A stretch of 64,000 nucleotides of DNA from a virus, in IMG/VR virus record IMGVR_UViG_3300044617_001255, positions 1 through 64,000 of that record; one strand, 5' to 3'. Within the stretch, counting starts at the first letter, position 1, and every line of letters begins with the position of its first letter. The translations under genes were made by a program, and so were the position numbers. The notes below the pieces were generated by a model, which was given only the letters and a program-made list of their open reading frames with translations, made no database searches and was not told the DNA's origin. Positions 1-64,000 of this stretch are shown here, one piece after another.

Positions 1-641
1 TCTTTATATGAAATCCATTTTTTATTTTTTGCATCCACTGTTGTATTTGTAGTAATCCAACATTTATCCCATTGATAAAATAAAGATTTACATGGAGCAT
101 ACACATTTAAATTTGGAATTACTTCTTTTGCGTAACCAACATCTAATGGTATTTTTCTATTAATTGTACTATTAGAATTATTAATAAATGTTTCAATTGC
201 TTTTTGATTTAAAAATATCATTGCGTGCGTTCCGAGGCAATGTTTTAGTTTAATCCAATTATCATTATAAAATTCACAATAAAAATCAACACCTAAATCT
301 TTCCATGAACCTGCAGTAGAAATACCCATGTAAATTACATCAGCATCATCTGGAACACTTATTTTTCCTTCTGTCACATACTCACTATACCAAATTGTTG
401 GTTTTGCATCATCTTCTAAAATAAATAGAGGTAAATTATTTTTATATTGAATCATCAAATCATGATGACTTTGACTACAACCATGATTAAAATCTCTTTT
501 TTTCGGTAATAATCTAGCAGAAAATCTCTCTATATTAGAATAGTTTAAGTTTGATATATTTTCTTCAAACTTATTTTTTCTGTTGGTATCTCTATCTAAA
601 TTAATGTATACCTTTTTAATACTACAAAGATCAATAATCAT
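1..641 (-). CDS. Glycosyltransferase family 25-like protein, 3' end off the window
   Basis: An open frame runs from an ATG at 641 to the window edge without a stop (213 codons seen). The N-terminus reads KKVYINLDRDTNRK, followed by a segment containing LFILEDDAKP. This resembles the opening (YxINLxxRxxR) and acidic ExD motif of family 25 (LPS-type) glycosyltransferases, which move sugars from nucleotide-sugar donors. The ATG overlaps the stop of the upstream gene (ATGA), so the two are probably translationally coupled. It heads a run of sugar-transfer genes that may decorate phage structures or alter the host surface. Acceptor and sugar cannot be told. Confidence 0.75.
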   Translation of the reverse strand, partial: MIIDLCSIKKVYINLDRDTNRKNKFEENISNLNYSNIERFSARLLPKKRDFNHGCSQSHHDLMIQYKNNLPLFILEDDAKPTIWYSEYVTEGKISVPDDADVIYMGISTAGSWKDLGVDFYCEFYNDNWIKLKHCLGTHAMIFLNQKAIETFINNSNSTINRKIPLDVGYAKEVIPNLNVYAPCKSLFYQWDKCWITTNTTVDAKNKKWISYK

Positions 642-1249
642 TTAACTTTCCCCTTTAGTCTACGACTAGCTTGTGTATGCTCTATTACTATTTCGTTTTC
701 TGGTTCGAACCATTTACAGTCAAATACTTTGCAATAACCTTGTGGAAGATTAAAAGTTTTCAATCCTTTATTGTCAAATTCTTCCCATACTTTCTGTAAA
801 CTTTGTTGTTCCCATACAGTTGGATTTGCTTCACTTTGCTTTTTCCATGCATGAATCAAATCTATTGCTATTTGAGTATTATTAAAGAATAATGTTCCAC
901 CAGCAAGTGCTTCATTTCCTCTGGACCAGGGTTTTAAGTGTGTATTTCTGGGTTGATTCCATACATTTGGAATCCAGTAACAAGCAAAATCATATTTCTC
1001 TAGTTCTTCAAATAGTTTTGGTTTTGCTTTAAATCTTGCATCTGCATCGGTCCATAGAATACCCATTTTGTATTCGTGAATTGAATTTAATATTACTTCT
1101 GCTTTCATTGTGCAATTATGAACCCATGATTTTTTGCTAGGCATTTCATATGATTTAAAAGATGTATCAAGAAATGCACTACAGGATTTTTTCCATTCTG
1201 AAGCTTCTTGAGTGTACTCTGGTGTATAAAAAGTTACTACGGTTATCAT
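638..1249 (-). CDS. Putative glycosyltransferase, first of two tandem paralogues
   Basis: 203 residues. The frame holds WVHNCTMKAEVI and ILWTDADARF; the second carries a DxD-like motif of the kind that binds nucleotide-sugar and metal in GT-A glycosyltransferases. Protein 1246-1869 has the same order of motifs (SWVKNCNYKATFI, VVWVDADGRF) and a similar WxQ(Q/W)xLQxxW stretch near the C-terminus, so the pair arose by duplication. Start and stop overlap with both neighbours by 4 bp. Substrate unknown. Confidence 0.7.
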   Translation of the reverse strand: MITVVTFYTPEYTQEASEWKKSCSAFLDTSFKSYEMPSKKSWVHNCTMKAEVILNSIHEYKMGILWTDADARFKAKPKLFEELEKYDFACYWIPNVWNQPRNTHLKPWSRGNEALAGGTLFFNNTQIAIDLIHAWKKQSEANPTVWEQQSLQKVWEEFDNKGLKTFNLPQGYCKVFDCKWFEPENEIVIEHTQASRRLKGKVK

Positions 1250-1869
1250 TCTTTCCTATTTACTTTCTGCATTACCGAAGCCAAATCATGCAACACAACT
1301 GCATTTCTGCTTCCATGTAACTTATCTATCTGGCAATATTCTCTTGGAAACCATTCAGTATCAGGTTGAACGTCTGCCCATGCTTGCTGTAGATTCCACT
1401 GATCCCAATTAGTTGGATGCTCTTGCCCAAGTTCAATCCATCTTTCTACCATTCTGCGAATGCTTTCACATGGTTCAAAAAGAAGAGTTCCGCTATTGAA
1501 CCAGATATTTCCAAGATTTTTAGGCCAATTTACTGGTAGTGAAATTGGTTCACGATCCACTTGTTTTCTTGTTGGTCCACCAGGTTCAGCACGAACCCCG
1601 AATGAAGCAGTAGTACTTTCAAGAAGATCTGGATATTTGCCAAATCTACCATCTGCGTCAACCCAAACTACTTTTTTATCATGCTTTGTTATGCAATCCA
1701 TTATGAAAGTTGCCTTATAATTGCAATTTTTTACCCAGGAACCCCTATCTTCAACTTGTCGTATGTCATAAGGTAAATTGAAATTCTTGCAAGATTCAAT
1801 CAGTCTTTCTGCCATTTTCTGATAAATGTTCTTTGGAGTAAAAAAAGACACTACTATTATTTCTGCCAT
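1246..1869 (-). CDS. Putative glycosyltransferase, second of two tandem paralogues
   Basis: 207 residues, with the same architecture as the downstream gene at 638-1249: an N-terminal beta strand (EIIVVSFFTP), a GSWVKNCNYKA motif, a DADGR acidic motif around residue 72 and a C-terminal WNLQQAWAD motif. Divergence is high enough that the two probably use different acceptors. The start overlaps the 3' end of the DUF115-like gene. A GT-A type nucleotide-diphospho-sugar transferase is the best guess. Confidence 0.7.
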   Translation of the reverse strand: MAEIIVVSFFTPKNIYQKMAERLIESCKNFNLPYDIRQVEDRGSWVKNCNYKATFIMDCITKHDKKVVWVDADGRFGKYPDLLESTTASFGVRAEPGGPTRKQVDREPISLPVNWPKNLGNIWFNSGTLLFEPCESIRRMVERWIELGQEHPTNWDQWNLQQAWADVQPDTEWFPREYCQIDKLHGSRNAVVLHDLASVMQKVNRKE

Positions 1870-2885
1870 GGCATATTCCTTTTGGATCTTTCAAGACGCA
1901 TTTGCCGTATTGTTCTTCTATCGTGAATAACTTTCTCTTCTTTTTTTTCAATTATTTGTTTTGACTGACTACCTAATATTTTTTCTCTGTATTCCTGTCT
2001 TTTTTTCTTTTCTTGAATTATTCTTTTTCTTAAAGAATTTCTTTTTTGCTCATCTATTGATGGTTCTTTAATTTTTACTATATTTTGTTTTTCTACACTA
2101 TCTCTTGGTTGTATTCTTACATTATTTTGTCTTTTTATTTCTCTTTTTATTCTTGGTATATTTGTTACATTTGATACAACATTTACCTTCATGGAACTTT
2201 GTATGCATTCATAATCATAAATATTTAGATCATAATCTTGAAGTTCAAATGTCTCTTGATTAAAGGCAGGAACAAATGATTCAAATACTGGTCCACATTT
2301 CCAAGAATACCACTCAAATCCACGTTTTAGAGCATATGGATACCATTCTTTTAATGTAGACTCTGCTTGATTTAAACTTTTTAAATAATTTGATGACTTT
2401 TTCTTATCATTATTATTCATTTCATATGCATATTTTTCATCTGGACTTTTTGCAGAAAGATCATTTCCTGCAAATATTAAAGTCTTGATTCCAAGATAAT
2501 GAAGAACTTGTATTGCAAATGTTATTGATTTATGTGGTCCACGAATAAAGTCACTATTTTGAGTAAACAAATCTGTTTCAAGATAATTTGTCTTGTTTGA
2601 TGTTCTATAATTGCAAACCACTATATTTGTATTTGAATTTCTTTCATTCTTATTTGATGGTATAAATTTTAGTATTTTAGAATTTTCGTTTGCTCTTTTG
2701 CCTTCTTCTCCATGCATATCATTCAATCTATCAGCATAAATCCATATATGTGGATTTGGAATATAACGAATTGCTGTGCTTATTGCAACCACAGGAAGTC
2801 CAAGACTGAATACATCTACGTTTCTAATAGATGGACCTGAACAGGCAACAACTGCTTTATCTATTGGGTAACATTTCTCGTTCAT
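1857..2885 (-). CDS. DUF115/MptE-like Rossmann protein with basic coiled-coil tail
   Basis: 342 residues. The N-terminus (VVACSGPSIRNVD, then VVAISTAIRYIPNPHIWIYAD) resembles the DUF115 / motility-accessory or MptE-like fold, whose glycine-rich start is often written CxGPSL. GIKTLIFAGNDLS near residue 140 fits the second half of such a fold. From about residue 235 the protein becomes very rich in Lys, Arg, Glu and Gln and probably forms a helical or disordered tail not usual for this family. Members are often found among glycosylation genes, as here. The start overlaps the exonuclease gene by 29 bp. Confidence 0.6.
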   Translation of the reverse strand: MNEKCYPIDKAVVACSGPSIRNVDVFSLGLPVVAISTAIRYIPNPHIWIYADRLNDMHGEEGKRANENSKILKFIPSNKNERNSNTNIVVCNYRTSNKTNYLETDLFTQNSDFIRGPHKSITFAIQVLHYLGIKTLIFAGNDLSAKSPDEKYAYEMNNNDKKKSSNYLKSLNQAESTLKEWYPYALKRGFEWYSWKCGPVFESFVPAFNQETFELQDYDLNIYDYECIQSSMKVNVVSNVTNIPRIKREIKRQNNVRIQPRDSVEKQNIVKIKEPSIDEQKRNSLRKRIIQEKKKRQEYREKILGSQSKQIIEKKEEKVIHDRRTIRQMRLERSKRNMPWQK

Positions 2886-3516
2886 ATTTTTTTATTGATT
2901 CATATAAATTTTTGACATGATCAATCGGATTCTCTTGGAATACATTCACACTTCCATCTTCGCATGACATCAATATTGCAACATTATTTATTTGAACACC
3001 AGTTCTCTCTTTACACATTATTGCATATGCCGTTGCTTGCATGAAATATTCCTTGATGTCAGAGTAATGCTTTTCTCTTGCTGCAGTTTTGAAATCTATT
3101 ACAGAAAGAACACCATTGTATTCTGCTATGCAATCTACTCTTCCTGCAAGACGAAGAGTAGATGACCACAAAGGCATTTCTTGACATCTTATGTTGTTTA
3201 TCTTATTAATTTCTGGAAGAATTTGTTGATATAACATTGATTCGTAGTATGAATATTTTTTTACATCTACTTCAGTATTATTCAAATAATCCTCTATCAT
3301 TTTATGAAAATTTGTTCCTCGCTTGACTGCTCTTTCTGCTCTTTCTGGATTATTCTTTCTCCATTCTGCAAAGAACTGTCTTTTTTCATAACCTGTTACA
3401 GAAGTTACAGAAGGATATAATTCCCCGGTAGGAATTTTATAAAAACGATTTCCGTTTGTTTCTTCTGTTATAAGATCTGGTTGCTTATCGAAAGGTACAT
3501 GTATAAATGAATGCAA
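2857..3516 (-). CDS. PD-(D/E)XK exonuclease
   Basis: 219 residues, read from a TTG at 3516 that has AAGGAG 6 nt upstream. The core is LAGRVDCIAEYNGVLSVIDF followed at once by KTA; GRVD and the DFK triad are the metal-binding residues of the PD-(D/E)XK (Cas4/RecB/MGME1-like) nuclease fold. YPSVTSVTG and the HKMIEDYLN helix are also typical of phage and mitochondrial single-strand exonucleases of this group, and similar proteins occur in T4-like marine phages. Likely role: DNA end processing in recombination, repair or host DNA breakdown. Confidence 0.85.
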   Translation of the reverse strand: MHSFIHVPFDKQPDLITEETNGNRFYKIPTGELYPSVTSVTGYEKRQFFAEWRKNNPERAERAVKRGTNFHKMIEDYLNNTEVDVKKYSYYESMLYQQILPEINKINNIRCQEMPLWSSTLRLAGRVDCIAEYNGVLSVIDFKTAAREKHYSDIKEYFMQATAYAIMCKERTGVQINNVAILMSCEDGSVNVFQENPIDHVKNLYESIKKYEREMLPNR

Positions 3517-3550
3517 ATTTCACTCCTTACGTTTACAGTATGTATCTGTA

Positions 3551-3588
3551 AAAATAAAGATGGATTCGGATTTCTCCGAATCCATCCA
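3551..3588 (-). terminator. Rho-independent terminator
   Basis: An 11-bp perfect stem, GATGGATTCGG pairing with CCGAATCCATC around a 6-nt loop, is followed on the minus strand by a T-rich run (rc of 3551-3560). It would end transcripts coming from the DksA-like gene, or attenuate those going into the exonuclease gene. Confidence 0.75.
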
Positions 3589-3674
3589 CTATAACGGTCA
3601 GAAGGTAGCGAAATTACTTGCCCGCATGAATGGCGTAATCGACGCCTCTCGGTAAGTGAATGTCTGACCACATA

Positions 3675-3682
3675 TATTTATA
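3675..3682 (-). promoter_or_regulatory. T4-type late promoter (TATAAATA)
   Basis: The minus strand reads TATAAATA at 3682-3675, the exact T4 late -10 element. The next features downstream are a 110-bp gene-free stretch, the terminator at 3551-3588 and the exonuclease gene. The promoter therefore makes either a short RNA or, after read-through, exonuclease mRNA. Confidence 0.5.
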
Positions 3683-3689
3683 TAATTTA

Positions 3690-3914
3690 TTATCTTGACC
3701 TACAAGAAATTCTTGCAGCCCTACGAAGATTTTCCTTATCTTCTGCGGGAATAATGACGATTTCTGGGGCTGTTTTATGATACCAGTCCATAAAGCCCTT
3801 ATAGGGCTTCACAGTTGAACATTTGACGCAAGTTGTGACGTTTGGAATGGCTTCAATACGACCTGCAGGAATGACAGTATTACACGACTCACAATGACGT
3901 TCAAAAACGCTCAT
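3690..3914 (-). CDS. DksA/TraR-type C4 zinc-finger protein
   Basis: 74 residues. CESCNTVIPAGRIEAIPNVT followed by TCVKC is the four-cysteine zinc finger of the DksA/TraR family (CxxC-x17-CxxC). The family binds in the secondary channel of RNA polymerase and changes promoter choice. The long coiled-coil of full DksA is missing; phage members are often this short. AAGGAG sits before the ATG, and the start lies inside the end of the upstream gene. A role in modifying host transcription is an inference. Confidence 0.8.
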   Translation of the reverse strand: MSVFERHCESCNTVIPAGRIEAIPNVTTCVKCSTVKPYKGFMDWYHKTAPEIVIIPAEDKENLRRAARISCRSR

Positions 3915-4089
3915 AACTCTCCTTGATCATCTTACGCTGAATGACATAAAGACCATCAATTGCAGCCTTTCGTTCCTTGTGCGTTTTACGACCATAGCAA
4001 CGTCTAGGTTGAGCAATTGCATGACGATAAGAGGCAGATCCCTGACGTTCTGCCTCTTGATCAATACTATCCCAAATTCTCTTAGCCAT
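3901..4089 (-). CDS. Small basic protein, function unknown; predicted leaderless mRNA
   Basis: 62 residues, rich in Arg, Lys and Gln; no family recognised. It is the first gene behind a near-consensus promoter whose TACAAT ends 6 bp before the ATG, so transcription should start at the A of the ATG. It overlaps the zinc-finger gene, suggesting one transcription unit. Confidence 0.65.
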   Translation of the reverse strand: MAKRIWDSIDQEAERQGSASYRHAIAQPRRCYGRKTHKERKAAIDGLYVIQRKMIKESYERF

Positions 4090-4095
4090 GACACT

Positions 4096-4123
4096 ATTGT
4101 ATCATATTGCTATGAGATGTCAA
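4096..4123 (-). promoter_or_regulatory. Sigma70-type promoter, leaderless
   Basis: The minus strand has TTGACA (4123-4118), a 16-bp spacer and TACAAT (4101-4096), then 6 bp to the ATG at 4089. Same geometry as the promoters of the GC-rich region. Confidence 0.8.
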
Positions 4124-4263
4124 GTTTTGGATTGAGAAAGATCTTTTTTTATTTTTTGAATAAGATCAGTTCTTATCTTTTCATCTATTTTTTTGCCTTG
4201 CTTTTTCAATTCTGCAAGTTTGACAAAAAGATATTTTTTAATAAGTTCTTCTATATCTTTCAT
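4120..4263 (-). CDS. Small lysine-rich protein
   Basis: 47 residues from the ATG at 4263, which overlaps the TGA of the upstream gene (ATGA). Earlier starts in the frame would lie deep inside that gene and are not used. The product is a charged helix (KDIEELIKKYLFVKLAELKK...). No family recognised. Confidence 0.55.
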   Translation of the reverse strand: MKDIEELIKKYLFVKLAELKKQGKKIDEKIRTDLIQKIKKDLSQSKT

Positions 4264-4538
4264 AAAATTGTATTTTCTACAATTATTCCCATTACAATAT
4301 CGCTTATTTTGCAATTTGAAATTAAAGACTTCTTTGCAAGACTCATAAGAATTTGTTTTGAACTTTCAGAATTATCAAAATATAATGTTATACTGAAAGA
4401 ATCGCTATCAACATCATATTCTTTTTGCTCTTCGTTTTCTTTTGGTTGTTGTTGAATGTTTTCAAGATTTTTCTTTATGTTTTCAATTACCGATTGCATG
4501 TATTCATGATCAAAATTTTCAGGCATTGTATTCTCCAA
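4260..4538 (-). CDS. Hypothetical acidic protein
   Basis: 92 residues, acidic and Gln/Asn-rich in the middle (PKENEEQKEYDVDSDS), with a predicted alpha/beta C-terminal half. No family recognised. It is preceded by a T4-type late promoter that lies inside a terminator, so it is probably expressed late. Confidence 0.6.
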   Translation of the reverse strand: MENTMPENFDHEYMQSVIENIKKNLENIQQQPKENEEQKEYDVDSDSFSITLYFDNSESSKQILMSLAKKSLISNCKISDIVMGIIVENTIL

Positions 4539-4542
4539 TAAA

Positions 4543-4580
4543 AAAATAAAGAGGTGGTTTTAGCCACCTCTTTATTTATA
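4543..4580 (-). terminator. Terminator with embedded T4 late promoter
   Basis: Plus-strand arms 4543-4556 and 4564-4577 form a stem (AAATAAAGAGGTGG with CCACCTCTTTATTT) followed on the minus strand by T residues; it ends the HTH gene transcript. TATAAATA at 4580-4573 (minus) overlaps the 5' arm. RNA started from it near 4567 would lack that arm and would not be terminated. Confidence 0.7.
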
Positions 4581-4599
4581 CTCGCTACCTTCTTGAGTA

Positions 4600-4878
4600 T
4601 CAGCGAATTGCGTAACGGCTACCGTTTGCGCGGAATCCGTAACGACGACGACCTGGATGCACATCTCGCATACCATAGCAGGTCTTGCCGCTTGCAGTCG
4701 TCTCACGAACAATCTGCCAGTTTCCGTACTCCGTAACTACCTCACGAATATCACTCATGGTAGCACGAAGATTACGGACACCAAAGCGAGCCCGAGCCTG
4801 ATCTGGAGTCAGGGTACGACCATTTGCTAGGTAGTTGATTACCTTGCGCATCTTGCTCATATTACGTGTCATTGTCAT
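4600..4878 (-). CDS. Helix-turn-helix protein
   Basis: 92 residues. The segment VINYLANGRTLTPDQARARF, then GVRNLRATMSDIREVV, matches the phage winged-HTH pattern in which a TxxQAxxxFGxxx helix is followed by LxxxIxxLR. The C-terminal part (GKTCYGMRDVHPGRRRYGF) would form the wing. It is the last gene of the tRNA transcription unit and is preceded by a pseudoknot-forming leader, with GAGG 10 nt before the ATG. Target unknown. Confidence 0.65.
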   Translation of the reverse strand: MTMTRNMSKMRKVINYLANGRTLTPDQARARFGVRNLRATMSDIREVVTEYGNWQIVRETTASGKTCYGMRDVHPGRRRYGFRANGSRYAIR

Positions 4879-4893
4879 AACTAGTTACCTCAA

Positions 4894-4948
4894 TGATGCT
4901 TCTCACTAAAAAGTTTTTGAAATTAAGCATCAAACATTTCAAAAACTT
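4894..4948 (-). promoter_or_regulatory. H-type pseudoknot in the 5' leader of the HTH gene
   Basis: Plus-strand order: TGATGCTT (4894-4901), AAGTTTTTGAAAT (4911-4923), AAGCATCA (4925-4932), ATTTCAAAAACTT (4936-4948). Segments 1/3 and 2/4 are perfect reverse complements (8 and 13 bp) and interleave, which is the definition of an H-type pseudoknot. It lies between the tRNA cluster and the HTH gene; the 8-bp stem ends a few nt from the ribosome site. Confidence 0.65.
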
Positions 4949-4955
4949 ACGTTAG

Positions 4956-5029
4956 TAGCGCGAGTGGGATTCGAACCCACACATAAAAGCATTTTGAATA
5001 CTCCGACTCTGCCGTTGGTCTACCGCGCT
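4956..5029 (-). tRNA. tRNA with anticodon CAA (Leu by code), class I shape
   Basis: 74 nt. Acceptor AGCGCGG/TCGCGCT (one G-T pair) plus A73; D stem GAC/GTC; anticodon stem GAGTA/TGCTT with loop TTCAAAA; T arm GTGGG-TTCGAAT-CCCAC. Anticodon CAA would read TTG (Leu), yet the variable loop is only 6 nt whereas leucine tRNAs normally have a long arm. The amino acid is therefore uncertain. Confidence 0.8.
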
Positions 5030-5034
5030 TACAA

Positions 5035-5119
5035 TGGGAATGGTGGGAATCGAACCCACATGGTTTTTAAAACCGACAGATTTTAAGTCTGTTGCGTCTG
5101 CCTATTCCGCCACAGTCCC
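5035..5119 (-). tRNA. tRNA-Leu (TAA)
   Basis: 85 nt, class II with a long variable arm. Acceptor GGGACTG/CATTCCC with one C-T mismatch; anticodon stem ACAGA/TCTGT with loop CTTAAAA; T arm GTGGG-TTCGATT-CCCAC; discriminator A. Confidence 0.92.
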
Positions 5120-5130
5120 ATATTTAACAA

Positions 5131-5202
5131 AGCGGATGATCGGATTCGAACCGATGGCGATCTGCTTGGAAGGCAGACATTCTACCACTGAATTACACCC
5201 GC
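5131..5202 (-). tRNA. tRNA-Gly (TCC)
   Basis: 72 nt. Acceptor GCGGGTG/CATCCGC, anticodon stem TCTGC/GCAGA with loop CTTCCAA, T arm ATCGG-TTCGAAT-CCGAT, discriminator T. Confidence 0.92.
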
Positions 5203-5205
5203 AAG

Positions 5206-5279
5206 TACTCCCACTGGGAATCGAACCCAGAGTCTTCGCCTTGAAAGGGCGGTGATTTAGCCAGTTAATCTATGGGAGC
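5206..5279 (-). tRNA. tRNA-Glu (TTC)
   Basis: 74 nt. Acceptor GCTCCCA/TGGGAGT plus A, anticodon loop CTTTCAA in a CCGCC/GGCGA stem (one mismatch at its base), T arm CTGGG-TTCGATT-CCCAG. Confidence 0.9.
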
Positions 5280-5280
5280 A

Positions 5281-5307
5281 GGAAAACCCCATTACTTTGC
5301 CCGGGGT
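5281..5307 (-). terminator. Possible short terminator or processing hairpin
   Basis: On the minus strand ACCCC and GGGGT pair around a 12-13 nt loop and are followed by TTTTCC, between the 29-codon gene and tRNA-Glu. The stem is short, so attenuation or tRNA processing is as likely as full termination. Confidence 0.4.
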
Positions 5308-5328
5308 CCAGGCGGATCTCAGCTGATC

Positions 5329-5418
5329 CTAGCGTCTTGCAAGGGCTCTTGCCCTTCTCATTTTGCTTCCAACCTTACGACGGCGTTTGAATTTTCTGTG
5401 TGCGGTTTTACGAGACAT
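5329..5418 (-). CDS. 29-residue Arg/Lys-rich peptide
   Basis: ATG at 5418 to TAG at 5329. The product starts MSRKTAHRKFKRRRKVGSKM and ends RRARALARR, so about half of its residues are basic. The start lies 11 bp inside the 3' end of the SpoU gene, a usual spacing for coupled phage genes. The composition suits an RNA- or ribosome-binding peptide and is loosely like small AURKAIP1/COX24-type basic proteins, but that resemblance is weak. It lies between the RNA methylase and the tRNAs. Confidence 0.55.
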   Translation of the reverse strand: MSRKTAHRKFKRRRKVGSKMRRARALARR

Positions 5419-5962
5419 TGCACTTTACCTTTCGACAATAATCATACATTGCGATACCCGATGCAGTTCCAACATTCAGACTTCTTACTGATCCATACTG
5501 CGTAATATACACGATATCATCGCACTTGTCAAGAACATTCTGCGGAATTCCTTTCTGCTCCTCACCAAAAATCATGAGAGTATGAGCATCATCTGACCAA
5601 TCATAAGTCTCAACAGGAACAGAAGAAGAAATATTATCAAACCCAACAACACGAAGATTCGAATGATTATTCTTAAGATCCATGATATAATCTTCCAGAT
5701 CATCAATAGTCTTTACATGTTGGAACCTAGTATATAGATGAGTCCCAACAGTGCCACGCCTATCGTAACGCTTGTTCCCGTAAATAACCACCTTTTCAGC
5801 AAGGAAAGCATTCGCATTTCGTATAACAGTAGCAATGTTAAAATCATTCCCAAGATTACAGCAAAGAACTGTAAAATTATTTCTTTTACTATCCAGATCT
5901 GCAATGATTGCATCATGATCCCAATAATGATAAAAGTCGATGATGTTACGTGTCTCTTCCAT
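5408..5962 (-). CDS. SpoU/TrmH-family RNA 2'-O-methyltransferase
   Basis: 184 residues carrying all three SPOUT motifs: NDFNIATVIRNANAF (motif 1, with the catalytic Arg), MIFGEEQKGIP (motif 2) and YITQYGSVRSLNVGTASGIA (motif 3, the trefoil-knot AdoMet site). The family methylates ribose 2'-OH in tRNA or rRNA using AdoMet. A place inside the tRNA cluster points to phage tRNAs, or host tRNAs, as substrate. It lies 3 bp from the tRNA-like gene upstream and shares its promoter. Confidence 0.9.
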   Translation of the reverse strand: MEETRNIIDFYHYWDHDAIIADLDSKRNNFTVLCCNLGNDFNIATVIRNANAFLAEKVVIYGNKRYDRRGTVGTHLYTRFQHVKTIDDLEDYIMDLKNNHSNLRVVGFDNISSSVPVETYDWSDDAHTLMIFGEEQKGIPQNVLDKCDDIVYITQYGSVRSLNVGTASGIAMYDYCRKVKCNVS

Positions 5963-5964
5963 AA

Positions 5965-6035
5965 TACGCGGTTCAGGTGCTGCCCCTGAATGAGCCGATT
6001 ATAAGTCGGCCTGCGAAGCTGTCCGCCCACCGCGC
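5965..6035 (-). tRNA. tRNA-like RNA, anticodon TAT (Ile), unusual T loop
   Basis: 71 nt. Acceptor GCGCGGT/ACCGCGT (G-T first pair) plus A; anticodon stem GCCGA/TCGGC with loop CTTATAA; T stem TCAGG/CCTGA, but its loop is GGCAGCA instead of TTCRANN, and the D arm is short. Strong promoter immediately upstream and a place among tRNAs support a real RNA. Anticodon TAT would read ATA. It could also be a decayed tRNA. Confidence 0.55.
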
Positions 6036-6045
6036 AAGTGCGTTC

Positions 6046-6073
6046 ATTATACCGTATCCTGCTCGTTTGTCAA
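6046..6073 (-). promoter_or_regulatory. Consensus sigma70 promoter of the tRNA/SpoU unit
   Basis: The minus strand reads TTGACA (6073-6068), 16 bp, TATAAT (6051-6046): a perfect consensus. It lies 10 bp before the tRNA-like gene and overlaps the stop of the upstream gene. Confidence 0.9.
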
Positions 6074-6325
6074 GCCAGAAGTCTTGTAAAGAATACGACT
6101 TTTCTTGTTGTTGACATGACCAGATGGGCTCTTCATGAAGTAATTGCTCTTCTGACGATCTTCATCGTGACCAAGGCGATAATTTACAGATTCAATGCCA
6201 ATAATATTCATCTCCATTTTTGCAAGGCGATTATCAAAGCAAAAACGAATAATAGAATCTGCAGCACGAAGTGCTTCCTCTTCTGTGCCATCAATTGGAA
6301 TATCAATATGCAAACGATATGTCAT
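6047..6325 (-). CDS. Hypothetical protein
   Basis: 92 residues. The N-terminus (YRLHIDIPIDGTEEEALRAA) suggests a beta-alpha start; no family recognised. ATGA overlap with the upstream gene. The 3' end overlaps the promoter of the tRNA unit. Confidence 0.6.
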   Translation of the reverse strand: MTYRLHIDIPIDGTEEEALRAADSIIRFCFDNRLAKMEMNIIGIESVNYRLGHDEDRQKSNYFMKSPSGHVNNKKSRILYKTSGLTNEQDTV

Positions 6326-6660
6326 TTTTCTTCCTTTGTAAACTTTAGATCATCAGAACCATAAGGCCATCTACTGTCTTTGTCAATCAAATTCCTGATT
6401 ACCAATTCATCAAGAAATTCATCTATCATTAGAATAGATTCTTCGCTTATAGGCCACTCATTTTCAGGATAATTTTCATCCTTGCAATCTGGATCTTTCT
6501 TGCAATTTTTCATTTCACCAACTATAAGATCACCAATTTTTGCAATGTTACCAAGAATACCTAAAGTAGTTGCTGCCCGATAAAAGAGATATTTATCTGG
6601 TAGGTTTTCTGTAGTTTTTGCCATTTTACGCAACTCATAAATCATTTCAGAAATTTTCAT
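6322..6660 (-). CDS. Hypothetical protein
   Basis: 112 residues, mostly helical and acidic, with a CKKDPDCKDENYPENEWPI stretch that holds two cysteines. No family recognised. It sits between the deaminase-fold gene and 6047-6325 in one unit driven from 7132-7159. Confidence 0.6.
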   Translation of the reverse strand: MKISEMIYELRKMAKTTENLPDKYLFYRAATTLGILGNIAKIGDLIVGEMKNCKKDPDCKDENYPENEWPISEESILMIDEFLDELVIRNLIDKDSRWPYGSDDLKFTKEEK

Positions 6661-6670
6661 GGCATTCTCC

Positions 6671-7048
6671 TTAAAACTTCATTTTTTGCATACCATCATT
6701 CGTACTATAGTAGATAGTATCAAATACTTCCTTACACCAACCAGTGCAAAGATTGCATGGACGAGCCATACGCATCTCACCAAACTGATTGAAACGGAAA
6801 TTCATGAGAATAAGATTTTCATCCCTGAGATGCTTTGGAACCTTTCTAAATGCATCTAGTTCCGAATGCATTTCATCAAAAGGATAGCCGATTTCCTTGG
6901 CAATAGGATGCGTCTTAAAATAATTTCTTCCAATAGAAATAATTCGCTTTCCATGAACAATAATAGATACATGCTTCTTCTGCCTTGGAATTTCAAGACA
7001 AAGAGGATAAGCGAGATTAGCAAAATTAGAAATCTGATTGTCAGTCAT
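6671..7048 (-). CDS. Cytidine/dCMP deaminase-fold protein
   Basis: 125 residues. MHSELDAF (HxE with the catalytic Glu) and PCNLCTGWC (PCxxC zinc ligands) are the two signatures of the cytidine deaminase superfamily; the N-terminal HVSIIVHGKRIISIGRN fits the first strands of that fold. In phages such enzymes make dUMP from dCMP or act on modified bases. The spacing is compact and the exact substrate cannot be given. First protein gene after tRNA-Arg. Confidence 0.75.
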   Translation of the reverse strand: MTDNQISNFANLAYPLCLEIPRQKKHVSIIVHGKRIISIGRNYFKTHPIAKEIGYPFDEMHSELDAFRKVPKHLRDENLILMNFRFNQFGEMRMARPCNLCTGWCKEVFDTIYYSTNDGMQKMKF

Positions 7049-7050
7049 AA

Positions 7051-7123
7051 CGCTCCTACCTGGATTCGAACCAGGAAGAACCGCTTAGAAGGCGGTGGGT
7101 TTATCCGATTAGCCTATAGGAGC
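7051..7123 (-). tRNA. tRNA-Arg (TCT)
   Basis: 73 nt. Acceptor GCTCCTA/TAGGAGC plus G, anticodon stem ACCGC/GCGGT with loop CTTCTAA, T arm CCTGG-TTCGAAT-CCAGG. Reads AGA, a codon used heavily by the AT-rich phage genes. Confidence 0.93.
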
Positions 7124-7131
7124 ATGGACGT

Positions 7132-7159
7132 ATTATATCAAGTTGTATCTGGTTGTCAA
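7132..7159 (-). promoter_or_regulatory. Consensus sigma70 promoter before tRNA-Arg
   Basis: Minus strand TTGACA (7159-7154), 16 bp, TATAAT (7137-7132), 8 bp before the tRNA 5' end. Confidence 0.9.
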
Positions 7160-8074
7160 TCAAGAATACAGAGATTCTATGAACTTTAGCCAACTATTTC
7201 TGGCGACAGACCAATCATATTTTTTAGATTCTTCAAGTGCAAGAGAACACATGTTTTGATATTTTTCTGGATTTAATTTTAAATCATTTATTACATCTAC
7301 TGCTTTATCTATGAATAAATTTTCCTCAAATGGAAGAATTATTCCTGCACCACATTCTGCCATACTTGGAAAAATACCAGTGTGTGTTCCTAATATGGGA
7401 ATTCCTGAAGCAATTGATTCTATCGCTACAGTAGGAAGACCTTCTGTTAATGAAGAAAACATCAGAAGGTCGAAACAGTACAATTCTTCGGAGCATAAAA
7501 AGTGAAGGTTTTTTTGTTGTATTAAAGGAAGACCTGTTATTTCTGCAACTTTTTCTACCAATCTTCCTCTTTTTATGTCAACAGATTCATTTGCATCAAT
7601 ATTCTTTTGTATTGCTCCAACATATCCTATGCTTCTTAATTCTTTTGATTGATTTTTACGATGAATATTTGTGAAACAACCAACCTCAAGAATATGAGGA
7701 ATTCTATACACCCCATGTGCAATTGACATTGTTCTGACAATAGGAGATATTACACCATATGACTTAAATTTATTAAAATATTCTGCACCTAATTTTTTTT
7801 CAAAAATTATGTGCTTTATATCCATGTTTGAATGTGATATTGCACCCATTTTATTCAATGGTAATTTATAAGATGTATCAAGAACCATTGCTCCATGTGG
7901 AGTTGTAATTATGTAATCATATTTTTTGAGAAAATATTCAACATCTGTAGAGGAGTACCCTATTCTCCAATCAATTATATCACAATGAACATCTGGATAT
8001 AATGTCTTTATCAGGTCATTGTGTATTCTTCCAAATGCCCAATTATTTTCAATGTAAAATAGTATTCTCTTCAT
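7160..8074 (-). CDS. Glycosyltransferase family 4-like protein
   Basis: 304 residues. The C-terminal half has [20 protein letters not shown] followed by [13 protein letters not shown], the E-x7-E / EGLP donor-site signature of GT-B retaining glycosyltransferases (GT4). The N-terminal half has Rossmann-like strands ([20 protein letters not shown]). It probably adds a sugar to a glycan or glycoprotein. The start overlaps the end of the 597-residue fusion gene, so the two are likely coupled. Confidence 0.8.
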
Positions 8075-9842
8075 AATTTAATCTATATCCAAAAACATGA
8101 TCTCTTACATAATCTCTTGAGTCATCTTCTCTCAAGATTATTTTAAATCCATTTTTATCTAAAAATTCAATTACTTTGCTTTTTGTTCTGTATTTTTCGT
8201 CTTCTCCTCTATCCGCTCTAAAATCATGACAGCATATACAGATATTGTCAATAAACTTAATTGAATTTGTCATTCCTTTTATAATATCTATTTCTGAACC
8301 CTCAACATTCATTTTCAGATAATCAATTTTTGTTATGTTCATTTTTTCACAAAGATTATCTAGAGTATCTGCTTGAACCTTGATTCCAGTTTCTTCCTCA
8401 GAAATAGTATTGGAAATCCAATCTTGTTTATTTTCGATACAAACTTGTTTTGCTGAATCTGTTAATGCTAAATTAACTGGAATAATATTCGCAATATTAT
8501 TGTTACTGCAAACTTCCCTAAGAGAAGAGAAGACTTGAGGATGTGCTTCTATTGCAATTACTTTACCAGATTCTGAAACTTTTTCAGAAAATGGAATAGA
8601 ATCCTCACCCTTTCCTGCTCCAATGTCAATTACAGTATCACCTTCTTTTGGTGTGTAATTTACAAACCAATATTGTTCTGCATCTGAGAAGTATTGTTTA
8701 TACTTTTTTTTTAATTCTACTGGATGATTTGGATATTTCTTCTCAAAAGCATTCAGCACTGAACTATCCTTGGTTGTATACCAACCTGGTCCTGTATATA
8801 CATCCAATACATCTTGGAAATACTTTTCATACATCGGGGCAACCTTCTCAAGTGAGAAGTTTTCACCCCATTCTCTACAGTTTCTTGGGCTAATCTTGTC
8901 GATATTGTGAATTGCTTGCACAAAATCACCCATAGTTCTGCATCTATATCCAGTCAAACCATGTATGTTATTTTCTGCAAATGCACCCCAATCTGTTGTA
9001 ATTGTTGGAGTTCCAGACAGAAGATTTTCAATTTGAACACCGCCAAATGGCTCAACATACATGCTAGGAAGAAAACTGGCTTTTGCTTTACTCATAAGGC
9101 GTTTACGCATAGGCACATCTGCATAACCGACATATTCGACATGTGGAGGAAGTTTATAACCTTCTTCCTTTTGTCCAGCAATTACCAATTTTACTCCTGC
9201 TATTTCAGTAGCCTGTATTGCTACTTCTACTCCCTTACCGCTGTAGACTCTTCCCAAGTAAAGGAAATAATCTTCTTTTTCTTCACAGAAATCAAACTCT
9301 TCCAAATCAAAATAATTTGGAATCACGACATCATACCAATCTTGTTTACACATTCCGACATTTTCCAGACCGCAGTATGCATGGTAAATTGCATATGATT
9401 CAAATATCTTCCATCTAGCCCAATGACCACCAGCATAACCGATTCCTGGTTCCACTACAATCATATCATTCTGATGAGCATCACAAATAGTTCTGACACC
9501 AGAACCCCAGAAAGGAAGGAGAAAATCATTCTTTTGTTTTCTTTTGAAAAGTTCAATTATAGCATTTCTGTAGAAAGTTTGATATGCATGATCTCCAGTA
9601 TCAAATTTGAAGAATTTATTTCTCCAATCATGAGATCCATACGATATTTCAAAATCCTTATTTGTCAATACTGACACATGTTCATCACATACAACATCTG
9701 AATCTTCATGACCATAATGAATAACAGTATGTCCTCTAGCCTTCATCATTTTACAAAACTTTACAACTTTTTGTGTGTAAGCACAAGCATTGAAAGTTCT
9801 GCTAGAAACTGTATGGGGAAGACCTAAAACATGAAATCTCAT
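8049..9842 (-). CDS. Glycosyltransferase (GT4) - FkbM methyltransferase fusion
   Basis: 597 residues in two parts. Residues about 1-345 form a GT-B enzyme ([20 protein letters not shown] and [20 protein letters not shown], the GT4 donor site). Residues about 385-590 are an FkbM-type AdoMet methyltransferase: [19 protein letters not shown] (motif I), [13 protein letters not shown], and [16 protein letters not shown]. Such a fusion would add a sugar and O-methylate it, or methylate the acceptor. ATGA overlap with the next methyltransferase. Confidence 0.85.
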
Positions 9843-10393
9843 AAGTTAAATGCTCCATAATAACTTTTACCATAACAACCAGATTCTGCTAATTGAACAA
9901 CTGAACCTTTTTGACTAATCCATGAATTTAAAGTGGTTTCCTTAAGTTCATGTGGATGTCCTTCATGAGGAGGAATATCAATCCATTCAAAAATTCTTAA
10001 TACTTTAGCAGATCTTTTGGCGTTATTAATAATTTTTTCTGGATCTATGGTGTGTTGAAGACAATTATAAATCCACACTTCATCCCAACTTTCTTCTTCA
10101 ACATTTTCACCGACATCAACTTGAACCTTGATATTTTTTATACTATATCTATCGACAGTCCATTTTGGATATTGAATTGGATCTACAACTTTTCCTTCTT
10201 TTAAATTAAAACATTTTAAAAGAATTGATGTTGGACCTCCACCGATATCTAGAATTCTTTTATTGTGAACATTAAAAGAATAACCATGTCTTTCTAATCC
10301 CATGTATTTTGCATAAACATAGTGCTTTTGATCTTCATCAAAAGTGTTGCAGCAATCGCCCCAACAATTTATTTCAAATTGATAATCAATCAT
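9839..10393 (-). CDS. Class I AdoMet methyltransferase-like protein
   Basis: 184 residues. [16 protein letters not shown] is motif [21 protein letters not shown] is the DxVxxxxxLQHxxDP stretch of small-molecule methyltransferases. It ends in the next gene's start (ATGA). Linked to the glycan-modification genes around it; substrate unknown. Confidence 0.75.
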
Positions 10394-10402
10394 GATTTAT
10401 TA

Positions 10403-10714
10403 TCAATCTGCTAGTTTTAGTTGTGCTGTTGAGATAGATGAATCTGGGATAACAATACCATTTCCAAACATGCTGCTATAGTGATTTGCAAGTTCTGTTC
10501 TTGGTTCAACTACACAAACAACATGAGACGACTTGAGTGTAACTCCAGTAGTTTCAACATTTGTATAAGGAAGCCAAGGCATAAGACCAAGTTCTCCCTT
10601 ACCAGTTGGAATAATAATTGTTGGTTTTGTAATTGTTACTGTAGTGTCTGTTTGTTCAGTAACTGTTGTGAGAAGTTGTTCACCTGTTGTTAGTACGACG
10701 AGTCGAATATTCAT
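10403..10714 (-). CDS. Conserved phage protein, possible Sm-like barrel
   Basis: 103 residues. The N-terminus IRLVVLTTGEQLLTTVTE followed by TITKPTIII is a strand-rich pattern like small Sm/LSm-type proteins that occur in T4-like marine phages. No catalytic motif. If the fold is right it may bind RNA. Function unknown. Confidence 0.6.
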   Translation of the reverse strand: MNIRLVVLTTGEQLLTTVTEQTDTTVTITKPTIIIPTGKGELGLMPWLPYTNVETTGVTLKSSHVVCVVEPRTELANHYSSMFGNGIVIPDSSISTAQLKLAD

Positions 10715-10826
10715 TTTGTTTTTTCACTTTCTTTTTAAAGATTTTATCATAATTCTCTGACCACTTCTTATAGTCTACTCTACGGTATGTATCACCTTTT
10801 CCTGCTGAATGTTTACGATTACTCAT
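10680..10826 (-). CDS. Small basic protein
   Basis: 48 residues from ATG 10826 to TGA 10680. It begins MSNRKHSAGKGDTYRRVDYK, continues with KWSENYDKIFKKK and ends in a basic tail. It overlaps the start of the next gene by 35 bp. No family recognised; the length and conserved-looking KGDTYR(R)VD start suggest a real phage gene. Confidence 0.55.
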   Translation of the reverse strand: MSNRKHSAGKGDTYRRVDYKKWSENYDKIFKKKVKKQNEYSTRRTNNR

Positions 10827-10830
10827 GATT

Positions 10831-11025
10831 TTATGCTGTAATATAAAATGTAGCGTTCTTGTATATGCGAATTTGATCTGATCTATAGTGTCTCACAATA
10901 CCAGTATCACAATGGACTACACACCATATATCGTTTTCAAATGTACCACCATCTCTTACATAAAGAGCATATCCTTCTTTGTTTTCTTCAATAATTACAG
11001 GTATTGGATTTGAAAATTGCATCAT
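10831..11025 (-). CDS. Hypothetical small protein
   Basis: 64 residues (NPIPVIIEENKEGYALYVRD, then GGTFENDIWCVVHCDTG), strand-rich. It starts at the TAATG overlap with purA. It looks like a short conserved protein of T4-like marine phages, but no function is known to me. Confidence 0.65.
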   Translation of the reverse strand: MMQFSNPIPVIIEENKEGYALYVRDGGTFENDIWCVVHCDTGIVRHYRSDQIRIYKNATFYITA

Positions 11026-12026
11026 TATATTTTCTCCGGATGTGATGAAAATAATACATCAGCATCATCCATATAATTTCGATTTTCATCCCAGATAGTT
11101 CTGCTGATGTAAGTCTTCATTTCATTAAACGAATCAAAAGTTTTCAATTCATCTTTATGATATAGTTTGAATACACCAATTTTTTGAAGTACATCACATT
11201 TATTGATAATAATACAAGTTGCACCAGAAAGATTAATAGATTTCATCAACATATCAAGATTTAGCCAATTTGCAAATCTTGCACGACCGGTTGTAGTACC
11301 ATATTCTCCACCTTCCTGGACTATACGATTCAAAGTTTCATCATTGCGAAGACTTTCTGGGAATAGAGGATCAACTCCGCTCTTAGTATCATAAATCTTG
11401 GCTACACCAATAATAGATGCAATATTTAGTGGAGAAAATCCAAGAGAACATGCTGCATATGGAAGAGTGTTACTGCTTGTTACATATGGATAATTTCCCC
11501 AATCGACATCAAGCCATACACTCTGTGCACCTTCACAAAGAACATTTCCCGATAGTTTCTCATCCCAAATGTACTGAGATTCAAGTTTATCTTTTGCTAA
11601 AATTCCTTTGCGTAACATCTTATCTGCATAACATGGAGCAATACCCTGTGAGGTAGTTCCTAGATTTTTAGATAAATGATTTACATCATATACAATATGT
11701 TCATTTGTGATTACATGTGTTCTTGGGGAGACTTTTACAAGAGAAGTATCAAATCCTTCTTGTTTGAGATATTCAAGTTCTCCATAAAATTTATCAATAT
11801 TAATAACACATCCAGGTCCAATGATAGATGGAACACCAGCAAAGACTCCACTAGGAATCATGTGTGTTTTATACTTTTTACCATTGAGATAAACGGTGTG
11901 TCCAGCATTCGGACCACCATTCCAACGGCAAACGAAATCATATTCATTCGCTATACCACCAGAAACTTTTCCTTTTCCTTCATCTCCCCAACACAAACCA
12001 CAAATAATATCAACAGATTCAACCAT
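11025..12026 (-). CDS. purA: Adenylosuccinate synthetase
   Basis: 333 residues from ATG 12026, chosen because AAAGGA lies 8 nt upstream; an upstream ATG at 12080 would overlap the previous gene. It forms adenylosuccinate from IMP, aspartate and GTP. Motifs: WGDEGKGK (Asp15), NGGPNAGHT (His43), HMIPSGV, CEGAQSVWLDVDWG, YPYVTSSN and GTTTGRARFANWL. It is shorter than typical bacterial PurA (about 430) and close to archaeal and phage forms. Phage PurZ, which makes the 2-aminoadenine precursor from dGMP, is related; PurZ is reported to lose the Asp of GDEGKGK, and that Asp is kept here, so PurA chemistry is favoured. Confidence 0.88.
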   Translation of the reverse strand: MVESVDIICGLCWGDEGKGKVSGGIANEYDFVCRWNGGPNAGHTVYLNGKKYKTHMIPSGVFAGVPSIIGPGCVINIDKFYGELEYLKQEGFDTSLVKVSPRTHVITNEHIVYDVNHLSKNLGTTSQGIAPCYADKMLRKGILAKDKLESQYIWDEKLSGNVLCEGAQSVWLDVDWGNYPYVTSSNTLPYAACSLGFSPLNIASIIGVAKIYDTKSGVDPLFPESLRNDETLNRIVQEGGEYGTTTGRARFANWLNLDMLMKSINLSGATCIIINKCDVLQKIGVFKLYHKDELKTFDSFNEMKTYISRTIWDENRNYMDDADVLFSSHPEKI

Positions 12027-12037
12027 TGTATAATCCT

Positions 12038-12826
12038 TTATATTGTAATTTTGTTCCACAAATTTTTCCAGTTTGTGCATTCTGCATCTATCTCTGGCGG
12101 TTGTATATAGGCAAGATGATACGCTAAAGATGGAATAGGATTGAATGCAATAATAGTTTCATTTTCCTTGACATTCAATCCTTTATACTTTAAATTTATA
12201 GTATTATCTTCACAAACATTTGGATATTCTAAAGCCATTCTTTCATACATTTCAAAATTATTTCTCAAAATAATAGAATGTGTGAAAAAACTTAAAGTTG
12301 TATACTTGACATGTCTCCAATATCTTTTGTTGACGTTAAATAAAACTGTTGGTTCTTCTCTATTGTTAATATAACGGTAAGGGCAATCAAAAGGAAAAAT
12401 CAATACATTATCCTTAAATCTTTCTGTGAAATAATGATATGCATTATACATTTCATCAATAGCATTTTTTTCATGAAGATAATCATCTTCAATCACATAA
12501 ATTAATTCATCTTTTTGAATTGCTAACTTAAATTGTTCGTGGGAAGAATGATTGAATCCTCTTTGTTTAAGATTTATAAATTTACATTTTACATTGAGTG
12601 ATTTCAAACATTTTTTCATTTCTTTTATAAAAGAAACATCAGAATGATCATCTAAAATGGTAAATGATATATCATGACAACTATTATTGATTGTAGTTAT
12701 CAACGAATTTAAACATTTAAGAATCATGATAGATCTATCACTACCACAAATTCTATTTGATTTATTGATGTTATTGTCTAATAGAGAATTAAGACAAGTT
12801 CTCAATATTACATGAATCTTTCCCAT
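12038..12826 (-). CDS. Glycosyltransferase family 2-like protein
   Basis: 262 residues. ISFTILDDHSD and LIYVIEDDYLHEKNAIDEM give the two acidic motifs of a GT-A (GT2) nucleotide-sugar transferase. Its ATG follows tRNA-Thr with no gap (12826 against 12829), so mRNA and tRNAs share a transcript. Confidence 0.75.
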   Translation of the reverse strand: MGKIHVILRTCLNSLLDNNINKSNRICGSDRSIMILKCLNSLITTINNSCHDISFTILDDHSDVSFIKEMKKCLKSLNVKCKFINLKQRGFNHSSHEQFKLAIQKDELIYVIEDDYLHEKNAIDEMYNAYHYFTERFKDNVLIFPFDCPYRYINNREEPTVLFNVNKRYWRHVKYTTLSFFTHSIILRNNFEMYERMALEYPNVCEDNTINLKYKGLNVKENETIIAFNPIPSLAYHLAYIQPPEIDAECTNWKNLWNKITI

Positions 12827-12828
12827 AA

Positions 12829-12900
12829 AGCCACCTAAAGGATTTGAACCTTCAACCTATCGCTTACAAAGCGATGGCTCTGCCGTTGAGCTAAGGTGGC
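12829..12900 (-). tRNA. tRNA-Thr (TGT)
   Basis: 72 nt. Acceptor GCCACCT/AGGTGGC plus T, anticodon stem ATCGC/GCGAT with loop TTTGTAA, T arm GAAGG-TTCAAAT-CCTTT. Confidence 0.92.
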
Positions 12901-12901
12901 A

Positions 12902-12974
12902 CTCTTTCGGCTGGGTTCGAACCAGCGACATTGGAGTTAACAGCTCCACGCTCTACCAACTGAGCTACGAAAGA
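12902..12974 (-). tRNA. tRNA-Asn (GTT)
   Basis: 73 nt. Acceptor TCTTTCG/CGAAAGA plus G, anticodon stem TGGAG/CTCCA with loop CTGTTAA, T arm GCTGG-TTCGAAC-CCAGC. Confidence 0.93.
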
Positions 12975-12975
12975 A

Positions 12976-13046
12976 TTCCCTCGCATAGATTCGAACTATG
13001 AATAAGAGGTTCAAAGCCTCCTGTGTTACCGTTACACCACAAGGGA
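12976..13046 (-). tRNA. tRNA-Gln (TTG)
   Basis: 71 nt. Acceptor TCCCTTG/CGAGGGA plus A, anticodon loop CTTTGAA, T arm CATAG-TTCGAAT-CTATG. Confidence 0.92.
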
Positions 13047-13050
13047 AAAA

Positions 13051-13123
13051 TGCCTCCTGTAGGGATCGAACCTACGACCAGCTGATTAAAAGTCGGCTGC
13101 TCTACCAACTGAGCTAAGGAGGC
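13051..13123 (-). tRNA. tRNA-Lys (TTT)
   Basis: 73 nt. Acceptor GCCTCCT/AGGAGGC plus A, anticodon loop CTTTTAA in stem GCCGA/TCAGC that has one C-A mismatch, T arm GTAGG-TTCGATC-CCTAC. Confidence 0.9.
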
Positions 13124-13128
13124 AAAAA

Positions 13129-13174
13129 TACGGTTTATGTTTTAGATTTGAGAGAACCGTAAACTTCAAATCTA
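13129..13174 (-). promoter_or_regulatory. H-type pseudoknot in the tRNA leader
   Basis: Plus-strand order: TACGGTT (13129-13135), TAGATTTGA (13143-13151), AACCGTA (13155-13161), TCAAATCTA (13166-13174). Segments 1/3 and 2/4 are perfect complements (7 and 9 bp) and interleave. It lies in the leader between the promoter at 13253-13280 and tRNA-Lys. The rest of 13175-13250 is AT-rich with no other feature seen. Confidence 0.6.
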
Positions 13175-13252
13175 GGATTCCTTACTTATAATATAAACTA
13201 AAATAATTTAAATATAATGAATCATGATAAACCTCATCAACTGAACATGCGT

Positions 13253-13280
13253 ATTATATAGCACTACTTGCTGTTGTCAA
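13253..13280 (-). promoter_or_regulatory. Consensus sigma70 promoter of the four-tRNA cluster
   Basis: Minus strand TTGACA (13280-13275), 16 bp, TATAAT (13258-13253). The -35 overlaps the last codons of guaC. It would drive the pseudoknot leader, tRNA-Lys/Gln/Asn/Thr, the GT2 gene and purA. Confidence 0.9.
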
Positions 13281-14362
13281 GTACCAATCGTATAAGGTTC
13301 AAAAGTTTCATTTAACTGACGGTTTACACGAATAAACGTAGTACAACGGGGAAGATCTCTAAGTCTCTCTGCACCTGTGTAGGTGCAAGCAGAAGAAATA
13401 CCACCCAAGATGTGCTTGATAGTCTTTTCAATTGGACCGCTATATGGGACGTAAATTACTCGTCCTTCAGATGAACGATAATCTGCGACACCACCAGCAT
13501 ATTTGTTCATTGCTTCTGAAGAAGACATTCCATAAAACTTCTTGCTTTTGATATTACCAGCATCGTCATATTGAATTTCTCCGCCTGCTTCGTCAGAGCC
13601 AGCGAACATTCCACCAATCATTACAAAATCTGTTCCAGCACCATATGCCTTTGCAACATCTCCGGGTGAAGTACATCCACCATCAGAAAGAACATATGCA
13701 TCCATACCATGCGCAGCATCGGCACATTCTAGAATGGTTGAGAGTTGTGGATAACCAACTCCCGCTACCTTACGTGTCATACAGGCTGAACCTGGTCCGA
13801 TTCCAATCTTTACAATATTTGCACCTGCAATGATAAGAGCCTCAGTCATTTCTCTAGTAACAACATTACCAGCAATTATAATCTTATTTTTAAAGATCTT
13901 TCTGACTGTTGAGACATAATCAACAAACTTTTCCGTATAACCGTTTGCTACATCAATGCAGATGAAATTTACATTTTGACAATGATCCAGAATCTTGGTA
14001 GCCTTTTCGATTTCATTATAAGTTGATTCTGAAGAGGATCCCATACCCATGGTATATACAAGATTTCCAGAGCAATTTGTTTGCATTAGAAGATGATTGT
14101 AATTTTGTACCCACTCATCATAAGAATAATACTTGTGAATCGCTGTCAACAATCCATATTTACAAGCCTTTTCTGCAACTGTAAACGTTCCAGTAGTATC
14201 CATATTTGATACTACAATTGGAACACCAGTCCATTTTAGATCTGGATTCTTGAAACTAAAAGTTCGTTCAAGTTCGACCTCTCTACGAGAACTCAAATCA
14301 CTTCTCTTTGGACGAATAAGAACATCACAAAAATCAAGTTTCACACCATCTTCAATTCTCAT
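13277..14362 (-). CDS. guaC: GMP reductase
   Basis: 361 residues, aligning from end to end by eye with E. coli GuaC (347): [62 protein letters not shown] (catalytic Cys194), [25 protein letters not shown] and TTFIRVN. It converts GMP to IMP with NADPH, releasing ammonia. No CBS domains, as expected for GuaC rather than IMP dehydrogenase. With phage purA nearby the product IMP can go towards AMP. AAAGGA precedes the ATG. Confidence 0.95.
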
Positions 14363-14381
14363 AATATAAATCCTTTTTCAA

Positions 14382-14567
14382 TTATTTCTTTTCGTTTATC
14401 CAATCATATCTAGCATCTACTAACGAACCTAGTCTCTTCATTATTTTTGCAAGATCTTGTGAATTGATTTTGTCTAGAAGGTATTGTTCATAACCAATTA
14501 CTGCTTCTTCGGCAGCACCAATCAATTCCTGAATGTAAGCAAAAGAATCTGGTTGTTTTGATTTCAT
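14382..14567 (-). CDS. Hypothetical small helical protein
   Basis: 61 residues, predicted all-helical (SFAYIQELIGAAEEAVIGYE, then a second helix). AGGAG lies before the ATG. No family recognised. First of four closely packed small genes upstream of guaC. Confidence 0.6.
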   Translation of the reverse strand: MKSKQPDSFAYIQELIGAAEEAVIGYEQYLLDKINSQDLAKIMKRLGSLVDARYDWINEKK

Positions 14568-14576
14568 TTTACACTC

Positions 14577-14813
14577 CTATTCTGACAAGTCAATTAAGTC
14601 TTTGTTGTTTTGTATGGATACTTGATTTTCTATAATCTTATTGAAAAAATCTCTTAATTTTACTATCTCATCTATGCGAAAATCATTATCCATATTATTT
14701 AGACAAAACAATTCTCCATGGGTGGAGTGTGTTACAACAATACAATTAGGATTATCCTCAGTGAGGTCATATAGTTTACACTCATACCTTGCATTCATAT
14801 TAATCCAATTCAT
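14577..14813 (-). CDS. Hypothetical protein
   Basis: 78 residues; strand-rich N-terminus (NARYECKLYDLTEDN, CIVVTHSTHGELFCL) and a helical C-terminus. No family recognised. Its start overlaps the upstream gene by 14 bp. Confidence 0.55.
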   Translation of the reverse strand: MNWINMNARYECKLYDLTEDNPNCIVVTHSTHGELFCLNNMDNDFRIDEIVKLRDFFNKIIENQVSIQNNKDLIDLSE

Positions 14814-15072
14814 ATTTTCCGGAAGTTTCCATGTGATGGAGATTCATGATTAAACGAACAGAATCGGACATATCAACCACATCGTCATAATCTCCTATGA
14901 AGACATAGGCATAGCCAATAAGTTCTTTTGGATTTTTTGAACTTGCGAGTGGTCTTGCTTCAGTTTTATCTATTTGGCAAAATAAAGAGTATATTCCATT
15001 ACCAACATAATCTATCCATAGATCACTCTTTGGTTCCCGATTCTGATTGTTGCTTGACTTCCTTGATTTCAT
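14800..15072 (-). CDS. Hypothetical protein
   Basis: 90 residues; a basic N-terminus followed by a mixed alpha/beta part (YVGNGIYSLFCQIDKTEARP). No family recognised. It overlaps the SET-domain gene by 50 bp. Confidence 0.55.
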   Translation of the reverse strand: MKSRKSSNNQNREPKSDLWIDYVGNGIYSLFCQIDKTEARPLASSKNPKELIGYAYVFIGDYDDVVDMSDSVRLIMNLHHMETSGKYELD

Positions 15073-15640
15073 TTTCTGTTTCTTTCTTTTGTCTTATTTT
15101 CCAGTAATTCTTACCATAGTTTACAAAAATTTCAGAATCTTTTGGTATTAAAGTTTTTGCTTTTACTGTCATAATTTCGTTTTTATAATCAAGGTTTACA
15201 ATCGTATTTTGATTATCGGAATGATTATAGATTGAACCATATCCAAGAGCCATATACTGATGGGGACCATGAATTTGGCAGTCTTTGCACATGCAATTAT
15301 TATTGGTCCAAACATAATCTTTAATTACTGGATCTCCATTGTACTTTGCCCTCCAGCCCAATCTGAGAAGACGAACTTCTTCAATTAACTCTCCCTCTTG
15401 GATATCTTCATTGGCAAAAACACCATAATTATGTACCGGAGACTTTTTTACTTGAATTTTATTTGATGGACCTTTGATCAAATCTAGAATAGGAGGAGCA
15501 GAGGGTGTTTCTGTTTTTTGATCAGGTTTAGAAAGAACAGCAACTCCTGGTTCTGGTACTTCTACTTTATATTCCTTCAGTTTTGGATTTGCTTCAATAA
15601 ATTTCTCAAAATCACTCAACTTTTCATTATCTAGATTCAT
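15023..15640 (-). CDS. SET-domain protein
   Basis: 205 residues. Residues about 55-185 form a SET domain: IQVKKSPVHNYGVFANEDIQ, then EGELIEEV (N-SET start), GYGSIYNHSDNQNT (the NHS AdoMet motif) and SEIFVNYGKNYW (the ExxxxYG motif). SET enzymes methylate protein lysines. CMCKDCQIHGPHQ just before the NHS motif may bind metal. The first 50 residues are extended and the last 20 charged. A phage or host lysine-rich protein is the likely target. Confidence 0.85.
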   Translation of the reverse strand: MNLDNEKLSDFEKFIEANPKLKEYKVEVPEPGVAVLSKPDQKTETPSAPPILDLIKGPSNKIQVKKSPVHNYGVFANEDIQEGELIEEVRLLRLGWRAKYNGDPVIKDYVWTNNNCMCKDCQIHGPHQYMALGYGSIYNHSDNQNTIVNLDYKNEIMTVKAKTLIPKDSEIFVNYGKNYWKIRQKKETENEIKEVKQQSESGTKE

Positions 15641-15654
15641 ATTTTATTCCCTTA

Positions 15655-16194
15655 TCACTTTTTTTTCTTTTTGGGTGGAGTATTTTCTTCCTCACTATCT
15701 ATGTCCTCTTCTTGAGGTTGTTCTTCATTTTCTTGAGGAACTTCTTCTTGAGAAACTTCTTCTCCTTCAACTGGTTGTTCCATTTGTTGTTCTGCATCAT
15801 CCATATCACCTGTTTGATTTTGCATTTCTGCTTGTTGCATCATCATTTGCTGTTGCATCATCATTTGTTGCATTTCCATTTGTTGAATATATTCAGCAAC
15901 CATATTGATTTTTGCCATTGTATCTTGCAATGGTGTTGTTTGTATAATCTTGAACAATTTATCTTTTAAATTTACTGGTAATTGATATGAAGACAAAGAT
16001 CCCATAGTGAGTTGCGCTGGAGCAACACCGAAGGAAGGAGCACCTGCAATATTTGTGTTCATGTCTTGACCAGGAACAGAGGGTCCAATATCTTCACTCA
16101 AAACATGTTTAAGTTGCTCTTGAATGCGTGTCTTTTTTCTTGATTTCAAAACACTATTGAAAATTTCATGTATTTGGCTGCTCTTGCTGTTCAT
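15655..16194 (-). CDS. Met/Gln- and acid-rich low-complexity protein, possibly virion-associated
   Basis: 179 residues from ATG 16194, chosen for AAGGA 7 nt upstream. The N-terminal part is helical (NSKSSQIHEIFNSVLKSRKK); the middle repeats Met and Gln (IQQMEMQQMMMQQQ); the end is almost all Glu, Gln and Pro before a lysine tail. No enzyme motif. Its neighbours are tagged candidate head proteins, so a scaffold-like or virion role is possible, but this is inference. Confidence 0.6.
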   Translation of the reverse strand: MNSKSSQIHEIFNSVLKSRKKTRIQEQLKHVLSEDIGPSVPGQDMNTNIAGAPSFGVAPAQLTMGSLSSYQLPVNLKDKLFKIIQTTPLQDTMAKINMVAEYIQQMEMQQMMMQQQMMMQQAEMQNQTGDMDDAEQQMEQPVEGEEVSQEEVPQENEEQPQEEDIDSEEENTPPKKKKK

Positions 16195-16882
16195 TTGGGA
16201 ATCCTTTTTGATTGTAGTAATTTTCCATATATTCGGGTGCAAACGTCAATACTATTTGTTCAAAATCCATATTTTTATCTGGATTATTTATTTGTGCTTC
16301 GACTTCAATGTTAGGATGAGTGAAGGTTACAACGGCATCTGGTGAATCATCTGGGGGAAGAATTACACCATACCCCAAATCAAAATATGTTGGTCTTTCT
16401 TCTGCGGCTCTTCTATTGTCTTCTGCTCTCCAACGAAGACTACGAGAATGCCCATTATCTCCCATATATTTTTCTATTGTAGCAGCATATCTGTCTTGAA
16501 ATTCAGGATCGAAGTCTGCTCTCATTGCTGATTGAAAATTTACCATTCTATCTTGTGGTTCAAGATATTTGATAAAATCTGGATAGTGTCTCATTACTTT
16601 TTTTGTATGATCTATCCATGCCTTATGTCTTGTTGTTTCGCCATAAAGATCATCTGGTGTAGCACCAATTGAATTTGCAAATTCTACGTTTGACATGGCG
16701 AAACCATTTAGATCATTGTGAACTTTAGACATGTCAACATCATATGCTCCTGCGTCGTTTGATTTTGCATATCCTTTATTTGCCATCCACTCTAGATGCT
16801 TTTGTCTAGCCTCTTGATCTTGTGCATTAGAATGACGACTTAACATAAGATATTTTGCCAACATTGGAGGTAAATATGTCAT
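16166..16882 (-). CDS. Hypothetical virion-region protein
   Basis: 238 residues from ATG 16882, which overlaps the stop of the upstream gene (tcATGA) and has AAAGGC before it. HLEWMANKGYAKSND, a long helical part and LGYGVILPPDDSPDAVVTFT near the end. No family recognised. Coupled to its neighbours on both sides. Confidence 0.6.
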   Translation of the reverse strand: MTYLPPMLAKYLMLSRHSNAQDQEARQKHLEWMANKGYAKSNDAGAYDVDMSKVHNDLNGFAMSNVEFANSIGATPDDLYGETTRHKAWIDHTKKVMRHYPDFIKYLEPQDRMVNFQSAMRADFDPEFQDRYAATIEKYMGDNGHSRSLRWRAEDNRRAAEERPTYFDLGYGVILPPDDSPDAVVTFTHPNIEVEAQINNPDKNMDFEQIVLTFAPEYMENYYNQKGFPNEQQEQPNT

Positions 16883-17454
16883 GATTTTGCCTTTCTTGGA
16901 TTGACTGTAAGTAGAGTGTCTTGGTGTTGAAATTCTTGTCCCCAAATACTTTCCGGAGTATTTTTATCAGGATTATATTGTATTTCTTCTCCGCCTTGTC
17001 TTAAAGACACTCTACCATGAGATCTTGCAACTCTATTCCAATATTTTATTGCTCCTTCAGTTTGCTTGTAGTCTGAAACCACAGGCATTTGATAATGATC
17101 TGCAACATGATGAAGTATTCCACTGTGTAATTTATTTTTCATCTGTGGATTTCTTAACATACTGGAAATTTGAAGATGATCTTTACGATGATTCATTTTC
17201 AAATAACCATGCGGTTCTCCAGAATCGTCATGTACAACAAAATGAACTATTCCTTTTGGTCCAGATGCTGCTGTAACTTTATATCCTTCTAACTTTGGCA
17301 AAGATTCAGAACCAAATTCTGCTGCATCTTGATTTACATCATTAATAACCTTATCCCACACATTTTTTCTTTCATTTTCATTTTCTGTAGTTGGTTTGGA
17401 TGGTATATTTGATACTGTAGGCATTTCACATATAAATTTCAAAAAAGATTTCAT
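16879..17454 (-). CDS. Tagged candidate head protein, possible GNAT-like fold
   Basis: 191 residues. It begins MKSFLKFICE|M, matching the T4 internal-protein targeting tag with an IxE cleavage site. The body (IVHFVVHDDSGEPHGYLKM, HSGILHHVADHYQMPVVSDY, KQTEGAIKYWNRVA) resembles phage proteins with an acetyltransferase-like fold, in which SDxxxTEGxxxxW ends the domain; this is only a weak resemblance. Product may be packaged in the head and delivered with DNA. Confidence 0.65.
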   Translation of the reverse strand: MKSFLKFICEMPTVSNIPSKPTTENENERKNVWDKVINDVNQDAAEFGSESLPKLEGYKVTAASGPKGIVHFVVHDDSGEPHGYLKMNHRKDHLQISSMLRNPQMKNKLHSGILHHVADHYQMPVVSDYKQTEGAIKYWNRVARSHGRVSLRQGGEEIQYNPDKNTPESIWGQEFQHQDTLLTVNPRKAKS

Positions 17455-17455
17455 A

Positions 17456-17725
17456 TTAGTTTTCTTTATCTAATTTATCATAATATTCTTTATTTCTTCT
17501 TTCCATCTCTCTGTAGTCAGCAGGATGGGAGAGGTATCTATCAGTAGGTTTACCAGTCATACGACCCAATATTCTATTAATTTTTTCTACATCTTTTTTA
17601 GAAGTATTTGAATCTTTTCTTTTGCGAATAAGTTGCATTACCCTCTTAGATCTACTAACTCTTCTCTCTCCAGTTAGTTCTTCAGGATTTTGTAAATATT
17701 CTAATAATTGTTTAAATGATGACAT
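17456..17725 (-). CDS. Tagged small basic protein
   Basis: 89 residues. It starts MSSFKQLLE|YLQ, a variant of the head-targeting tag with an LxE site, then a strongly basic helical body (RRVSRSKRVMQLIRKRKDSN). Possibly a DNA-binding internal head protein. Driven by the bidirectional late promoter at 17741-17752. Confidence 0.6.
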   Translation of the reverse strand: MSSFKQLLEYLQNPEELTGERRVSRSKRVMQLIRKRKDSNTSKKDVEKINRILGRMTGKPTDRYLSHPADYREMERRNKEYYDKLDKEN

Positions 17726-17740
17726 ATTTTCCTCTTCACA

Positions 17741-17752
17741 TATTTATAAATA
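17741..17752. promoter_or_regulatory. Palindromic, bidirectional T4-type late promoter
   Basis: TATTTATAAATA contains TATAAATA on both strands (plus 17745-17752, minus 17748-17741). Divergent genes start on both sides: 17725 (minus) and hsp20 at 17817 (plus). Confidence 0.7.
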
Positions 17753-17816
17753 TTGTTAGACTGCCCATATGGGGGTCTGAATATATTTTGTCTAGCTTAT
17801 TATAAAGGAGGCAAAC

Positions 17817-18278
17817 ATGACAAATACAAAAAATCTATCCATTTCTAATTCACAAATTAATCGCTATTCAAGCGATGATATTATCGACATTTTTAACCGA
17901 AGTATTGGTTGGAACAGTCTTTTTGACCGATACAAACACCCTTCATATTCTTCAACATATCCACCAACAGATGTGACTCAATTGAATGAAACTGAGACTG
18001 TAATTGAAATGGCAGTTGCTGGTTATAAAGAAGAAGATTTGAAAGTTGAGTATTTTAAAAATACTTTGACTGTAACCGGTTCAAAAGTCAGTCCAAACAC
18101 TGTTCATTCAAAAATTGTCGGAGAGATCGCAAGAAGGTCTTTCGTAAGATCTTTTGCAATTGCTGATGATTGTGAGATCAGAGATGTAACTCTGAGTGAT
18201 GGCATTCTTTCAATATTGGTTGTTCAAAACATACCGGAAGAGAAGAAGCCAAAAATACTTACAATCACCAGAAAGTAA
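17817..18278 (+). CDS. Small heat-shock protein, Hsp20/alpha-crystallin family
   Basis: 153 residues. The alpha-crystallin domain covers about 48-150: PPTDVTQLNETETVIEMAVA, GYKEEDLKVEYFKNTLTVTG, a short loop, RRSFVRSFAIADDCE and the ending VTLSDGILSILVVQNIPEEK. This is the usual A-x-x-x-n-G-v-L-x-i-x signature of IbpA-like chaperones. Similar genes occur in T4-like marine phages and may help protein folding during infection or assembly. It stands alone on the plus strand behind AAAGGAGG and a late promoter, and ends at a strong terminator. Confidence 0.92.
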   Translation: MTNTKNLSISNSQINRYSSDDIIDIFNRSIGWNSLFDRYKHPSYSSTYPPTDVTQLNETETVIEMAVAGYKEEDLKVEYFKNTLTVTGSKVSPNTVHSKIVGEIARRSFVRSFAIADDCEIRDVTLSDGILSILVVQNIPEEKKPKILTITRK

Positions 18279-18280
18279 GA

Positions 18281-18308
18281 AAAAACCCCGGATCTCTCCG
18301 GGGTTTTT
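18281..18308. terminator. Bidirectional terminator
   Basis: AAAAACCCCGG, a 6-nt loop, then CCGGGGTTTTT. It separates the convergent hsp20 gene and the 18312-19268 gene. Confidence 0.92.
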
Positions 18309-18311
18309 GTT

Positions 18312-19268
18312 TTATTCAGTTTCGTTGTGTGAAACAAGCACCTGATTTATGTTTGAATACAACTTGTTTTTGGTATTTTCTGTCAATTTCACTTCATATA
18401 GATTTTCAACTATAATATGTGTGGCTTGAGATAGAGTATCTACATAATCTTCTCTCATGCCTCTTCTTGTTCCCGTTGGTCTTACATAACCGCTGGCAGT
18501 TTCCCAGTCGGTATCATACTCTCCTTGATCTCCACGGGTGGTTGTTGTTTTTCCTGATGTTCTTTGTCTTGGACCACTACCTTCGCCATCTCTTCCTAAC
18601 ATTGCTGCAGCACCTGCAGCACCAGTAGCAAGAATACCAAGAGTACCAAGAGCACTTTTTCCTGTTGCTTTTGCAAGATCCATACCGCCCTTATAACCTG
18701 CTTGTTTAACTGTGCTTCCTAAAAATCCTTGTTTTCCTCCACCTGGTTTGCTAAATTGAGGAGTCATTTTTTTACCTGCGATTTCAGCTTTTTGACCAAG
18801 TTTTACTAAAAATCCTTTTTTTGGCATTTGTGGTGCAATATCATCAACAAAAGGAATGTCTCCTTTTCTGCCACCTGTTTCCCATGCTTTTAATGCTTTA
18901 TCTTGTGCAGTTTTTGTTGCTTCTTTTGCTTTTGTTATTGCTTCTGCTCTTTTTGTTTTATATCCTGTTTGTGCTGCTTTTCCTCCTGCTTTGATTCCTG
19001 ACCCGATAAGTCTTTTTCCTGCAGTCCAGCCCAATTTTATTAATGGAAAAAGTTCATTCAATTGAACTTGCTCATCAATATAATCAATTTCTTCTTCTGT
19101 GAGTTCAATACCGAAAGTATTCTCGATAGATTCTACTATAATTGCGAGATTTGTGAAATGCTCATTGAGTTGTTCTTCTGTGAGAACAATTTCATTTGTA
19201 TTTTGTGTATTTGTAATATTATTACGGTAAGATTCGTTTAATTCTTTTACCCAATCGTTATTATGCAT
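18312..19268 (-). CDS. Tagged glycine/alanine-rich candidate head protein
   Basis: 318 residues. It starts MHNNDWVKELNE|S, with an LxE cleavage site. Two acidic helical motifs (EQLNEHFTNLAIIVESIENT; ELTEEEIDYIDEQVQLNELF) follow, then a Gly/Lys/Ala-rich segment with possible membrane helix (KSALGTLGILATGAAGAAAM at about 208-227), a disordered region and a last helix similar to the start (DTLSQATHIIVENLYE). Possibly a membrane-active internal protein. T4 late promoter at 19295-19302. Confidence 0.6.
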   Translation of the reverse strand: MHNNDWVKELNESYRNNITNTQNTNEIVLTEEQLNEHFTNLAIIVESIENTFGIELTEEEIDYIDEQVQLNELFPLIKLGWTAGKRLIGSGIKAGGKAAQTGYKTKRAEAITKAKEATKTAQDKALKAWETGGRKGDIPFVDDIAPQMPKKGFLVKLGQKAEIAGKKMTPQFSKPGGGKQGFLGSTVKQAGYKGGMDLAKATGKSALGTLGILATGAAGAAAMLGRDGEGSGPRQRTSGKTTTTRGDQGEYDTDWETASGYVRPTGTRRGMREDYVDTLSQATHIIVENLYEVKLTENTKNKLYSNINQVLVSHNETE

Positions 19269-19294
19269 TTTTTTCTCCAGAAGTTATACTTCAT

Positions 19295-19302
19295 TATTTA
19301 TA
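19295..19302 (-). promoter_or_regulatory. T4-type late promoter
   Basis: Minus strand TATAAATA, 27 bp before the ATG at 19268, directly after a terminator hairpin (19306-19326). Confidence 0.75.
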
Positions 19303-19303
19303 A

Positions 19304-19328
19304 AAAAAGACACTCTTAAAGTGTCTTT
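19304..19328 (-). terminator. Terminator
   Basis: AAAGACACT and AGTGTCTTT form a 9-bp stem with a short loop; T residues follow on the minus strand. It ends the unit containing 19393-19734. Confidence 0.7.
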
Positions 19329-19392
19329 AATAAGTATAGAATTAACCTTGAATGCTAACACAGTTATCTATAAGATTCCAGAAGTTAACAAA

Positions 19393-19734
19393 TTATTTTG
19401 GTACGTTAATTGTTCTACCAGTTAGTAGTGGAGGAGATTTAGATTTAATATAAGAAGGCTTTGGTTGTCTTCTAAGTTTTGATGCTTTTCTTTTGGCAGA
19501 TTCACTTCCACCTAATGTTGGTTCTCCAAGTCTTCGGAGCATTCTTACTGCCTGTCCATGCTCTTCAGCAGAACGAGTTGGATCTCTAAGAACTTTATGT
19601 AATGCCTCTTCTCTATCAGAACGAGTCAATGCTGCAGTATCTGCTTCCTCTTGAGAACGTCCCTTACTCAAGTAATATTTTTCAACCTCTTTGGGTGATC
19701 TTAAAGATTCAATTAATTGTTTAAATGTTTTCAT
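19393..19734 (-). CDS. Tagged small basic protein
   Basis: 113 residues. MKTFKQLIE|SLRSP is nearly the T4 internal-protein tag. The rest is charged and helical, followed by a basic low-complexity tail (SAKRKASKLRRQPKPSYIKS). No enzyme motif. Likely head-packaged and DNA-binding. Confidence 0.65.
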   Translation of the reverse strand: MKTFKQLIESLRSPKEVEKYYLSKGRSQEEADTAALTRSDREEALHKVLRDPTRSAEEHGQAVRMLRRLGEPTLGGSESAKRKASKLRRQPKPSYIKSKSPPLLTGRTINVPK

Positions 19735-19743
19735 AAATTATTC

Positions 19744-20400
19744 TCAACGGTCATCTGGGTCCCAAGTGTAAGCATCCATCGGATTTTTTCTTGCGAAATT
19801 TGTAAAACTTTTTTCACTACGAGAATGCCTTTTAGATGCATCTTTTAAAATATCAAAATTTATACCAGTCATAGGTTCTATTTCAGGACCATCTACTTTT
19901 CCTTGTCTTCTAAGATATTCTAAATTCTCTTTTGGAGGATTTGCTATCGTATCAAATTTATCTGGATTGACACTTGGAACATTCATACTGAATATTCTGT
20001 TACGCCTATCAGCATCTCTATATTCTTCACCTTTTGTTTTATCAAAATAAGTTTTATTATCTCTGCCTATTTTACCAGCGTGCATCCATTTCTTTCCATG
20101 CTTTTCAATAAATTTCTTTATTGGGTGTTGTTCCTCTGGTGGTACTGGTTTTTTATCTCTGAAATCTTGTTGTATTTGGTATGATTTTTTTTCAGCATCT
20201 CTATGCTGTCTGTTCAAGTCTTTTTCTACAGTTCGAACATTTTGGAATCTTTGTTTTCTACGCTCTTCCGCTTCTTGTGCTTTTTTAAAAGCAGTTTCTT
20301 TATCTGTACCTTTTCTTACTTCATGACCATAAACATCTGCTGCATGTTGTTGTGGTGTCATTACTTCCAGTAGATTAACTAATTGTTTAAATGTTTTCAT
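19744..20400 (-). CDS. Tagged charged protein
   Basis: 218 residues starting MKTFKQLVNLLE|VM, the same tag with an LxE site. The body is Lys/Arg/Glu-rich (KAQEAEERRKQRFQNVRTVE), then a region with several acidic and aromatic residues. No family recognised. A T4 late promoter lies at 20421-20428. Likely a virion-internal protein. Confidence 0.65.
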   Translation of the reverse strand: MKTFKQLVNLLEVMTPQQHAADVYGHEVRKGTDKETAFKKAQEAEERRKQRFQNVRTVEKDLNRQHRDAEKKSYQIQQDFRDKKPVPPEEQHPIKKFIEKHGKKWMHAGKIGRDNKTYFDKTKGEEYRDADRRNRIFSMNVPSVNPDKFDTIANPPKENLEYLRRQGKVDGPEIEPMTGINFDILKDASKRHSRSEKSFTNFARKNPMDAYTWDPDDR

Positions 20401-20420
20401 ATATTAGATCCTGTTTACTC

Positions 20421-20428
20421 TATTTATA
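20421..20428 (-). promoter_or_regulatory. T4-type late promoter
   Basis: Minus strand TATAAATA, 21 bp before the ATG at 20400 and right after a terminator. Confidence 0.75.
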
Positions 20429-20431
20429 CAA

Positions 20432-20466
20432 AAGAAAAACCCTCAGATTTCTCCGAGGGTTTTCTT
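20432..20466 (-). terminator. Terminator
   Basis: AAAACCCTCGG/CCGAGGGTTTT-type stem followed on the minus strand by TTTTCTTTTG. A second, weaker A/T-rich hairpin (AAAGCGCTTT region, 20476-20496) precedes it. Confidence 0.85.
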
Positions 20467-20501
20467 TTTCATAACGCTTTTTTAAAGCGCTTTTTTACAA
20501 T

Positions 20502-20660
20502 TCACTTGGCTGTAACTACTGCGATAGCGGCTTCGATTGCGCTCCAGATTGTTCCGATGCCTGCGACAGCGAAAGGAAGTAGAGCGAAGAATGCCATAAC
20601 ATGCCAAGGGTTCTTCCAGCAGATCTTGCATCCGACTGGGCAATTTGTTGAGTTTTCCAT
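20502..20660 (-). CDS. Small membrane protein with cysteine cluster
   Basis: 52 residues from ATG 20660 (GGAG just upstream) to TGA 20502. It starts MENSTNCPVGCKICWKNPWH, with cysteines spaced C-x3-C-x2-C, followed by a hydrophobic helix (VMAFFALLPFAVAGIGTIWS). A longer frame over the same DNA (20516-20713) has poor composition and is not used. Function unknown; it is co-transcribed with the outer-membrane barrel. Confidence 0.65.
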   Translation of the reverse strand: MENSTNCPVGCKICWKNPWHVMAFFALLPFAVAGIGTIWSAIEAAIAVVTAK

Positions 20661-20690
20661 TTTTTTCTCCTTTTTTTTGAAAAACTTTTT

Positions 20691-21443
20691 TCAGAAACTA
20701 AAACCAACACCACCAGAAACTACTGCAGAGTTCTCTACAGCAACCGTCTGTGATACGGGGAAACCGATTCCCAAGGTAACAGAAACGTTTGATGCAGGGT
20801 TCCACTTAAGCTCTGGACCGAGAAGAAGAACTTGACTTCCATCTACTTCGTAAAGTTGGGTGAAATTCGCACCAACGTCAAGAGTAGTTGAAAGGTCGTA
20901 GTTCAACTCAGTTACCATAGTAATAAGATCTGATGTGGTCTGATAGCCGAGCAATGCGCTATACGTATCGCCTGTGACGAAAGTATAGTCAAATGATTGG
21001 CTAAGAGTCCATGCAGACCAGTTTTGGGAAACAACGCCACCGACATGAGGGGCTACTTCAGATGTTGAGTAGACCGTTGAGCCAGTTGGAAGGTAAAGTC
21101 CGATATTAAAATCGAAACTCATTTCTCCTCCGAGAACTGCCCAGTCACGAACGATGTTATTGGTCATACCGACTTCTACGCTACCGTAACCACTATCCTC
21201 ACTCACATAAGTCGGAAGACTAATATTGAGCGTTGTAAAGTCCATAACACGTGCCTTAACGGTGGTGTTAAGTTCTACCACGCTACTGGCGTCTCTCTTA
21301 CCATAGAAACCAAAGACCTCTTGGAGCGTAATGTCCGAGATAAGATTTGGATTTGCTGGTGCTGATGGAGCAGGTGTGCTCTGAGCAGCAACAGGAAATG
21401 TCACTAGGGTTGAGAGAACCATTCCTGAAACGAGATTTTGCAT
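20691..21443 (-). CDS. Outer-membrane beta-barrel protein
   Basis: 250 residues from ATG 21443. Signal peptide MQNLVSGMVLSTLVTFPVAA, cut after AQS or AAQ; then about ten to twelve alternating strands (SVVELNTTVKARVMDFTTLN, EMSFDFNIGLYLPTG, WTLSQSFDYTFVTGD...) and a C-terminal Phe (GGVGFSF), the signal read by the BAM machinery. Overall like small transporter-type barrels (phenol-degradation/alginate-like). Its presence implies a host with an outer membrane. Possible jobs are superinfection exclusion, nutrient uptake or lysis; none is shown. Confidence 0.75.
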   Translation of the reverse strand: MQNLVSGMVLSTLVTFPVAAQSTPAPSAPANPNLISDITLQEVFGFYGKRDASSVVELNTTVKARVMDFTTLNISLPTYVSEDSGYGSVEVGMTNNIVRDWAVLGGEMSFDFNIGLYLPTGSTVYSTSEVAPHVGGVVSQNWSAWTLSQSFDYTFVTGDTYSALLGYQTTSDLITMVTELNYDLSTTLDVGANFTQLYEVDGSQVLLLGPELKWNPASNVSVTLGIGFPVSQTVAVENSAVVSGGVGFSF

Positions 21444-21534
21444 AATTTCTCCTTTTTTCAAAATCCCACACTCCCTATGAGCGTGGACAAGTATATAGAC
21501 AGGGGAACTTTATGCGAATTTGTTAATTCACAAA

Positions 21535-21801
21535 TTACCAACCATACCATACGGGGTAGCAGGAGCCATATCCGTAGGAATAATTGTTATAATAATAGGG
21601 GTAATATGTGTAATAAGGTGCCACATTGACACCTCTGCTCAAATTCTCAGAGGTCCAATTAGGGTTATATCCATAACCATTGCTCTTGTTCTCGTAGCGA
21701 TACTTGGAGCCGTCCGGAGCGGTGTACTCGGTTATGATGTAGGTCTGTTGAGGAGCACAGGAAGGGAATAGTAGAAAAGCGGAAATCAATAATTTTTTCA
21801 T
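21535..21801 (-). CDS. Predicted lipoprotein, Tyr/Gly-rich
   Basis: 88 residues from ATG 21801, behind GGAG. MKKLLISAFLLFPSC is a lipoprotein signal with lipobox LFPSC; the mature part is rich in Tyr, Asn and Gly (YYTYYPYYYNNYSYGYGSCY). The composition is like that of 55835-56197. Envelope-located, function unknown. Confidence 0.65.
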   Translation of the reverse strand: MKKLLISAFLLFPSCAPQQTYIITEYTAPDGSKYRYENKSNGYGYNPNWTSENLSRGVNVAPYYTYYPYYYNNYSYGYGSCYPVWYGW

Positions 21802-21834
21802 GATGTAAATCTCCGGAGAGTATGTAGGAACTAA

Positions 21835-21860
21835 AAACCCCCGTTTCCGGGGGTTTGTTT
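21835..21860. terminator. Strong terminator
   Basis: ACCCCCG/CGGGGGT stem flanked by A and T runs on both sides (works in both directions). On the minus strand it ends the 21864-22271 gene. Confidence 0.9.
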
Positions 21861-21863
21861 TTT

Positions 21864-22271
21864 TCATTTCTTGTCGTTTTCTCCGAGATGGTCCCAGAGG
21901 TGACCCTCGACATTCTCTACAGCATTGTCGATGAGTTGTTCGTATCTGGGGTGCTCACTATGATCTCCGCCTACGGTATCATTGACATCATATGAATGCC
22001 CCTCAATACCATAGTGATCGTGAATTGCTTCAATGGAAGCATCTACGACATTATCCCTATTTACTTCCTTGTCACCAAGATTATTATGAATTGTTTTTAA
22101 TGTTTGGACCTTGGGATGCTTTGCATAATGTTTATCCAACTTGGAGTGAATAAAATCAGCAGCCTTGTGAACCATAGGATGGTACTCTTCTGATTTACCT
22201 TCTTCTTCATTTATTCCGAGTCTTGTCTTGAGATAACTTTCTGTGAGTTTATTGATCCAATTGTCGTACAT
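21864..22271 (-). CDS. Tagged His/Glu-rich protein
   Basis: 135 residues starting MYDNWINKLTE|S, a variant head-targeting tag. The body is helical with many His (HPMVHKAADFIHSKLDKHYA, then KHPKVQTLKT) and HDHYGIEGHSYDVND. No family recognised. A late-promoter variant, CATAAATA, lies at 22298-22291. Last gene of the AT-rich minus block. Confidence 0.6.
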   Translation of the reverse strand: MYDNWINKLTESYLKTRLGINEEEGKSEEYHPMVHKAADFIHSKLDKHYAKHPKVQTLKTIHNNLGDKEVNRDNVVDASIEAIHDHYGIEGHSYDVNDTVGGDHSEHPRYEQLIDNAVENVEGHLWDHLGENDKK

Positions 22272-22290
22272 GTTGAGTTCCTTTTCATAT

Positions 22291-22298
22291 TATTTATG
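22291..22298 (-). promoter_or_regulatory. T4-type late promoter variant (CATAAATA)
   Basis: Minus strand CATAAATA, 20 bp before the ATG at 22271. Confidence 0.5.
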
Positions 22299-22574
22299 TA
22301 AATAAAAAAATGGGGGATGGGACCCATTTCAAAAAAATGTTCAGAATACTGTATGGGACCCGTAAGAAAAAATTACCGGATGGGACCCTATAGGGGAGGT
22401 AATGAGAATTTAGGGGGGGTATATAAAAAATAGGGGTGGGGTTTAGGTAGGGGGGGTCCCCAGGGGGGAGGGACCCATTGGCAAAAATACTGTTCCCCTC
22501 TCCGAGGCTCGCTGAAGGCCCGCCGAGGGCTCGCCACCCCCTCCCTCCGAGAGTGGCGAGCCCAGGGGCGGGGA
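22299..22574. other. Gene-free boundary region: GGGACCC repeats and G-tracts
   Basis: No convincing gene. ATGGGACCC occurs at 22317, 22353 and 22380, and GGGACCC again at 22470. Five or more runs of 4-7 G lie on the plus strand between 22393 and 22472 (G-quadruplex potential). A hairpin GGGCTCGCCAC/GTGGCGAGCCC spans 22527-22563, just after the stop of the next minus gene. Base composition turns from AT-rich to GC-rich here. Confidence 0.6.
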
Positions 22575-22805
22575 TTAGGTCATTTTCAGAATCGACTCTT
22601 CCCGGTCGTAGTTCGCCGCCGTCACCTCGTCCTGAAGATTGTTCGCCTCGTCGCTGGTGAGGTAGCCGAAAGTACGTCCGCCCAGGATGAATCCGTTGGC
22701 GAATGAAGTGGCAACCTTCAGAGTGTGCAGGTCCGGGGCACGACGTATCGCCGCAAGTGCGGCCATGAAACGGGGGAGAAAGTTGTTTGGAGTAGCAGTG
22801 GTCAT
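22575..22805 (-). CDS. Hypothetical protein, leaderless
   Basis: 76 residues, GC-rich codons. The ATG at 22805 lies 6 bp after TACAAT of a near-consensus promoter (22812-22839), which supports both the gene and its start. The body is Ala-rich and helical (FLPRFMAALAAIRRAP). No family recognised. Divergent from 22922-23329. Confidence 0.65.
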   Translation of the reverse strand: MTTATPNNFLPRFMAALAAIRRAPDLHTLKVATSFANGFILGGRTFGYLTSDEANNLQDEVTAANYDREESILKMT

Positions 22806-22811
22806 GCGTGT

Positions 22812-22839
22812 ATTGTAACCGGCTCCGGCCCGGTGTCAA
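22812..22839 (-). promoter_or_regulatory. Leaderless promoter
   Basis: Minus strand TTGACA (22839-22834), 16 bp, TACAAT (22817-22812), 6 bp, ATG 22805. Confidence 0.85.
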
Positions 22840-22887
22840 GGAGTAATTTCACATATTCGCCAGGGAGCCATTTTCGAATATTCCCTA

Positions 22888-22915
22888 TTGACATATTCGA
22901 TTCTGCCCTTACAAT
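22888..22915 (+). promoter_or_regulatory. Leaderless promoter
   Basis: TTGACA (22888-22893), 16 bp, TACAAT (22910-22915), 6 bp, ATG 22922. A TTTCACATATT motif lies upstream at 22847-22857. Confidence 0.88.
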
Positions 22916-22921
22916 ACTCGC

Positions 22922-23329
22922 ATGACCACCAACCTTCTCAACATCGGCAAGTCCCCTCTCGTAACCTTCGTCAAGGGCTTCTTTCGCAAGCCCACCAAGC
23001 CCGTGCAGCCCGTCGCCGTGAATGGCTCGACGGACGAGGACGCTACCCGTACCATCACGGTGCAGGTGTTGCGCCCCTGCACCGATCGCATTCTCTACGC
23101 CTTCTCTGTTCGCTGCCCGGTGTCCGCTGCCCCGGCTCGCATCGCGCAGCGTGTCGCCGTCCTGAAGAACATCCCCGGTAATCATCGGGTGTGGATGACG
23201 GATACCCGGTACGGTGTCGTGGACCCCGCCGCTACGGTCGGCGTGAACGGCATCTACGACTACCGCTACCGTGTGCTGCGTCAAGACAACACCGTTGGTG
23301 TCCGGTTGATCGATCCCCGCCGTAGGTGA
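22922..23329 (+). CDS. Hypothetical protein, leaderless
   Basis: 135 residues; a Lys/Pro-rich N-terminus (VKGFFRKPTKPVQPV) then a strand-rich domain (TRTITVQVLRPCTDRILYAF, GVNGIYDYRYRVLRQDNTVG). No family recognised. Starts at the A that the promoter would use as +1. Ends 18 bp before a strong terminator: a one-gene unit. Confidence 0.7.
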   Translation: MTTNLLNIGKSPLVTFVKGFFRKPTKPVQPVAVNGSTDEDATRTITVQVLRPCTDRILYAFSVRCPVSAAPARIAQRVAVLKNIPGNHRVWMTDTRYGVVDPAATVGVNGIYDYRYRVLRQDNTVGVRLIDPRRR

Positions 23330-23346
23330 GTGGTGGTGAGTCATGG

Positions 23347-23388
23347 ACCCCCGGACGGCACGTTGCCTCCGGGGGTTCTTTTATTTTT
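23347..23388 (+). terminator. Strong terminator
   Basis: ACCCCCGGA and TCCGGGGGT pair around a 12-nt loop, followed by TCTTTTATTTTT. Confidence 0.92.
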
Positions 23389-23399
23389 GAAATTCCCTA

Positions 23400-23427
23400 T
23401 TGACACGCTCTCGCCCCCGGTTACAAT
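23400..23427 (+). promoter_or_regulatory. Leaderless promoter
   Basis: TTGACA (23400-23405), 16 bp, TACAAT (23422-23427), 6 bp, ATG 23434. Confidence 0.88.
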
Positions 23428-23433
23428 ACGCGC

Positions 23434-23763
23434 ATGACAAACTCACCCGCCTACCGTCCCGCTAGCTCCTTCTCCGCCGAAGCCATTCTGGAGGCACAGA
23501 CCGATGCAGGTCTGCGCTGCATGTCTGACCTGATGATCGTCCTTTCGAAGACCGATCGCCACGTGCCCATGATCGCCATCGTCGCCTTCTCGCAACGCTA
23601 CCCGATTCAGTTCGAAACCTTCGAACTCATTCTCAACGCCCTTCTTTGCAACGATCTCGTCGGCTACCGCCTGAACCCCGAGAACATCGAAGACTCGTCC
23701 ATGTTCGGCACGGACAAACTCCGCATGGTCATGGGATGCAAGGGGGCCGGTGTCCCGGACTGA
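23434..23763 (+). CDS. Hypothetical protein, leaderless
   Basis: 109 residues, helical (AEAILEAQTDAGLRCMSDLM; FSQRYPIQFETFELILNALL). No family recognised. Single-gene unit bounded by its own promoter and terminator, followed by hairpin copy 1. Confidence 0.7.
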   Translation: MTNSPAYRPASSFSAEAILEAQTDAGLRCMSDLMIVLSKTDRHVPMIAIVAFSQRYPIQFETFELILNALLCNDLVGYRLNPENIEDSSMFGTDKLRMVMGCKGAGVPD

Positions 23764-23788
23764 ACCATAGTCGTGGTGATCGCCACGC

Positions 23789-23825
23789 ACCCCACCCAGC
23801 CATCCCCTGGGTGGGGTTCTCTATT
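23789..23825 (+). terminator. Terminator
   Basis: ACCCCACCCAG/CTGGGTGGGGT, 11 bp, followed by TCTCTATTTG. Confidence 0.85.
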
Positions 23826-23861
23826 TGTGTAATTCCTGGCAGAATTTCCTTGACACGAATT

Positions 23862-23922
23862 TGTTGACAGCGTCCACCACCAATACACACACATATCAGC
23901 CGGGTGGTGGTCGCTGTCAACA
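23862..23922. repeat. TGTTGACAGCG hairpin, copy 1
   Basis: Arms 23862-23881 and 23903-23922, loop 21 nt. The outer TGTTGACAGCG/CGCTGTCAACA is invariant in the family; the inner stem is CCACCACC/GGTGGTGG with one T-T mismatch. Pairing extends outward through GAATT/AATTC (23857-23927). Shortest loop of the five copies. Confidence 0.85.
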
Positions 23923-23999
23923 AATTCCAGGCCAAAGTCAAGCGGAAAGTTCACATTTAGTTGCAAATAGCGATTTCACATATTCCCGATGGTAACCCC

Positions 24000-24027
24000 T
24001 TGCATATGGCGATTCTGCCCTTATAAT
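24000..24027 (+). promoter_or_regulatory. Leaderless promoter
   Basis: TTGCAT (24000-24005), 16 bp, TATAAT (24022-24027), 6 bp, ATG 24034. TTTCACATATT lies just upstream (23974-23984). Confidence 0.85.
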
Positions 24028-24033
24028 TGGGGC

Positions 24034-24588
24034 ATGACCAACTCACCCGCTACAATCGATACGATCCTCCCCGCCCTTCGCACCCGTGTGGCGAATGCCA
24101 CCATGTCCGATATCATGCACGCCCACGCATGGTACGATGCGGCGAATTGCATCGCCCGCCGTATGGCGATTCTGAATCCCGCCCTTACCGTCGAGTCGGC
24201 GGCTACCATCGTCGCCGCATTCTCGCCCCGTGTGTCGTGGGCGCAGAATGTCCGCAAGGCGTTCGCCTTCGCCGTGGGATCCCCCGTCCGTGGGCTTTCC
24301 GCTCATACCCGTACTGCCGAGCGTGCGGTTACGATGGGCTTCGGTGCTATCGACCCCCGCACCGCCCCGAAGACATATAACTTCGCCCGCAACATTGCAG
24401 GCGACTACAACGCCGTCACGGTCGATATCTGGATGTGCCGTGCCGCCGAGATCGGACGGGACGCACCTACCATCCGCCAGTATCGCGCCATCGCTGACGC
24501 TGTGCGGACTCTCGCCGCCGAGTACAACATGACCCCCGCCGCAATGCAGGCGCTTATCTGGATTGTGGAACGGGGTCGCTCCGAGTGA
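24034..24588 (+). CDS. Conserved phage protein, possible HhH DNA-glycosylase-like fold; leaderless
   Basis: 184 residues from ATG 24034 (a start at 23989 would lie upstream of the promoter). WYDAANCIARRM, AATIVAAFSPRVSWAQNVRK, PKTYNFARNIAGDYNAVTVD and a last IRQYRAIADAVRTLAAEYNM match a widespread family of small phage proteins (AAVIAALSPRxxWxxN ... GDxxxVTVDxW). The helix-hairpin-like arrangement with a conserved Asp recalls DNA glycosylases, but no activity is known to me. Confidence 0.7.
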   Translation: MTNSPATIDTILPALRTRVANATMSDIMHAHAWYDAANCIARRMAILNPALTVESAATIVAAFSPRVSWAQNVRKAFAFAVGSPVRGLSAHTRTAERAVTMGFGAIDPRTAPKTYNFARNIAGDYNAVTVDIWMCRAAEIGRDAPTIRQYRAIADAVRTLAAEYNMTPAAMQALIWIVERGRSE

Positions 24589-24611
24589 CCGTAGCGGGTC
24601 CGAGAATAGCC

Positions 24612-24645
24612 CCTGGCCCAGCGTCGGGCCGGGGGTTATTCCATT
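24612..24645 (+). terminator. Terminator
   Basis: CCCCTGGCCC pairs with GGGCCGGGGG around a short loop, followed by TTATT. Confidence 0.75.
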
Positions 24646-24678
24646 CCTGGCGCAAATAGGGAATTTCGCAAATTAATA

Positions 24679-24756
24679 TGTTGACAGCGACCTAGACCGA
24701 CGACACGCACACCCTTTAAGTGTGCAGTGTAAGGAAGGTCTAGGTCGCTGTCAACA
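24679..24756. repeat. TGTTGACAGCG hairpin, copy 2
   Basis: Perfect 20-bp arms 24679-24698 and 24737-24756 with a 38-nt loop. Inner variable stem ACCTAGACC/GGTCTAGGT. The loop itself holds a second hairpin, GCACAC-CCTTTAA-GTGTGC (24707-24725). Confidence 0.92.
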
Positions 24757-24821
24757 ATAGGCCCTGGTTGTCAAGGGAATTCCAGGAAGATTGTCGAAAA
24801 AAGAAAATGTTTATTTGGCGA

Positions 24822-24849
24822 TTGACGAATGGCGAATGGAGATTATAAT
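24822..24849 (+). promoter_or_regulatory. Leaderless promoter
   Basis: TTGACG (24822-24827), 16 bp, TATAAT (24844-24849), 6 bp, ATG 24856. The spacer ends AATGGAGAT, as does that of the promoter at 26040-26067. Confidence 0.85.
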
Positions 24850-24855
24850 GGGGGC

Positions 24856-25155
24856 ATGAACACCACGACCCCTAGCGTCATCTGGCCTTGGAATCGCATC
24901 CTGCACACGGGCTACACGATCCTCACCACCGTCGAAGTCTGCACGATGCAGGGAAACCTGCTCCGCATCACCTACCGTCCGGAGACTGGCGATACCGTGG
25001 TGCGTGTGGTGAAGCCGGAGAATGTCTCCACCACGCAGGATCGGAACATGATCCTCCACGCCAGCCGTCATGAGAACGGCGAGACTGTGCAGCGTTCCTA
25101 CCGCCTTGACCGCATCGAGAACATTGACATTCTCCCCGATCTGCGGGAAATGTGA
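24856..25155 (+). CDS. Hypothetical protein, leaderless
   Basis: 99 residues from ATG 24856. Strand-rich: HTGYTILTTVEVCTMQGNLL, RITYRPETGDTVVRVVKPEN, then RSYRLDRIENIDILPDL, possibly a small beta-barrel or SH3-like fold. No family recognised. Directly followed by the promoter of the next gene. Confidence 0.7.
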   Translation: MNTTTPSVIWPWNRILHTGYTILTTVEVCTMQGNLLRITYRPETGDTVVRVVKPENVSTTQDRNMILHASRHENGETVQRSYRLDRIENIDILPDLREM

Positions 25156-25164
25156 TCTTTCCGA

Positions 25165-25193
25165 TTGACACCACCCCCAACCCCCGGTACAAT
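25165..25193 (+). promoter_or_regulatory. Leaderless promoter
   Basis: TTGACA (25165-25170), 17 bp, TACAAT (25188-25193), 6 bp, ATG 25200. Confidence 0.85.
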
Positions 25194-25199
25194 ACCGCC

Positions 25200-25607
25200 A
25201 TGAACCACAACAACGACAACATCGATGATTCGGACGACCTGTTCAACGACCTGCCCCCGGAGGTCGAGCAGATTCTCAACAGCATGACCGAGGCGGACAT
25301 GACCGCCTTGCGTGAGGTCACCGATGACCCCTTCGGACACCCCGACTCGCCCTTCCTGATCAACCTTGACCGCATCAGCGGCAAGGATGCAAAGGATGTC
25401 GCCCACGGCATCATCACGGCGCAGAACTGGATGCTGATGAACTTCACCTGCTTTGAGCAGGTGATGAAGGAGACAGAGAAGGATCTGCCCCCGTACCTCG
25501 CCCGTCGCGTCAACACGGCGATGCGAAAGATGTGCCACATCATCAAGGAGTCTGCGGAGGTCACGCTCGCCATCGGCTGCAAGGTCGGTGAGGCGTACAA
25601 AGCCTGA
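25200..25607 (+). CDS. Hypothetical acidic protein, leaderless
   Basis: 135 residues from ATG 25200. An acidic, Asp/Asn-rich N-terminus (NHNNDNIDDSDDLFNDLPPE) is followed by a helical domain (VEQILNSMTEADMTALREV; FTCFEQVMKETEKDLPPYLA). No family recognised. Acidic small proteins in phages can inhibit host DNA-binding enzymes, but nothing here proves that. Confidence 0.7.
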   Translation: MNHNNDNIDDSDDLFNDLPPEVEQILNSMTEADMTALREVTDDPFGHPDSPFLINLDRISGKDAKDVAHGIITAQNWMLMNFTCFEQVMKETEKDLPPYLARRVNTAMRKMCHIIKESAEVTLAIGCKVGEAYKA

Positions 25608-25618
25608 TCCCCCGGTTC

Positions 25619-25662
25619 AGCCGGGTGGGGTGAGCGAACGCACCTCCCCCACCCGGTTTTCC
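25619..25662 (+). terminator. Terminator
   Basis: CCGGGTGGGG and CCCCACCCGG pair across a 16-nt loop, then TTTTCCCC. A second hairpin, ACCCCAG...CTGGGGT, follows at 25676-25706. Confidence 0.88.
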
Positions 25663-25742
25663 CCGTCCCTGGCTAACCCCAGCAACCCGCAAGGGCCTGG
25701 GGTTTGTCAATAGGGGAATTTCAGAATTTCACATAAAAAATA

Positions 25743-25820
25743 TGTTGACAGCGAAACAAGCCCCGACGAAACGTAACGAAGTGAAGTTGAGGAGATTTAA
25801 GGCTTGTTTCGCTGTCAACA
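25743..25820. repeat. TGTTGACAGCG hairpin, copy 3
   Basis: Perfect 20-bp arms 25743-25762 and 25801-25820, 38-nt purine-rich loop. Inner variable stem AAACAAGCC/GGCTTGTTT. Lies between the ends of a plus-strand and a minus-strand gene. Confidence 0.92.
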
Positions 25821-25826
25821 AATCCC

Positions 25827-26012
25827 CTAGCCTATGTCTAGGGAATCTCTGCTGCCGTCCAGAGACTGGCGAATCTGGTTTTTCATCATCCGGCGAATCT
25901 GATCCGCCGAACGAATGCGGCCATCCCAGGTCTTCGACCGGAGACGGCGACCCTGACGGAGATCATCGACCAGGAACTTGTGAGGACGGTGCGTGTGGCG
26001 ATTCTGCTTCAT
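25827..26012 (-). CDS. Small basic protein, leaderless
   Basis: 61 residues from ATG 26012, the ATG that lies 6 bp after TATAAT; the frame opens 6 bp earlier but that ATG would be inside the promoter spacing. Basic: MKQNRHTHRPHKFLVDDLRQ then GRRLRSKTWDGRIRSADQIR. Possibly a nucleic-acid binder. Divergent from 26074. Confidence 0.65.
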   Translation of the reverse strand: MKQNRHTHRPHKFLVDDLRQGRRLRSKTWDGRIRSADQIRRMMKNQIRQSLDGSRDSLDIG

Positions 26013-26018
26013 GCACAT

Positions 26019-26046
26019 ATTATACGGCGAAATGAGTCCTTGACAA
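26019..26046 (-). promoter_or_regulatory. Leaderless promoter, overlapping a divergent one
   Basis: Minus strand TTGTCA (26046-26041), 16 bp, TATAAT (26024-26019), 6 bp, ATG 26012. Its -35 shares 5 bp with the -35 of the plus promoter, so the two cannot be occupied together. Confidence 0.8.
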
Positions 26047-26067
26047 GTGGCAAATGGAGATTATAAT
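26040..26067 (+). promoter_or_regulatory. Leaderless promoter
   Basis: TTGACA (26040-26045), 16 bp, TATAAT (26062-26067), 6 bp, ATG 26074. Confidence 0.88.
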
Positions 26068-26073
26068 GCAAAC

Positions 26074-26274
26074 ATGAGTTATCGAACACTAATCACCAAG
26101 GATGGGTCAGCAGCGGTCTGCGTCCCATATTACAACTTCCACCTATTCCGTCAGGATCTCAAGCATATGACTTGGGATGATCTGAAGGGAGAGATTCGTC
26201 AGAGGTTCCCGGATTTGACCCGAGATGACCGATCTGTGCTAATGCGTGTCATCCGCGAAAGGACCACACCATGA
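26074..26274 (+). CDS. Hypothetical protein, leaderless
   Basis: 66 residues from ATG 26074. LITKDGSAAVCVPYYNFHLF then a charged helical end (LKGEIRQRFPDLTRDDRSVL). No family recognised. ATGA overlap with the next gene. Confidence 0.65.
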   Translation: MSYRTLITKDGSAAVCVPYYNFHLFRQDLKHMTWDDLKGEIRQRFPDLTRDDRSVLMRVIRERTTP

Positions 26275-26558
26275 CTGACCACATCCCCAAGTTCGACCCC
26301 ATCCCCCGCCTTCAGCAGATTGCCGCAACCATTGAGGAGAGCGGTGCAGACATCTTTGATGCTCCCGCTACCGCTGTTCACTACATTGAATGCGCCATCA
26401 AGGAGATTGAACGGCTGCGGAAAGAGCGCAATGAGGCGAGGCGGCGAATCTGTGAAATGCTGCATGAGGAAGGCTATGGCCGTTCTCCCGAAGAGTGGGC
26501 AGAGCGCAAAGGTTGGGATTGCTTTTGGGAACCCTTCAATGAGGACACCGATGACTGA
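26271..26558 (+). CDS. Coiled-coil protein with C-terminal EARRxxC...GWDCF module
   Basis: 95 residues. The middle is helical (HYIECAIKEIERLRKERNEA) and runs into RRRICEML, then WAERKGWDCFWE. The same module, (R/N)EAR(R/Q)(E/R)(V/I)C followed some 20-30 residues later by GW(D/E)CF, closes the proteins at 34399-34704 and 35043-35594. Function of the module unknown; conserved Trp, Cys and Phe suggest a small folded unit or a docking site. Confidence 0.7.
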   Translation: MTDHIPKFDPIPRLQQIAATIEESGADIFDAPATAVHYIECAIKEIERLRKERNEARRRICEMLHEEGYGRSPEEWAERKGWDCFWEPFNEDTDD

Positions 26559-26601
26559 AATGACTGTGATCAGCGAAGAGTTCCCGAATATCGACTTCTG
26601 A
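26551..26601 (+). CDS. Possible 16-residue coupled peptide
   Basis: An ATG overlapping the stop of the previous gene (ATGACTGA) opens a frame MTEMTVISEEFPNIDF followed by a stop. Too short to be sure; listed because the coupling and neat end before the next promoter are suggestive. Confidence 0.25.
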   Translation: MTEMTVISEEFPNIDF

Positions 26602-26604
26602 TGG

Positions 26605-26632
26605 TTGACATGGTGCATTAGTTTGGTAAAAT
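26605..26632 (+). promoter_or_regulatory. Leaderless promoter
   Basis: TTGACA (26605-26610), 16 bp, TAAAAT (26627-26632), 6 bp, ATG 26639. Confidence 0.85.
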
Positions 26633-26638
26633 GCACAT

Positions 26639-27088
26639 ATGCCAAACTGGTGCAACAACTTCCTCCGCATCGCAGTCCCCACCGACCCTGCGTTTCGTGC
26701 CTACTTCAGAGGCTTCTGCTCCGCAGACCACAAGGAGTCAGGACTGGTTCTTCCCTTCTCGTTTGAGAAGATCGTGCCGATGCCCGAGTCCGAGGCAAAC
26801 AACTGGTATGACTGGCGCATTCAGAACTGGGGGACCAAGTGGGATCTCGTTCCACCGGACTGCTACACTTGGTCAACCACCAAGTCGATCTGGTACAACT
26901 TCCAGACAGCATGGGGACCACCCATCGAAGTCATCAAGGTTCTGTCCAAGAACTTTCCAACGAACTTCATGCGGTTGGAGTTTGAGGAGAAGGGCCTGAA
27001 CATGAGCGGGAATCTCCGCTTTCAGGCGGGGTTCATGCTCTCGCACTCTACGGCGACATGTGGCGGGAAACCGATGCAACTTGTGTGA
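26639..27088 (+). CDS. YubB/Api92 ferredoxin-like domain protein (DUF1281-type), leaderless
   Basis: 149 residues. MPNWCNNFLRI at the start, FEKIVPMPES, WRIQNWGTKWD, FQTAWGPPIEVIKVLSKNFP and LEFEEKGLNMSGNLRF follow the pattern of the DUF1281/Api92-like family found on plasmids and phages. Function is not established. One-gene unit, followed by hairpin copy 4. Confidence 0.8.
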   Translation: MPNWCNNFLRIAVPTDPAFRAYFRGFCSADHKESGLVLPFSFEKIVPMPESEANNWYDWRIQNWGTKWDLVPPDCYTWSTTKSIWYNFQTAWGPPIEVIKVLSKNFPTNFMRLEFEEKGLNMSGNLRFQAGFMLSHSTATCGGKPMQLV

Positions 27089-27122
27089 AAATTTCAACAA
27101 ATCCCTGGACAACCGGGGAGAT

Positions 27123-27199
27123 TGTTGACAGCGAATCAATCCCTTTAAAGTCCCTCCCACCTCTTCGATGTGGTCGGGGGGATTGATTCGCTGTCAACA
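27123..27199. repeat. TGTTGACAGCG hairpin, copy 4
   Basis: Perfect 20-bp arms 27123-27142 and 27180-27199, loop 37 nt; pairing extends by one base pair on each side of both arms. Inner variable stem AATCAATCC/GGATTGATT. Confidence 0.92.
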
Positions 27200-27292
27200 A
27201 ATATTAATTTCACATATTGATTGGGGATTTCGCTTGACGCCCCAGGCCCGGAGCTGCAGTCCGCCAGGGCGTCTGGTGAATGGCGAATATAA

Positions 27293-27323
27293 AAAAAGAA
27301 TCCCCGGCGTGACCGGGGATTCG
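27293..27323 (-). terminator. Terminator
   Basis: GAATCCCCGG, 5-nt loop, CCGGGGATTC; on the minus strand followed by TTTTTTTAT. It ends the transcript of 27469-27726. Between it and that gene (27324-27468) no gene is supported; GGCGAAT occurs several times. Confidence 0.9.
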
Positions 27324-27468
27324 TGAGACGGTTTAGTAAGTCATCCGGGGAGCCGTAACTCGCAACCGGCGAATGGTGATTTAGGAAACTCACCGAACCT
27401 TCAATATAAACCCCTGTTCACGGATATCCTGTCGGTAGGGGCAACACCGTTTCGCGCACGGCGAATCG

Positions 27469-27726
27469 TCACGCCGGGACACGGCGGGGACGACCACGCT
27501 TCTCCTCACGGACGGTGAGGGTGGCGAGATTGGTTAGTTCGGGGAACTGGAACATACCCCGACCTGCCTTGCGGCTCGCATCGCTCGTCACCCACACGGG
27601 GATGACGCTGTAACCGAGCGCATCCTTTGCGGTGAGGAGTTCGGAACGGCTGAACACCGTCTTGCCCGGATGGGCGGTGGCGAGGTGCGAGAGGAACTGC
27701 ATCTGATTGGAAGTGTAAGTCTGCAT
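27469..27726 (-). CDS. Hypothetical basic protein
   Basis: 85 residues. MQTYTSNQMQFLSHLATAHP then TVFSRSELLTAKDALGYSVI and a basic end (EEKRGRPRRVPA) suggest a small winged-helix-like domain with an AT-hook-like RGRPRR. AAGGAG lies 8 nt before the ATG, so unlike its neighbours this gene has a leader and Shine-Dalgarno site. Confidence 0.7.
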   Translation of the reverse strand: MQTYTSNQMQFLSHLATAHPGKTVFSRSELLTAKDALGYSVIPVWVTSDASRKAGRGMFQFPELTNLATLTVREEKRGRPRRVPA

Positions 27727-27788
27727 TGTGCAGGCTCCTTTTTGTCTGAATGAATCTTGTCACCGGGAACGCCCCTGCGACACTATTC

Positions 27789-27815
27789 ATTATATCCATT
27801 TTTTCGTCAAGTCAA
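27789..27815 (-). promoter_or_regulatory. Sigma70-type promoter with normal leader
   Basis: Minus strand TTGACT, 15 bp, TATAAT at about 27794-27789, roughly 60 bp before the ATG at 27726. Confidence 0.6.
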
Positions 27816-27953
27816 GGGGATTTCTTCGATTTTCGAATACCACAATTCTTCCTGAATTTGTGATATTTCCTCTTGACATTCCAGGCCCTCCAGGAGGAGT
27901 GGGTCACACAACTCAACCCACTCCTCCAACTCCAAGAGGTCATCGTTAGGCAT
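27807..27953 (-). CDS. Small acidic protein
   Basis: 48 residues from ATG 27953, which overlaps the stop of the MoxR-like gene. Very acidic and leucine-rich: MPNDDLLELEEWVELCDPLL then LEGLECQEEISQIQEELW. A perfect 12-bp inverted repeat, GGAGGAGTGGGT/ACCCACTCCTCC (27891-27925), lies inside it and may also act as a hairpin. Coding is plausible but not certain. Confidence 0.5.
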   Translation of the reverse strand: MPNDDLLELEEWVELCDPLLLEGLECQEEISQIQEELWYSKIEEIPLT

Positions 27954-29136
27954 TGAGTGCCGCCTCCGTGCTGACGCTCTCCGCCGGGACTTCCGGCTTC
28001 GACGCGATTGCCGATGCGTCGATCTTCGTGTAGAGGTTGACGAACGAATCGCGGCTGTCCGGGCTGAACCGACCAACGCAGTCGGTGACTGCCTTCATCC
28101 TGTCGCGGAAGATGCTGTAGTTCAGCACAATGTGCTCCAGTCGGCGGGTCGTGATGATGTCATCGACACCACCCTCCTTGAACGTCTTGCGGATGATCTC
28201 TGCCCACTTCACAAGGTTGTCGGCAAACTCATCGTCGCGGCATCCGTTGTCCTTCATAATGTTGAGGACGATGCGCTTCTCAACCGCCTTCGATGGGTAG
28301 TCCTGCTCGTACATGACATAGAACCGCTCAAGGAAGGCTTCGTTGAGAATGTTCGTGCCTGCGAACCGCTCGCTGCCCTCGCCTGCCTGTCCCTTTGTGT
28401 TGGCGGTGGCGAACACGTTGAACCCCGGCGCAGGCATGACGTACTTGTTGATCTTCTTCAGGAAGATGCCCTTGCCCTCAAGCACGGGCTGAAGGCACAT
28501 GATCTTGTGCGAGCCGAGGTCAACCTCGTCAAGCAGCAGAATCGCGCCACGCTTCATGGCAGTAATGACTGCGCCATCCTGCCACACGGTCGAACCATCG
28601 ACCAGTCGGAACCCGCCAAGCAGGTCATCCTCATCGGTCTGTGCGGTGATGTTGACACGGACGTACTCCCGGTTCAACTTGGAGCAGACCTGCTCCACCA
28701 TCGTCGTCTTGCCGTTGCCCGACAAACCCGTGATGTAGACGGGGTAGAACCGCTTGGACTCGATGATCTTGCTGATATCGCTGAAGTGTCCGTAGGGGAC
28801 GTAGTGCGACAACTTCGCCGGGACGAGGTTGTCGGTTGCGGTGGTGCTGACGGACGGCTGATAGTTGAGAACTGACATTGGAGTTTCCTCTTGTGTTGGA
28901 AGTGTGAGAATGGTGGAAGGCACAGATGGGACGATGGTAGCCGGGGCGGTGTTGGAGGTCAACTCCTGCACCTCGTACTTGCCACTAGCAAGACGGCGTG
29001 TAGGCACGTTGAGGATCCATGTAGGCATGGGAACCTTGTGCTTGTACACGACCGCCTTGATCTGTGAGCGGGTGAGAGGTGAGGTGTAGCCTTCTGCACG
29101 GCAGGCTTCGACAAACTTGGTCATGGAGTCGTTCAT
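27946..29136 (-). CDS. MoxR/CobS-like AAA+ ATPase
   Basis: 396 residues. Walker A GLSGNGKTT (137-145), Walker B ILLLDEVD (199-206), sensor-1 FNVFATANTKGQ, and the Arg-finger region FLERF. The DEDDLLGGFRLVDGSTVWQD segment and the whole layout match phage CobS-like/MoxR ATPases. Residues 1-110 are an extra linker with a helical N-terminal domain. Such ATPases remodel partner proteins together with VWA proteins, and the divergent neighbour at 29357 is one. The ATG lies 7 bp after the -10. Confidence 0.9.
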   Translation of the reverse strand: MNDSMTKFVEACRAEGYTSPLTRSQIKAVVYKHKVPMPTWILNVPTRRLASGKYEVQELTSNTAPATIVPSVPSTILTLPTQEETPMSVLNYQPSVSTTATDNLVPAKLSHYVPYGHFSDISKIIESKRFYPVYITGLSGNGKTTMVEQVCSKLNREYVRVNITAQTDEDDLLGGFRLVDGSTVWQDGAVITAMKRGAILLLDEVDLGSHKIMCLQPVLEGKGIFLKKINKYVMPAPGFNVFATANTKGQAGEGSERFAGTNILNEAFLERFYVMYEQDYPSKAVEKRIVLNIMKDNGCRDDEFADNLVKWAEIIRKTFKEGGVDDIITTRRLEHIVLNYSIFRDRMKAVTDCVGRFSPDSRDSFVNLYTKIDASAIASKPEVPAESVSTEAALNA

Positions 29137-29356
29137 GCGGTGCAGTATAAGGCATCCGGGGTGGGGTGCAATAGGTTTGTTGCAATAATGTCACATATTG
29201 CGCAGAATGGCCGAAACCTGGATTTTACAAAAGGCAGGGCTGGCCTGACATTTGAATAATTGCAAATCCCCCTGGTCGCAGCTCCTGGCACAACTATCTG
29301 CATCGAACTTCACAAATAGTGCTTGCAACCGAGGCAGGAGTCGGTATACTTGGGGC
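29137..29356. promoter_or_regulatory. Divergent promoter region of the MoxR and VWA genes
   Basis: Minus: TTGCAC (29171-29166), 16 bp, TATACT (29149-29144), 7 bp, ATG 29136. Plus: TTGCAA (29323-29328), 16 bp, TATACT (29345-29350), 6 bp, ATG 29357. Both -10 hexamers are TATACT and both -35s are TTGCA(A/C), unlike the other promoters here, so the two genes are probably co-regulated. TGTCACATATT and CTTCACAAATA motifs lie between them. Confidence 0.8.
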
Positions 29357-31633
29357 ATGACCAACCCAATCAATCCATCCAAGTCCTCGCTCGCTCGCCT
29401 GATGTCCACAGAGAACCTGAAGGTTGTCTACGACAACAAGGCGCATACCGCATCCTTCAATGTCGTTTCCCGTGAACTCCGGCTCCCCGTCTACAAGGAT
29501 TTCGTGGACGAGACTGTCGATATGTTCGTCGGGCATGAGGTAGGGCACGCTCTCTACACTCCCGGCACGGAGGAGGCATTCGTCGGTGCGCTCAACGCCA
29601 TCGACCCCAAGAACCATCCCTCCGCAAAGTCGTTCCTGAATGTCGTTGAGGACGTTCGCATCGACCGCCTCATCAAGAACAAGTACCCCGGCATTCGCCG
29701 CTGCTACACCGCAGCATCCGCAGACCTTGTGAAGCACGACCTGTTCGGTCTGCGTGAGCCGGGTGCGGAGCCAGTCGATCAGATGCCGATGATCGACCGC
29801 CTCAACCTCCACTTCAAGGCAGGCATCTACGGCACTCTGCCCGTGTTCCTCACGGAGCGTGAGCAGGCATTCGCTGATCGCATGGAGCGAGCAGAGACTT
29901 TCGATGAGGTTGTGCAGATCGCAAAGGATCTGTACGAGGCATCGTTCGATGACATTCAGAACTCGCCGGATCAGAAGGTTGCCGTGCCGCAGCAGGCAAA
30001 GCAGGGCGAGGAGGGCGAGGGCAAGCAGGGAAATCCCCTTGACACGGAGAACCGCAAGGTCGATGACTCCGCAGAGGGCAACGATGGCAAACTCGCAGCC
30101 AATCCACGAATCGACAACAGCCACAACCGCAGCCGTCCCCGTCCGTGCAGCACGCAGGAGAAGTACGAGCAGGCAAAGAGCCGCAAGATCGACTCGCAGA
30201 GCGACGAGTACGCCTACTACGAGATGGCGAAGCCGAACCTTGACGCAATCGTGATCGACTACCCCACCGTGCTTGCGGACCTTGATGCGAACCGCAACGA
30301 TCCGGCAAACCGCTGCGCGGAGTGTTGGGTCGGAGACTCGCTCTACGAGAAGTACCGGCAGACGAATCTCCCTGCCGTCCGCATCATGGCTCGCACCTTT
30401 GAGCGCAAGCAGTCAGCGGTTCTTGATGCTCGCACACTCATCAGCAAGACGGGAATCATCGACCCGAACTCGCTCCACTCGTACCGCTTCAACGATGACA
30501 TCTTCACCCGGAATCAGGAGCAGCCCAACGGCAAGAAGCACGGCATGGTGATCTATGTCGATTGGAGCAGCAGCATGGGAGGCACGATGCTCGCTACCGT
30601 GCAGCAGATCGTCGCACTCGCAGACTTCTGCGATATGGTGCGAATCCCCTACGAGGTGTATGCGTTCTCATCGGCTCTTGATGATCGCCAACTCAAGAAG
30701 GCAGGCATCAAGCGCAAGGATCGTTACGACACTCCCGCACAGATCTACGGTGCGTATTGGCATGGCTTCTCATCCACGCCGAATCAATGGGGCAGCGAGG
30801 ACATCGACCCGCAGGGCAGGCTCTACATGAGTCCGTTCCAACTGGTGAATCTGCTCTCGTCCAAGATGAGCAAGACGGAGCGAGTGTCGATGCAGAAGCA
30901 TTTGCTCGTCATGGGCGCATCGTTCGATGGCGCAATCATCAACGGCATTCGCTACTACTACCCCATCCCCTCGCTCTACAACTTGGGCAGCACTCCGCTT
31001 GATGAGGCGGTTGTGTGTGCCTGTGAGCAGGTTCCTGCGTTCATGCAGCAGCACGGCGTTCAGGTGATGAACACGGTTCTCATCACCGATGGCGGATCCG
31101 GTTCGCAGGTCGTGAAGGATGCGTACATCAACAACGTGCTGCGCTACAACGGCGAGGACATTCCGCTTCAGCCGTGCAACTCGTACAACTCGTTCACCAA
31201 CTCGCTGCTTGGCGTTCTCAAGCGCAAGACGGGGACGAACATCATCAACTTTGAACTGCTCATGGGTCGTGGACACGACCACCGCTTCTGGGGCATGGCT
31301 ACTCCGTGCTTCACCCGTCACAACCGGATGCGGCACGACAATCGGGTTCACATGAAGCGCAACGTGACGGATGAGCAGAGAATCGCAGATCAGATGAAGA
31401 AGCATTACGAGGACAAGAACTACGCCATCCGTGAGAACTACGGGAACATCGACGCATTCGTGATGATCCCCGGCAAGACCGGACTGGTTGAGGCGCAGTC
31501 GTTCGACTCGCTCGTTGAGGGTGCTACGACGATCACCAAGATTCGCTCTGCGTTCGTCAAGACCTCATCGAATGCCGTCAACACTCGCTTCATGCTGAAT
31601 CAGATGGGCGAGGTGTTCGCCAGTCAACTCTGA
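29357..31633 (+). CDS. VWA-domain protein with HExxH motif (CobT-like)
   Basis: 758 residues from ATG 29357. N-terminal part: VGHEVGHALYTPG holds HExxH (His60, Glu61, His64), followed by NVVEDVRIDRLIKNKYPG, a likely third metal ligand. Residues about 215-290 are acidic and disordered. The VWA domain begins near 396; VDWSSSMGG (Asp402) is the DxSxS metal site. Phage CobT-like proteins pair with CobS/MoxR ATPases. The reaction may be chaperone-like or proteolytic; cobalt insertion into cobalamin is less likely. Leaderless. Confidence 0.88.
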   Translation: MTNPINPSKSSLARLMSTENLKVVYDNKAHTASFNVVSRELRLPVYKDFVDETVDMFVGHEVGHALYTPGTEEAFVGALNAIDPKNHPSAKSFLNVVEDVRIDRLIKNKYPGIRRCYTAASADLVKHDLFGLREPGAEPVDQMPMIDRLNLHFKAGIYGTLPVFLTEREQAFADRMERAETFDEVVQIAKDLYEASFDDIQNSPDQKVAVPQQAKQGEEGEGKQGNPLDTENRKVDDSAEGNDGKLAANPRIDNSHNRSRPRPCSTQEKYEQAKSRKIDSQSDEYAYYEMAKPNLDAIVIDYPTVLADLDANRNDPANRCAECWVGDSLYEKYRQTNLPAVRIMARTFERKQSAVLDARTLISKTGIIDPNSLHSYRFNDDIFTRNQEQPNGKKHGMVIYVDWSSSMGGTMLATVQQIVALADFCDMVRIPYEVYAFSSALDDRQLKKAGIKRKDRYDTPAQIYGAYWHGFSSTPNQWGSEDIDPQGRLYMSPFQLVNLLSSKMSKTERVSMQKHLLVMGASFDGAIINGIRYYYPIPSLYNLGSTPLDEAVVCACEQVPAFMQQHGVQVMNTVLITDGGSGSQVVKDAYINNVLRYNGEDIPLQPCNSYNSFTNSLLGVLKRKTGTNIINFELLMGRGHDHRFWGMATPCFTRHNRMRHDNRVHMKRNVTDEQRIADQMKKHYEDKNYAIRENYGNIDAFVMIPGKTGLVEAQSFDSLVEGATTITKIRSAFVKTSSNAVNTRFMLNQMGEVFASQL

Positions 31634-32232
31634 AAGACTGGCTCAAGCACTCGTCGCACAATCGTTGGTATGGTCAGGTGAGCCCTTCTCCGAAAGGAGG
31701 AGGGCATCACTTTTTGTATGTACTTGTTGCTGAAAGGATCCCTGCGCCAATTCCAAGTAGGGAATTCGCGCATCATGTGGTAGAGATATATGTACGTATT
31801 CGCCGCACGAATATATGTCTTTACTCCGATGCGCAGCCTGTGGCGTAGTGCTAGCTCGATGGCCTTGCGTTCAGTCTGTCGCTCATATGTGCGAACACGG
31901 CGGAATGCCCAATCCAACTGACGACGAGAGTACCTGCGGGCACCAGTCGTGTAGTCAGCAACAATATGTGTAGCACGGTCGTCCTGGCGTTCGTCTCTGG
32001 CTGACTGCTCCAGCCACAGAACGAAATGCGAATACTCATGAAGCAGAGTCCATAGCCAACGACCATTCCCCCTGGCTACACGGATCTCTCTCCTGGCTGC
32101 GTTGAAGTAGCCAGCGATGCGAATACCTTCGCAATTCACATTTAATCCTTTTCCAAATATAAGTTTCCATCCGTACTCTGCCAGATGGGAACGAACATGC
32201 TGGACGAACTTAAATGTGGTATCTTGCATCAT
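31624..32232 (-). CDS. HExxH metallopeptidase-like basic protein
   Basis: 202 residues, Arg-rich. WTLLHEYSHFVLWLEQSARD holds HExxH; RREIRVARGNGRWLW just before it gives the strand-helix layout of SprT/WLM-like zinc peptidases. The third ligand is not clear. It runs convergent to the VWA gene and overlaps its end by 10 bp. The start MM... has no clear Shine-Dalgarno site. A second metalloprotease-like gene beside the MoxR/VWA pair. Confidence 0.7.
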   Translation of the reverse strand: MMQDTTFKFVQHVRSHLAEYGWKLIFGKGLNVNCEGIRIAGYFNAARREIRVARGNGRWLWTLLHEYSHFVLWLEQSARDERQDDRATHIVADYTTGARRYSRRQLDWAFRRVRTYERQTERKAIELALRHRLRIGVKTYIRAANTYIYLYHMMREFPTWNWRRDPFSNKYIQKVMPSSFRRRAHLTIPTIVRRVLEPVFQS

Positions 32233-32305
32233 ATCTATTTAGGTTATAAGGGACCGAAAGGGCCGAAAAGACCTGGCTGGTTTTCGATCTGGGAATTTCA
32301 CATAT

Positions 32306-32383
32306 TGTTGACAGCGATTTAACATATTAAGCGAAGACAAGCGAGAGCGAGTCGAGTGGGGATATGTTAAATCGCTGTCAACA
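32306..32383. repeat. TGTTGACAGCG hairpin, copy 5
   Basis: Perfect 20-bp arms 32306-32325 and 32364-32383; pairing continues for one more bp outside and two inside. Inner variable stem ATTTAACAT/ATGTTAAAT; loop 38 nt counted from the 20-bp arms. GGGAATTTCACATATT directly precedes it. Confidence 0.92.
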
Positions 32384-32430
32384 AGTCCGATAATAAGGCC
32401 CCTGGCGGCTTTCAAACCGGATAGAGAAAC

Positions 32431-32459
32431 TTGACAGGTCCGATAAGTTACCGTACAAT
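32431..32459 (+). promoter_or_regulatory. Near-leaderless promoter
   Basis: TTGACA (32431-32436), 17 bp, TACAAT (32454-32459), 8 bp, ATG 32468. A TCCGATAA motif sits in the spacer and recurs around it. Confidence 0.8.
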
Positions 32460-32467
32460 GGGGGTTC

Positions 32468-32818
32468 ATGAGCAGTTACCGCCCATATTATCGACCGTTT
32501 CGAATGGTGAAATTATCGGACCTGACCGATAACCGATTTGAGAAATTTACAGTTATCGGAATAAGCGCGCTGCTGCTGATGCTCATGTGGGGATTCGTCT
32601 GGGTAATTTTCAAATTCACATATTCGAGCGGGGAAGACGACCAGACAATCCAGGCCCCACTGAACCAGCCAGAGAATCAGGATATATACAATTGGAGAAC
32701 TATATCATGCCCACCTACGAGTACAAGTGCTTCGCCTGTGAACACACATTCGAACAATTCCTACCATTATCCCAACGTCAAGCCCCGACCAAGGAGGCTT
32801 GCCCCCACTGTTCCTTAA
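32468..32818 (+). CDS. Small membrane protein overlapping the FmdB-like gene
   Basis: 116 residues. One transmembrane helix (FTVIGISALLLMLMWGFVWV at about 27-46) after a basic N-terminus, so the C-terminus probably lies outside the cytoplasm. From about residue 80 the frame overlaps the next gene by 112 bp and has low-complexity composition. Either a true overlap or a sequence/frame change near 32700. Function unknown. Confidence 0.6.
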   Translation: MSSYRPYYRPFRMVKLSDLTDNRFEKFTVIGISALLLMLMWGFVWVIFKFTYSSGEDDQTIQAPLNQPENQDIYNWRTISCPPTSTSASPVNTHSNNSYHYPNVKPRPRRLAPTVP

Positions 32819-32991
32819 AGAAAGTAAAACAAGTAGTACTCAGTGTACCAGGCATGGCTGTCGATACATCACATAGAATCGATGGTAAGGCTACGGGACA
32901 GTTTAGAGATATCATGCAGAAGGTATCTCAGTCTCCAGGTATCAAGGGCTCTAAGAGGGAGAGGGCTCTGAAGAACCGATACGGGCTGTAA
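32707..32991 (+). CDS. FmdB-type zinc-ribbon protein
   Basis: 94 residues from ATG 32707 (GGAG upstream). MPTYEYKCFACEHTFEQFLP and ACPHCSLKKVKQVVLSVPG are the FmdB/CxxC_CXXC_SSSS signature: YEYxCxxCxxxFE, then CPxC. The family binds zinc and is thought to regulate transcription. The C-terminal tail (GQFRDIMQKVSQSPGIKGSK) is basic. Confidence 0.85.
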   Translation: MPTYEYKCFACEHTFEQFLPLSQRQAPTKEACPHCSLKKVKQVVLSVPGMAVDTSHRIDGKATGQFRDIMQKVSQSPGIKGSKRERALKNRYGL

Positions 32992-33168
32992 TATATGAAT
33001 TGATTGGGGAATTTTCGAAAAGTCTTCGAATAAGGCTTCGAATGGGGAATTTGTGAATTCATATATTGGATTCGATTAGAGAAAATCCGAATATGTGAGA
33101 AAGACTATACCACACAACACCCCCATTAAAAAACATTAATTTAATATTCATTTTCTACATACTTCTGT
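32992..33168. other. Gene-free spacer, TTCGAA-rich
   Basis: No gene or clear promoter. TTCGAA or TTCGAW occurs about five times, and GAATTTGTGAATTCATATATT resembles the TTTCACATATT motif. Composition becomes AT-rich towards the tagged methyltransferase. Confidence 0.4.
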
Positions 33169-33711
33169 ATGAAATCATTTACTCAATATCTCTCTGAACA
33201 ACAAAAGTATACCTCTGCGTCTACTTCTATTAATAAATCTAAACTTCCAAAGGGCTATACGGCTGTAGGAAAGCACTTTGGATGGCAAAAGGGTTCTACT
33301 CATATAGACATTGGGGGAGGTAGATTCGATAATGCTATAGAGCATTTATCAAAACATGGCGTAAAGGGTCATGTATATGATCCGTATAATCGTACTGCGG
33401 AACATAATGAAAATGTTTTAAAAACAGTTGGGGGAAAGGCTGATACGGCTTCTCTATTTAATGTATTAAATGTAATAGAGGAGCCTGAACATCATGTCTC
33501 TGCTTTGAAACTGGCTCATGGCAGTCTTAAACCCGGTGGTAGGCTATTTGTGGGTGTCTACGAAGGGGATAAGAGTGGTAAGGGTAAGCAAACGGGGAAA
33601 GACTCCTATCAGAGAAATGAGCGACTGGGGAATTATTTAAAAACAGTTCAAAGCGTGTTTCCAAATGCTGCGATTCATAAAGGTGTAATACATGCCACCA
33701 AAGACGAATAG
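33169..33711 (+). CDS. Tagged class I methyltransferase, candidate packaged protein
   Basis: 180 residues. It starts MKSFTQYLSE|Q, a clear head-targeting tag with an LSE cleavage site. The body is a class I AdoMet methyltransferase: STHIDIGGGRFDNAIEHL (motif I), GHVYDPYN (acidic strand 2), ASLFNVLNVIEEPEHHVSAL and LKPGGRLFVGVYEG. If packaged, it would enter the cell with the DNA and could act at once. It sits as an AT-rich island between GC-rich early genes. Confidence 0.75.
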   Translation: MKSFTQYLSEQQKYTSASTSINKSKLPKGYTAVGKHFGWQKGSTHIDIGGGRFDNAIEHLSKHGVKGHVYDPYNRTAEHNENVLKTVGGKADTASLFNVLNVIEEPEHHVSALKLAHGSLKPGGRLFVGVYEGDKSGKGKQTGKDSYQRNERLGNYLKTVQSVFPNAAIHKGVIHATKDE

Positions 33712-33734
33712 GGAATTTCACAAAACATTCCCTC

Positions 33735-33762
33735 TTGACAGACGAGGTGTATGAGTTACAAT
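33735..33762 (+). promoter_or_regulatory. Leaderless promoter
   Basis: TTGACA (33735-33740), 16 bp, TACAAT (33757-33762), 6 bp, ATG 33769. GAATTTCACAAA lies upstream at 33714. Confidence 0.88.
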
Positions 33763-33768
33763 ACACCC

Positions 33769-34212
33769 ATGTCAAACACAACACTCAATCGTAAGAACCG
33801 TATCATCAAGACCAACATCACGGCTACCACTAGCGGCAGGGGCCTGTGGACGGAGGAGCGCAAGACCGTGAACATTCACTCGGTCAAGTTCATGCCTGTC
33901 ATCTATGACGAGCCTGGGCGTGAGAGCGGAGCCATGTACATCGAAGCCTACTTTGACCGTAAGGAGTGGAACACTCGTCAGGATGGTCTGATCTATACGG
34001 ATCAAAAGTGGATGCGAGAGTTTCGTCAGGGGTTCTTTGCTCAGTTTCCTGAGTTGCGAGAGGTTGATGCCAACATCGACTACTCAGAGCAGGGGGCGCA
34101 GGGTCTAAACTACGTTCATATTGTTCTGGTGGCTAACAAGGGCAAGAAGTTCGACAAGTTCATGGAGTTTCTTCGTCAGTACGATCTGATGGCTACCGTG
34201 GAACTTCTCTGA
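33769..34212 (+). CDS. Hypothetical protein, leaderless
   Basis: 147 residues from ATG 33769. Mixed alpha/beta (VNIHSVKFMPVIYDEPGRES; YVHIVLVANKGKKFDKFMEF). No family recognised. Confidence 0.7.
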   Translation: MSNTTLNRKNRIIKTNITATTSGRGLWTEERKTVNIHSVKFMPVIYDEPGRESGAMYIEAYFDRKEWNTRQDGLIYTDQKWMREFRQGFFAQFPELREVDANIDYSEQGAQGLNYVHIVLVANKGKKFDKFMEFLRQYDLMATVELL

Positions 34213-34238
34213 ATTTCACAAATAGGAATTTGTATAAA

Positions 34239-34406
34239 ATGCCTGAGACACATATGGAACAACTGCTGAAGCAGGAAATTGAGAAGTTAACAAAAGAGAA
34301 CGAACAATTGCGTCTTGAGAGAGATGAACTTGAGAAGCGAGTGGATGAATTCATTGACGAGAAGTATGCTCCACGGGGCATTTGGGGAGATTTTACAAAT
34401 GAGTGA
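34239..34406 (+). CDS. Small coiled-coil protein
   Basis: 55 residues from ATG 34239, or 50 from the internal ATG at 34254, which lies 13 nt after a TAAAAT -10-like hexamer. The product is one charged helix (EQLLKQEIEKLTKENEQLRL, then ERDELEKRVDEF). It overlaps the next gene (ATGAGTGA). First of the overlapping operon. Confidence 0.6.
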   Translation: MPETHMEQLLKQEIEKLTKENEQLRLERDELEKRVDEFIDEKYAPRGIWGDFTNE

Positions 34407-34704
34407 CGACCTTTCTCTGTCCCGAAGTGAGCGAGAAATGTATACAACAGATTCTCGTATTTGTGAATTAACAAATGAGCGGGCAGTTCTGAATGAGATC
34501 GTTGAGTCTCAGAGAAATGAACTGGCTTTCCTTGTGGAGAGAGTCCGTGTCCTTACGCAGGAGCGTGACGAGGCACGACAGGAGATATGCATACGAGTGT
34601 GTGACACTCTTGGTGCGGTACTTAGTGGTTCACCTCGCACTCCGCAGGACTATGCTGAGAAGATGGGGTGGGACTGCTTCAAAGAGGACACAAATGACCG
34701 ATAA
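34399..34704 (+). CDS. Coiled-coil protein with EARQEIC...GWDCF module
   Basis: 101 residues from ATG 34399. SDDLSLSREREMYTTDSRIC-like start, a long charged helix, QERDEARQEIC and then DYAEKMGWDCFKED. Paralogous at its C-terminus to 26271-26558 and 35043-35594. The ATG of the next gene overlaps its stop. Confidence 0.65.
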   Translation: MSDDLSLSRSEREMYTTDSRICELTNERAVLNEIVESQRNELAFLVERVRVLTQERDEARQEICIRVCDTLGAVLSGSPRTPQDYAEKMGWDCFKEDTNDR

Positions 34705-35050
34705 CGACATCGTGAGCCGCCTGAACCGCATTCTGTCTGCTGCGGACGAACGAGGGCTGGATGAGACTGAATGCCGTGCCATGCAGGATGCGGTTACCGA
34801 AATTGAGAAGATGCGTAACAATCCATTCACCTGGTGGGTACGCGAAAAGAATTTCAATTGTACCATTGAGGCAAATGTTGCAGTCACCTTTGAGTTTCTT
34901 CAGGAAGCGGATGCCCTTGGAAATGATGAGATACTGCGACATGTTTGTGATATGATCGCTGGTGACATCATGGCTGCATACCGAAAGAGAAATAATGAAC
35001 TGTTCGGGACACCGAATAGAATTTCTAACAAGGAGAACAACAATGACTGA
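34694..35050 (+). CDS. Hypothetical protein
   Basis: 118 residues from ATG 34694 (overlap ATGACCGATAA). Helical (DIVSRLNRILSAADERGLDE; FEFLQEADALGNDEILRHVC). No family recognised. Confidence 0.65.
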   Translation: MTDNDIVSRLNRILSAADERGLDETECRAMQDAVTEIEKMRNNPFTWWVREKNFNCTIEANVAVTFEFLQEADALGNDEILRHVCDMIAGDIMAAYRKRNNELFGTPNRISNKENNND

Positions 35051-35594
35051 CGGCATTCCAAATCTACCTCCCAATTGGGTGAATGAGGCTGACCAACTCC
35101 GAGCAGAGCGAGATAAGGCAAGAGCCGCCGTGGTTGACCTTGTGCTTGAAGTTGAGCGATTGCGACCCATTGCAGCAGAGCAGAACAATAGTTACAAATT
35201 GGCTGCTACATACTTCAATGAGTTGGAAAACGCGAGTGCTCAAAACAAGTCTTTAGCCAAGGAGCGTGATGAGGCCATCAAGGAGCGTGATGAAGCAAGG
35301 CGTGAGGTATGCTATTTTCACCACATTACCGGCTTCCTTGCGGGTGACTATGCTTACAGCCGTAAGTGGGATTGCTTTCCTAGCAAGGAGTATTATGGTA
35401 TGCCAGATCCAGTTAAAGAGTTTCGTCAAATAATTGAACAGGACTACGATACACTCCGCAAGCAGCGTGACGAGGCACGGAGAGAGGTCTGTATGCTGTC
35501 TGTAGGCAAGGGTGGGCGTTCCTCATCTGCCTCTCCTGACGCCATTGAGGAGGCAGACAAGCGGGGTTGGGAGTGTTTCAAGGATAATGTGTGA
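35043..35594 (+). CDS. Coiled-coil protein with two EARREVC modules
   Basis: 183 residues from ATG 35043. Two copies of the module: KERDEARREVC ... RKWDCF and KQRDEARREVC ... KRGWECF, separated by a helical linker. The first 80 residues form a coiled coil (ADQLRAERDKARAAVVDLVL). Internal duplication of a unit also seen in two other genes. Function unknown. Confidence 0.7.
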   Translation: MTDGIPNLPPNWVNEADQLRAERDKARAAVVDLVLEVERLRPIAAEQNNSYKLAATYFNELENASAQNKSLAKERDEAIKERDEARREVCYFHHITGFLAGDYAYSRKWDCFPSKEYYGMPDPVKEFRQIIEQDYDTLRKQRDEARREVCMLSVGKGGRSSSASPDAIEEADKRGWECFKDNV

Positions 35595-35686
35595 AAAAGT
35601 CTATAAAGAAGGCACTAGAAAAAATTCGTAAAAAGCACGGCGAAGCACTCAAACGGCTCGCCCAAACAAAGGTAAAAAGAAAATGA
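35591..35686 (+). CDS. 31-residue lysine-rich peptide
   Basis: GTG start overlapping the previous TGA (GTGA), stop overlapping the next ATG (ATGA). One basic helix, KKSIKKALEKIRKKHGEALK. The double coupling supports translation. Confidence 0.5.
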   Translation: MKKSIKKALEKIRKKHGEALKRLAQTKVKRK

Positions 35687-35811
35687 ATAATTCAGCAATA
35701 TTTGAAATCTTTATGTTTCTTGCAGTTATCGTAGTCATTGCATTGTGTGTGACTGCTATTATCCATGACTATCATATTCGTGGAGTTCGTAAAAATGAAG
35801 AAAAGAAGTAA
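35683..35811 (+). CDS. 42-residue single-pass membrane peptide
   Basis: ATG 35683 to TAA 35811. Hydrophobic helix FEIFMFLAVIVVIALCVTAI followed by a basic tail. Small phage membrane peptides of this kind may disturb the membrane or anchor partners; function unknown. Confidence 0.6.
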   Translation: MNNSAIFEIFMFLAVIVVIALCVTAIIHDYHIRGVRKNEEKK

Positions 35812-36019
35812 TATTGAGCCAAAGAAGGACATTTTTCTAAAGTTGCGAGAGCAGACCAAGAGGACTGATCTGCCCGAGGATGTCATTCGGACGATGGCAG
35901 AGGCATATTACGTCCTCACGACTCTTGAGATAATGAACGAGGAGTTGGAGAGTCTATTGGATGACTATCGTAGAGAGGACATGGACAGATCTAGGTATGA
36001 AGGATTCATGAATGACTAA
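35795..36019 (+). CDS. Hypothetical helical protein
   Basis: 74 residues from ATG 35795, inside the end of the previous gene. Charged helices (EDVIRTMAEAYYVLTTLEIM). No family recognised. Confidence 0.6.
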   Translation: MKKRSNIEPKKDIFLKLREQTKRTDLPEDVIRTMAEAYYVLTTLEIMNEELESLLDDYRREDMDRSRYEGFMND

Positions 36020-36416
36020 TTACACATTTGTAGGCGATAATGATCACGGGGACGACAAGCCAGTAGAGCACAACTGGAAGGCTATCGCTGAAGGTATGAG
36101 AGCCTATTGTAGAGCACTAGAGACACAAATATTAGACATCAAGAATGGCTTTGAAGGGTGTTGCCATTCCTGCGAGCCTGTGGGTGAACTAAATAAGAAA
36201 CTTCAAGATGATATTGAATATTTAAATAAAACAATTTCTGAAGTTTGTGAAGAAAGAGATGAGTTATTTGAAAAGTATAATGATCTGGAAAGTCTCTTTC
36301 TAGATATTAAAAGTGAAATCTCATGCCGAATTGATCATGGTGCAGACAGCAAGGGTCATCTTGAAGCAATACAAAATTTATTTCTGAAAAATCAGCAAGA
36401 TGGACAAAAAAGTTAG
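36012..36416 (+). CDS. Coiled-coil protein
   Basis: 134 residues. FEGCCHSCEPVGELNKKLQD then a long heptad-like region (DDIEYLNKTISEVCEERDEL). Three clustered cysteines. No family recognised. Confidence 0.65.
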   Translation: MTNYTFVGDNDHGDDKPVEHNWKAIAEGMRAYCRALETQILDIKNGFEGCCHSCEPVGELNKKLQDDIEYLNKTISEVCEERDELFEKYNDLESLFLDIKSEISCRIDHGADSKGHLEAIQNLFLKNQQDGQKS

Positions 36417-36840
36417 CAAGATCAAGAAGAACATTTCACCGGAACTTCCTCTGGAAGGTCTGGATGATACTTCTTTAGAGTTAGAGAAAAAGAAATGCAA
36501 TCATTGCAAAATTGAAAAGCCTCTATCTGAGTATAGATTGGATCGTGGCTTTGTTCGTCATCTCTGCAGAGAATGTGATACTCATAAAGGCAAAGTTCGT
36601 AGCAGACTTCACAAGACAGCAGAATCACAACCTGATTATTGCCAATGCTGTGGTACTCATAAGAGCGAGTGTGCAAGAAAAAAATTGGTTCTGGATCATG
36701 ATCCTCATACAGATCTTTTTCGTAGATGGATATGTGAGAGATGCAATCTTGGTCTTGGAAGATTGGGAGATACGGTTGAGAATCTTATGAAAGCAATTCA
36801 ATATCTAAAAAACAGCAAAGGAAATCAAAATGACACATGA
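36400..36840 (+). CDS. Recombination endonuclease VII-like (His-Me finger)
   Basis: 146 residues. Two zinc-binding CxxC pairs (CNHCKIEKPLSEYR; CRECDTHKGKVRSR), YCQCCGTHKSECARKKLVLD, then HDPHTDLFRRWICERCNLGL followed by GRLGDTVENL. LVLDHDPxTxxFRxWIC and CNLGLGxxGD are the T4 gp49 (endonuclease VII) nuclease signature, which resolves branched DNA during packaging and recombination. The dimerisation/C-terminal domain of T4 gp49 seems absent. Confidence 0.88.
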   Translation: MDKKVSKIKKNISPELPLEGLDDTSLELEKKKCNHCKIEKPLSEYRLDRGFVRHLCRECDTHKGKVRSRLHKTAESQPDYCQCCGTHKSECARKKLVLDHDPHTDLFRRWICERCNLGLGRLGDTVENLMKAIQYLKNSKGNQNDT

Positions 36841-37054
36841 CACCACACCAATTCCCGTGACAAAGCCACCAGAGTTTCTTCTTGGTTCTCCTGACCATCC
36901 TTGCTATTCTGCTATTTGCATCATTGACAATGAGGGAGTACGCAGAGTTCAAGTGTCAATGGTCATGTCTCGTTCATATATTATGAGCAAGGAAGATGTA
37001 TATAAATTTGGAGATTGGATGAGTTGGGCTACAGCATGGATGGCAGATAGATAG
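36830..37054 (+). CDS. Hypothetical protein
   Basis: 74 residues; proline-rich N-terminus, then YSAICIIDNEGVRRVQVSMV and helices rich in Trp. No family recognised. Confidence 0.6.
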   Translation: MTHDTTPIPVTKPPEFLLGSPDHPCYSAICIIDNEGVRRVQVSMVMSRSYIMSKEDVYKFGDWMSWATAWMADR

Positions 37055-37058
37055 TATC

Positions 37059-37544
37059 ATGAGAGTAATCATAGCAGGTAGTAGAACTTTTGATAATTAT
37101 GATATAATTGACATCTCAATTAAGATGTCAAAGTTTATTATTACAGAAATCATCTCTGGTGGTGCTGATGGTATAGATTCTCTTGCTGAAAGATATGCTA
37201 AAGAGAATAACATTCCTTTAAAGGTATATCCTGCTGATTGGCAAAAGCACGGCAAAAAGGCGGGACCAATTCGAAATGGTATCATGGCAAATAATGCTGA
37301 TGCTCTTATAGCAATATGGGATGGAAAATCTCGTGGCACAAAAAACATGATTGAAACCGCTTTAAAGAAGAAATTAAAAGTTTCAGTTACAAACTTGCAA
37401 GCACCATTAAGTGAGAATACAATAGAGTCTCTACGGCGTGGGCTAGAACAAGCAAAAAATAGAAAATTTGTCCAAGTTGATATGGAGACTGCAAATGAAC
37501 GCACAGCAAATCTTAAACGATCCAGATCCCGTAAATCAAATTAA
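37059..37544 (+). CDS. SLOG-fold protein (DUF2493/YspA-like)
   Basis: 161 residues. MRVIIAGSRTFDNYD, ISGGADGIDSLAERYAKENN, KVYPADWQKHGKKAGPIRNG and IAIWDGKSRGTKNMIE are the four conserved stretches of the DUF2493/SLOG family (DprA/LOG-like nucleotide-binding fold). It may bind a nucleotide or nucleotide-derived signal. The last 45 residues are basic. Role in the phage unknown. Confidence 0.88.
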   Translation: MRVIIAGSRTFDNYDIIDISIKMSKFIITEIISGGADGIDSLAERYAKENNIPLKVYPADWQKHGKKAGPIRNGIMANNADALIAIWDGKSRGTKNMIETALKKKLKVSVTNLQAPLSENTIESLRRGLEQAKNRKFVQVDMETANERTANLKRSRSRKSN

Positions 37545-37689
37545 TAACTATATGAAACAGCAGCAGGTTGCAACAATGGAGACTATCATTTTCAACAATT
37601 GCAGAATTGAAATTGAGAATCTTCGTGCCATGCTGGACGCAAATGCCAACAATACAAAGTTTCACAGTGGAGATAGGATGAAGTCATGA
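37495..37689 (+). CDS. Small helical protein
   Basis: 64 residues from ATG 37495, overlapping the SLOG gene by 50 bp. QQILNDPDPVNQINNYMKQQ and IEIENLRAMLDANANN. No family recognised. Confidence 0.55.
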   Translation: MNAQQILNDPDPVNQINNYMKQQQVATMETIIFNNCRIEIENLRAMLDANANNTKFHSGDRMKS

Positions 37690-38081
37690 GTGATACTGTA
37701 AAGTCAAAGTTCTCACAAAATGGTGATATTTTTCTTGAGTGTGGTCCTGGTTGGTACGATCTAATTCAACATGCAGTTAAGTTGATTGATGATCATGTTG
37801 AACATATTGCCAAGAGAGACAATAATCAAGTTCTGCTTGATGAGTTTCGATACGATCAAATCAAGGAAAAGTTCGGAGGACTTCGCATTTACACAACATA
37901 CGAGGACGAGTTCATTCGTGGTGTAATTAGTATGGCAGAATCATTGTCATATGCAATATGTGAAACTACAGGGGCATCCGGTACTCTTTGCATTCGTGGA
38001 TCGTGGCTCAAGACTCTTTGCCTTGAGGAAGCAGCAAGGCAAGGCTACAAGCCATATTCAAGAGAGGATAGGTTTGTATGA
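37686..38081 (+). CDS. Conserved hypothetical protein
   Basis: 131 residues. YDQIKEKFGGLRIYTTYEDE, then GVISMAESLSYAICETTGAS and WLKTLC. This pattern (QIKEKFGxLRxY ... AExxSxxxCExxG) is frequent in small bacterial and phage proteins of unknown function. The two cysteines could bind metal. Confidence 0.7.
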   Translation: MSDTVKSKFSQNGDIFLECGPGWYDLIQHAVKLIDDHVEHIAKRDNNQVLLDEFRYDQIKEKFGGLRIYTTYEDEFIRGVISMAESLSYAICETTGASGTLCIRGSWLKTLCLEEAARQGYKPYSREDRFV

Positions 38082-38473
38082 AAGAGCACGTATTCTTTTC
38101 AAGATATGGACAAAAGAGAACTCTCACCAAGGTTGGTGAGGGTTCTTATATTCTTGAGGGCAAGACGAACTTTCTGCGAGGTGCAGAGGGCATGGTAGAC
38201 TTTGAGGGTGGTCCTTTCATTCTGAAGGGAATGCCTCTTTGCCATCCGGAGGTTGACTCACCCGAGTTTGTGAGTGTAAATGAATATATTAGTGAGGTGA
38301 AGGCTGTGCCTGTAAGTGAGGTTGCAGAATTTCTTAAATATGATGAGGAAACCTTTGCAGATACGAACTACGCATGGGTGAAGATCACCACTTTTTTAAA
38401 TAAAAAGAATCTTTCAGAAAAAAGCCCATTGGATAGACTGGCAGAACTAGACGAGGAACTGGGTCTACTATAA
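38078..38473 (+). CDS. Hypothetical protein
   Basis: 131 residues; strand-rich with repeated Gly turns (EGSYILEGKTNFLRGAEGMV, DFEGGPFILKGMP). Last gene of the operon; no family recognised. Confidence 0.65.
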   Translation: MKEHVFFSRYGQKRTLTKVGEGSYILEGKTNFLRGAEGMVDFEGGPFILKGMPLCHPEVDSPEFVSVNEYISEVKAVPVSEVAEFLKYDEETFADTNYAWVKITTFLNKKNLSEKSPLDRLAELDEELGLL

Positions 38474-38482
38474 ATGCATTAT

Positions 38483-38490
38483 TATAAATA
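38483..38490 (+). promoter_or_regulatory. T4-type late promoter
   Basis: TATAAATA followed by CTGAAG, 37 bp before ATG 38528. Marks the change from the small-gene operon to late genes. Confidence 0.8.
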
Positions 38491-38527
38491 CTGAAGTAAT
38501 TAAACATATTTTTCAGGAATTATAAAA

Positions 38528-39019
38528 ATGTACAACAATTCTTTCTGGCAATTTAAAAAATGGTTATCTGAAGCAAAACAAAAGAAAATGAGAGGTGGTA
38601 GTCCTTCGTATCAACCACCAGAAGCATGGACAAATGTTCACGGGGATACAAGAAGAAAAGAATATATTCAAGCCAGAAAAGCAGAGGAAGAGGGAGTAAA
38701 AAAGAAAACATCTGCTGCGGTAGATGCAGCAAAGCAAGTTCCTGATCATGGTGTTCCTGAGAACATTCATAACATCATTACAAGTGGAAGTAGCAGAGAA
38801 TTAGAAAAACACTCTTTTAAACTAAGATCTTCTAAGAATCCTAAATTAAAGAAATTGGGTGATCATTTACAAGACCTTGCACATAGACGTAGCAAGAACC
38901 CACCACATCCACAAGCACCAGAATCTGATTATGATTCAGTCATTGCCGATAGGGAAGCAGAGAGAAGAGAAAGAGCAGGAGATCCTGGTCGTCACTTCCC
39001 TTTTTATCCTAATCAATAA
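38528..39019 (+). CDS. Tagged candidate head protein
   Basis: 163 residues. It opens MYNNSFWQFKKWLSE|A, a longer version of the tag with an LSE site. Charged, helical body (TRRKEYIQARKAEEEGVKKK; SSRELEKHSFKLRSSKNPKL). No enzyme motif. Probably a DNA-associated internal protein. Confidence 0.65.
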   Translation: MYNNSFWQFKKWLSEAKQKKMRGGSPSYQPPEAWTNVHGDTRRKEYIQARKAEEEGVKKKTSAAVDAAKQVPDHGVPENIHNIITSGSSRELEKHSFKLRSSKNPKLKKLGDHLQDLAHRRSKNPPHPQAPESDYDSVIADREAERRERAGDPGRHFPFYPNQ

Positions 39020-39162
39020 TTTATAAATTCTGATTTATTTCTAAATTGTTTTTTGATACGATTCAAGGTTTTAACATAATCCTTGAATTTTATCTCTTTT
39101 CTTCTGAGTTGATTGAATCCGCCACGACCTTTGCCTTTAATTTTAGCTTTTGCTGATGCCAT
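39013..39162 (-). CDS. Small basic protein
   Basis: 49 residues from ATG 39162 (AAGGAG before it). ASAKAKIKGKGRGGFNQLRR then KEIKFKDYVKTLNRIKKQFR. Lone minus-strand gene between two late plus-strand genes; may bind nucleic acid. Confidence 0.6.
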   Translation of the reverse strand: MASAKAKIKGKGRGGFNQLRRKEIKFKDYVKTLNRIKKQFRNKSEFINY

Positions 39163-39203
39163 AATATACTCCTTTTGGTGATATTTAGGAGGGTTTATAC
39201 TAT

Positions 39204-39211
39204 TATAAATA
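39204..39211 (+). promoter_or_regulatory. T4-type late promoter
   Basis: TATAAATA followed by CAAAGAG, 27 bp before ATG 39239. Confidence 0.8.
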
Positions 39212-39238
39212 CAAAGAGTTATTAAAAAGGATATAAAA

Positions 39239-40645
39239 ATGAGCCTCAGAGACGATATCACAAATAGTTACCAAAAATTATTAATTGAACAACAAGTATC
39301 TGCTGGAGCAGAGGGCGAAGATCCATCTGAGGGTGCACCAAAGAAAAAGAAAAAAGTTGTACCTGCAACTGCACCAGCACAACAAAAAGGTAGTCTAGGT
39401 GCAGGCGCAGAGGGGGATGCAAACTTATTAGGTGTAGCACCTGCTCCTGCCCCACAAGTAGCACCACAACAAACACAAGCACAATCTCCATATTCAGGAA
39501 TAGCATCGGATTTATCTCAACAGGTAATGGCAAACAATCCATTAGGTTTCGCATCTACATTGGCTAATTGGGCAGGGCAACAAAAAATGCCACAACAAGC
39601 ACCTCAAATTTCAAGAGGACTGGCATCAACTGCCATGAATCCATCAGGGGCAGCCACACCAATGCCTGTTGGTTTAAATGGAACTGTTGCAATAAATTCA
39701 AATCAACAAAGCCCAAATGTTATGAGAGCAACAAATCCAATGCAAGCCAGACAAATTCAACAAAATGCAATGAATCCTTCTGGTGCATCTACTCCAGTAG
39801 CAGTTGGATTGGATGGCAAAACTGCAGTAGATAGAGCAAATCCTCTTGCTCAACAACAATCTCCAAGTTTGTGGCAGAGAGTTAAAAATTTCTTTGGTGG
39901 AAATCCAACATATTCATCTGGTTATGGTAATGATCCTCAATCAGATGCATATGCAATGCAACTACAAAAACAAAATGCTGCAAGAGCAGGTATGACACCT
40001 CAAATGACTCCTACTCCTGCTATTAGACCTGCACAAGGAGTTTCTGGTGCAGGAGCAGAAGGAGATGCAAGTTTAATTAGGGCAGCACCTTCAAATAGAC
40101 CCGTACCACAAGCACAATCATCACCTAGACCTGCACCACAAGCAGCGTCTACAGCCAGACCTGTAGCCGCTCCCGGAAGAGATACAAGATCTGATAGACA
40201 AAGATTGCAAGATATGGGTAGACAACTTCCTCCCGGCAATACAACAACGACAAGAAGTGGAAACACAACTACGACTACAACAACAAGTAGTGGGAAATTT
40301 GTAGGTGGTAAACTTGTAGGGCCTGATGGTAGAGCAGTAAATCCAGCAGATCAAGCAGATGTAGATGCTGCAAATGAAATGAGAAAGAGAATGCAACAAT
40401 CAGGTGGGTCTAGAGGAGGAACAGGAATTTCAACCGCTAGATCACCACAACCCCCCAGTTCATTTAGTGGAAGAACAAACTCTACGCCTAGACCAACAAC
40501 ACAAGGAAGCAGACCACCAGCAAGACCAATCGGATCTACTTCTAGCAAACCAGTAGCAAGACCAACCGGAACTCAACCTAGAAAACCACAACCAACAAGA
40601 AGACCATCTGGTAGTAGTGGTGCAGGAGCAGAGGGTGAATTGTGA
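39239..40645 (+). CDS. Tagged Ala/Pro/Ser/Thr-rich disordered protein with GAGAEG repeats
   Basis: 468 residues. The N-terminus SLRDDITNSYQKLLIE|QQ has a tag-like LIE site. The rest is low complexity. SAGAEGED, GAGAEGDANLLGVAP, GAGAEGDASLIRAAP and a last GAGAEGEL recur at spaced intervals, and two AMNPSGA(A/S)TP(M/V) units repeat. No enzyme domain. The GAGAEG units may be protease sites, giving several small peptides in the head. Confidence 0.65.
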   Translation: MSLRDDITNSYQKLLIEQQVSAGAEGEDPSEGAPKKKKKVVPATAPAQQKGSLGAGAEGDANLLGVAPAPAPQVAPQQTQAQSPYSGIASDLSQQVMANNPLGFASTLANWAGQQKMPQQAPQISRGLASTAMNPSGAATPMPVGLNGTVAINSNQQSPNVMRATNPMQARQIQQNAMNPSGASTPVAVGLDGKTAVDRANPLAQQQSPSLWQRVKNFFGGNPTYSSGYGNDPQSDAYAMQLQKQNAARAGMTPQMTPTPAIRPAQGVSGAGAEGDASLIRAAPSNRPVPQAQSSPRPAPQAASTARPVAAPGRDTRSDRQRLQDMGRQLPPGNTTTTRSGNTTTTTTTSSGKFVGGKLVGPDGRAVNPADQADVDAANEMRKRMQQSGGSRGGTGISTARSPQPPSSFSGRTNSTPRPTTQGSRPPARPIGSTSSKPVARPTGTQPRKPQPTRRPSGSSGAGAEGEL

Positions 40646-40929
40646 ATGGCAGAGAGCATATAGTTGAATTTCAATTGTGGCAAAGAATAAGAAATTTCTT
40701 TGATAGAAATTCACAATTAGTTGATAATCAAAAAACACAATCCAAAGAACAGTCGCTAGATCGTAGAACTCAAAGAAGAGTTGGAAAACCTGGAGAGATA
40801 AGAATTGTTCCTTCCCCGGGAGGAAAACCAGTAAAAGGAAATCCAAATATTGGTGTAATATATGCAATGATAAATACTCCAGCCCAAGCAGCAAGAGCAA
40901 ACAGATTGAATAGTAAGCTGTATAAATAG
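40642..40929 (+). CDS. Small basic protein, possibly tagged
   Basis: 95 residues; start overlaps the previous stop. MNGREHIVE|FQLWQRIRNF contains an IxE site near the start, so it may belong to the tagged set. Basic body (RRTQRRVGKPGEIRIVPSPG). Confidence 0.5.
   Translation: MNGREHIVEFQLWQRIRNFFDRNSQLVDNQKTQSKEQSLDRRTQRRVGKPGEIRIVPSPGGKPVKGNPNIGVIYAMINTPAQAARANRLNSKLYK
40921..40928 (+). promoter_or_regulatory. T4-type late promoter
   Basis: TATAAATA then GTTTAAACTTCGGAG; ATG at 40951 follows the GGAG. Confidence 0.75.
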
Positions 40930-40950
40930 TTTAAACTTCGGAGAGATGAA

Positions 40951-43900
40951 ATGAGTGATATTGCACCTGACAGTACTAATAAAGATTTTTATTATTTTTA
41001 TGAAAAATATGAAGAAAAAAATACTCCATTGTTTGCAGGTCCAAATATTCCTGAAGATAATGAATTAACAGAAAAACAAGGAGAAAACCTTATAATTTCT
41101 CCTGACAATTATATTGAAGAAGATTCCTGTATCAAATCAATTATAGAAGCAAATGTAGATGATGAAATATCTGTATTTGATACCTCAGAACCAAGACTTA
41201 CTGAAACTGATAATAATGATAGAAAAGAATATGTAATCACTAAAAGTGATATTGAATTAGATGGAACTGAAATCTTAGACGTTTTCACAGAATTAGAAGA
41301 AGATAATGAATCGACATTGGTATTAGGAGAACAATTAGATCCAATACCTTGTTGGACAATTGAATATTCTGATGGTACTTCAGACTTTTGGTGTTCTCAA
41401 GTTCCTCTAAGACCAGTTGCAATATCCAAGATATTTCAAGAAATTAAGAGAGTAAGATCTTATTTCTTGACAGATCAAGAAGCAGAAGCATTAAGATCAG
41501 ATTTGAGAGTAAAAGCAGTTGAAATTCCAGCAGAACAAAATGGTGGATTTATTACTACAGATGCAACCGATCATTTTGGTTCGTTTCAGTCAGGAAATTT
41601 TACTAGATCAGTAGCAGGATTTAATGATCCATATGATTTATTGAATATTATATTATGTCCTTTTCCTAATTGTGGTCAAAATTCTTGGAATGGTATAGAT
41701 TTTATTCCAGGTGAAGAAGTAATTCAAGTTTTAAATTCGGGACCATTCAACATAGAATATTCATTAGCAACTGCAAAAGGAACAATATTAACATGGCATG
41801 ATGGCAGACGTAATGGTAGTATCTATTACTGGCCTATGATAAATGTTGTGAATTATACCGGAAATTTCGTAGCATCTGATAACACAACATCACAATTTAT
41901 TAAAGGTGTAACTTCTGGTGCCATATTCAGAATCACGAATTTTGGTATCGGAAAATTTTTACAACAAGATTCAAATTGGGGGTTGCCTAGAACAAATTCA
42001 CTAGGAAATACAGAAGAACCAGTTCCAGATCGATACAACTATATGTTGGACGGCACAGGAGTTGATGTAATTATAATTGATACTGGAATATATCCTGATC
42101 ATCCTGAATTTCAAGATGCAGATGGAAATTCAAGAGTTGTACAGCATAACTGGTATGTTGAAGCAGGAAGACCAGCGGAAGCAAATAAGCAACATCAAAG
42201 ATTTTACACAGATCAAAGCGGTCACGGAACACATGTTGCAGGAACAGTTGCAGGAAAGACTTTTGGATGGGCAAAGAATGCAAAAATATATTCAATGAAA
42301 ATAATGGGTGCTTATACGATACCATATCAAGAAGCATTTGATCTAATTGCCGCATGGCACAATAGAAAACCAATTGATACAGAAACAGGAACAAGAAGAC
42401 CAACTATAGTAAACTGCAGTTGGAGTTGGAGAAGATCTATTGGATTCGGGCCACCAATGATTTATGGTGGTAAATGGAGCACAACTGCACCATCAACAGC
42501 CCTTCCTTCTGTTTGGAACGAAGATACTACATCTACAGGAATTACAGAATTATATCATAAAGGAATACTTTATGATAAAAATAGTTATCCAATTTCTGGT
42601 AATTTAGTGGATTCTCAACGACTAGATTTATTCAATACAGGTCCAAAAACATATGATGGAAATGTTTTGCCTGCAATTTATCGTGATGTGGCACAAGATT
42701 ATAATGGATTTTGGAGAACATTTGCAAGTCCGCTTCATTACATAGAAATATTTACTTTTGGAAAAGACTATCTCAACAGAGATCTACTTTTCTCAAGAAT
42801 AACAGTGAACGCTGAAATTGATTATGTCAATGAAGGTATTCAAACAATGATTGATGCAGGAATACACGTTTGTATTGCAGCAGGAAACAACAAGGATCTT
42901 GTCGCAAGAGAAGGCGACTCCGATTACAATAACTATGCTCTTTATGAGACATATCCCAATTCATCAGGATTTGCAACAAAAACAACAGAAGATGGTTGGG
43001 TATTGGGATCATCAACTAATTATTCGACACCACTTATAAACAAAGTATTTTTTAATAGAAAAACAAGCCCATACGCTACAGACGCAATCATTGTTGGAAG
43101 TTTAGATTCTCAGACAAGAAAAACCGGGAACTGGCGATATACAATGACTTTCAATAATGATGTAAAAGATTCTACTCCAGAGGGAGATGAATTAAAAAGT
43201 GGTTTTAGCAATTTTGGACTAGGTATTGATGTATATGCTCCAGGTTCACATATAATTAGTTGTGTTCCAAATTATCATGGTAATACTAATGGTGTATTTG
43301 TTCCCTCTGAAACTAATTATAATTATACCACTTATAGGGTACAACCATATTATTATGATAATACTTTTTCACAAGTTAAAATTAGTGGAACTTCCATGGC
43401 AAGTCCGCAAGTTTGTGGTTTTGGAGCATTATTGCTTCAAGCATATCCCGATTTAACGCCATATGAATTAAAATATCTTATTAAAGGATTATCACATAAA
43501 ACTACTCTAGTTACTCCAGATTTATATTTTACTACTCAAGACAAATGGGGAAGAAATGTAACGTTGTGCAATTTCCTTGTTCCTATTAGTAATAATTCTT
43601 GCAGTCCAGATAGAGCAGACGTTGTAACTTTCAATTATAAAGTTTATGGTACAAAAGCATTTACTGGAATGGGAGATGTAAATGAAGTTAACATACTTTA
43701 TAATCCATATTCTACAACCCTTCCATCTGATACTGATATTATAATCAGAAGAATATTGGCGGCAGATAATCCTGTAGAACTAGTAGCCGTAACAAACGGA
43801 TACAGTTTTATGCGTGTAATGTGGAATGAATCTAACGGAGAAGATTTAGTTGGTTATATTGTGGAGAGATCTCTTTCTGAAAATGGAGTTTATGTTCAAC

Positions 43901-44865
43901 TATTCAATACTCCAATAACCGGAAGATTCTATGATGATTACTCATCAGAACCGGATGTTACTTATTACTATAGAGTTGTTGCTGTAGGTGAAAATTCTTC
44001 GAAGTCTACTCCATCAAATGTAGTTTTTGGAACTAGAATACCAATTAGACAGATTTTGGTCGTTGAAACTCCAATATCTGACTTAGAGGGAACTGCAACG
44101 ACTAAATCAATTAATTTAGCTTGGAAACCTGCAATTGCACAAGATCATGTAGAATATGAAGTAAGAAGATCTACAAATCCAAATTCAGGATTTGTAAAAA
44201 TAAATTCATCTCCCATAACAACAACAAATTATTCTGATACTGAAATATCATCTTTAGTTAAATATTATTATAGAGTATATTCAAAAAATATAAAGAATGA
44301 ATATTCACCAGATTCTCCTACTGTAGAGGTAAAGGCATTGGAACTAATTGGAAGAGCACCTATTGATGGAGGAAAATTACTACCATTTGATCCTAATCCA
44401 ATAGAACCAATTCTTCCCACAGAACCACCAACAGAACCAACGATTGAACCGTCAACCGAAACTCCTTTTGAACCAATTAAGTCCAGTCCTTGGTTCTACA
44501 AAGGAAATGTAACAGTAACTAAAATTAATACTGATAATGATGCTTTAAAAGTAACAAGTAGATCATGGTGTCAAGCTGGAATATCCACACTTGGCAAAGA
44601 AAACATAAAACTCAGATTTACTTTTGAGAATAATAACTATGAAGTTAATGAATTTTTAGCGGTTTTGTGTTATATTAATAATGAATGGAAAATCATATTC
44701 GTTGGTAGAAACAATGATGGTCCAAGAGAATACGAAATCGATCTAGACGAATCTCTCTCAAATAAGAGTGAAGTTCTAATCAGATTCCACTCGTTTACTA
44801 CCTCTTTGTCGAGCGACAAATGGGTAAATGTAAGTGAAGTTTCGCTATTCGGTACTTTAATTTAA
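40951..44865 (+). CDS. Large virion-type protein with subtilase (S8) and fibronectin-III domains
   Basis: 1304 residues. Acidic N-terminal region about 1-130; a domain to about 360; then subtilisin-like protease: VIIIDTG (Asp377), GHGTHVAG (His425), CIAAGNN and SGTSMASPQV (Ser815), so the full catalytic triad is present, with large insertions between His and Ser. About 930-1130: two fibronectin III modules (MRVMWNESNGEDLVGYIVER; INLAWKPAIAQDHVEYEVRR). Then a Pro/Thr/Glu linker and a final beta domain. Likely on the virion, cutting host surface or phage proteins; no signal peptide. Confidence 0.9.
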   Translation: MSDIAPDSTNKDFYYFYEKYEEKNTPLFAGPNIPEDNELTEKQGENLIISPDNYIEEDSCIKSIIEANVDDEISVFDTSEPRLTETDNNDRKEYVITKSDIELDGTEILDVFTELEEDNESTLVLGEQLDPIPCWTIEYSDGTSDFWCSQVPLRPVAISKIFQEIKRVRSYFLTDQEAEALRSDLRVKAVEIPAEQNGGFITTDATDHFGSFQSGNFTRSVAGFNDPYDLLNIILCPFPNCGQNSWNGIDFIPGEEVIQVLNSGPFNIEYSLATAKGTILTWHDGRRNGSIYYWPMINVVNYTGNFVASDNTTSQFIKGVTSGAIFRITNFGIGKFLQQDSNWGLPRTNSLGNTEEPVPDRYNYMLDGTGVDVIIIDTGIYPDHPEFQDADGNSRVVQHNWYVEAGRPAEANKQHQRFYTDQSGHGTHVAGTVAGKTFGWAKNAKIYSMKIMGAYTIPYQEAFDLIAAWHNRKPIDTETGTRRPTIVNCSWSWRRSIGFGPPMIYGGKWSTTAPSTALPSVWNEDTTSTGITELYHKGILYDKNSYPISGNLVDSQRLDLFNTGPKTYDGNVLPAIYRDVAQDYNGFWRTFASPLHYIEIFTFGKDYLNRDLLFSRITVNAEIDYVNEGIQTMIDAGIHVCIAAGNNKDLVAREGDSDYNNYALYETYPNSSGFATKTTEDGWVLGSSTNYSTPLINKVFFNRKTSPYATDAIIVGSLDSQTRKTGNWRYTMTFNNDVKDSTPEGDELKSGFSNFGLGIDVYAPGSHIISCVPNYHGNTNGVFVPSETNYNYTTYRVQPYYYDNTFSQVKISGTSMASPQVCGFGALLLQAYPDLTPYELKYLIKGLSHKTTLVTPDLYFTTQDKWGRNVTLCNFLVPISNNSCSPDRADVVTFNYKVYGTKAFTGMGDVNEVNILYNPYSTTLPSDTDIIIRRILAADNPVELVAVTNGYSFMRVMWNESNGEDLVGYIVERSLSENGVYVQLFNTPITGRFYDDYSSEPDVTYYYRVVAVGENSSKSTPSNVVFGTRIPIRQILVVETPISDLEGTATTKSINLAWKPAIAQDHVEYEVRRSTNPNSGFVKINSSPITTTNYSDTEISSLVKYYYRVYSKNIKNEYSPDSPTVEVKALELIGRAPIDGGKLLPFDPNPIEPILPTEPPTEPTIEPSTETPFEPIKSSPWFYKGNVTVTKINTDNDALKVTSRSWCQAGISTLGKENIKLRFTFENNNYEVNEFLAVLCYINNEWKIIFVGRNNDGPREYEIDLDESLSNKSEVLIRFHSFTTSLSSDKWVNVSEVSLFGTLI

Positions 44866-45096
44866 TTTATTTTTGCAATTGCAAGGACAAATGTTAAAAA
44901 TCTTGCGCCAGAATGAGCAATCTCTTGGTTTCTCAACAGGCCAACATTTACAGCATTTATCCATATCAATGTAAGGTGAATTCTCAACATTTAAACTTCT
45001 ATGATGAGATTCTGCAACTTCATCTTGTGTAAGAAGTAGATCCAAGCACCTATCATCGACATCAATTGTTGTATGAAGATATTTTTTGTCTTCCAT
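44857..45096 (-). CDS. Cys-rich small protein
   Basis: 79 residues; MDKCCKCWPVEKPRDCSF and KIFNICPCNCKN give eight cysteines in the second half, suggesting a metal-binding end. The 3' end overlaps the subtilase gene by 9 bp, convergent. Late promoter at 45115-45122. Confidence 0.6.
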   Translation of the reverse strand: MEDKKYLHTTIDVDDRCLDLLLTQDEVAESHHRSLNVENSPYIDMDKCCKCWPVEKPRDCSFWRKIFNICPCNCKNKLN

Positions 45097-45114
45097 AATT
45101 TACCTCTATATTTG

Positions 45115-45122
45115 TATTTATA
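45115..45122 (-). promoter_or_regulatory. T4-type late promoter
   Basis: Minus strand TATAAATA, 18 bp before ATG 45096, right after the terminator of the methyltransferase gene. Confidence 0.75.
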
Positions 45123-45127
45123 AAATA

Positions 45128-45178
45128 AGAAACCCCCGAAAGTCTCGGGGGTCGGCCTAGAAATACGATTTCTAGGGG
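45128..45178 (-). terminator. Double-hairpin terminator
   Basis: On the minus strand CCTAGAAAT-CGT-ATTTCTAGG comes first, then ACCCCCGA-GACTT-TCGGGGGT followed by TTCTTATTTT. It ends the cytosine methyltransferase gene. Confidence 0.88.
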
Positions 45179-45225
45179 GGTGTGTTGGATTTTGCTGAGA
45201 TTCGCCCAATCTATTCTATGTATAA

Positions 45226-46440
45226 TTAAGATTTTTTGTCTATTTTACAAATTCTTTGACCTATCCATCTCATGCAATTTACTGCCATACTATTACCAAT
45301 AGCCTTGTATCGTGGACTGTCTGGGCAGTTTTCTTCGTCTTTGCCTCTCCAAGGAATGCGCGTATAATTGTCTGGAAATCCTTGAAGCCTTTCTGCTTCT
45401 ATTGGAGTGAGTCTACGAACTCTCATCGATGAACTTAAAACTCCATGCGTATCTCTCTCACCAGTATCAAATGCATTTAATGTATTTGCTTCGTTCGCCG
45501 GAACCCAAGTTTCATCATCAGTATTTGATTGTGCTCTTTTTGATTTGCGAAATGGAATCGGTTGAATGACACCATGTACATCTTCTTTTGTCAAAGTATA
45601 CATTGAACCATTGTCAGTGGCTCCAACTCCAACAGGACCACCTGCTTCTGATCTGCCAATAATATTTCCCTGCAGAGCAATAGGTTGCAGAACAGCAGGA
45701 AACCGATTCTTTTCTGGCATAGTCTGTCCCTTGCTTAAAACAGCATCAAGAGTCTGGCTTACTTGTCCTCCGTCCCACCAGCATCCTCTTGTGTTATCAC
45801 TTGATCTAGTGCTTGTTTCAGCATCTCTGGCAGTTTCTTTCCACGACGCTCCGCTCTTCGGAGTATTCCTTGACACGCTTTCTGACTCAAAAAGAACCTT
45901 TGCGGCACTTCTCCAGTCTCCAAGATATCCGACAACGAAGCAACGTCTCCGTCGTTGCGGGACGGCATTTGGGAACCCGTCCACTCTGACCCATTGAGCG
46001 TCCAACACCCGGTAGGCCCACCCATACCCCAACTCCCCCAACGCCCCGACGAAGGAACCAAAGTCCCGTCCTCTGGAACTTGTAAGAACTCCGGGGACAT
46101 TTTCCCATACAATCCATCTAGGTCTGAAACGTTGAGCGATTTCAAGAAAAGTAAGCATGAGTCCCCCCCTTGGATCTCGCAATCCTTTTCGCAATCCTGC
46201 GATGCTGAAGGATTGACAAGGGGTTCCTCCGACAAGAAGATCAACTGTGCTGGTTGGTATTTCCCATTTTTCATAATTTGTCATATCTCCATAATTAATA
46301 ATATTAGGATAACGGTATTTTAGAACTTGTGATGCAAAGGAATCTATTTCAGAAAACCCTACTGGCTTCCACCCAAAAGGCTCCCATGCTACGGTAGCAG
46401 CCTCAATGCCGCTACAAACACTGAGATATTTCAAAGTCAT
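45226..46440 (-). CDS. DNA cytosine-C5 methyltransferase
   Basis: 404 residues from ATG 46440 (GGAGA upstream). Motif I LSVCSGIEAATVAWE, IV GGTPCQSFSIAG (catalytic Cys75), VI WENVPGV (Glu113), VIII QRRRRCFVVGY, IX RRLTPIEAERLQGFPDNYTR and X YKAIGNSMAVNC are all present in the usual Dcm-like order; the variable region lies between VIII and IX, so target specificity cannot be read. Part of the gene (about 45750-46200) is more GC-rich than its surroundings, suggesting transfer. It would protect phage DNA from restriction. No partner endonuclease seen. Confidence 0.95.
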   Translation of the reverse strand: MTLKYLSVCSGIEAATVAWEPFGWKPVGFSEIDSFASQVLKYRYPNIINYGDMTNYEKWEIPTSTVDLLVGGTPCQSFSIAGLRKGLRDPRGGLMLTFLEIAQRFRPRWIVWENVPGVLTSSRGRDFGSFVGALGELGYGWAYRVLDAQWVRVDGFPNAVPQRRRRCFVVGYLGDWRSAAKVLFESESVSRNTPKSGASWKETARDAETSTRSSDNTRGCWWDGGQVSQTLDAVLSKGQTMPEKNRFPAVLQPIALQGNIIGRSEAGGPVGVGATDNGSMYTLTKEDVHGVIQPIPFRKSKRAQSNTDDETWVPANEANTLNAFDTGERDTHGVLSSSMRVRRLTPIEAERLQGFPDNYTRIPWRGKDEENCPDSPRYKAIGNSMAVNCMRWIGQRICKIDKKS

Positions 46441-46512
46441 AATATAAAGTTCTCCACTTGATACAGTATGTATGGACAAGTTTGAAACCCATAATTACAT
46501 ATATACCTTAAT

Positions 46513-47493
46513 ATGCTACATGGAAATAAAACATTTTTTAATTTATTAAAAGAGGCAAAAACTGCTAAAGAAAAAGCAGAGGTTATCGCTAAAAGAGGTA
46601 TGGCTATATATAGAGATCAAATTAAAAATAAAAGACAGGGAACTACATATTTAGCCGTTTCTCACAATCCAGAAGATTTAAATTCTGATCATGGTTATAC
46701 ATCATTAATACACGATGGTTCTCCGGGAATATTACATCTTGCTAGACAATTAAAATTAACTCCAAATATCCATACAGAAGAATTAAATACTTCTTTAGGA
46801 CGAAAAAGCCACAGCAAAGAAGTATATAGTCCTGCAATATTTTCCAGAATACCCAGAGATAGACATATAGGTGATGAAAGTGCTAAAAGTAATGCTAGAA
46901 AAAATGGTGGGATATATATCCCACATCCAAAGCATCGTGATTATCCAGTATTTAAAGCAAAAGCATTAGATCATTTTCCAATAAGGGAAGGAAGTCGAAA
47001 TAAAAAAAATGAAACGAAAGAGTCTTTATCTTTATTTGCTTTCCATACGGCATTACAAAATGCAGGGTACAAAAGAATAGATCATAGAGATCCTTTAAGA
47101 TCAAAACCTGGAGAATATTATCTTGGAAAAGGAAAAACTGGAACTGATTTTTATGCTCATACTCATGAAGATGAAAATGGAGTAAGTCATAAGGTTGGAG
47201 ATGATCCAGAAAAACCATTTGATGTGAAATTTGTAAATCCCAATTCCTCTACAAATACAGGAAATCTTGCTATGGTTTCTTTATTTACACAAAAAAGAAA
47301 AGGATTGGCATTTCCTTCTATGAGAACTGCTTTAAAACTTATAGATCCCAGTGGTAAAATGCAAGTATTAAGTAGAAAAAATAATAAAACAGAGGAAGAA
47401 AGATTAGAAAATGCAAGAAGAGAAGCAGAAACAAAATTAACTTCAGAAATACAAACAAGACAAAGACAAAGAGAATTAAGAAAAAAAGTATAA
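46513..47493 (+). CDS. Tagged protein of unknown function
   Basis: 326 residues. It starts LHGNKTFFNLLKE|AKT, the tag with an LKE site. The body (TTYLAVSHNPEDLNSDHGYT; HDGSPGILHLARQLKLTPNI; TALQNAGYKRIDHRDPLRSK) has no motif I can name, and a charged C-terminal helix. Size and position resemble T4 Alt-like packaged enzymes, but no ADP-ribosyltransferase motif was seen. Confidence 0.65.
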   Translation: MLHGNKTFFNLLKEAKTAKEKAEVIAKRGMAIYRDQIKNKRQGTTYLAVSHNPEDLNSDHGYTSLIHDGSPGILHLARQLKLTPNIHTEELNTSLGRKSHSKEVYSPAIFSRIPRDRHIGDESAKSNARKNGGIYIPHPKHRDYPVFKAKALDHFPIREGSRNKKNETKESLSLFAFHTALQNAGYKRIDHRDPLRSKPGEYYLGKGKTGTDFYAHTHEDENGVSHKVGDDPEKPFDVKFVNPNSSTNTGNLAMVSLFTQKRKGLAFPSMRTALKLIDPSGKMQVLSRKNNKTEEERLENARREAETKLTSEIQTRQRQRELRKKV

Positions 47494-47505
47494 GGATTAT
47501 AAATT

Positions 47506-47790
47506 ATGCCAGCAGTAATTAGATTTGGAGATCCTGTAACTTGTGGAGATAAGGCAGCAAACGGTTCTCCTAACGTTTTTATAAATAATCGTAGAGTTAT
47601 ACGAAAAGGAATTGATAAGACAAAGGGACATTGCTATCCCCCAGTTCCGTTTCTTAAAGGTTCACCTAATGTTTTCGTTAATAATATTCCAGTAGTATTT
47701 CAGGGTTCTCCTATTCCAACACATTGTTGTGGAGATAACTGCCACCGTGGAGTGGCTGCAAAGGGTTCCCCAAACGTTTTTGTAAATTAA
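47506..47790 (+). CDS. PAAR-domain tail-tip protein
   Basis: 94 residues. PAVIRFGDPVTCGDKAANGS, three copies of GSPNVF(V/I)N, and PIPTHCCGDNCHRG. This is a PAAR-like conical tip that sharpens the membrane-piercing spike (T4 gp5.4 role); His and Cys residues bind the metal at the tip. Confidence 0.88.
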   Translation: MPAVIRFGDPVTCGDKAANGSPNVFINNRRVIRKGIDKTKGHCYPPVPFLKGSPNVFVNNIPVVFQGSPIPTHCCGDNCHRGVAAKGSPNVFVN

Positions 47791-47812
47791 TAAATAGAGA
47801 GTAGGAGATAAC

Positions 47813-48226
47813 ATGAATACAAATAACATTTTTCATTTTATGAAGTTTAATAAACTTCAACAACAACAAATAAATGAACATATTCCTCTAAATGATAAAG
47901 AGGGAGAAATGGCTATGGCAGAATTAAGTAGCGTAATTGAATATGCTAATGAAATTCAAAAAATGCTAAAACCAGAAACCCAAATGGAAGCATGGGTACA
48001 AAGCAAAATCACAAAAGCAAAAGATTATTTAGATGCTGTTGCTGATTATTTAAAACATACAGATGGTGCTCTTGAAGAAGCTAAGAATTCTGTTCTCATT
48101 GGCAAAAGAAAAAGACTAGATGCAAACAACAACAATAAAATAGATGCAGAGGATTTTAAAATTCTTAGAGCAAAAAAGAAAATGAAAGGCAAACCTCATG
48201 GCAAAAATGACTCTAAAAAGAGCTAA
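47813..48226 (+). CDS. Tagged conserved head protein with EF-hand-like loop
   Basis: 137 residues. MNTNNIFHFMKFNKLQQQQI then NE|H gives an INE site. MAELSSVIEYANEIQKMLKP and EAWVQSKITKAKDYLDAVAD are stretches I recognise from structural proteins of T4-like marine phages. DANNNNKIDAEDF near the end fits a calcium-binding EF-hand/dockerin loop (DxNxNxxIDxxDF). Confidence 0.75.
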   Translation: MNTNNIFHFMKFNKLQQQQINEHIPLNDKEGEMAMAELSSVIEYANEIQKMLKPETQMEAWVQSKITKAKDYLDAVADYLKHTDGALEEAKNSVLIGKRKRLDANNNNKIDAEDFKILRAKKKMKGKPHGKNDSKKS

Positions 48227-48545
48227 ACAACTTTATAAAAAAGCTCATATAGGATTGACTCCTTCTGAAGAAGAGGCTGCACACAAGGCAGAAAAATTAT
48301 TAAAGAAAAAGGGAATAGAAGCTGAAAGAAATGGAAAAAAGTTTTCTTTTTCTCATAAGAAAGGTGAAGTAAAAGAAGCAAAAGACTTTTACCCAGGATC
48401 AGGAGAAGTTCATCCAGTTACAGGCGAAATAATTCATGAGCCAGTTCCAGTTAGTCGAAAAGATAAACTGATGAGAATGCTTCGTAGTCTTTTAAAACAA
48501 AAGAAAAAACAAAAACCATCAAGCAATGAAAGGTTACCATTCTAA
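48198..48545 (+). CDS. Basic hypothetical protein
   Basis: 115 residues, Lys-rich; TLKRAKQLYKKAHIGLTPSE then EVKEAKDFYPGSGEVHPVTG. It overlaps its neighbours at both ends. No family recognised. Confidence 0.6.
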   Translation: MAKMTLKRAKQLYKKAHIGLTPSEEEAAHKAEKLLKKKGIEAERNGKKFSFSHKKGEVKEAKDFYPGSGEVHPVTGEIIHEPVPVSRKDKLMRMLRSLLKQKKKQKPSSNERLPF

Positions 48546-48817
48546 TGGCAATAACACCAGAAAACTCATTTAATTTTGATGAATTTCTATCGGATTCAGA
48601 CTTTGGATTTACCTTTTCTGGATCAGAAGAATTTGAACAAGATCTTGCTCAAGTAGAAAGCGAATGCACTACAAAAATGAAAGCTCTTGAAAAACTTATA
48701 ATGCCTCTTCTTGCTAATTTAGCAAAGAATCCTGATAAGGAATATATTCTTTGGCCTAATCGTAAAGCAGCAGTTGAAGCACAAGCGAAAAAAATTCTTG
48801 CAATTACTAGATCATGA
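48545..48817 (+). CDS. Conserved phage protein
   Basis: 90 residues. ECTTKMKALEKLIMPLLANL, then NPDKEYILWPNRKAAVEAQA, is a pattern I know from T4-like marine phages (KMEALEKLILPLL ... YIxWPNR). Acidic N-terminus. Function unknown. Confidence 0.7.
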   Translation: MAITPENSFNFDEFLSDSDFGFTFSGSEEFEQDLAQVESECTTKMKALEKLIMPLLANLAKNPDKEYILWPNRKAAVEAQAKKILAITRS

Positions 48818-49590
48818 AAACTTATTTTCAATTTCGTCAACAGTTAGATGAAAGAAAACTAACAGGTGCTCTTGTTGCTGCTTCTGGTATTCTTGGGAGT
48901 GCTGGCTTTGGTTATGGTATACATGCCAGATCCAAAGAGCAAGTCGCTCCACAAAGACAACAGCAAGTACAACAACAAGTTCAACAGCAACCGAGACAAC
49001 AAGTTCAACAACCACAGCAACAAAAACAACGTGAAAAAGAAACAATAGAGATGGCTCCAATTGCTGATTCGATTCATCGTTATGAATCACAGGGAGCAGA
49101 TTATAAAAAAATATCTAGACCATTCAAAGACCATAAAGGAAATTTAACTCTTGGTCATGGACATTTAATTACAAAAAATACTGGAGAAACTTTACAAAAA
49201 GTATTTGCTGATGAACATAAAAAAGATCCAAATTTTCATGAAAATGTTCTTTCAGGTAGACAGGGATTGACTAACGATCAAATGAAAAAATTAATGCATC
49301 ATGATATTAATATTAGAATTCCGCAATTGCAAAAAATGATCCCTCAATTTAATAAAATGCCTACATACCTACAGCAAGAATTAGCATCTGAACACTATAG
49401 AGGTGGCATAGGAAAAGCTAAAAAAACACTTGCACACATAAATGCAGGAAAATTTCATGAAGCAGCACATGAATATTTAGATAGTGATGAATATAGAAAA
49501 GAAAAACCAGATAACAGTGGAGTTGCAAAAAGATATGATGCTCTTCATAATGCTTTGCTAAAATATCATAACGAAAGAAAAGGAAATTAA
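48814..49590 (+). CDS. Tagged GH24 lysozyme-like protein
   Basis: 258 residues. MKTYFQFRQQLDE|R is close to T4 IPIII's MKTYQEF start. Then a hydrophobic stretch (TGALVAASGILGSAGFGYGI), a Gln-rich spacer, and from about residue 82 a GH24 fold: HRYESQGADYKKI with the catalytic Glu, then KGNLTLGHGHLITKNTGETL and the helical lobe. It cuts peptidoglycan. A head-packaged or tail-borne lysozyme for entry, rather than only a lysis enzyme, is suggested by the tag. Confidence 0.8.
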   Translation: MKTYFQFRQQLDERKLTGALVAASGILGSAGFGYGIHARSKEQVAPQRQQQVQQQVQQQPRQQVQQPQQQKQREKETIEMAPIADSIHRYESQGADYKKISRPFKDHKGNLTLGHGHLITKNTGETLQKVFADEHKKDPNFHENVLSGRQGLTNDQMKKLMHHDINIRIPQLQKMIPQFNKMPTYLQQELASEHYRGGIGKAKKTLAHINAGKFHEAAHEYLDSDEYRKEKPDNSGVAKRYDALHNALLKYHNERKGN

Positions 49591-49591
49591 A

Positions 49592-50233
49592 ATGGCTAAG
49601 GCTAAAAAACAAAGAACAACTTCTCGCGCTAAAGAAGTAGAACATAAAATGAAAACAGATAAAGTATTCGCACAAAAAATGAAAGACGAATATGTTAAAA
49701 AATTTGGCGAGATGAAACCAGGTGAAGATAAGTTGCGTGGCGACTCTGCAATCGTTGCTAAAATTTTAGCAAATGCCGAAAAGAGCGGTAAAACAATTAA
49801 AGGATATAGTGGTTCTGGCTCTGGTGATAGTTCCAGAAATAGTGAAGAGGAAGAGAAAAAAGAAGAGAAAAAAGATGAAAGCGATGATGAGGTTGTAACG
49901 CCAAAGAAAGGCAAAAGATCTCCAGAGGAACAAGAGAAAGCAGTCAAAGAATATTCTGACGTTGCAGCAGAAGCAGAAAAAGCCGGGGTATCTCTTCAAA
50001 AATTCCTAAAGAACAAGAAAAAAGTTCAAGAACAAATCGAAGAAACTTCATCAGAAAATGTTGACATGCAACTTGCATCAACATATCTCAACATGATTGC
50101 TGAAGCCGAACAAAATAATTTTGTAGCACAAGTAATACAAGAGATGGAAAATATTTTAGAAGAAGGTTTCAGTGATGAAGAATATAACGTGCTATATGAA
50201 TATATTTTGAATAAACTAGAGGAAACAAAATGA
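49592..50233 (+). CDS. Charged Lys/Glu-rich protein
   Basis: 213 residues. Basic N-terminal third, a very acidic and lysine-rich disordered middle (NSEEEEKKEEKKDESDDEVV) and helical end (QLASTYLNMIAEAEQNNFVA). No tag at the start. Possibly a virion or scaffold component. Confidence 0.6.
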   Translation: MAKAKKQRTTSRAKEVEHKMKTDKVFAQKMKDEYVKKFGEMKPGEDKLRGDSAIVAKILANAEKSGKTIKGYSGSGSGDSSRNSEEEEKKEEKKDESDDEVVTPKKGKRSPEEQEKAVKEYSDVAAEAEKAGVSLQKFLKNKKKVQEQIEETSSENVDMQLASTYLNMIAEAEQNNFVAQVIQEMENILEEGFSDEEYNVLYEYILNKLEETK

Positions 50234-50574
50234 ATAACAAATTAAAAGTTTCAGATCACATAAGTTTAACTGAAGATATTCAAAGAATAATGTTTGTTCC
50301 TGCTCAACAAAGAACAGGAACAAATGAATCAGATTTTCTTGTAGAAGCAATTTCTACTCTTGAAGAAAAATTAGGAAAAGAATTTACTACAGAAGAAATC
50401 AAAGTAATACTTGAAACTGTTGTATATCTTTCTGAAAAAATCATGAAGAAAGGAAAAAAGTTTGTAGTCACCGATAGTGCTGGCGAAAAAACTTTAGGCG
50501 TTCATGACTCAAGAAAAGATGCAGTTCGTCAACTACAAGCAATCGAAGCAAGCAAAGCAAGAAGAGGACAATGA
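50230..50574 (+). CDS. Tagged small protein
   Basis: 114 residues. NNKLKVSDHISLTE|DIQ has an LTE site. Helical body and GKKFVVTDSAGEKTLGVHDS then RKDAVRQLQAIEASKARRGQ, as in small phage proteins that end in an R-x-x-A-x-x-Q-L-x-A-I helix. ATGA overlaps. Confidence 0.6.
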   Translation: MNNKLKVSDHISLTEDIQRIMFVPAQQRTGTNESDFLVEAISTLEEKLGKEFTTEEIKVILETVVYLSEKIMKKGKKFVVTDSAGEKTLGVHDSRKDAVRQLQAIEASKARRGQ

Positions 50575-50987
50575 ACTTTTCTGATTTTAGAAATAAATTG
50601 AATGAAGAGGTTATTCTAAGACCTTATTCTGTTCAGGCTCTGGGCAGAAAAAGAAATGTAATGTTAAATACATTACAACTTGACGATGCTGAATTTGCCG
50701 GTTGGGTACAAGACCGTCTTTATCGTGTAGCAGAACAAAATAAGATTCCAATTGGTCAATTACCCATAGATTATGTTGTTACAGGATTTCAAAAATGGGA
50801 AGATGCTTTCCGCAACGGAGATCAAGCATGGGAATCCTACAAGACTCAGTTCATGGAGTATGAGAAAAGATTTATAGATACAGCAAGAAAGATGATTCAG
50901 GACAAGTATGAAAAACCTGGAACATCACCAACAGAACAACCAACTCCTCCGAGTATGGTTAAGTATCAGGCTGCAGACGGTCAATAA
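50571..50987 (+). CDS. Tagged protein
   Basis: 138 residues. MNFSDFRNKLNE|EVI shows the tag with an LNE site. Helical with several Trp (FAGWVQDRLYRVAEQNKIPI; WEDAFRNGDQAWESYKTQFM). No family recognised. Confidence 0.6.
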   Translation: MNFSDFRNKLNEEVILRPYSVQALGRKRNVMLNTLQLDDAEFAGWVQDRLYRVAEQNKIPIGQLPIDYVVTGFQKWEDAFRNGDQAWESYKTQFMEYEKRFIDTARKMIQDKYEKPGTSPTEQPTPPSMVKYQAADGQ

Positions 50988-51004
50988 AAATTGAGGTTTA
51001 TATT

Positions 51005-51511
51005 ATGAAAGATGTTTTATTATTAAACGCTTCGGAAGAGGCGATTGGTGTGATAGATTGGTTTAGAGCAGTAAGATTATTAATGACAGGTAAGGCAACT
51101 AAGCCATATAATTATGAACATGTTTATGAGATTAAAACTGGAAGTGGAGTATATGAACTTCCTTGCGCAATAGTCTTATTAAAATATGTTCATATTCCAT
51201 ATAAGGATCTGACTCTTACGAAGAGAAATCTTTATATGAGAGATGATATGTGTTGCCAATATTGTGGTTGCAAAGTATCAAAGCCAACAATAGATCATAT
51301 TATTCCAAGAAGTAGGAATGGAAAAAATACTTGGAATAATTTAGTAACTTGTTGCAAACCATGCAATAGCAAAAAAGCCAATCGAACACCAGAAGAAGCA
51401 GGAATGAAGTTACTAAAACAGCCAGGAAAACCAAAATATAATATATTACATATTATAGCAACAGATAAATATGACAATAAAGTATGGGAAAGATGGATAC
51501 AATATAAATAA
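51005..51511 (+). CDS. HNH endonuclease
   Basis: 168 residues. An N-terminal domain with a LLNASEEAIGVIDWFRAVRL start, then RDDMCCQYCGCKVSKPTIDH, IIPRSRNGKNTWNNLVTCCK and PCNSKKANRTPEEAGMKL: a complete HNH nuclease with two CxxC zinc pairs. This form (5-methylcytosine-enzyme McrA-like arrangement common in cyanobacteria and phages) can be a homing or packaging-linked nuclease. No tag. Confidence 0.9.
   Translation: MKDVLLLNASEEAIGVIDWFRAVRLLMTGKATKPYNYEHVYEIKTGSGVYELPCAIVLLKYVHIPYKDLTLTKRNLYMRDDMCCQYCGCKVSKPTIDHIIPRSRNGKNTWNNLVTCCKPCNSKKANRTPEEAGMKLLKQPGKPKYNILHIIATDKYDNKVWERWIQYK
51503..51510 (+). promoter_or_regulatory. T4-type late promoter
   Basis: TATAAATA overlapping the end of the HNH gene, 23 bp before ATG 51533; AAGGAG follows. 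Confidence 0.75.
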
Positions 51512-51532
51512 TTGTATAACAAGGAGACATAA

Positions 51533-51838
51533 ATGAGAGCATCAGATCCAGCTGGTTATGACGGAATAGAAAAATTAGTAGCAGTAACAAATCCCACTGC
51601 AACTGGCAGAGGATTACTTCTTACAGCAAGTGCTGCAGGAAATATAACTTTGGATATCACAACAAACGAAGTAGATCAAATTATTAGAAATTATGAAAAC
51701 GGAACAACTACAGTTGCATATAAACAATTAAAATCAGTTACACTTTACATGGCTGCAAGTACAACAATGATATTACCGATTGTTGGTACTTTTGAATTAT
51801 CTTCTAGTTCAAATGTAATTGCTTACGTTTTAAGATAA
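51533..51838 (+). CDS. Putative virion protein
   Basis: 101 residues. Strand-rich and Thr/Ser-rich (GLLLTASAAGNITLDITTNE; SVTLYMAASTTMILPIVGTF), the look of a small decoration or tail protein. No specific family recognised. Good AAGGAG and late promoter. Confidence 0.65.
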   Translation: MRASDPAGYDGIEKLVAVTNPTATGRGLLLTASAAGNITLDITTNEVDQIIRNYENGTTTVAYKQLKSVTLYMAASTTMILPIVGTFELSSSSNVIAYVLR

Positions 51839-51839
51839 T

Positions 51840-51932
51840 ATGATACAAGACAGACGAAAGATTAGAGCAATGAACAATAAAAAATCAGGATGTGGTTGTG
51901 GCAAGCCAAAGCCAGAGCAAAAAGGAAAATGA
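51840..51932 (+). CDS. 30-residue peptide
   Basis: ATG 51840 to TGA 51932: MIQDRRKIRAMNNKKSGCGC, then GKPKPEQKGK. Basic with a GCGCGK cluster. Short, but it fits tightly between two genes. Confidence 0.45.
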   Translation: MIQDRRKIRAMNNKKSGCGCGKPKPEQKGK

Positions 51933-51933
51933 T

Positions 51934-52230
51934 ATGAATAAAAGTAGTGTTATGAAATCTTTTTTAAAGTTAAATGGTGGTGAATATCATAAAAGAGATG
52001 GAAAATGGTATTGGAAAAAAAATAATGAGGAACATCTAGTAACATCTGGATTTTTATTAAATTATAAACCAATTGTAAAAATAGAAGAACCCAAGCCAGA
52101 AATCAAAGAAGAACCAAAAGTAGAAATTAAAGAAGAAATTAAAAAACCAAAACCCAAGAAAAAAGTAGAAGTTAAAAAAGATGAAAACATTCAAGAACTT
52201 CATAACGGAAGCAAAGAAGAGGGATTATAA
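51934..52230 (+). CDS. Lys/Glu/Pro-rich protein
   Basis: 98 residues from ATG 51934 (AAAAGGAAAAT upstream). A short folded start (MKSFLKLNGGEYHKRDGKWY at 7-26) and a repetitive tail of KPEIKEEPKVEIKEEIKKPK type. The tail recalls TonB-like or spacer sequences. MKSFLKL resembles the tag but no (L/I)xE follows. Confidence 0.6.
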   Translation: MNKSSVMKSFLKLNGGEYHKRDGKWYWKKNNEEHLVTSGFLLNYKPIVKIEEPKPEIKEEPKVEIKEEIKKPKPKKKVEVKKDENIQELHNGSKEEGL

Positions 52231-52447
52231 AAAAGAATACGAAAAGTATGGCGGAACGCCTGCTTATCGTAAAAGAAGATCTCTTAGAGTTTTGGCTCGT
52301 AGAAAATTAGAAAAGCAAGGTAGAGTTCGTAAAGGTGATGGAAAAGATGTAGATCATAAAAAAGCCCTATCAAAAGGCGGATCTAATGGGCACAGCAATC
52401 TAAGAGTTGTTCCTAGAAGTGTAAATAGAGCAAAAGACAATAATTAA
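52181..52447 (+). CDS. Tagged HNH-like protein
   Basis: 88 residues. MKTFKNFITE|AKK matches T4 MKTYQEFIAE|A at most positions, including an ITE cleavage site. The C-terminal part (GDGKDVDHKKALSKGGSNGH, SNLRVVPRSVNRAKD) is the DVDHxxPLSxGGxNxxxNLRxxxRxxNRxK core of small phage HNH nucleases. A head-packaged nuclease is therefore predicted. It overlaps the upstream gene by 50 bp. Confidence 0.78.
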   Translation: MKTFKNFITEAKKRDYKKEYEKYGGTPAYRKRRSLRVLARRKLEKQGRVRKGDGKDVDHKKALSKGGSNGHSNLRVVPRSVNRAKDNN

Positions 52448-52451
52448 AATT

Positions 52452-52459
52452 CATAAATA
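52452..52459 (+). promoter_or_regulatory. T4-type late promoter variant (CATAAATA)
   Basis: CATAAATA, 10 bp before ATG 52469; weak fit and close to the start. Confidence 0.35.
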
Positions 52460-52468
52460 AATATAACA

Positions 52469-52789
52469 ATGAAAACATTCTTACAATTTCAACAACTTTT
52501 AGAGTCTAAGGCAGATATGCCTTGCAACAAACCAAGAAGATCTACATCTGCTGGTAAAAAGATGATGGTAAAAGCTTGTGAAGGCGGGAAAGAAAAAATA
52601 GTACATTTTGGAGCAAAAGGATATGGACACAATTACAGTCCTGCTGCAAGAAAATCATTCAAAGCTCGTCACAAATGTAGCCAAAAGAAATCAAAACTCA
52701 GTGCTCAATACTGGGCATGTAAAAAACTCTGGGCAGGTCCAAAAGGATCAAAGAAATCCTGCCCAGAGGGAAGAAAATGTAAATACTAG
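52469..52789 (+). CDS. Tagged basic Cys-containing protein
   Basis: 106 residues. MKTFLQFQQLLE|SKA shows the tag. The rest is lysine-rich with cysteines (PCNKPRRSTSAGKKMMVKAC; ARKSFKARHKCSQKKSKLSA, QYWACKKLW), a pattern I know from internal-protein-like genes of marine T4-like phages. Likely DNA- or RNA-binding. Confidence 0.7.
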   Translation: MKTFLQFQQLLESKADMPCNKPRRSTSAGKKMMVKACEGGKEKIVHFGAKGYGHNYSPAARKSFKARHKCSQKKSKLSAQYWACKKLWAGPKGSKKSCPEGRKCKY

Positions 52790-52804
52790 AATTAGGAGAA
52801 AAAA

Positions 52805-53239
52805 TTGAGATACAAGCATCTTAAAAGAAAAATAAATGAACATTTAGAAGATCCTGCACTTTCCAATGCCCAAGAACCTGAGACACCATTGTTTGATGTT
52901 GATAATCCAAAGTCTCTTGAAAGAATAAATTTATATCTCAGCAGATTGAATAAAACATCATTTCAAGATCCTCGTTTCGTTCTTACTGCTGTTCGTGCAA
53001 AACTAAATCTTATTGGTCTTGATTTCAACTATTATGGAAGAGAAGATCTTGGAGAAACCGAGACATTTGAAGTCAAAAGATATGGAAATGTCACAACTGA
53101 AGATCCTACGACAGGAAAAATTAAAAAAGATGATGCTCAAAAATTGAAATTGATTGTGACTACTGCAAAACATGATGATGGTCAAAATATAATTTCAATA
53201 AAATTAGTAAACACAGGAGCATCATCAGAAGAAAATTAA
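52805..53239 (+). CDS. Tagged protein, TTG start
   Basis: 144 residues; TTG at 52805 with AGGAG upstream. RYKHLKRKINE|HLE gives an INE site. Helix-plus-strand body (NLYLSRLNKTSFQDPRFVLT; KLKLIVTTAKHDDGQNIISI). No family recognised. Confidence 0.6.
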   Translation: MRYKHLKRKINEHLEDPALSNAQEPETPLFDVDNPKSLERINLYLSRLNKTSFQDPRFVLTAVRAKLNLIGLDFNYYGREDLGETETFEVKRYGNVTTEDPTTGKIKKDDAQKLKLIVTTAKHDDGQNIISIKLVNTGASSEEN

Positions 53240-53257
53240 TATCATGAGTTTTTAATT

Positions 53258-53635
53258 ATGGATTTTACCGTGCTAACCGATGACAACTTTACATTATATG
53301 CAATGAAAACATATTCAAATCCTCAATGCAAAAATATAGATGAATTTCATGAGGATATGAACAGAATAAAGTACCTGAAAAGATTATTTAAAAAGTACAA
53401 GAGTTCTGGAGTTTTACGTGAAAGACTGATATTGAATCATATAATAATATTTTATAATGTATTCAATACTGTGCCTGCAACTAGATTATTATTCAATAGA
53501 ATTGAGCCTGAATTTCATTCTTGTTTGAAAACTTTTATAGTATATTTGAACTTATTACCGAGTAAAATACCTGAGTTAGATTTAGTAAAAATTCCAATAG
53601 AAATGAGAATAGCAAACAAATTGAGAGAGATATGA
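53258..53635 (+). CDS. Conserved protein of T4-like phages (DUF7207-type)
   Basis: 125 residues. MDFTVLTDDNFTLYAMKTYS, then CKNIDEFHEDMNRIKYLKRL, RERLILNHIIIFYNVFNTVP and FIVYLNLLP match a short protein found near head and lysis genes in T4-like marine and other large phages. Function unknown. ATGA overlap with the next gene. Confidence 0.8.
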   Translation: MDFTVLTDDNFTLYAMKTYSNPQCKNIDEFHEDMNRIKYLKRLFKKYKSSGVLRERLILNHIIIFYNVFNTVPATRLLFNRIEPEFHSCLKTFIVYLNLLPSKIPELDLVKIPIEMRIANKLREI

Positions 53636-54507
53636 ACCTCATACTAGAAGATCTAAAAAGATGGTTTAAAGAAAAATGGACAGCCCAAGACGGCTCAAAA
53701 TGTGGTTCTTATGAGGGCAAGGGTAGAGTTAAATGCCGCCCATCTAAAAAAGTATCAGGTAAAACTCCCCAGACCTGGGGAGAAATGAGCAAGAAACAAA
53801 AGAAAAAAGCAGTTCGTTTAAAACAAAAAGCCCATAGAAAAGGTCATCAATTTAGCAGCCACAAAACAGGCGAAACCTGGAAAGCAGACAAAGGTAAATA
53901 TACTGCTTCAGTAAAAGAAGAATGGAATCCAAAGAATAAAAAGAAACATGCTGCCTGCAAAGCCAAGATCAAGGCAAAAGTAAAGGTATGGCCTTCTGCA
54001 TATGCAAGTGGCTTGATGGTTCAATGCTATAAGAAAAAATCAAAGAAAAAATTGTCAGAAAGTGCTGAAAGAGATGAAATATTGAACTACATGAAGAGTT
54101 CAATGAAAAATCCACTGAGATTTTATTATCTTCTTCTCTTATCTGGTGAACCGGCAACTGAAGCACAAAAAACATTATATAATCTAAAATTCCCAATTGT
54201 AAGAACTGCAAATTATGAAATTAGAAAAAAGATGATGAAATTGTTGACAAGGATCATAGATCTTATGGTAACAGATCCAATACTTTATTCTAGATTGCGT
54301 TCACTAGCCATGGGAAAGAAATTAAATATAGACGAAGAAATGGGAGTTGGAACATCTGCAATACCTGCAGTATCAGCAACACAAGATGGAAGTATTGAAA
54401 CACCACCTGTCGCTGCAGGGATAGTATCTGCAATGCCACCAAAAAAGAAAAAAAGAATACCAGATCCTATTCTTAAAATGATGTTTAGACAAGGAGATAG
54501 ACCATGA
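53632..54507 (+). CDS. Tagged two-part basic protein
   Basis: 291 residues. MNLILE|DLKRWF has an ILE site. Residues about 15-85 (WTAQDGSKCGSYEGKGRVKC, RPSKKVSGKTPQTWGEMSKK) and 95-140 (KKHAACKAKIKAKVKVWPSA, YASGLMVQCYKKK) are lysine-rich domains with conserved Cys that I know from phage internal proteins. A helical C-terminal third (LLLLSGEPATEAQKTLYNLK-like) follows. Likely packaged with DNA. Confidence 0.68.
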   Translation: MNLILEDLKRWFKEKWTAQDGSKCGSYEGKGRVKCRPSKKVSGKTPQTWGEMSKKQKKKAVRLKQKAHRKGHQFSSHKTGETWKADKGKYTASVKEEWNPKNKKKHAACKAKIKAKVKVWPSAYASGLMVQCYKKKSKKKLSESAERDEILNYMKSSMKNPLRFYYLLLLSGEPATEAQKTLYNLKFPIVRTANYEIRKKMMKLLTRIIDLMVTDPILYSRLRSLAMGKKLNIDEEMGVGTSAIPAVSATQDGSIETPPVAAGIVSAMPPKKKKRIPDPILKMMFRQGDRP

Positions 54508-54941
54508 TAGCACCAGAACTACTTTCGATGTTAGGAGGCGGAGTAGCAGGTTTTCTGTTCCGTTTCTGGGCACAAAAAAGCCAAGATCAAAAGGAGATGT
54601 TTGAACGTCTTCTTAAAGCAAACACACAAACAACTGAGAATCAAGAAAAAGCAGCCAAAAGAGTTCCTATTGATATTGGCAAAGGAGTAAGACAACTTAT
54701 AGTTCTTACTGTTCTTTTCGGGACAATAGCAGCACCATTCATTCTACCTTTCTATGGATTACCAACATATGTTGAAGTTGATACTGTCAATCCAGAGGGA
54801 TTGTTTGGATTGTTTCCTGAATATTCTAAGAAATTTTTCGTAGAAATTAATGGATTTGTTTATACTTCAGAAAATAGACAAATTCTACTTAGCATTGTTG
54901 GATTTTACTTCGGCAGTGCAGCAGCAAATAACAAATCATAA
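54504..54941 (+). CDS. Putative holin
   Basis: 145 residues with membrane helices at about 3-22 (ELLSMLGGGVAGFLFRFWAQ), 67-90 (GVRQLIVLTVLFGTIAAPFI) and 122-140 (ILLSIVGFYFGSAAANNK). Three-helix holin-like layout; the next gene is a spanin-like lipoprotein and a lysozyme lies upstream, so this is probably the lysis pore. Confidence 0.65.
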   Translation: MIAPELLSMLGGGVAGFLFRFWAQKSQDQKEMFERLLKANTQTTENQEKAAKRVPIDIGKGVRQLIVLTVLFGTIAAPFILPFYGLPTYVEVDTVNPEGLFGLFPEYSKKFFVEINGFVYTSENRQILLSIVGFYFGSAAANNKS

Positions 54942-54951
54942 GGAGTGAATT

Positions 54952-55224
54952 ATGTATAGATTATTGTTTTTAGGATTGTTCTTACTTTTTGTTGGTTGTA
55001 ATACAACTCCAGAAATTATTCCAGACCCACCACCAGATAGCCCAGTTGTTATGAAATTAAAGAATGACATAGTTACTGGTAACGCAACCACATTCTGGGG
55101 ATGGATTCTTTGGTATGTTCCTGTTCTACTTCTTGTGGTAGCATGGGCATACAGAGAGTTCTTCTATAAGCCAAAAAAGAATGGAATTAATCACGATAAA
55201 CAAGATACTCAAGTAGTTGAGTAA
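54952..55224 (+). CDS. Spanin-like lipoprotein with C-terminal membrane helix
   Basis: 90 residues. MYRLLFLGLFLLFVGC is a lipoprotein signal (lipobox LFVGC); a proline-rich part follows (PEIIPDPPPDSP), and a transmembrane helix (WGWILWYVPVLLLVVAWAY) near 50-68. Unimolecular spanins have this order: outer-membrane lipid anchor, periplasmic part, inner-membrane helix. The periplasmic part is short for a u-spanin, so the assignment is tentative. Confidence 0.5.
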   Translation: MYRLLFLGLFLLFVGCNTTPEIIPDPPPDSPVVMKLKNDIVTGNATTFWGWILWYVPVLLLVVAWAYREFFYKPKKNGINHDKQDTQVVE

Positions 55225-55772
55225 TTGATATTATCAAATAATTTTTTACAAATAAAATAGGAATCTACGATATCCGATATCGGACTTCCTATATCTTTTT
55301 TCTCATAATTCATTCTAATTCGGAGATCTACACCTGTCTCCAGCATGAATGATTTATACATGGTTTCTTTATCTGCATTTCCCTTACCAGTTGCATATTT
55401 CTTGGCTACTGTTGGTTCAACTATAGTCACAGGTATTCCCATCTCATATAATTTATATTTAAGAACTCCTGTATTTTCTGCAATATGAAATACCTTACCA
55501 GTTGAATTGTAAGAATATCCTTCTAGTGCGACTTGTTGACACCCTAATACAATCTCAAGAGCCCAGTCTGCTATGGACTTGTATCTTTCTACTTCGCTAT
55601 TCCAATCGTTAAAATTTTCACCTATTAGATTATAGGTGTGTAAATCCTCTACAGTATACTTTTTCGTATCTGTTAAGTAATAAAATGTGCAATGGTCAAA
55701 GGAGAAGAAATCTCCGTTGAATACGCAAATGCTAGGTCCGCACAATGAATAATCTATTCCTGCTATTATCAT
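55209..55772 (-). CDS. RuvC-like Holliday-junction nuclease
   Basis: 187 residues from ATG 55772 (a TTG start 18 bp earlier is possible). IIAGIDYSLCGPSICVF (first Asp), VALEGYSYNSTGKVFHIAEN (Glu), then GKGNADKETMYKSF and ISDIVDSYFICKKL (last acidic pair) are the RNase H-fold RuvC catalytic motifs. It may resolve branched DNA along with the endonuclease VII at 36400. GATAAATA, a late-promoter variant, lies at 55787-55780. Confidence 0.85.
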   Translation of the reverse strand: MIIAGIDYSLCGPSICVFNGDFFSFDHCTFYYLTDTKKYTVEDLHTYNLIGENFNDWNSEVERYKSIADWALEIVLGCQQVALEGYSYNSTGKVFHIAENTGVLKYKLYEMGIPVTIVEPTVAKKYATGKGNADKETMYKSFMLETGVDLRIRMNYEKKDIGSPISDIVDSYFICKKLFDNINYSTT

Positions 55773-55794
55773 ACAAGAATATTTATCCAATAAA

Positions 55795-55823
55795 AAAAGC
55801 CACCCGAAGGTGGCTTTGTTAAT
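55795..55823 (-). terminator. Terminator
   Basis: AAAGCCACC, short loop, GGTGGCTTT; on the minus strand followed by TTTTTATT. Ends the gene at 55835. Confidence 0.9.
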
Positions 55824-55834
55824 TAACTGTCTTT

Positions 55835-56197
55835 TTATCGACAGTTAGGTAAAACAACAGGTACTGCGCACCCACCAGTCCAGACTGGATAGTAGGGTAC
55901 AATCGGTTGTGGATATGTAAAATAGGCAGGTGCTCCGATTGCCATTTGCTGGGTTGTGGCTGCAACTGGTACTTGGGTAGGGAAAGGCCAGGTAGTTGGT
56001 CCACAGTAGCCAGTATAGGTTACTGGATAGAATCCAGATCCAGCATATGCTCCAGAATATGCACCATATCCATTTGATGCCCCTACTGCTACTGATGTTC
56101 CACCACCAGAATAACCAAAACTAAATGCTGATTGGGCACGGGAAGGAGCAGTTAGAAATGCAACTGCTAGGCATACAATAGAAACCAGATACTTCAA
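55835..56197 (-). CDS. Secreted Gly/Tyr/Ala-rich protein
   Basis: 120 residues. Signal peptide MKYLVSIVCLAVAFLTAPSR with cleavage near AQS; then SFGYSGGGTSVAVGASNGYG and a Thr/Pro-rich end with two Cys pairs. Function unknown; envelope location likely, as for 21535-21801. Confidence 0.65.
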   Translation of the reverse strand: MKYLVSIVCLAVAFLTAPSRAQSAFSFGYSGGGTSVAVGASNGYGAYSGAYAGSGFYPVTYTGYCGPTTWPFPTQVPVAATTQQMAIGAPAYFTYPQPIVPYYPVWTGGCAVPVVLPNCR

Positions 56198-56442
56198 TTT
56201 GAACTCCTTGTGGAACGGCGAGGACGGGAATCCATAGAATCAGCAACATTATTTGAAAGTTCATCCAACTTACTCTCAAGCTTGTCAATTCTCATTTGAA
56301 TACGCTCTTCTTGATGCCACTTTCTTTCGTTTTCAATGTCACGCTCATGATTATTATTAATGTCATTCAAATACATCATAATAAAAATAATAATACATGA
56401 AATGAAAGAAATTCCTGCTGCAATCTCAAAATATAGTGTCAT
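56194..56442 (-). CDS. Membrane-anchored coiled-coil protein
   Basis: 82 residues. N-terminal membrane helix (YFEIAAGISFISCIIIFIMM) and a charged coiled coil (HQEERIQMRIDKLESKLDEL), ending in a basic tail. This layout resembles an inner-membrane i-spanin (Rz), though it lies far from the holin. AAGGA Shine-Dalgarno site. Confidence 0.6.
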   Translation of the reverse strand: MTLYFEIAAGISFISCIIIFIMMYLNDINNNHERDIENERKWHQEERIQMRIDKLESKLDELSNNVADSMDSRPRRSTRSSN

Positions 56443-56464
56443 TTTATTTCCTTTCGTTGGGTTT

Positions 56465-56492
56465 ATTGTACCACACTAATTCAACATGTCAA
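56465..56492 (-). promoter_or_regulatory. Sigma70-type promoter
   Basis: Minus strand TTGACA (56492-56487), 16 bp, TACAAT (56470-56465), then a 22-nt leader with a Shine-Dalgarno site to ATG 56442. Confidence 0.85.
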
Positions 56493-58414
56493 GAACTAAC
56501 TAGATCAACCATCTCACACTTATCGCCGGTGCAGGCAAATGTCTGCGTTCCAGATGTTTGGTCTTGCTTCTCATAATTCTTTAGAAGTGACCAATCAACA
56601 TTCTTTGGCATTCTAGCCAACATTTCTTCATACTCTTCTTTTGTGCAATCCTGGTATGGAGCCTGACGATATGAATGGTCAGAATGAGGAAGGAATGAAA
56701 TACCGCTAATATCATCGAAGTGCTTATATACCCAAGCACCAACTTCCATCCATTCGTGCTCCTTTACTGTTACTGTAATACTTGGCTTATGTTCACACCA
56801 GAACTTCTGATAAGCAAGCCATAGATTCAAATGTTCAATTGCAGTCATATCACTTCGTGTTACAGAACCTTCAGCCTTCATTGGAAATGAGAAGACCATT
56901 ACATTATCTGGTTTCATCACGCATGGCTCATGTGGGAATCCCATCTCCATCATCATGCTGCAAAGAGGATCCTTTCGATCTGCACGAACTGTACGAATGT
57001 AGTATTCGTTGTGTCGAGCATGAATACCTGAAGCAGCATCAGTCAATTGTGATACTGTACCAGATGGTTTGATACAAGTAATTGCAGCAGCCTGATTGAT
57101 CTTAATCTTCTTAGCCCATTCCTTATTTGTATCAATTGCTGTTTGCTTGAGTGTTGTTAAAATTTCAGGTAACTTAGATCCATTTATTCTAAGCATTTCA
57201 TTATCCATGATACCAGTCAACGATACACCAAGCAATGCTTCCTCTTCGCAATTATTCTTCCATTCCGAAGAAAGATATGGAAAATGAGTCAAAGATGCTT
57301 GCCATGTTCCTAGAATAGATGCCAGACGAATCTTTCTCTTGAGTGATTCTACTGTATCTTCCTTGCGAACTATAACTTCTGTAAGATTGCAGAATTCACG
57401 ATCACGAAGAATGATTTCTGAACATGGGTTTGTTCCGAAATCATAGTTTGGATCACGGCGATCTCCAAGTTTTTCTACAGTCTTTTTACAGGCATCACGA
57501 TTGAAGATACCACGCTCTCCACTCTTGCTCTTATAAAGAGAAACCCATTCTTCCATATAAACGCCAATTTCAGGCTTCTCTTTGTAGGCTACTGAATTGT
57601 TGGAAAGTGCTCGTTGTGGATTTGCCTCCCACCAAGCACCAACCTTGGCTTCTCTCATCCGCTCATCCGTGAGATTCGATAGGCTAATAAGAGCAGATCT
57701 ACGGACTCCTCCCACCACCACAATCTCTGCAATTTTACATACGATATCGTGGCATTCGATCGAAGTGAGCTTTCTCCCTGCTGCTCTCTTAAAAGTATCA
57801 CAGGTGAACCTGAAAAGATCATCAAGGGGCTTTGGACCGGAGGCTCTTCCACCAAATACTTTGAGCCTCGCACCAGCAGGACGTATTTTCGATAGGTCCC
57901 ATTTTGGTATTTGACCACCAATGAGTAGGGAGATAAGTTCTTTGTAAGCTTTAGCCCAGCCACCTTTAGAATCCTGTACAACAATCGTGGTGTCTGAATT
58001 AGTAAATTGTTCAGCAATTGTAGGGAGTTTTTCAACATATTGCCTTTCTACCGAGAAACCAACTCCGGTTCCACACATTAAAACGTAAAGTATTTCATCA
58101 AATGCACGAACTCTATTTACTGCAACGTATGAGCAATTATATCCAGCAGTGTTGTCACGGTGAAGTGCTTCGCCTGCAGTCATGAGTGCTCTCATGCTTG
58201 GCATGATCTCAAGATTCAAAACAGCAGTCTCAAGTTCAGAACGAAGATCCTTTGAAAGAATGAACTTATGATTCTCCTTCAAGTGATTTTCAAAGAAATC
58301 AAAATATCTTTTTACTGTCTCTTCCCAAGTTTCTCTTCTATTTTCACTTTCAAGCCATCTTGAATAACGTGAAAGGTGAATGAAATCTTGATATAGAGTC
58401 GGTAAATTCTTCAT
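56489..58414 (-). CDS. nrdJ: Class II (B12-dependent) ribonucleotide reductase
   Basis: 641 residues from ATG 58414 (GGGAGA upstream). It makes deoxyribonucleotides using adenosylcobalamin. Motifs: MRALMTAGEALHRDNTAGYN with the first active-site Cys (YNCSYV), GTGVGFSVE, NPCSEIILRDREFCNL, CIKPSGTVSQL and a C-terminal redox pair FACTGDKCE. Sequence and length resemble monomeric RTPR-type enzymes. Oxygen-independent and single-subunit, it supplies dNTPs for phage replication wherever the host has B12. Confidence 0.9.
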   Translation of the reverse strand: MKNLPTLYQDFIHLSRYSRWLESENRRETWEETVKRYFDFFENHLKENHKFILSKDLRSELETAVLNLEIMPSMRALMTAGEALHRDNTAGYNCSYVAVNRVRAFDEILYVLMCGTGVGFSVERQYVEKLPTIAEQFTNSDTTIVVQDSKGGWAKAYKELISLLIGGQIPKWDLSKIRPAGARLKVFGGRASGPKPLDDLFRFTCDTFKRAAGRKLTSIECHDIVCKIAEIVVVGGVRRSALISLSNLTDERMREAKVGAWWEANPQRALSNNSVAYKEKPEIGVYMEEWVSLYKSKSGERGIFNRDACKKTVEKLGDRRDPNYDFGTNPCSEIILRDREFCNLTEVIVRKEDTVESLKRKIRLASILGTWQASLTHFPYLSSEWKNNCEEEALLGVSLTGIMDNEMLRINGSKLPEILTTLKQTAIDTNKEWAKKIKINQAAAITCIKPSGTVSQLTDAASGIHARHNEYYIRTVRADRKDPLCSMMMEMGFPHEPCVMKPDNVMVFSFPMKAEGSVTRSDMTAIEHLNLWLAYQKFWCEHKPSITVTVKEHEWMEVGAWVYKHFDDISGISFLPHSDHSYRQAPYQDCTKEEYEEMLARMPKNVDWSLLKNYEKQDQTSGTQTFACTGDKCEMVDLVSS

Positions 58415-58487
58415 ATTTTGTTCTCCCAATGATAAAGCGGTACAGTATGTAGCCAAGTGTAAAAATGCAACGAATAAAGATTTTGAA

Positions 58488-59108
58488 TCAACTTATTTTA
58501 TTATTTTTAAAAATCATTACTCCATTGCGATACCAAGGATTGTCCAGTATAATTTCATAAGAATCTGAATCTGACAGTACTTCATTTCTTATTTGTTCAC
58601 ATTTTCTTGAAGTAGTATCATCTAATCCGATAAATAAAGATCTGTCTTTCAATTTTAAATATTCTGAATAAGTTGAAAATTCACCACCATCAAGAAAGAG
58701 AAAATCTATTCTTTTCGGAATTTTACTCAAGACATTTGGACATTTTAGAAATGCATTGAGATCCTGTTCGAACCATAATTTTTCGTCAGGATGATAACAC
58801 CCTAGATGTTTATCATCCATTTCTTGAACATCAATAATTCTACCCCAAACAAACTTTGCCCAGTTAGGCAACATATCTTTCCAAATTTGAACTGCGGTAG
58901 AATGCATATTCAATTCCGCTTCAAGACTAAGAAACGATATTTCTTTCTTATTAGAATCGGATAGACCACGAATGATACATTCGGTGCTTCCCAATCCTTT
59001 CCATGTGCCTATTTCTACAACAGTTTTTATTGATGAATTTTTCAGACACAATTCATACAACTTGTGTCCAAATTGACTTTCTAACTTTATTTGTCCATAT
59101 TCTTCCAT
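58488..59108 (-). CDS. Class I AdoMet methyltransferase-like protein
   Basis: 206 residues. IKTVVEIGTWKGLGSTECII (motif I), SFLSLEAELNMHSTAVQIWK and RIDFLFLDGGEFSTYSEYLK fit methyltransferase-24/cephalosporin-hydroxylase-like proteins of glycan clusters. Coupled with the sulfotransferase region. Substrate unknown. Confidence 0.72.
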   Translation of the reverse strand: MEEYGQIKLESQFGHKLYELCLKNSSIKTVVEIGTWKGLGSTECIIRGLSDSNKKEISFLSLEAELNMHSTAVQIWKDMLPNWAKFVWGRIIDVQEMDDKHLGCYHPDEKLWFEQDLNAFLKCPNVLSKIPKRIDFLFLDGGEFSTYSEYLKLKDRSLFIGLDDTTSRKCEQIRNEVLSDSDSYEIILDNPWYRNGVMIFKNNKIS

Positions 59109-59111
59109 AAA

Positions 59112-59537
59112 TTATAAATTATTTGCAGCCATATACTCATCAATCTGCTCATGTGAATTCAACAACGAAATTTGTTCTCTTTTTTGTCTTAAAGATAATA
59201 TATTTTCTGTAATCGTATCTATACAGCAGTTATCATTTGTAGAACATGAACATTGAAATTCTTTTGTAATCTCAAAACTAATTGCCCTTCGTTCTTCCTG
59301 TGTTAAAATCATTAGTAAAGTTTCTTTACGATCATTAACACTCAGATCCTTAACACCCCATACAATCTCTACAGGAGTCTTGCTAGTATCAAAATAATAC
59401 CCCTCTACAATTTGTCTATTTGGAATAGGATTTGCTAATATATCCACTGCTTCACGCCAATCACCTTCTCTGTTTGGATTGTAACCCAAACATTCAACTA
59501 CTACACCTTCTTCAACACGTACCCAATAATTTGCCAT
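59112..59537 (-). CDS. Putative tail-fibre-linked protein
   Basis: 141 residues. MANYWVRVEEGVVVECLGYN then GYYFDTSKTPVEIVWGVKDL resembles short phage proteins next to tail fibres that begin with a YxxxxxGxVxxV pattern. FQCSCSTNDNCCIDTITE may bind metal. It overlaps the next gene by 26 bp. Confidence 0.5.
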   Translation of the reverse strand: MANYWVRVEEGVVVECLGYNPNREGDWREAVDILANPIPNRQIVEGYYFDTSKTPVEIVWGVKDLSVNDRKETLLMILTQEERRAISFEITKEFQCSCSTNDNCCIDTITENILSLRQKREQISLLNSHEQIDEYMAANNL

Positions 59538-61308
59538 TTTCAGTCTCCTTTTTGCTGTATCTTGAATTTAATTCTTCTTTCAATTCAATCATTGGAGCAT
59601 TCCAAGAACCATATTTAGTTTGTCTAAAAAGTCTAACGGAATCGTAATATGGAGTCCTATTTCCTGGTACTGCCCATAAGTAATAATGTAAAACAGGAAC
59701 AATTATCCAAGTATCTATTCCCATTGCTCCGCTCATGTGTGCAATACTTGTGCACGATGATACAACTAAATCACATTTTGATAGTTCTGCACGGGTGTCC
59801 TCCCATGAATCCAAACGCACCTTCCTCATCCACGGCGGAGTCTCGTCTATTCCCTCATCACGCTGTAAGCATACAAAGTCTGCGTCTATCCCATCAAATG
59901 CCTTGAAAAACGGCTTTAAAGGAAATCTGCGATTCTGTTCGTGCTCAAATTTTGGATTTCCCCACCATCTTATTCCGATAGTTGGTCTTTTACTTGGATT
60001 TGATATATACATTTTTGGAATATATGGTTTACCACTAATATCTGGATATTCATACCCAAGAGGGAGAAGTACAGACATGGCAGGAACCCACCAATCATGA
60101 TAAACACCCCCTGCAGCTTCATGTTGAATGATTGTTTTTATCCCTTCACAACATTTTACTACAGGAAATAATTCAGGTGAACATGCCACAATTACGTCAC
60201 ACCCTCGGCGCGTTATATCTTTAATATATCTAAGCGCATGTATTTGATCTCCAAGTCCTCCCTCAAGATAATAAAGAATAGTTCCCATTCCTTTTCCGTC
60301 CCATATTTGAGTTGGAACAGGAGGTTTGGGATTTCCGAAACATTTATCATAACGACCACGGGAAAGATATTCCATACCTTGTTGTAATTTATTTTGTCCT
60401 AAAGCAAACCATCCCATATTAAATGCAATTTTGTTGCATATTGGATTTTCTTTTTGTGCTTCGCATAAAATTTTATATGCTTGTTTTGATTTACCCTGCA
60501 TAGAAAGACGTACTGATTGATCAATTTTTTTAGGAATTACTGAATCAAAAGATTCACCTTTCCAAAACTTTGGAGGATCAAAATTATCATAATGATATCC
60601 CAATATTTCTTTTGCACTAATATTATGTTGTCTCTCAAGGCGAGAACCAATTTTGTGAAGATTTGGAATACCCCATATTTCATCATCTCGTTCTGCTACT
60701 ACTTGAGTATCCAAAGAATTAAAATTATAGACATGGGAATTTATATTTAAAAATGTGTGAATACGATTCATCTGTTCTTGTGGATTGGTAAGAAGATCCT
60801 CATAGTCTACAAACAAAAAACAATCAGGATTTTGTTTGTATCCATTATAAAGAGTAGCATATGAGGTTTTAAGATGTTCAACTAATTGTGAGTCAAATAG
60901 AAATGTTTGAAGATCAGTAGGTTTTGCAAGTCTTACAAATGATGCTGCACATTCTGCAGGATGTCTAACTGTTGCAATAATTTTTGGTTTTTTACCAAGA
61001 ACTTTTTCTAAAGTATTCACAATTTGAGGATTTGCCCATCCGCGACTTTTATCTATTATAATTGGTTTATGTATGGATTCATATTTTGTGTACATCACAG
61101 ATTTTAATAAACTATAAACTTCATGTTTATCTGTTTTTTGTGTATGAATCGCAGGAGAAGATTCCCATGCATTGCATACTGCACCCATAAGATCTATAAG
61201 CCCACTAGTAGTGGTAGAATGTATTTCAGGATGTTGAGTTAATAGAGAAGATAAAACAGTTGAACCGCTACGTGGAATTCCAGCTAAAAAATGCACAGTA
61301 TTATTCAT
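59512..61308 (-). CDS. Sulfotransferase - glycosyltransferase fusion
   Basis: 598 residues. About 1-260: sulfotransferase with the 5' PAPS loop FLAGIPRSGSTVLSSLLTQH, PKIIATVRHPAECAASFVRL (3' PAPS motif) and the helix DYEDLLTNPQEQMNRIHTF. About 265-330: TPR-like helices. About 345-585: GT9/TPR-linked transferase: YYLEGGLGDQIHALRYIKDI, IGIRWWGNPKFEHEQNRRFP, LSKCDLVVSSCTSIAHMSGA. A two-step enzyme adding sugar and sulfate, probably to tail fibre or host surface glycan. I know of no phage case, but have not searched. Confidence 0.85.
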   Translation of the reverse strand: MNNTVHFLAGIPRSGSTVLSSLLTQHPEIHSTTTSGLIDLMGAVCNAWESSPAIHTQKTDKHEVYSLLKSVMYTKYESIHKPIIIDKSRGWANPQIVNTLEKVLGKKPKIIATVRHPAECAASFVRLAKPTDLQTFLFDSQLVEHLKTSYATLYNGYKQNPDCFLFVDYEDLLTNPQEQMNRIHTFLNINSHVYNFNSLDTQVVAERDDEIWGIPNLHKIGSRLERQHNISAKEILGYHYDNFDPPKFWKGESFDSVIPKKIDQSVRLSMQGKSKQAYKILCEAQKENPICNKIAFNMGWFALGQNKLQQGMEYLSRGRYDKCFGNPKPPVPTQIWDGKGMGTILYYLEGGLGDQIHALRYIKDITRRGCDVIVACSPELFPVVKCCEGIKTIIQHEAAGGVYHDWWVPAMSVLLPLGYEYPDISGKPYIPKMYISNPSKRPTIGIRWWGNPKFEHEQNRRFPLKPFFKAFDGIDADFVCLQRDEGIDETPPWMRKVRLDSWEDTRAELSKCDLVVSSCTSIAHMSGAMGIDTWIIVPVLHYYLWAVPGNRTPYYDSVRLFRQTKYGSWNAPMIELKEELNSRYSKKETENGKLLGTC

Positions 61309-61337
61309 AATAATTACTCCATAATATATATGTGAAA

Positions 61338-63503
61338 CTAACGAGTTCCCATGGTATGAGTAGAACTAGGTCCTGTTACAATTGTTTTCCAATCTGTATC
61401 TGTACCTATTTGCACAGGAGAATTTACTCTAAAAGCAGGATTATCGAATCCTAATGCATATTGTGCATTATTTCCCCAAGCCCAAATTGTTCCGTTTGTT
61501 TTAATAGCTATGCTACCCAAACGCATTGCCCCTACAACTGCCCAGTCTGTTGCAGTTCCTATTTGCACTGGTGATGATCTATTTGTTAAATCTCCTAATC
61601 CTAATTGACCAACATTATTATATCCCCAACTCCACATTGTTCCATTAGTTTTCAGAGCAATAGTATGATATCTTCCTACTGCTGCAGAAGACCAATCTGT
61701 TAGAGTTCCTATTTGGACAGGACTACTTGTAGCATTTGTTCTGGCTGTTTGTCCTCTTGTACTACCTCCCCATGCCCATAAAGATCCTGTTGTTTTTATT
61801 GCTATTGTAAAATCTGTTGATGGAATTGCAAAAGCCCAATTTGCATCTGTACCTACTTGAACTGGAGAAGAACGGTCTGTTGTATCTCCAAGACCTAAAC
61901 GTCCATTTAGATTTCTACCCCAAGCCCATAAAGTTCCACCAGTTTTAATTGCCATTGTGTGTTCAGTTCCTGCATTTGCCTTTGACCAATCTGTTGCAGT
62001 ACCTATTTGAACAGGAGAAGAGCGATTTGCGGTATCTCCAAGACCTAAACGCCCATTTCCACCAGAACCCCAAATCCATAAACTACCACCAGTTTTTAAA
62101 GCAACTGTATGAAGGTTCTGACAAGATACAAATGACCAATCTGTTTGTGTTCCCACCTGAACTGGACTACTTCTATTTACGCCTCCAATTACTCCGAGTC
62201 CTAATTGAGCAGAACCATTAGGTCCCCAAGCCCACAAACTTCCACTAGTTTTAATTGCAAAAGTATTTGTGTATCCAGTCATTACAAAAGACCAATCTGT
62301 TGATGTTCCTACTTGAACTGGAGAAGATCTAGTTATTCCATCCGATAATCCTAATTGCCCATACTGATTAAATCCCCATGCCCATAAGGTGTTATTAGTT
62401 TTTATAACAGATCCATGACGGGTTTGATTAGAATTTAAAGTGGACCAATCTGTACCTGTACCTATTTGAACTGGAGAAGATCTACTTGTAACTGGAAAAA
62501 ATCCTAATTGTCCAGATGAGTTTAATCCCCATCCCCACAAAGTTCCATTTGTTTTAGTTGCTAAAGTATGGTTTGCTCCAGAAGATATAAGTGACCAATC
62601 TGTATCTGTGCCTACCTGTACAGGAGAAGATCTATTTGTTAAATCTATCAATCCTAATTGTGCATTATTATTACGACCCCAAACCCATAAAGTTCCATTT
62701 GTCTTAGTAGCAACTGTGTGTGATCCTCCAGAACTAATTTTATTCCAATCACTACCTGTACCTATCTGCACAGGAGAAGATCTATTTGTTAGATCTCCTA
62801 ATCCTAGTTGACCATAACTATTACGACCCCAAGCCCAAAGAGTGTTGGTAGTTCTAATTGCTATTGTATGGTTATCTCCCGGACTTACTTTAGACCAATT
62901 AGTATCTGTACCTACCTGTACTGGTGAGGAACGACTATTAATGTTTCCTGATCCTAAACGACCATAATTACCAGCACCCCATGTCCATAAAGTTCCTGTG
63001 GTTTTAATTGCACCTGTAAAATTATTGGAAGTAGATACAGAAGCCCAATTTGTGTCCGTGCCTACTTGAACAGGGGATGAATAACTAGTAGTATTTCCAA
63101 GTCCTAATGCACCAAATGTTGAAGCAGAACCCCAACCCCAAAGAGTACCTGTAGTTCTAATTGCCATTGTATGATCTCCACCTGCACTAGCAATAGACCA
63201 ATTTGTATCAGTACCCACTTGAACTGGTGAAGATCTAGCTGTTGTATCTCCAAGACCTAATCGCCCACTGGAATTAGCACCCCAGGCCCATAATGTGCCA
63301 TTTGTTTTAGTGGATAAAGTATGTGTTCCACCAGTTGTTATAATAGACCAATCTGTATCTGTACCTACTTGAATTGGAGAAGTTTTATTTGTTGCATCTC
63401 TTAACCCTAATTGTCCCGATGTATTGAATCCCCACCCAAATAGTCTGAAAGTTCCAGATAAAGTAGGTTTTATAATCCATCCTCTGAAATTAGGAATAAT
63501 CAT
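61338..63503 (-). CDS. RCC1-repeat beta-propeller protein
   Basis: 721 residues made of 14 repeats of about 50 residues, each with a WxW(G)xxxxGQLGLGD(T)xxRSSPVQ(V/I)GTxTDW core (for example LWAWGANSSGRLGLGDTT). This is the RCC1/ATS1 propeller motif; fourteen repeats would form two seven-bladed propellers. Position between a collagen-like fibre and glycan genes suggests a virion surface protein, possibly binding the host. No signal peptide. Confidence 0.9.
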   Translation of the reverse strand: MIIPNFRGWIIKPTLSGTFRLFGWGFNTSGQLGLRDATNKTSPIQVGTDTDWSIITTGGTHTLSTKTNGTLWAWGANSSGRLGLGDTTARSSPVQVGTDTNWSIASAGGDHTMAIRTTGTLWGWGSASTFGALGLGNTTSYSSPVQVGTDTNWASVSTSNNFTGAIKTTGTLWTWGAGNYGRLGSGNINSRSSPVQVGTDTNWSKVSPGDNHTIAIRTTNTLWAWGRNSYGQLGLGDLTNRSSPVQIGTGSDWNKISSGGSHTVATKTNGTLWVWGRNNNAQLGLIDLTNRSSPVQVGTDTDWSLISSGANHTLATKTNGTLWGWGLNSSGQLGFFPVTSRSSPVQIGTGTDWSTLNSNQTRHGSVIKTNNTLWAWGFNQYGQLGLSDGITRSSPVQVGTSTDWSFVMTGYTNTFAIKTSGSLWAWGPNGSAQLGLGVIGGVNRSSPVQVGTQTDWSFVSCQNLHTVALKTGGSLWIWGSGGNGRLGLGDTANRSSPVQIGTATDWSKANAGTEHTMAIKTGGTLWAWGRNLNGRLGLGDTTDRSSPVQVGTDANWAFAIPSTDFTIAIKTTGSLWAWGGSTRGQTARTNATSSPVQIGTLTDWSSAAVGRYHTIALKTNGTMWSWGYNNVGQLGLGDLTNRSSPVQIGTATDWAVVGAMRLGSIAIKTNGTIWAWGNNAQYALGFDNPAFRVNSPVQIGTDTDWKTIVTGPSSTHTMGTR

Positions 63504-64000
63504 GTTGTCAAATTACCAGCAACATTAAATATATTTGTAGCATAACAAAATAATGTTGCTGCTCCATGTTGTGCTGAAATCTTCAATCCACTTGCAGAAT
63601 TAAGTGTAGTTCCAGATGCTACAAATGTAACTTGACCTGCCCCTGCTTGTATTACTGTACAACTAAAGCCTGCTGTCCCTACTGTAGTACTTACTGTTAA
63701 ATTTTGTGGAGTTGCAGCATCTATTACTATTATTTTTCCATTATCTGTTGTTCCTAGTGAAAAACCAGCTCCAGTGGCTCCAACAGAAGAAGATGTTACT
63801 CTGTAACCTTCATTTGCAGTCATATTTCCTGTTAAAGTTACATCATCATTTGTTATAGTAAATCCACCAGTAGCTCCTGCAACACCATTATTATTAAATA
63901 TTATTTGAGTATTTGAACCTGCTACTGGACCAGTGGCACCTGTTGTTCCTTGAACACCAGTTGCACCTGTGGTTCCTTGAAGACCTGTGGCACCAGTTGC
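63500..64000 (-). CDS. Collagen-like fibre protein, 5' part outside the window
   Basis: Open frame from the window edge (codon start at 64000) to the stop at 63500, 166 codons seen. The visible N-terminal part is Gly-X-Y (GATGLQGTTGATGVQGTTGA), followed by SNTQIIFNNNGVAGATGGF and a beta-rich C-terminal part ending at the RCC1 gene (ATGA overlap). Bacterial and phage collagen-like proteins form trimeric fibres; a tail fibre or head fibre is likely. Confidence 0.8.
   Translation of the reverse strand, partial: ATGATGLQGTTGATGVQGTTGATGPVAGSNTQIIFNNNGVAGATGGFTITNDDVTLTGNMTANEGYRVTSSSVGATGAGFSLGTTDNGKIIVIDAATPQNLTVSTTVGTAGFSCTVIQAGAGQVTFVASGTTLNSASGLKISAQHGAATLFCYATNIFNVAGNLTT

Follow-up and report, generated by a model that had tools for sequence, protein, structure and literature searches.

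The REP/PATE-type elements, which are related to IS200/IS605, are dispersed intergenic palindromes with a common stem base. Promoter-early stem-loops (PeSLs) of T4-like phages have been proposed as mediators of module shuffling, according to a summary in PMC4503421; the title of a 2014 paper cited there makes them promoter–terminator composites. The attC sites of integrons are palindromes folded from single strands, with a conserved base (the R boxes), an upper stem in which only pairing is kept and a variable terminal structure, and they lie beside cassette genes. By definition they also have an unpaired central spacer and extrahelical bases, two or three in number (PMC2727003). Template switching has been documented, in RNA genes, as creating and maintaining perfect stems (PMC8794818). 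How does the locus described here compare with these systems?

The window that we analysed is a stretch of 64 kb from an uncultivated virus record that is 78,966 bases long. Its CobS-like and CobT-like proteins indicate T4/cyanophage-like ancestry; the nearest annotated phages are mostly cyanophages (Kyanoviridae), to which CobT is about 29% identical. The window contains five hairpins, each with TGTTGACAGCG at its start and the complement, CGCTGTCAACA, at its end; the arm pairs start at 23862/23912, 24679/24746, 25743/25810, 27123/27189 and 32306/32373. The outer 11-nt arms are exact in 10 of 10 cases. With at most one mismatch allowed, there are 12 arm matches in the window, compared with a mean of 0.72 in dinucleotide shuffles. 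Hairpin 1 (23862..23922, 61 bp) consists of the invariant 11-bp base, a T–T mismatch, an 8-bp upper stem and a 21-nt loop. Hairpins 2 (24679..24756) and 3 (25743..25820), each of 78 bp, have a 20-bp perfect stem and a 38-nt loop, which in hairpin 2 contains an inner stem of its own. The perfect stem extends to 21–22 bp in hairpin 4 (27123..27199, 77 bp; loop length 37 nt) and to 23 bp in hairpin 5 (32306..32383, 78 bp; loop length 38 nt). A preliminary description of this DNA had reported five hairpins with identical outer 11 bp, inner 9 bp that diverge while staying complementary (copy 1 having one mismatch) and a length of 77–78 bp in four copies, all of which agrees with our measurements; its figure of 20 bp for the stems holds for copies 2 and 3 and is too low for copies 4 and 5.

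These are the five longest perfect-stem hairpins in the window, the next best, with a 6-nt loop, having 14 bp. Simulation of 40 regions of 11 kb with the same dinucleotide composition also gave 14 as the longest comparable stem. All five fold as RNA much better than shuffles, with z-scores of −6.4 to −12.2; this is true of both strands, and of the plus strand when DNA parameters are used. The sequence of the inner 9 bp is different in every copy, and 44 of the 45 pairs are Watson–Crick, the exception being the T–T of copy 1. No significant similarity was found among the five loops. The element thus has an invariant base, an upper stem in which pairing alone is conserved and a loop of unconstrained sequence that measures 37–38 nt in four copies. 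We conclude that the five hairpins are a real, structure-conserved and previously undescribed element.

What keeps the upper stems complementary? In a six-sequence alignment of the arms 98% of the cells pair, and 11 of 20 pairs have changed in both arms, none in one arm only. None of 500 shuffled or slid versions came near this covariation. Covarying RNA stems usually show G–U intermediates. The inner stems of the hairpins contain none (0/45), and this phage's own tRNA acceptor stems have 6/62, a difference with a rough p of about 0.01, since the cells are not independent. Perfect pairing without G–U suggests that DNA folding matters, or that the structure is needed in the RNA of both strands, or that templates are switched between the arms. 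The earlier suggestion that pairing is either selected or copied by a palindrome mechanism is consistent with this: pairing is kept amid sequence change, and now also in two related contigs. Template switching at quasipalindromes resembles the present case in its perfect stems, changes on both arms and lack of G–U intermediates (PMC8794818). It explains the complementarity of the arms, but not an invariant base in five copies or the related base in two other phages. An invariant base below a covarying upper stem is a clean natural case for telling apart copying by template switch from selection that acts on RNA pairing or on DNA folding.

If the element is conserved in structure, is it also found in related phages? 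In comparisons that included pattern searches with relaxed arms, each of the closest relatives found, G029 (contig L119) and G041 (contig L217), showed one long hairpin with related arms. The evidence as a whole comes from three metagenomic assemblies, one of the window phage and two of the relatives. Identities between the former and the window are 58–60% for CobS, 33% for CobT, 58% for gene 27469 and 48–49% for FmdB. The hairpin, GTGGACTGCGCTAATATAC...GTATATTAGCGCAGTCTAC (L119 12846-12936), lies directly after a stop codon, between an HExxH peptidase gene and an FmdB-type zinc-ribbon gene. This is the gene-order slot of copy 5 in our window, where a small HExxH-type peptidase-like gene (31624..32232, minus) adjoins the hairpin and an FmdB-type zinc-ribbon gene (32707..32991, plus) lies downstream. 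The two peptidases are 31% identical over 80 amino acids (E 4e-6) and are oppositely oriented. Contig L217 has the same hairpin in the same slot. Aligned at the base, the arms of the window, L119 and L217 give the consensus GTNGACWGCG/CGCWGTCNAC. One outer-arm pair has changed from A–T to T–A between the window and the relatives, a compensatory change of the kind that the preliminary description had proposed to look for in related phages. The fourth pair is T–A in the window, G–T in L119 and A–C in L217, which would most simply reflect two single changes from an ancestral G–C. The L217 and L119 hairpins are identical at 85 of 85 positions; nearby stretches are similarly conserved (runs of 67–101), and taken alone this identity is weak evidence of constraint.

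These matching hairpins at the copy-5 slot are new here. Similar hairpins (stem at least 16, span 50–100) are rare: one other distinct case was found in about 2.1 Mb of other phage DNA. Judged from this low density rather than by a formal test, it is very unlikely that the same slot and a related base coincide by chance. A further hairpin, in L025, contains the 11-mer of the window's arms within arms of 39 bp; it is a single copy of different build and was judged a chance occurrence. No such hairpin was found near the FmdB gene of L218 and L220, which have a related FmdB gene and no adjacent GC-rich region, nor at the corresponding place in L120–L122 and L146, which share CobT and FmdB with the window. 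The first relatives, chosen through a glycosyltransferase, do not have the hairpin region in common with it.

The copies are placed at gene-module borders of an early, variable region in which the GC content increases from about 35% to 53–58% (22 to 32 kb). A series of small early genes runs on the plus strand from 22922 to 27088 (starts 22922, 23434, 24034, 24856, 25203, 26074, 26271 and 26639), most of them with their own predicted sigma-70-like promoter; no homologues of these genes, or of those between copies 1 and 4, were found among the relatives compared. A CobS-like ATPase (27946-29136, minus) and a CobT-like protein (29360-31633, plus) are encoded between hairpins 4 and 5. Homologues in the relatives are present for CobS, CobT, gene 27469, the peptidase and FmdB. 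Since copies 1–4 lie among genes for which the relatives yielded no homologue, and the stretch of genes from 27469 to FmdB also occurs in G029, copy 5 looks ancestral. At least this copy appears older than the split from G029, and the extra copies look as if they go with the accessory gene block.

Around this region genes run leftward on the minus strand and rightward on the plus strand, and the cumulative GC skew has its minimum at about 24–30 kb. Might the hairpins then be single-strand replication signals, such as primosome or primase loading hairpins or origin-linked sites? The coincidence with the skew minimum and the switch of gene direction speaks for such a role. However, skew follows gene orientation, the intergenic copies extend over 8.5 kb, and there is one copy only in G029. 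We give this explanation little weight.

The immediate neighbours of the hairpins bear on whether they are transcribed. A predicted intrinsic terminator (23789..23817, plus) stands between gene 23434-23763 and hairpin 1. A G+C-rich inverted repeat with a T-rich tail (24608..24640, plus) follows gene 24034-24588 and precedes hairpin 2, and two such repeats (25610..25720, plus) lie between gene 25203-25607 and hairpin 3; the terminator scan itself lists the first of these features only, and the others were read from the sequence. Convergent genes flank copy 3, which follows the stop codon of a putative minus-strand gene (25827-26018) at a distance of 7 bp. Copy 4 follows gene 26639-27088, whose stop codon is 35 bp away, and copy 5 is between divergent genes. 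It had been stated that four copies follow a plus-strand one-gene unit. Copies 1–3 each follow a gene and its predicted terminator, and the statement is corrected by the surroundings of copies 3 (convergent) and 5 (divergent).

The hairpins themselves do not have the properties of promoters or terminators. The promoter scan predicted none upstream of any of the five copies. The sole promoter-like match that uses an arm, in copy 2 on the minus strand, scores 10/12 and its start would fall inside the hairpin. TTGACA is absent from the arms of the relatives and was rejected as a promoter part. The preliminary view that these are not simple promoters is therefore upheld. None of the five was called as an intrinsic terminator, the loops being 21–38 nt, and a T run follows copy 3 alone, on the minus strand.

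Two readings at the level of RNA have to be weighed against these positions. In one, each hairpin is a structured small RNA transcribed on its own, with a constant base that binds protein and a variable upper part that is specific to a target. Although the constant base, the variable upper stem and loop and the covariation fit this description, no copy has a predicted upstream promoter, copies 1–3 are behind terminators, G–U pairs are missing and Rfam yields no family at gathering score, just weak miRNA-precursor matches far below the cut-off. The independent transcript, an option raised at the outset, is accordingly less likely than it had seemed, and we now hold it to be very improbable. In the other, the hairpin is a strand-symmetric RNA 3′-end element: a stem of about 20–23 bp in read-through or antisense transcripts would stop exonucleases or offer a site to RNase III and separate neighbouring transcription units in both directions. 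RNase III favours about two helical turns, and the stems are near this length. They are highly stable on both strands, and a need for them on both strands would exclude G–U. Copies 3 and 4, like the G029 hairpin, moreover follow a stop codon by 7–35 bp. Against this, copies 1–3 come after plus-strand terminators, and copy 5, between divergent genes, is outside predicted transcripts. An invariant 11-bp base is unnecessary for RNase III or for blocking an exonuclease, and the 79-kb record, which is incomplete, yielded no RNase III gene, though the host would have its own. In their positions the hairpins speak against an independent small RNA, and with less force against a 3′-end element, which we consider possible but doubtful.

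Could the hairpins instead be a non-autonomous mobile element, which a transposase mobilizes in trans and for which the 11-bp arms are the terminal inverted repeats (TG...CA ends)? Identical ends, dispersed intergenic sites and a length of 77–78 bp in four copies are what such an element would show. Against it, the interiors are unrelated and yet complementary in their inner stems, and the flanks contain no consistent duplication. No Y1 transposase and no tyrosine recombinase/integrase (PF00589) was found in the 79-kb record, which is incomplete; this also counts against sites acting on DNA. Nor did exact searches for the arms turn up a host repeat family. Exact search of IMG/VR gave no match with 11-nt arms and, with 9-nt arms, 14 matches that included no comparable covarying stem and no family; 10-nt arms gave 11 scattered matches and no family in GTDB genomes. 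BLAST of two hairpins against GenBank phages returned nothing notable. The non-coding mobile element, another of the original options, is thus improbable.

We favour the reading that the hairpins are dispersed sites acting at the level of DNA, whose invariant base is read by a protein at the borders of exchangeable early-gene modules, and we place its probability at about 0.38, above that of the RNA boundary element. It rests on the like folding of both strands, the missing G–U pairs, the location of copies 1–3 behind terminators, the lack of upstream promoters, the homologous hairpins of G029 and G041 in the same slot and the rarity of such hairpins elsewhere. From these we infer folding in vivo, protein recognition and module exchange. 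The arms would fold as a cruciform or in single-stranded intermediates of DNA replication or recombination. The stem base would be recognized by a protein of the phage or of its host, and the sites would serve as borders for the exchange, gain or loss of accessory modules of early genes. Template switching between the arms during replication, selection on the folded form, or both, may keep the upper stem complementary as it drifts. Among the genomes compared we saw no exchange event, that is, no pair with and without a hairpin-bounded module. The absence of G–U would be equally expected of RNA hairpins needed on both strands, and the position of copies 3 and 4 and of the G029 hairpin directly after stop codons is like that of RNA 3′-end elements.

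By analogy, a role at module borders might resemble that of PeSLs and attC sites. PeSLs, as summarized in PMC4503421, and the hairpins are both intergenic stem-loops in a variable region of a T4-like phage, at the borders of small accessory-gene modules. The plastic early region between accessory genes is present here, with its CobS/CobT relatives and small neighbours without homologues. PeSLs are fused with an early promoter or terminator, whereas the promoters and terminators of the window are separate from the hairpins. The long stem, large loop, invariant base and covarying upper stem are further differences, and copies 4 and 5 are arranged unlike the other copies. PeSLs would exchange modules by homologous recombination; among the genomes compared here, no two close ones differ in a single module. 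With attC sites the hairpins share a conserved base, an upper stem kept in pairing only, a variable top and adjacent small genes. The R''/R' boxes of attC have the order RYYYAAC...GTTRRRY; the hairpin ends, TGTTGAC...GTCAACA, have the opposite order. The stems of copies 2–5 are uninterrupted and so lack the extrahelical bases and central spacer, and the 79-kb record, from an incomplete genome, has no PF00589 match that could represent an IntI-type integrase. REP/PATE-type elements are similar in being palindromes that are scattered between genes and have a stem base in common, but here the upper stems and loops are unrelated, and no Y1 transposase was found in the incomplete record. That the hairpins represent a phage-borne integron-like or PeSL-like cassette system, a new family of folded-DNA sites where early-gene modules are swapped, seems to us rather unlikely. 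A conserved site kept in structure at module borders, one copy of which is common to relatives, would provide a concrete handle on the way in which T4-like phages acquire and lose their many unknown early genes.

The only other exact arm in the window stands alone at 14141(-), within a coding gene. It was rejected as an RNA target, as it is explained by the GLLTAIHK codons of an IMPDH/GMP-reductase-type protein, a stretch that we take to be conserved in proteins of this type.

Where do the predicted early promoters lie relative to the start codons? Of the 14 near-consensus sigma-70 promoters found, 10 end exactly 6 nt ahead of an ATG; the sites listed for this spacing are 22805(-), 22922, 23434, 24856, 25200, 26012(-), 26074, 26639, 33769 and 4089(-). 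This spacing, read from predicted promoters, makes it probable that the transcripts of many early genes are leaderless.

Close to early promoters or hairpins an intergenic motif, TTTCACATATT, recurs in the window at 22847, 23974, 27208 and 32296 (+) and at 37955 (-), some copies being preceded by GGGAATTTC. It is possibly a regulator site. An inverted motif, CAGGTCCGATAA/TTATCGGACCTG, lies at 32435-32524, with an early promoter close by, and is found also in other fetched DNA (L202, L203 and L205); TTATCGGAC is present in the closest relative found (G029/L119) and in G031 too. Immediately behind the hairpin of this relative, additional short inverted repeats occupy L119 12932-13000, namely CACGGC...GCCGTG, of which 11 bp are missing in the second related contig, L217, and TTTCGAGAC...GTCTCGAAG.

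The small early gene at 24034-24588 has its nearest annotated relatives (about 36-38%) among actinobacteriophage genes, some labelled glycosylase. On the minus strand, a PurZ-like 2-amino-adenylosuccinate synthetase family gene (phrog_1211, 11025-12080) lies a short distance from an IMPDH/GMP-reductase-like gene (phrog_9582, 13277-14362, also minus); the phage may modify its purines.

Follow-up and report, generated by a model that had tools for sequence, protein, structure and literature searches.

The closest described counterparts of the locus reported here are the bacterial autotransporter heptosyltransferase systems TibC-TibA and AAH-AIDA-I, in which a GT9-like enzyme serves one adhesin (PMC4358343). 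The catalytic aspartate of TibC, D110, was assigned by superposition on WaaC and MurG (PMC4358343). Phages contribute two further precedents: sulfotransferases have been described from phage genomes, their function being called unclear (PMC10580990), and mycobacteriophage glycosyltransferases are thought to glycosylate the capsid (PMC11256854).

We analyse a viral gene that joins a predicted sulfotransferase (ST) to a glycosyltransferase (GT) in a 64,000-nt stretch of DNA, the window, which is part of a 78,966-base IMG/VR record. By analogy, the fusion resembles TibC and AAH: a GT9-like GT-B enzyme, with a conserved aspartate at the putative catalytic position, would have a single repetitive, beta-rich surface protein as its substrate. 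Unlike them, the fusion has no N-terminal beta-barrel; an ST and TPR-like helices precede its GT, and no four-cysteine iron-finger recurs across the fusions, where C376, C512, and C519 are the only invariant cysteines of the GT domain; barrel and iron-finger are the defining features of the TibC/AAH family. Moreover, the substrate of TibC is an autotransporter, whereas the proposed substrate of the fusion is a phage RCC1 fibre.

The phage precedents differ in other ways. The sulfotransferases of cyanophages S-SRM01, S-SKS1, and S-SCSM1 and of OM43 phages are stand-alone rather than GT-fused; the window ST is 27-36% identical to the cyanophage sulfotransferases, and the S-SRM01 sulfotransferase gene follows an RCC1 ORF, as the fusion does. 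The TPR-glycosyltransferase of S-SRM01 (24% identity) and the GT of BUCT-ZZ01 (37%, with about 200 extra C-terminal residues) belong to the same GT family and lie behind RCC1, without an ST. As in mycobacteriophages, a phage GT is proposed to modify a virion protein; the abstract of that paper mentions neither a sulfotransferase nor an RCC1 partner (PMC11256854). In open-licence PMC papers, we found no description of the fusion or of its RCC1 pairing, and nothing on point for a phage sulfotransferase with a tail fibre or with RCC1 and a GT.

The fused gene and its neighbours

The fusion sits within a late structural module, in a run of genes on one strand:

63500 to 64000, minus strand: 3' end of the gene for a collagen-like tail fibre (1253 aa), which runs on to record position 67261
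61338 to 63503, minus strand: RCC1 beta-propeller, 721 aa, with 14 Pfam RCC1 stretches; proposed substrate
59512 to 61308, minus strand: fusion of ST, TPR-like linker, and GT9-like GT, 598 aa, with full-length relatives and an AlphaFold2 model
59112 to 59537, minus strand: 141-aa protein whose first codons overlap the 3' end of the fusion gene; conserved beside or near many fusions
58488 to 59108, minus strand: methyltransferase-like protein, 206 aa, Methyltransf_24 E 0.016, below cut-off

Spacing is tight: the stop of the fibre gene overlaps the RCC1 start (4 bases), 29 bases separate RCC1 from the fusion, and the fusion overlaps the 141-aa gene by 26. The sequence-only reading had named a collagen-like fibre, an RCC1 propeller, and a methyltransferase as neighbours. 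All three are in place: the fibre matches Pfam Collagen (E 2e-90) as well as PHROGs of tail fibres, the 14 RCC1 stretches identify the propeller, and the methyltransferase, with its weak sub-threshold match, has homologues in loci L001, L003, and L025 and is possibly a further tailoring enzyme. The 141-aa protein has zero family matches and no clear PDB match; its model weakly resembles phage tail assembly chaperone and DUF4376 proteins, and it is a possible tail-fibre assembly chaperone.

Other features of the window were observed in passing. Directly behind the proposed fibre-modification genes, at 56489-58456 (minus strand), is a ribonucleotide reductase whose insertion domain matches class II (B12-dependent) enzymes. 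A second two-enzyme fusion, a GT (phrog_3408) followed by an FkbM-type methyltransferase, occupies a 597-aa frame at 8049-9842 (minus strand). A purine-metabolism pair, at 11025-12080 and 13277-14362 (minus strand), comprises an adenylosuccinate synthetase, PurA-like and matching PurZ less well, with a GMP reductase nearby. The GC content is 45-57% at about 20000-36000 and about 35% elsewhere, which may mark a block of foreign DNA or a join made in assembly.

The single 598-residue frame proposed to hold both enzymes is exact in coordinates, strand, and length: the ORF has an ATG start and zero internal stops. Scans of IMG/VR used the full-length fusion and each of its two halves separately; their matches were pooled with the window and with some loci of annotated phages. 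The pooled set has 72 distinct, complete proteins in which an ST is followed by a GT in a single frame, and 13 more that are cut at contig ends. L001 is 86% identical to the window fusion over all 598 residues, L003 is identical across the 233 residues present, and L002, from a phage with different neighbours, is 44% identical and likewise in a single frame. A frame break that splits the domains occurs only in L055, L173, and L259, against well over 70 intact copies. An assembly chimera is ruled out by the 72 complete fusions in independent contigs. Between the window and L001, dN is 0.12 in the ST and 0.06 in the GT, with dS probably saturated. The broken copy in L173 stands with an RCC1 gene (together 2304-5163) in the isolate genome Methylocucumis oryzae Sn10-6, possibly in a decayed prophage.

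Two predicted active sites in one protein

The AlphaFold2 model of the fusion, built with a 47-row alignment as input, has a mean pLDDT of 89.8 and was compared with known structures by VIA-align. Profiles, conservation, and model together give the following layout:

60538 to 61308, minus strand: ST domain, residues ~1-257; Sulfotransfer_3/_1 and the fold of TPST1/2, CurM ST, and heparan sulfate 3-OST
61258 to 61281, minus strand: predicted 5' PAPS-binding loop, G10-I-P-R-S-G-S-T17, with P-R-S-G-S-T invariant in 47/47 relatives
60940 to 60966, minus strand: predicted 3'-phosphate-binding segment R115...S123, with R115 and S123 invariant in 47/47; aligned with the OLS sulfotransferase 4gox
60346 to 60528, minus strand: TPR-like linker of four helices, residues 261-321, from model secondary structure; TPR_16 in 6/47 relatives
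59554 to 60285, minus strand: GT-B, GT9-like GT domain, residues 342-585; WaaC/WaaF/TibC fold match, D354 invariant in 47/47

By profile, the N-terminal domain is a predicted PAPS-dependent sulfotransferase. Sulfotransfer_3 matches residues 7-189 (E 3.4e-19, 70.4 bits against a cut-off of 27), Sulfotransfer_1 also matches this half, and all 47 aligned relatives match Sulfotransfer_3/_1. The putative PAPS loop noted from the sequence holds up in that P12-T17 are identical in all 47 aligned fusions, as are R115 and S123. In structure, it comes closest to the tyrosylprotein sulfotransferases of human and tick (TPSTs; Z 18-19, with Z 18.9 and rmsd 3.8 over 236 residues for 5wrj), followed by CurM and OLS sulfotransferases (Z 16) and heparan sulfate 3-OST (Z 14). 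The TPST catalytic glutamate (E99 in human TPST2) is absent: in a profile alignment, T34, invariant among the 47 relatives, stands at its position, and we therefore do not claim TPST membership. No PAPS-making gene was found in the record, a search for APS kinase yielding only a sub-threshold match in an AAA protein; PAPS must therefore come from the host.

The C-terminal half of the window protein has no Pfam family, with zero Glyco_transf_9 matches in the record or in the 47 relatives, and it was therefore judged by structure. Its model matches WaaC (Z 16.5, residues 342-584), WaaF (Z 16.0; 229-232 residues aligned for the two), and the protein heptosyltransferase TibC (Z 15.5). At the sequence level, the profile match to E. 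coli WaaC/WaaF/WaaU is short (48 columns, E 6e-6), and a PDB sequence search with the GT alone gave nothing meaningful. The model thus bears out the GT9-like transferase expected at the C-terminus and suggests a GT-B fold. D354, identical in all 47 relatives, lies by range offset at the position of Asp13, the catalytic base of WaaC. The GT9 motif D-T-G-x-x-H reads C-T-S-x-A-H here, with the threonine and histidine kept; since C519 replaces Asp261, strict GT9 membership is not claimed. Between the two domains, the four helices form two TPR-like hairpins in the model; the best TPR_16 match among the six matching relatives has E 7.7e-5, and the window protein itself has no TPR match.

Pairing with RCC1 genes and origin of the fusion

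An RCC1 ORF lies immediately upstream of 75 of the 81 fusions, where about 15 would be expected from the local RCC1 frequency and the maximum in 20,000 simulations was 28. This adjacency is present in all ten 60%-identity clusters of fusions. Four of the six exceptions stand behind another fibre-like or virion-structural ORF, and two behind ORFs of 228 and 258 aa. In the reverse direction, an ST-GT, GT, or ST directly follows RCC1 in 54 loci out of 78, and in 34 out of 51 once the sample is dereplicated at 70%; this sample is biased because its seeds are RCC1s of ST-GT loci, with one from a GT-only locus. Several of the remaining loci are cut by contig ends or have the fusion one gene away from RCC1, either beyond an inserted ORF (L232, L260) or upstream (L222, L249); by eye, the inserted ORF (L232:2664-3470, L260:6244-7050) resembles a GIY-YIG homing endonuclease.

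The pairing extends to enzymes that are not fused. Stand-alone GTs of annotated phages (24-37% identical) accompany RCC1, stand-alone GTs lie behind it in L208, L217, L238, L246, L248, L255, L267, and L276, and a stand-alone ST accompanies it in S-SRM01 and AG-345-E08. The genome collection adds L167, L170, L171, L172, and L173. One of these propellers has RCC1-like matches in 60 annotated phage records, and S-SRM01, BUCT-ZZ01, and AG-345-E08 are found both among them and among the enzyme relatives; the pairing is therefore a property of a subgroup, not of phage RCC1 genes generally.

For the RCC1 domain of jumbo coliphages, the guessed role is ordering DNA (PMC7247149). In the cultured phages PollyC and Littlefix, the genes that contain RCC1-like repeats carry tail fibre or tail protein annotations, in support of RCC1 having a role in the virion. 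Serine plus threonine make up 22-26% of enzyme-linked RCC1s versus 15% of five RCC1s from phages without the enzyme, and nearly every repeat of the enzyme-linked ones contains Ser/Thr-Ser/Thr-Pro ([ST][ST]P). This enrichment may reflect ancestry, since RCC1s of the same loci that are off the enzyme's immediate flank are similar in composition.

Trees of both domains bear on the origin of the fusion. In the GT tree, all fused rows fall together (support 97), and the unfused rows among them are contig-edge or frame-broken copies. They fall together in the ST tree as well (support 96), where the group also takes in contig-cut rows and a single stand-alone copy. This grouping, in quick trees with some long branches, suggests that the fusion probably arose once. 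Repeated fusion is not favoured: fused proteins cluster in both trees bar the contig-edge, frame-broken, and single split cases. L174 has separate ST and GT genes and three GT41 genes; it adjoins the fused set in the ST tree, lies near it in the GT tree, and plausibly represents the pre-fusion state. Stand-alone GTs form deep branches outside the fused clade of the GT tree, and since they also follow RCC1, the GT-RCC1 pairing is probably older than the fusion.

Some relatives are larger. L172 has ST, GT, methyltransferase, TPR, and GT41 in one 1349-aa protein beside RCC1, and L168 has ST, GT, and methyltransferase in one protein. The type of methyltransferase in L168 and L172 occurs as a separate gene after RCC1-GT in L217, L246, L248, L255, and L276; that of the window is of another type, and the window record has no GT41. 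The GT41 family includes protein O-GlcNAc transferases (OGT-type), which favours a protein acceptor. The contig of the L172 protein (1649-5698) is binned as Patescibacteria and may be viral or cellular.

Proposed function and its alternatives

On balance, we consider it somewhat likelier than even that the fusion is a modifying enzyme with two active sites, dedicated to the phage's own RCC1/collagen tail fibre, on which it would put a sulfated sugar. The GT-B domain would transfer a sugar from a nucleotide-sugar donor to a protein, the probable acceptors being Ser/Thr residues in the RCC1 propeller or in the collagen-like fibre encoded just upstream, and the TPR-like helices may help to hold the protein substrate. 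The N-terminal domain would then transfer the sulfate of host-made PAPS to the added sugar or, less likely, to the protein itself. The computed observations are a conserved fused frame, the two folds, the invariant residues at cofactor and catalytic positions, and the tight RCC1 pairing; we infer from them what the enzyme does, in which order, with what sugar and at which residue, and also that its product is on the virion, including the placing of sulfate on the glycan and of the glycan on the virion. Gene pairing is no demonstration of chemistry, and alternative substrates are possible because the 141-aa partner, further GTs, and a second RCC1 also flank fusions. T34 in place of the TPST glutamate and C519 in place of GT9 Asp261 also count against this reading.

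The sequence-only reading had named either fibre decoration or modification of the host surface. The former is clearly favoured by the RCC1 pairing in fibre operons across divergent phages, stand-alone GTs and STs included; nothing was found pointing to the latter, and the gene is part of the late structural module. An enzyme acting on O-antigen, capsule, or a comparable glycan, perhaps to keep out other phages or aid progeny release, would suit the role of WaaC and WaaF, which share the GT fold and are lipopolysaccharide enzymes, the weak, sub-threshold match of the ST to NoeE, a sugar sulfotransferase of Nod factors, and the further GTs downstream in L002. We nevertheless regard it as unlikely, given the T4-like replication genes that the record carries and a constant place behind RCC1 fibre genes for which such an enzyme offers no obvious reason.

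The top structural matches of the ST would instead suit a protein-tyrosine sulfotransferase acting on the fibre or chaperone independently of any sugar added by the GT. We find this rather improbable: an invariant threonine holds the position of the TPST glutamate, the CurM and heparan sulfate 3-OST folds also match at Z 14-16, and tyrosine makes up 1.1% of the window RCC1. The least probable of these accounts, in our estimate, is that RCC1 and enzyme travel as co-cargo of a hypervariable fibre region with no enzyme-substrate relation. Phage fibre regions recombine often, and RCC1 genes are abundant in them (8 in L229); against this, immediate adjacency is far above the local frequency in every cluster and reaches stand-alone GTs on deep branches outside the fused clade.

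Returning to fibre modification by the fusion, we put forward, at a little under even chances, a broader picture: a widespread aquatic phage group may build a sulfated, sometimes methylated, O-glycan on RCC1 tail fibres by means of a dedicated ST-GT cassette, which in some relatives also includes a methyltransferase and an OGT-like GT41. If so, these virions would carry a sulfated glycan, a form of phage decoration that we did not find described in open-licence PMC papers. A natural ST-GT fusion is of use for enzymology. Phage sulfotransferases, listed until now among auxiliary metabolic genes with no role known for them, would gain a function, and the consistent pairing with RCC1 supplies a candidate substrate that makes this role testable. 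If the reading is right, the receptor-binding part of the virion would bear sugar and negative charge, which could affect adsorption, host range, or protection of the fibre.
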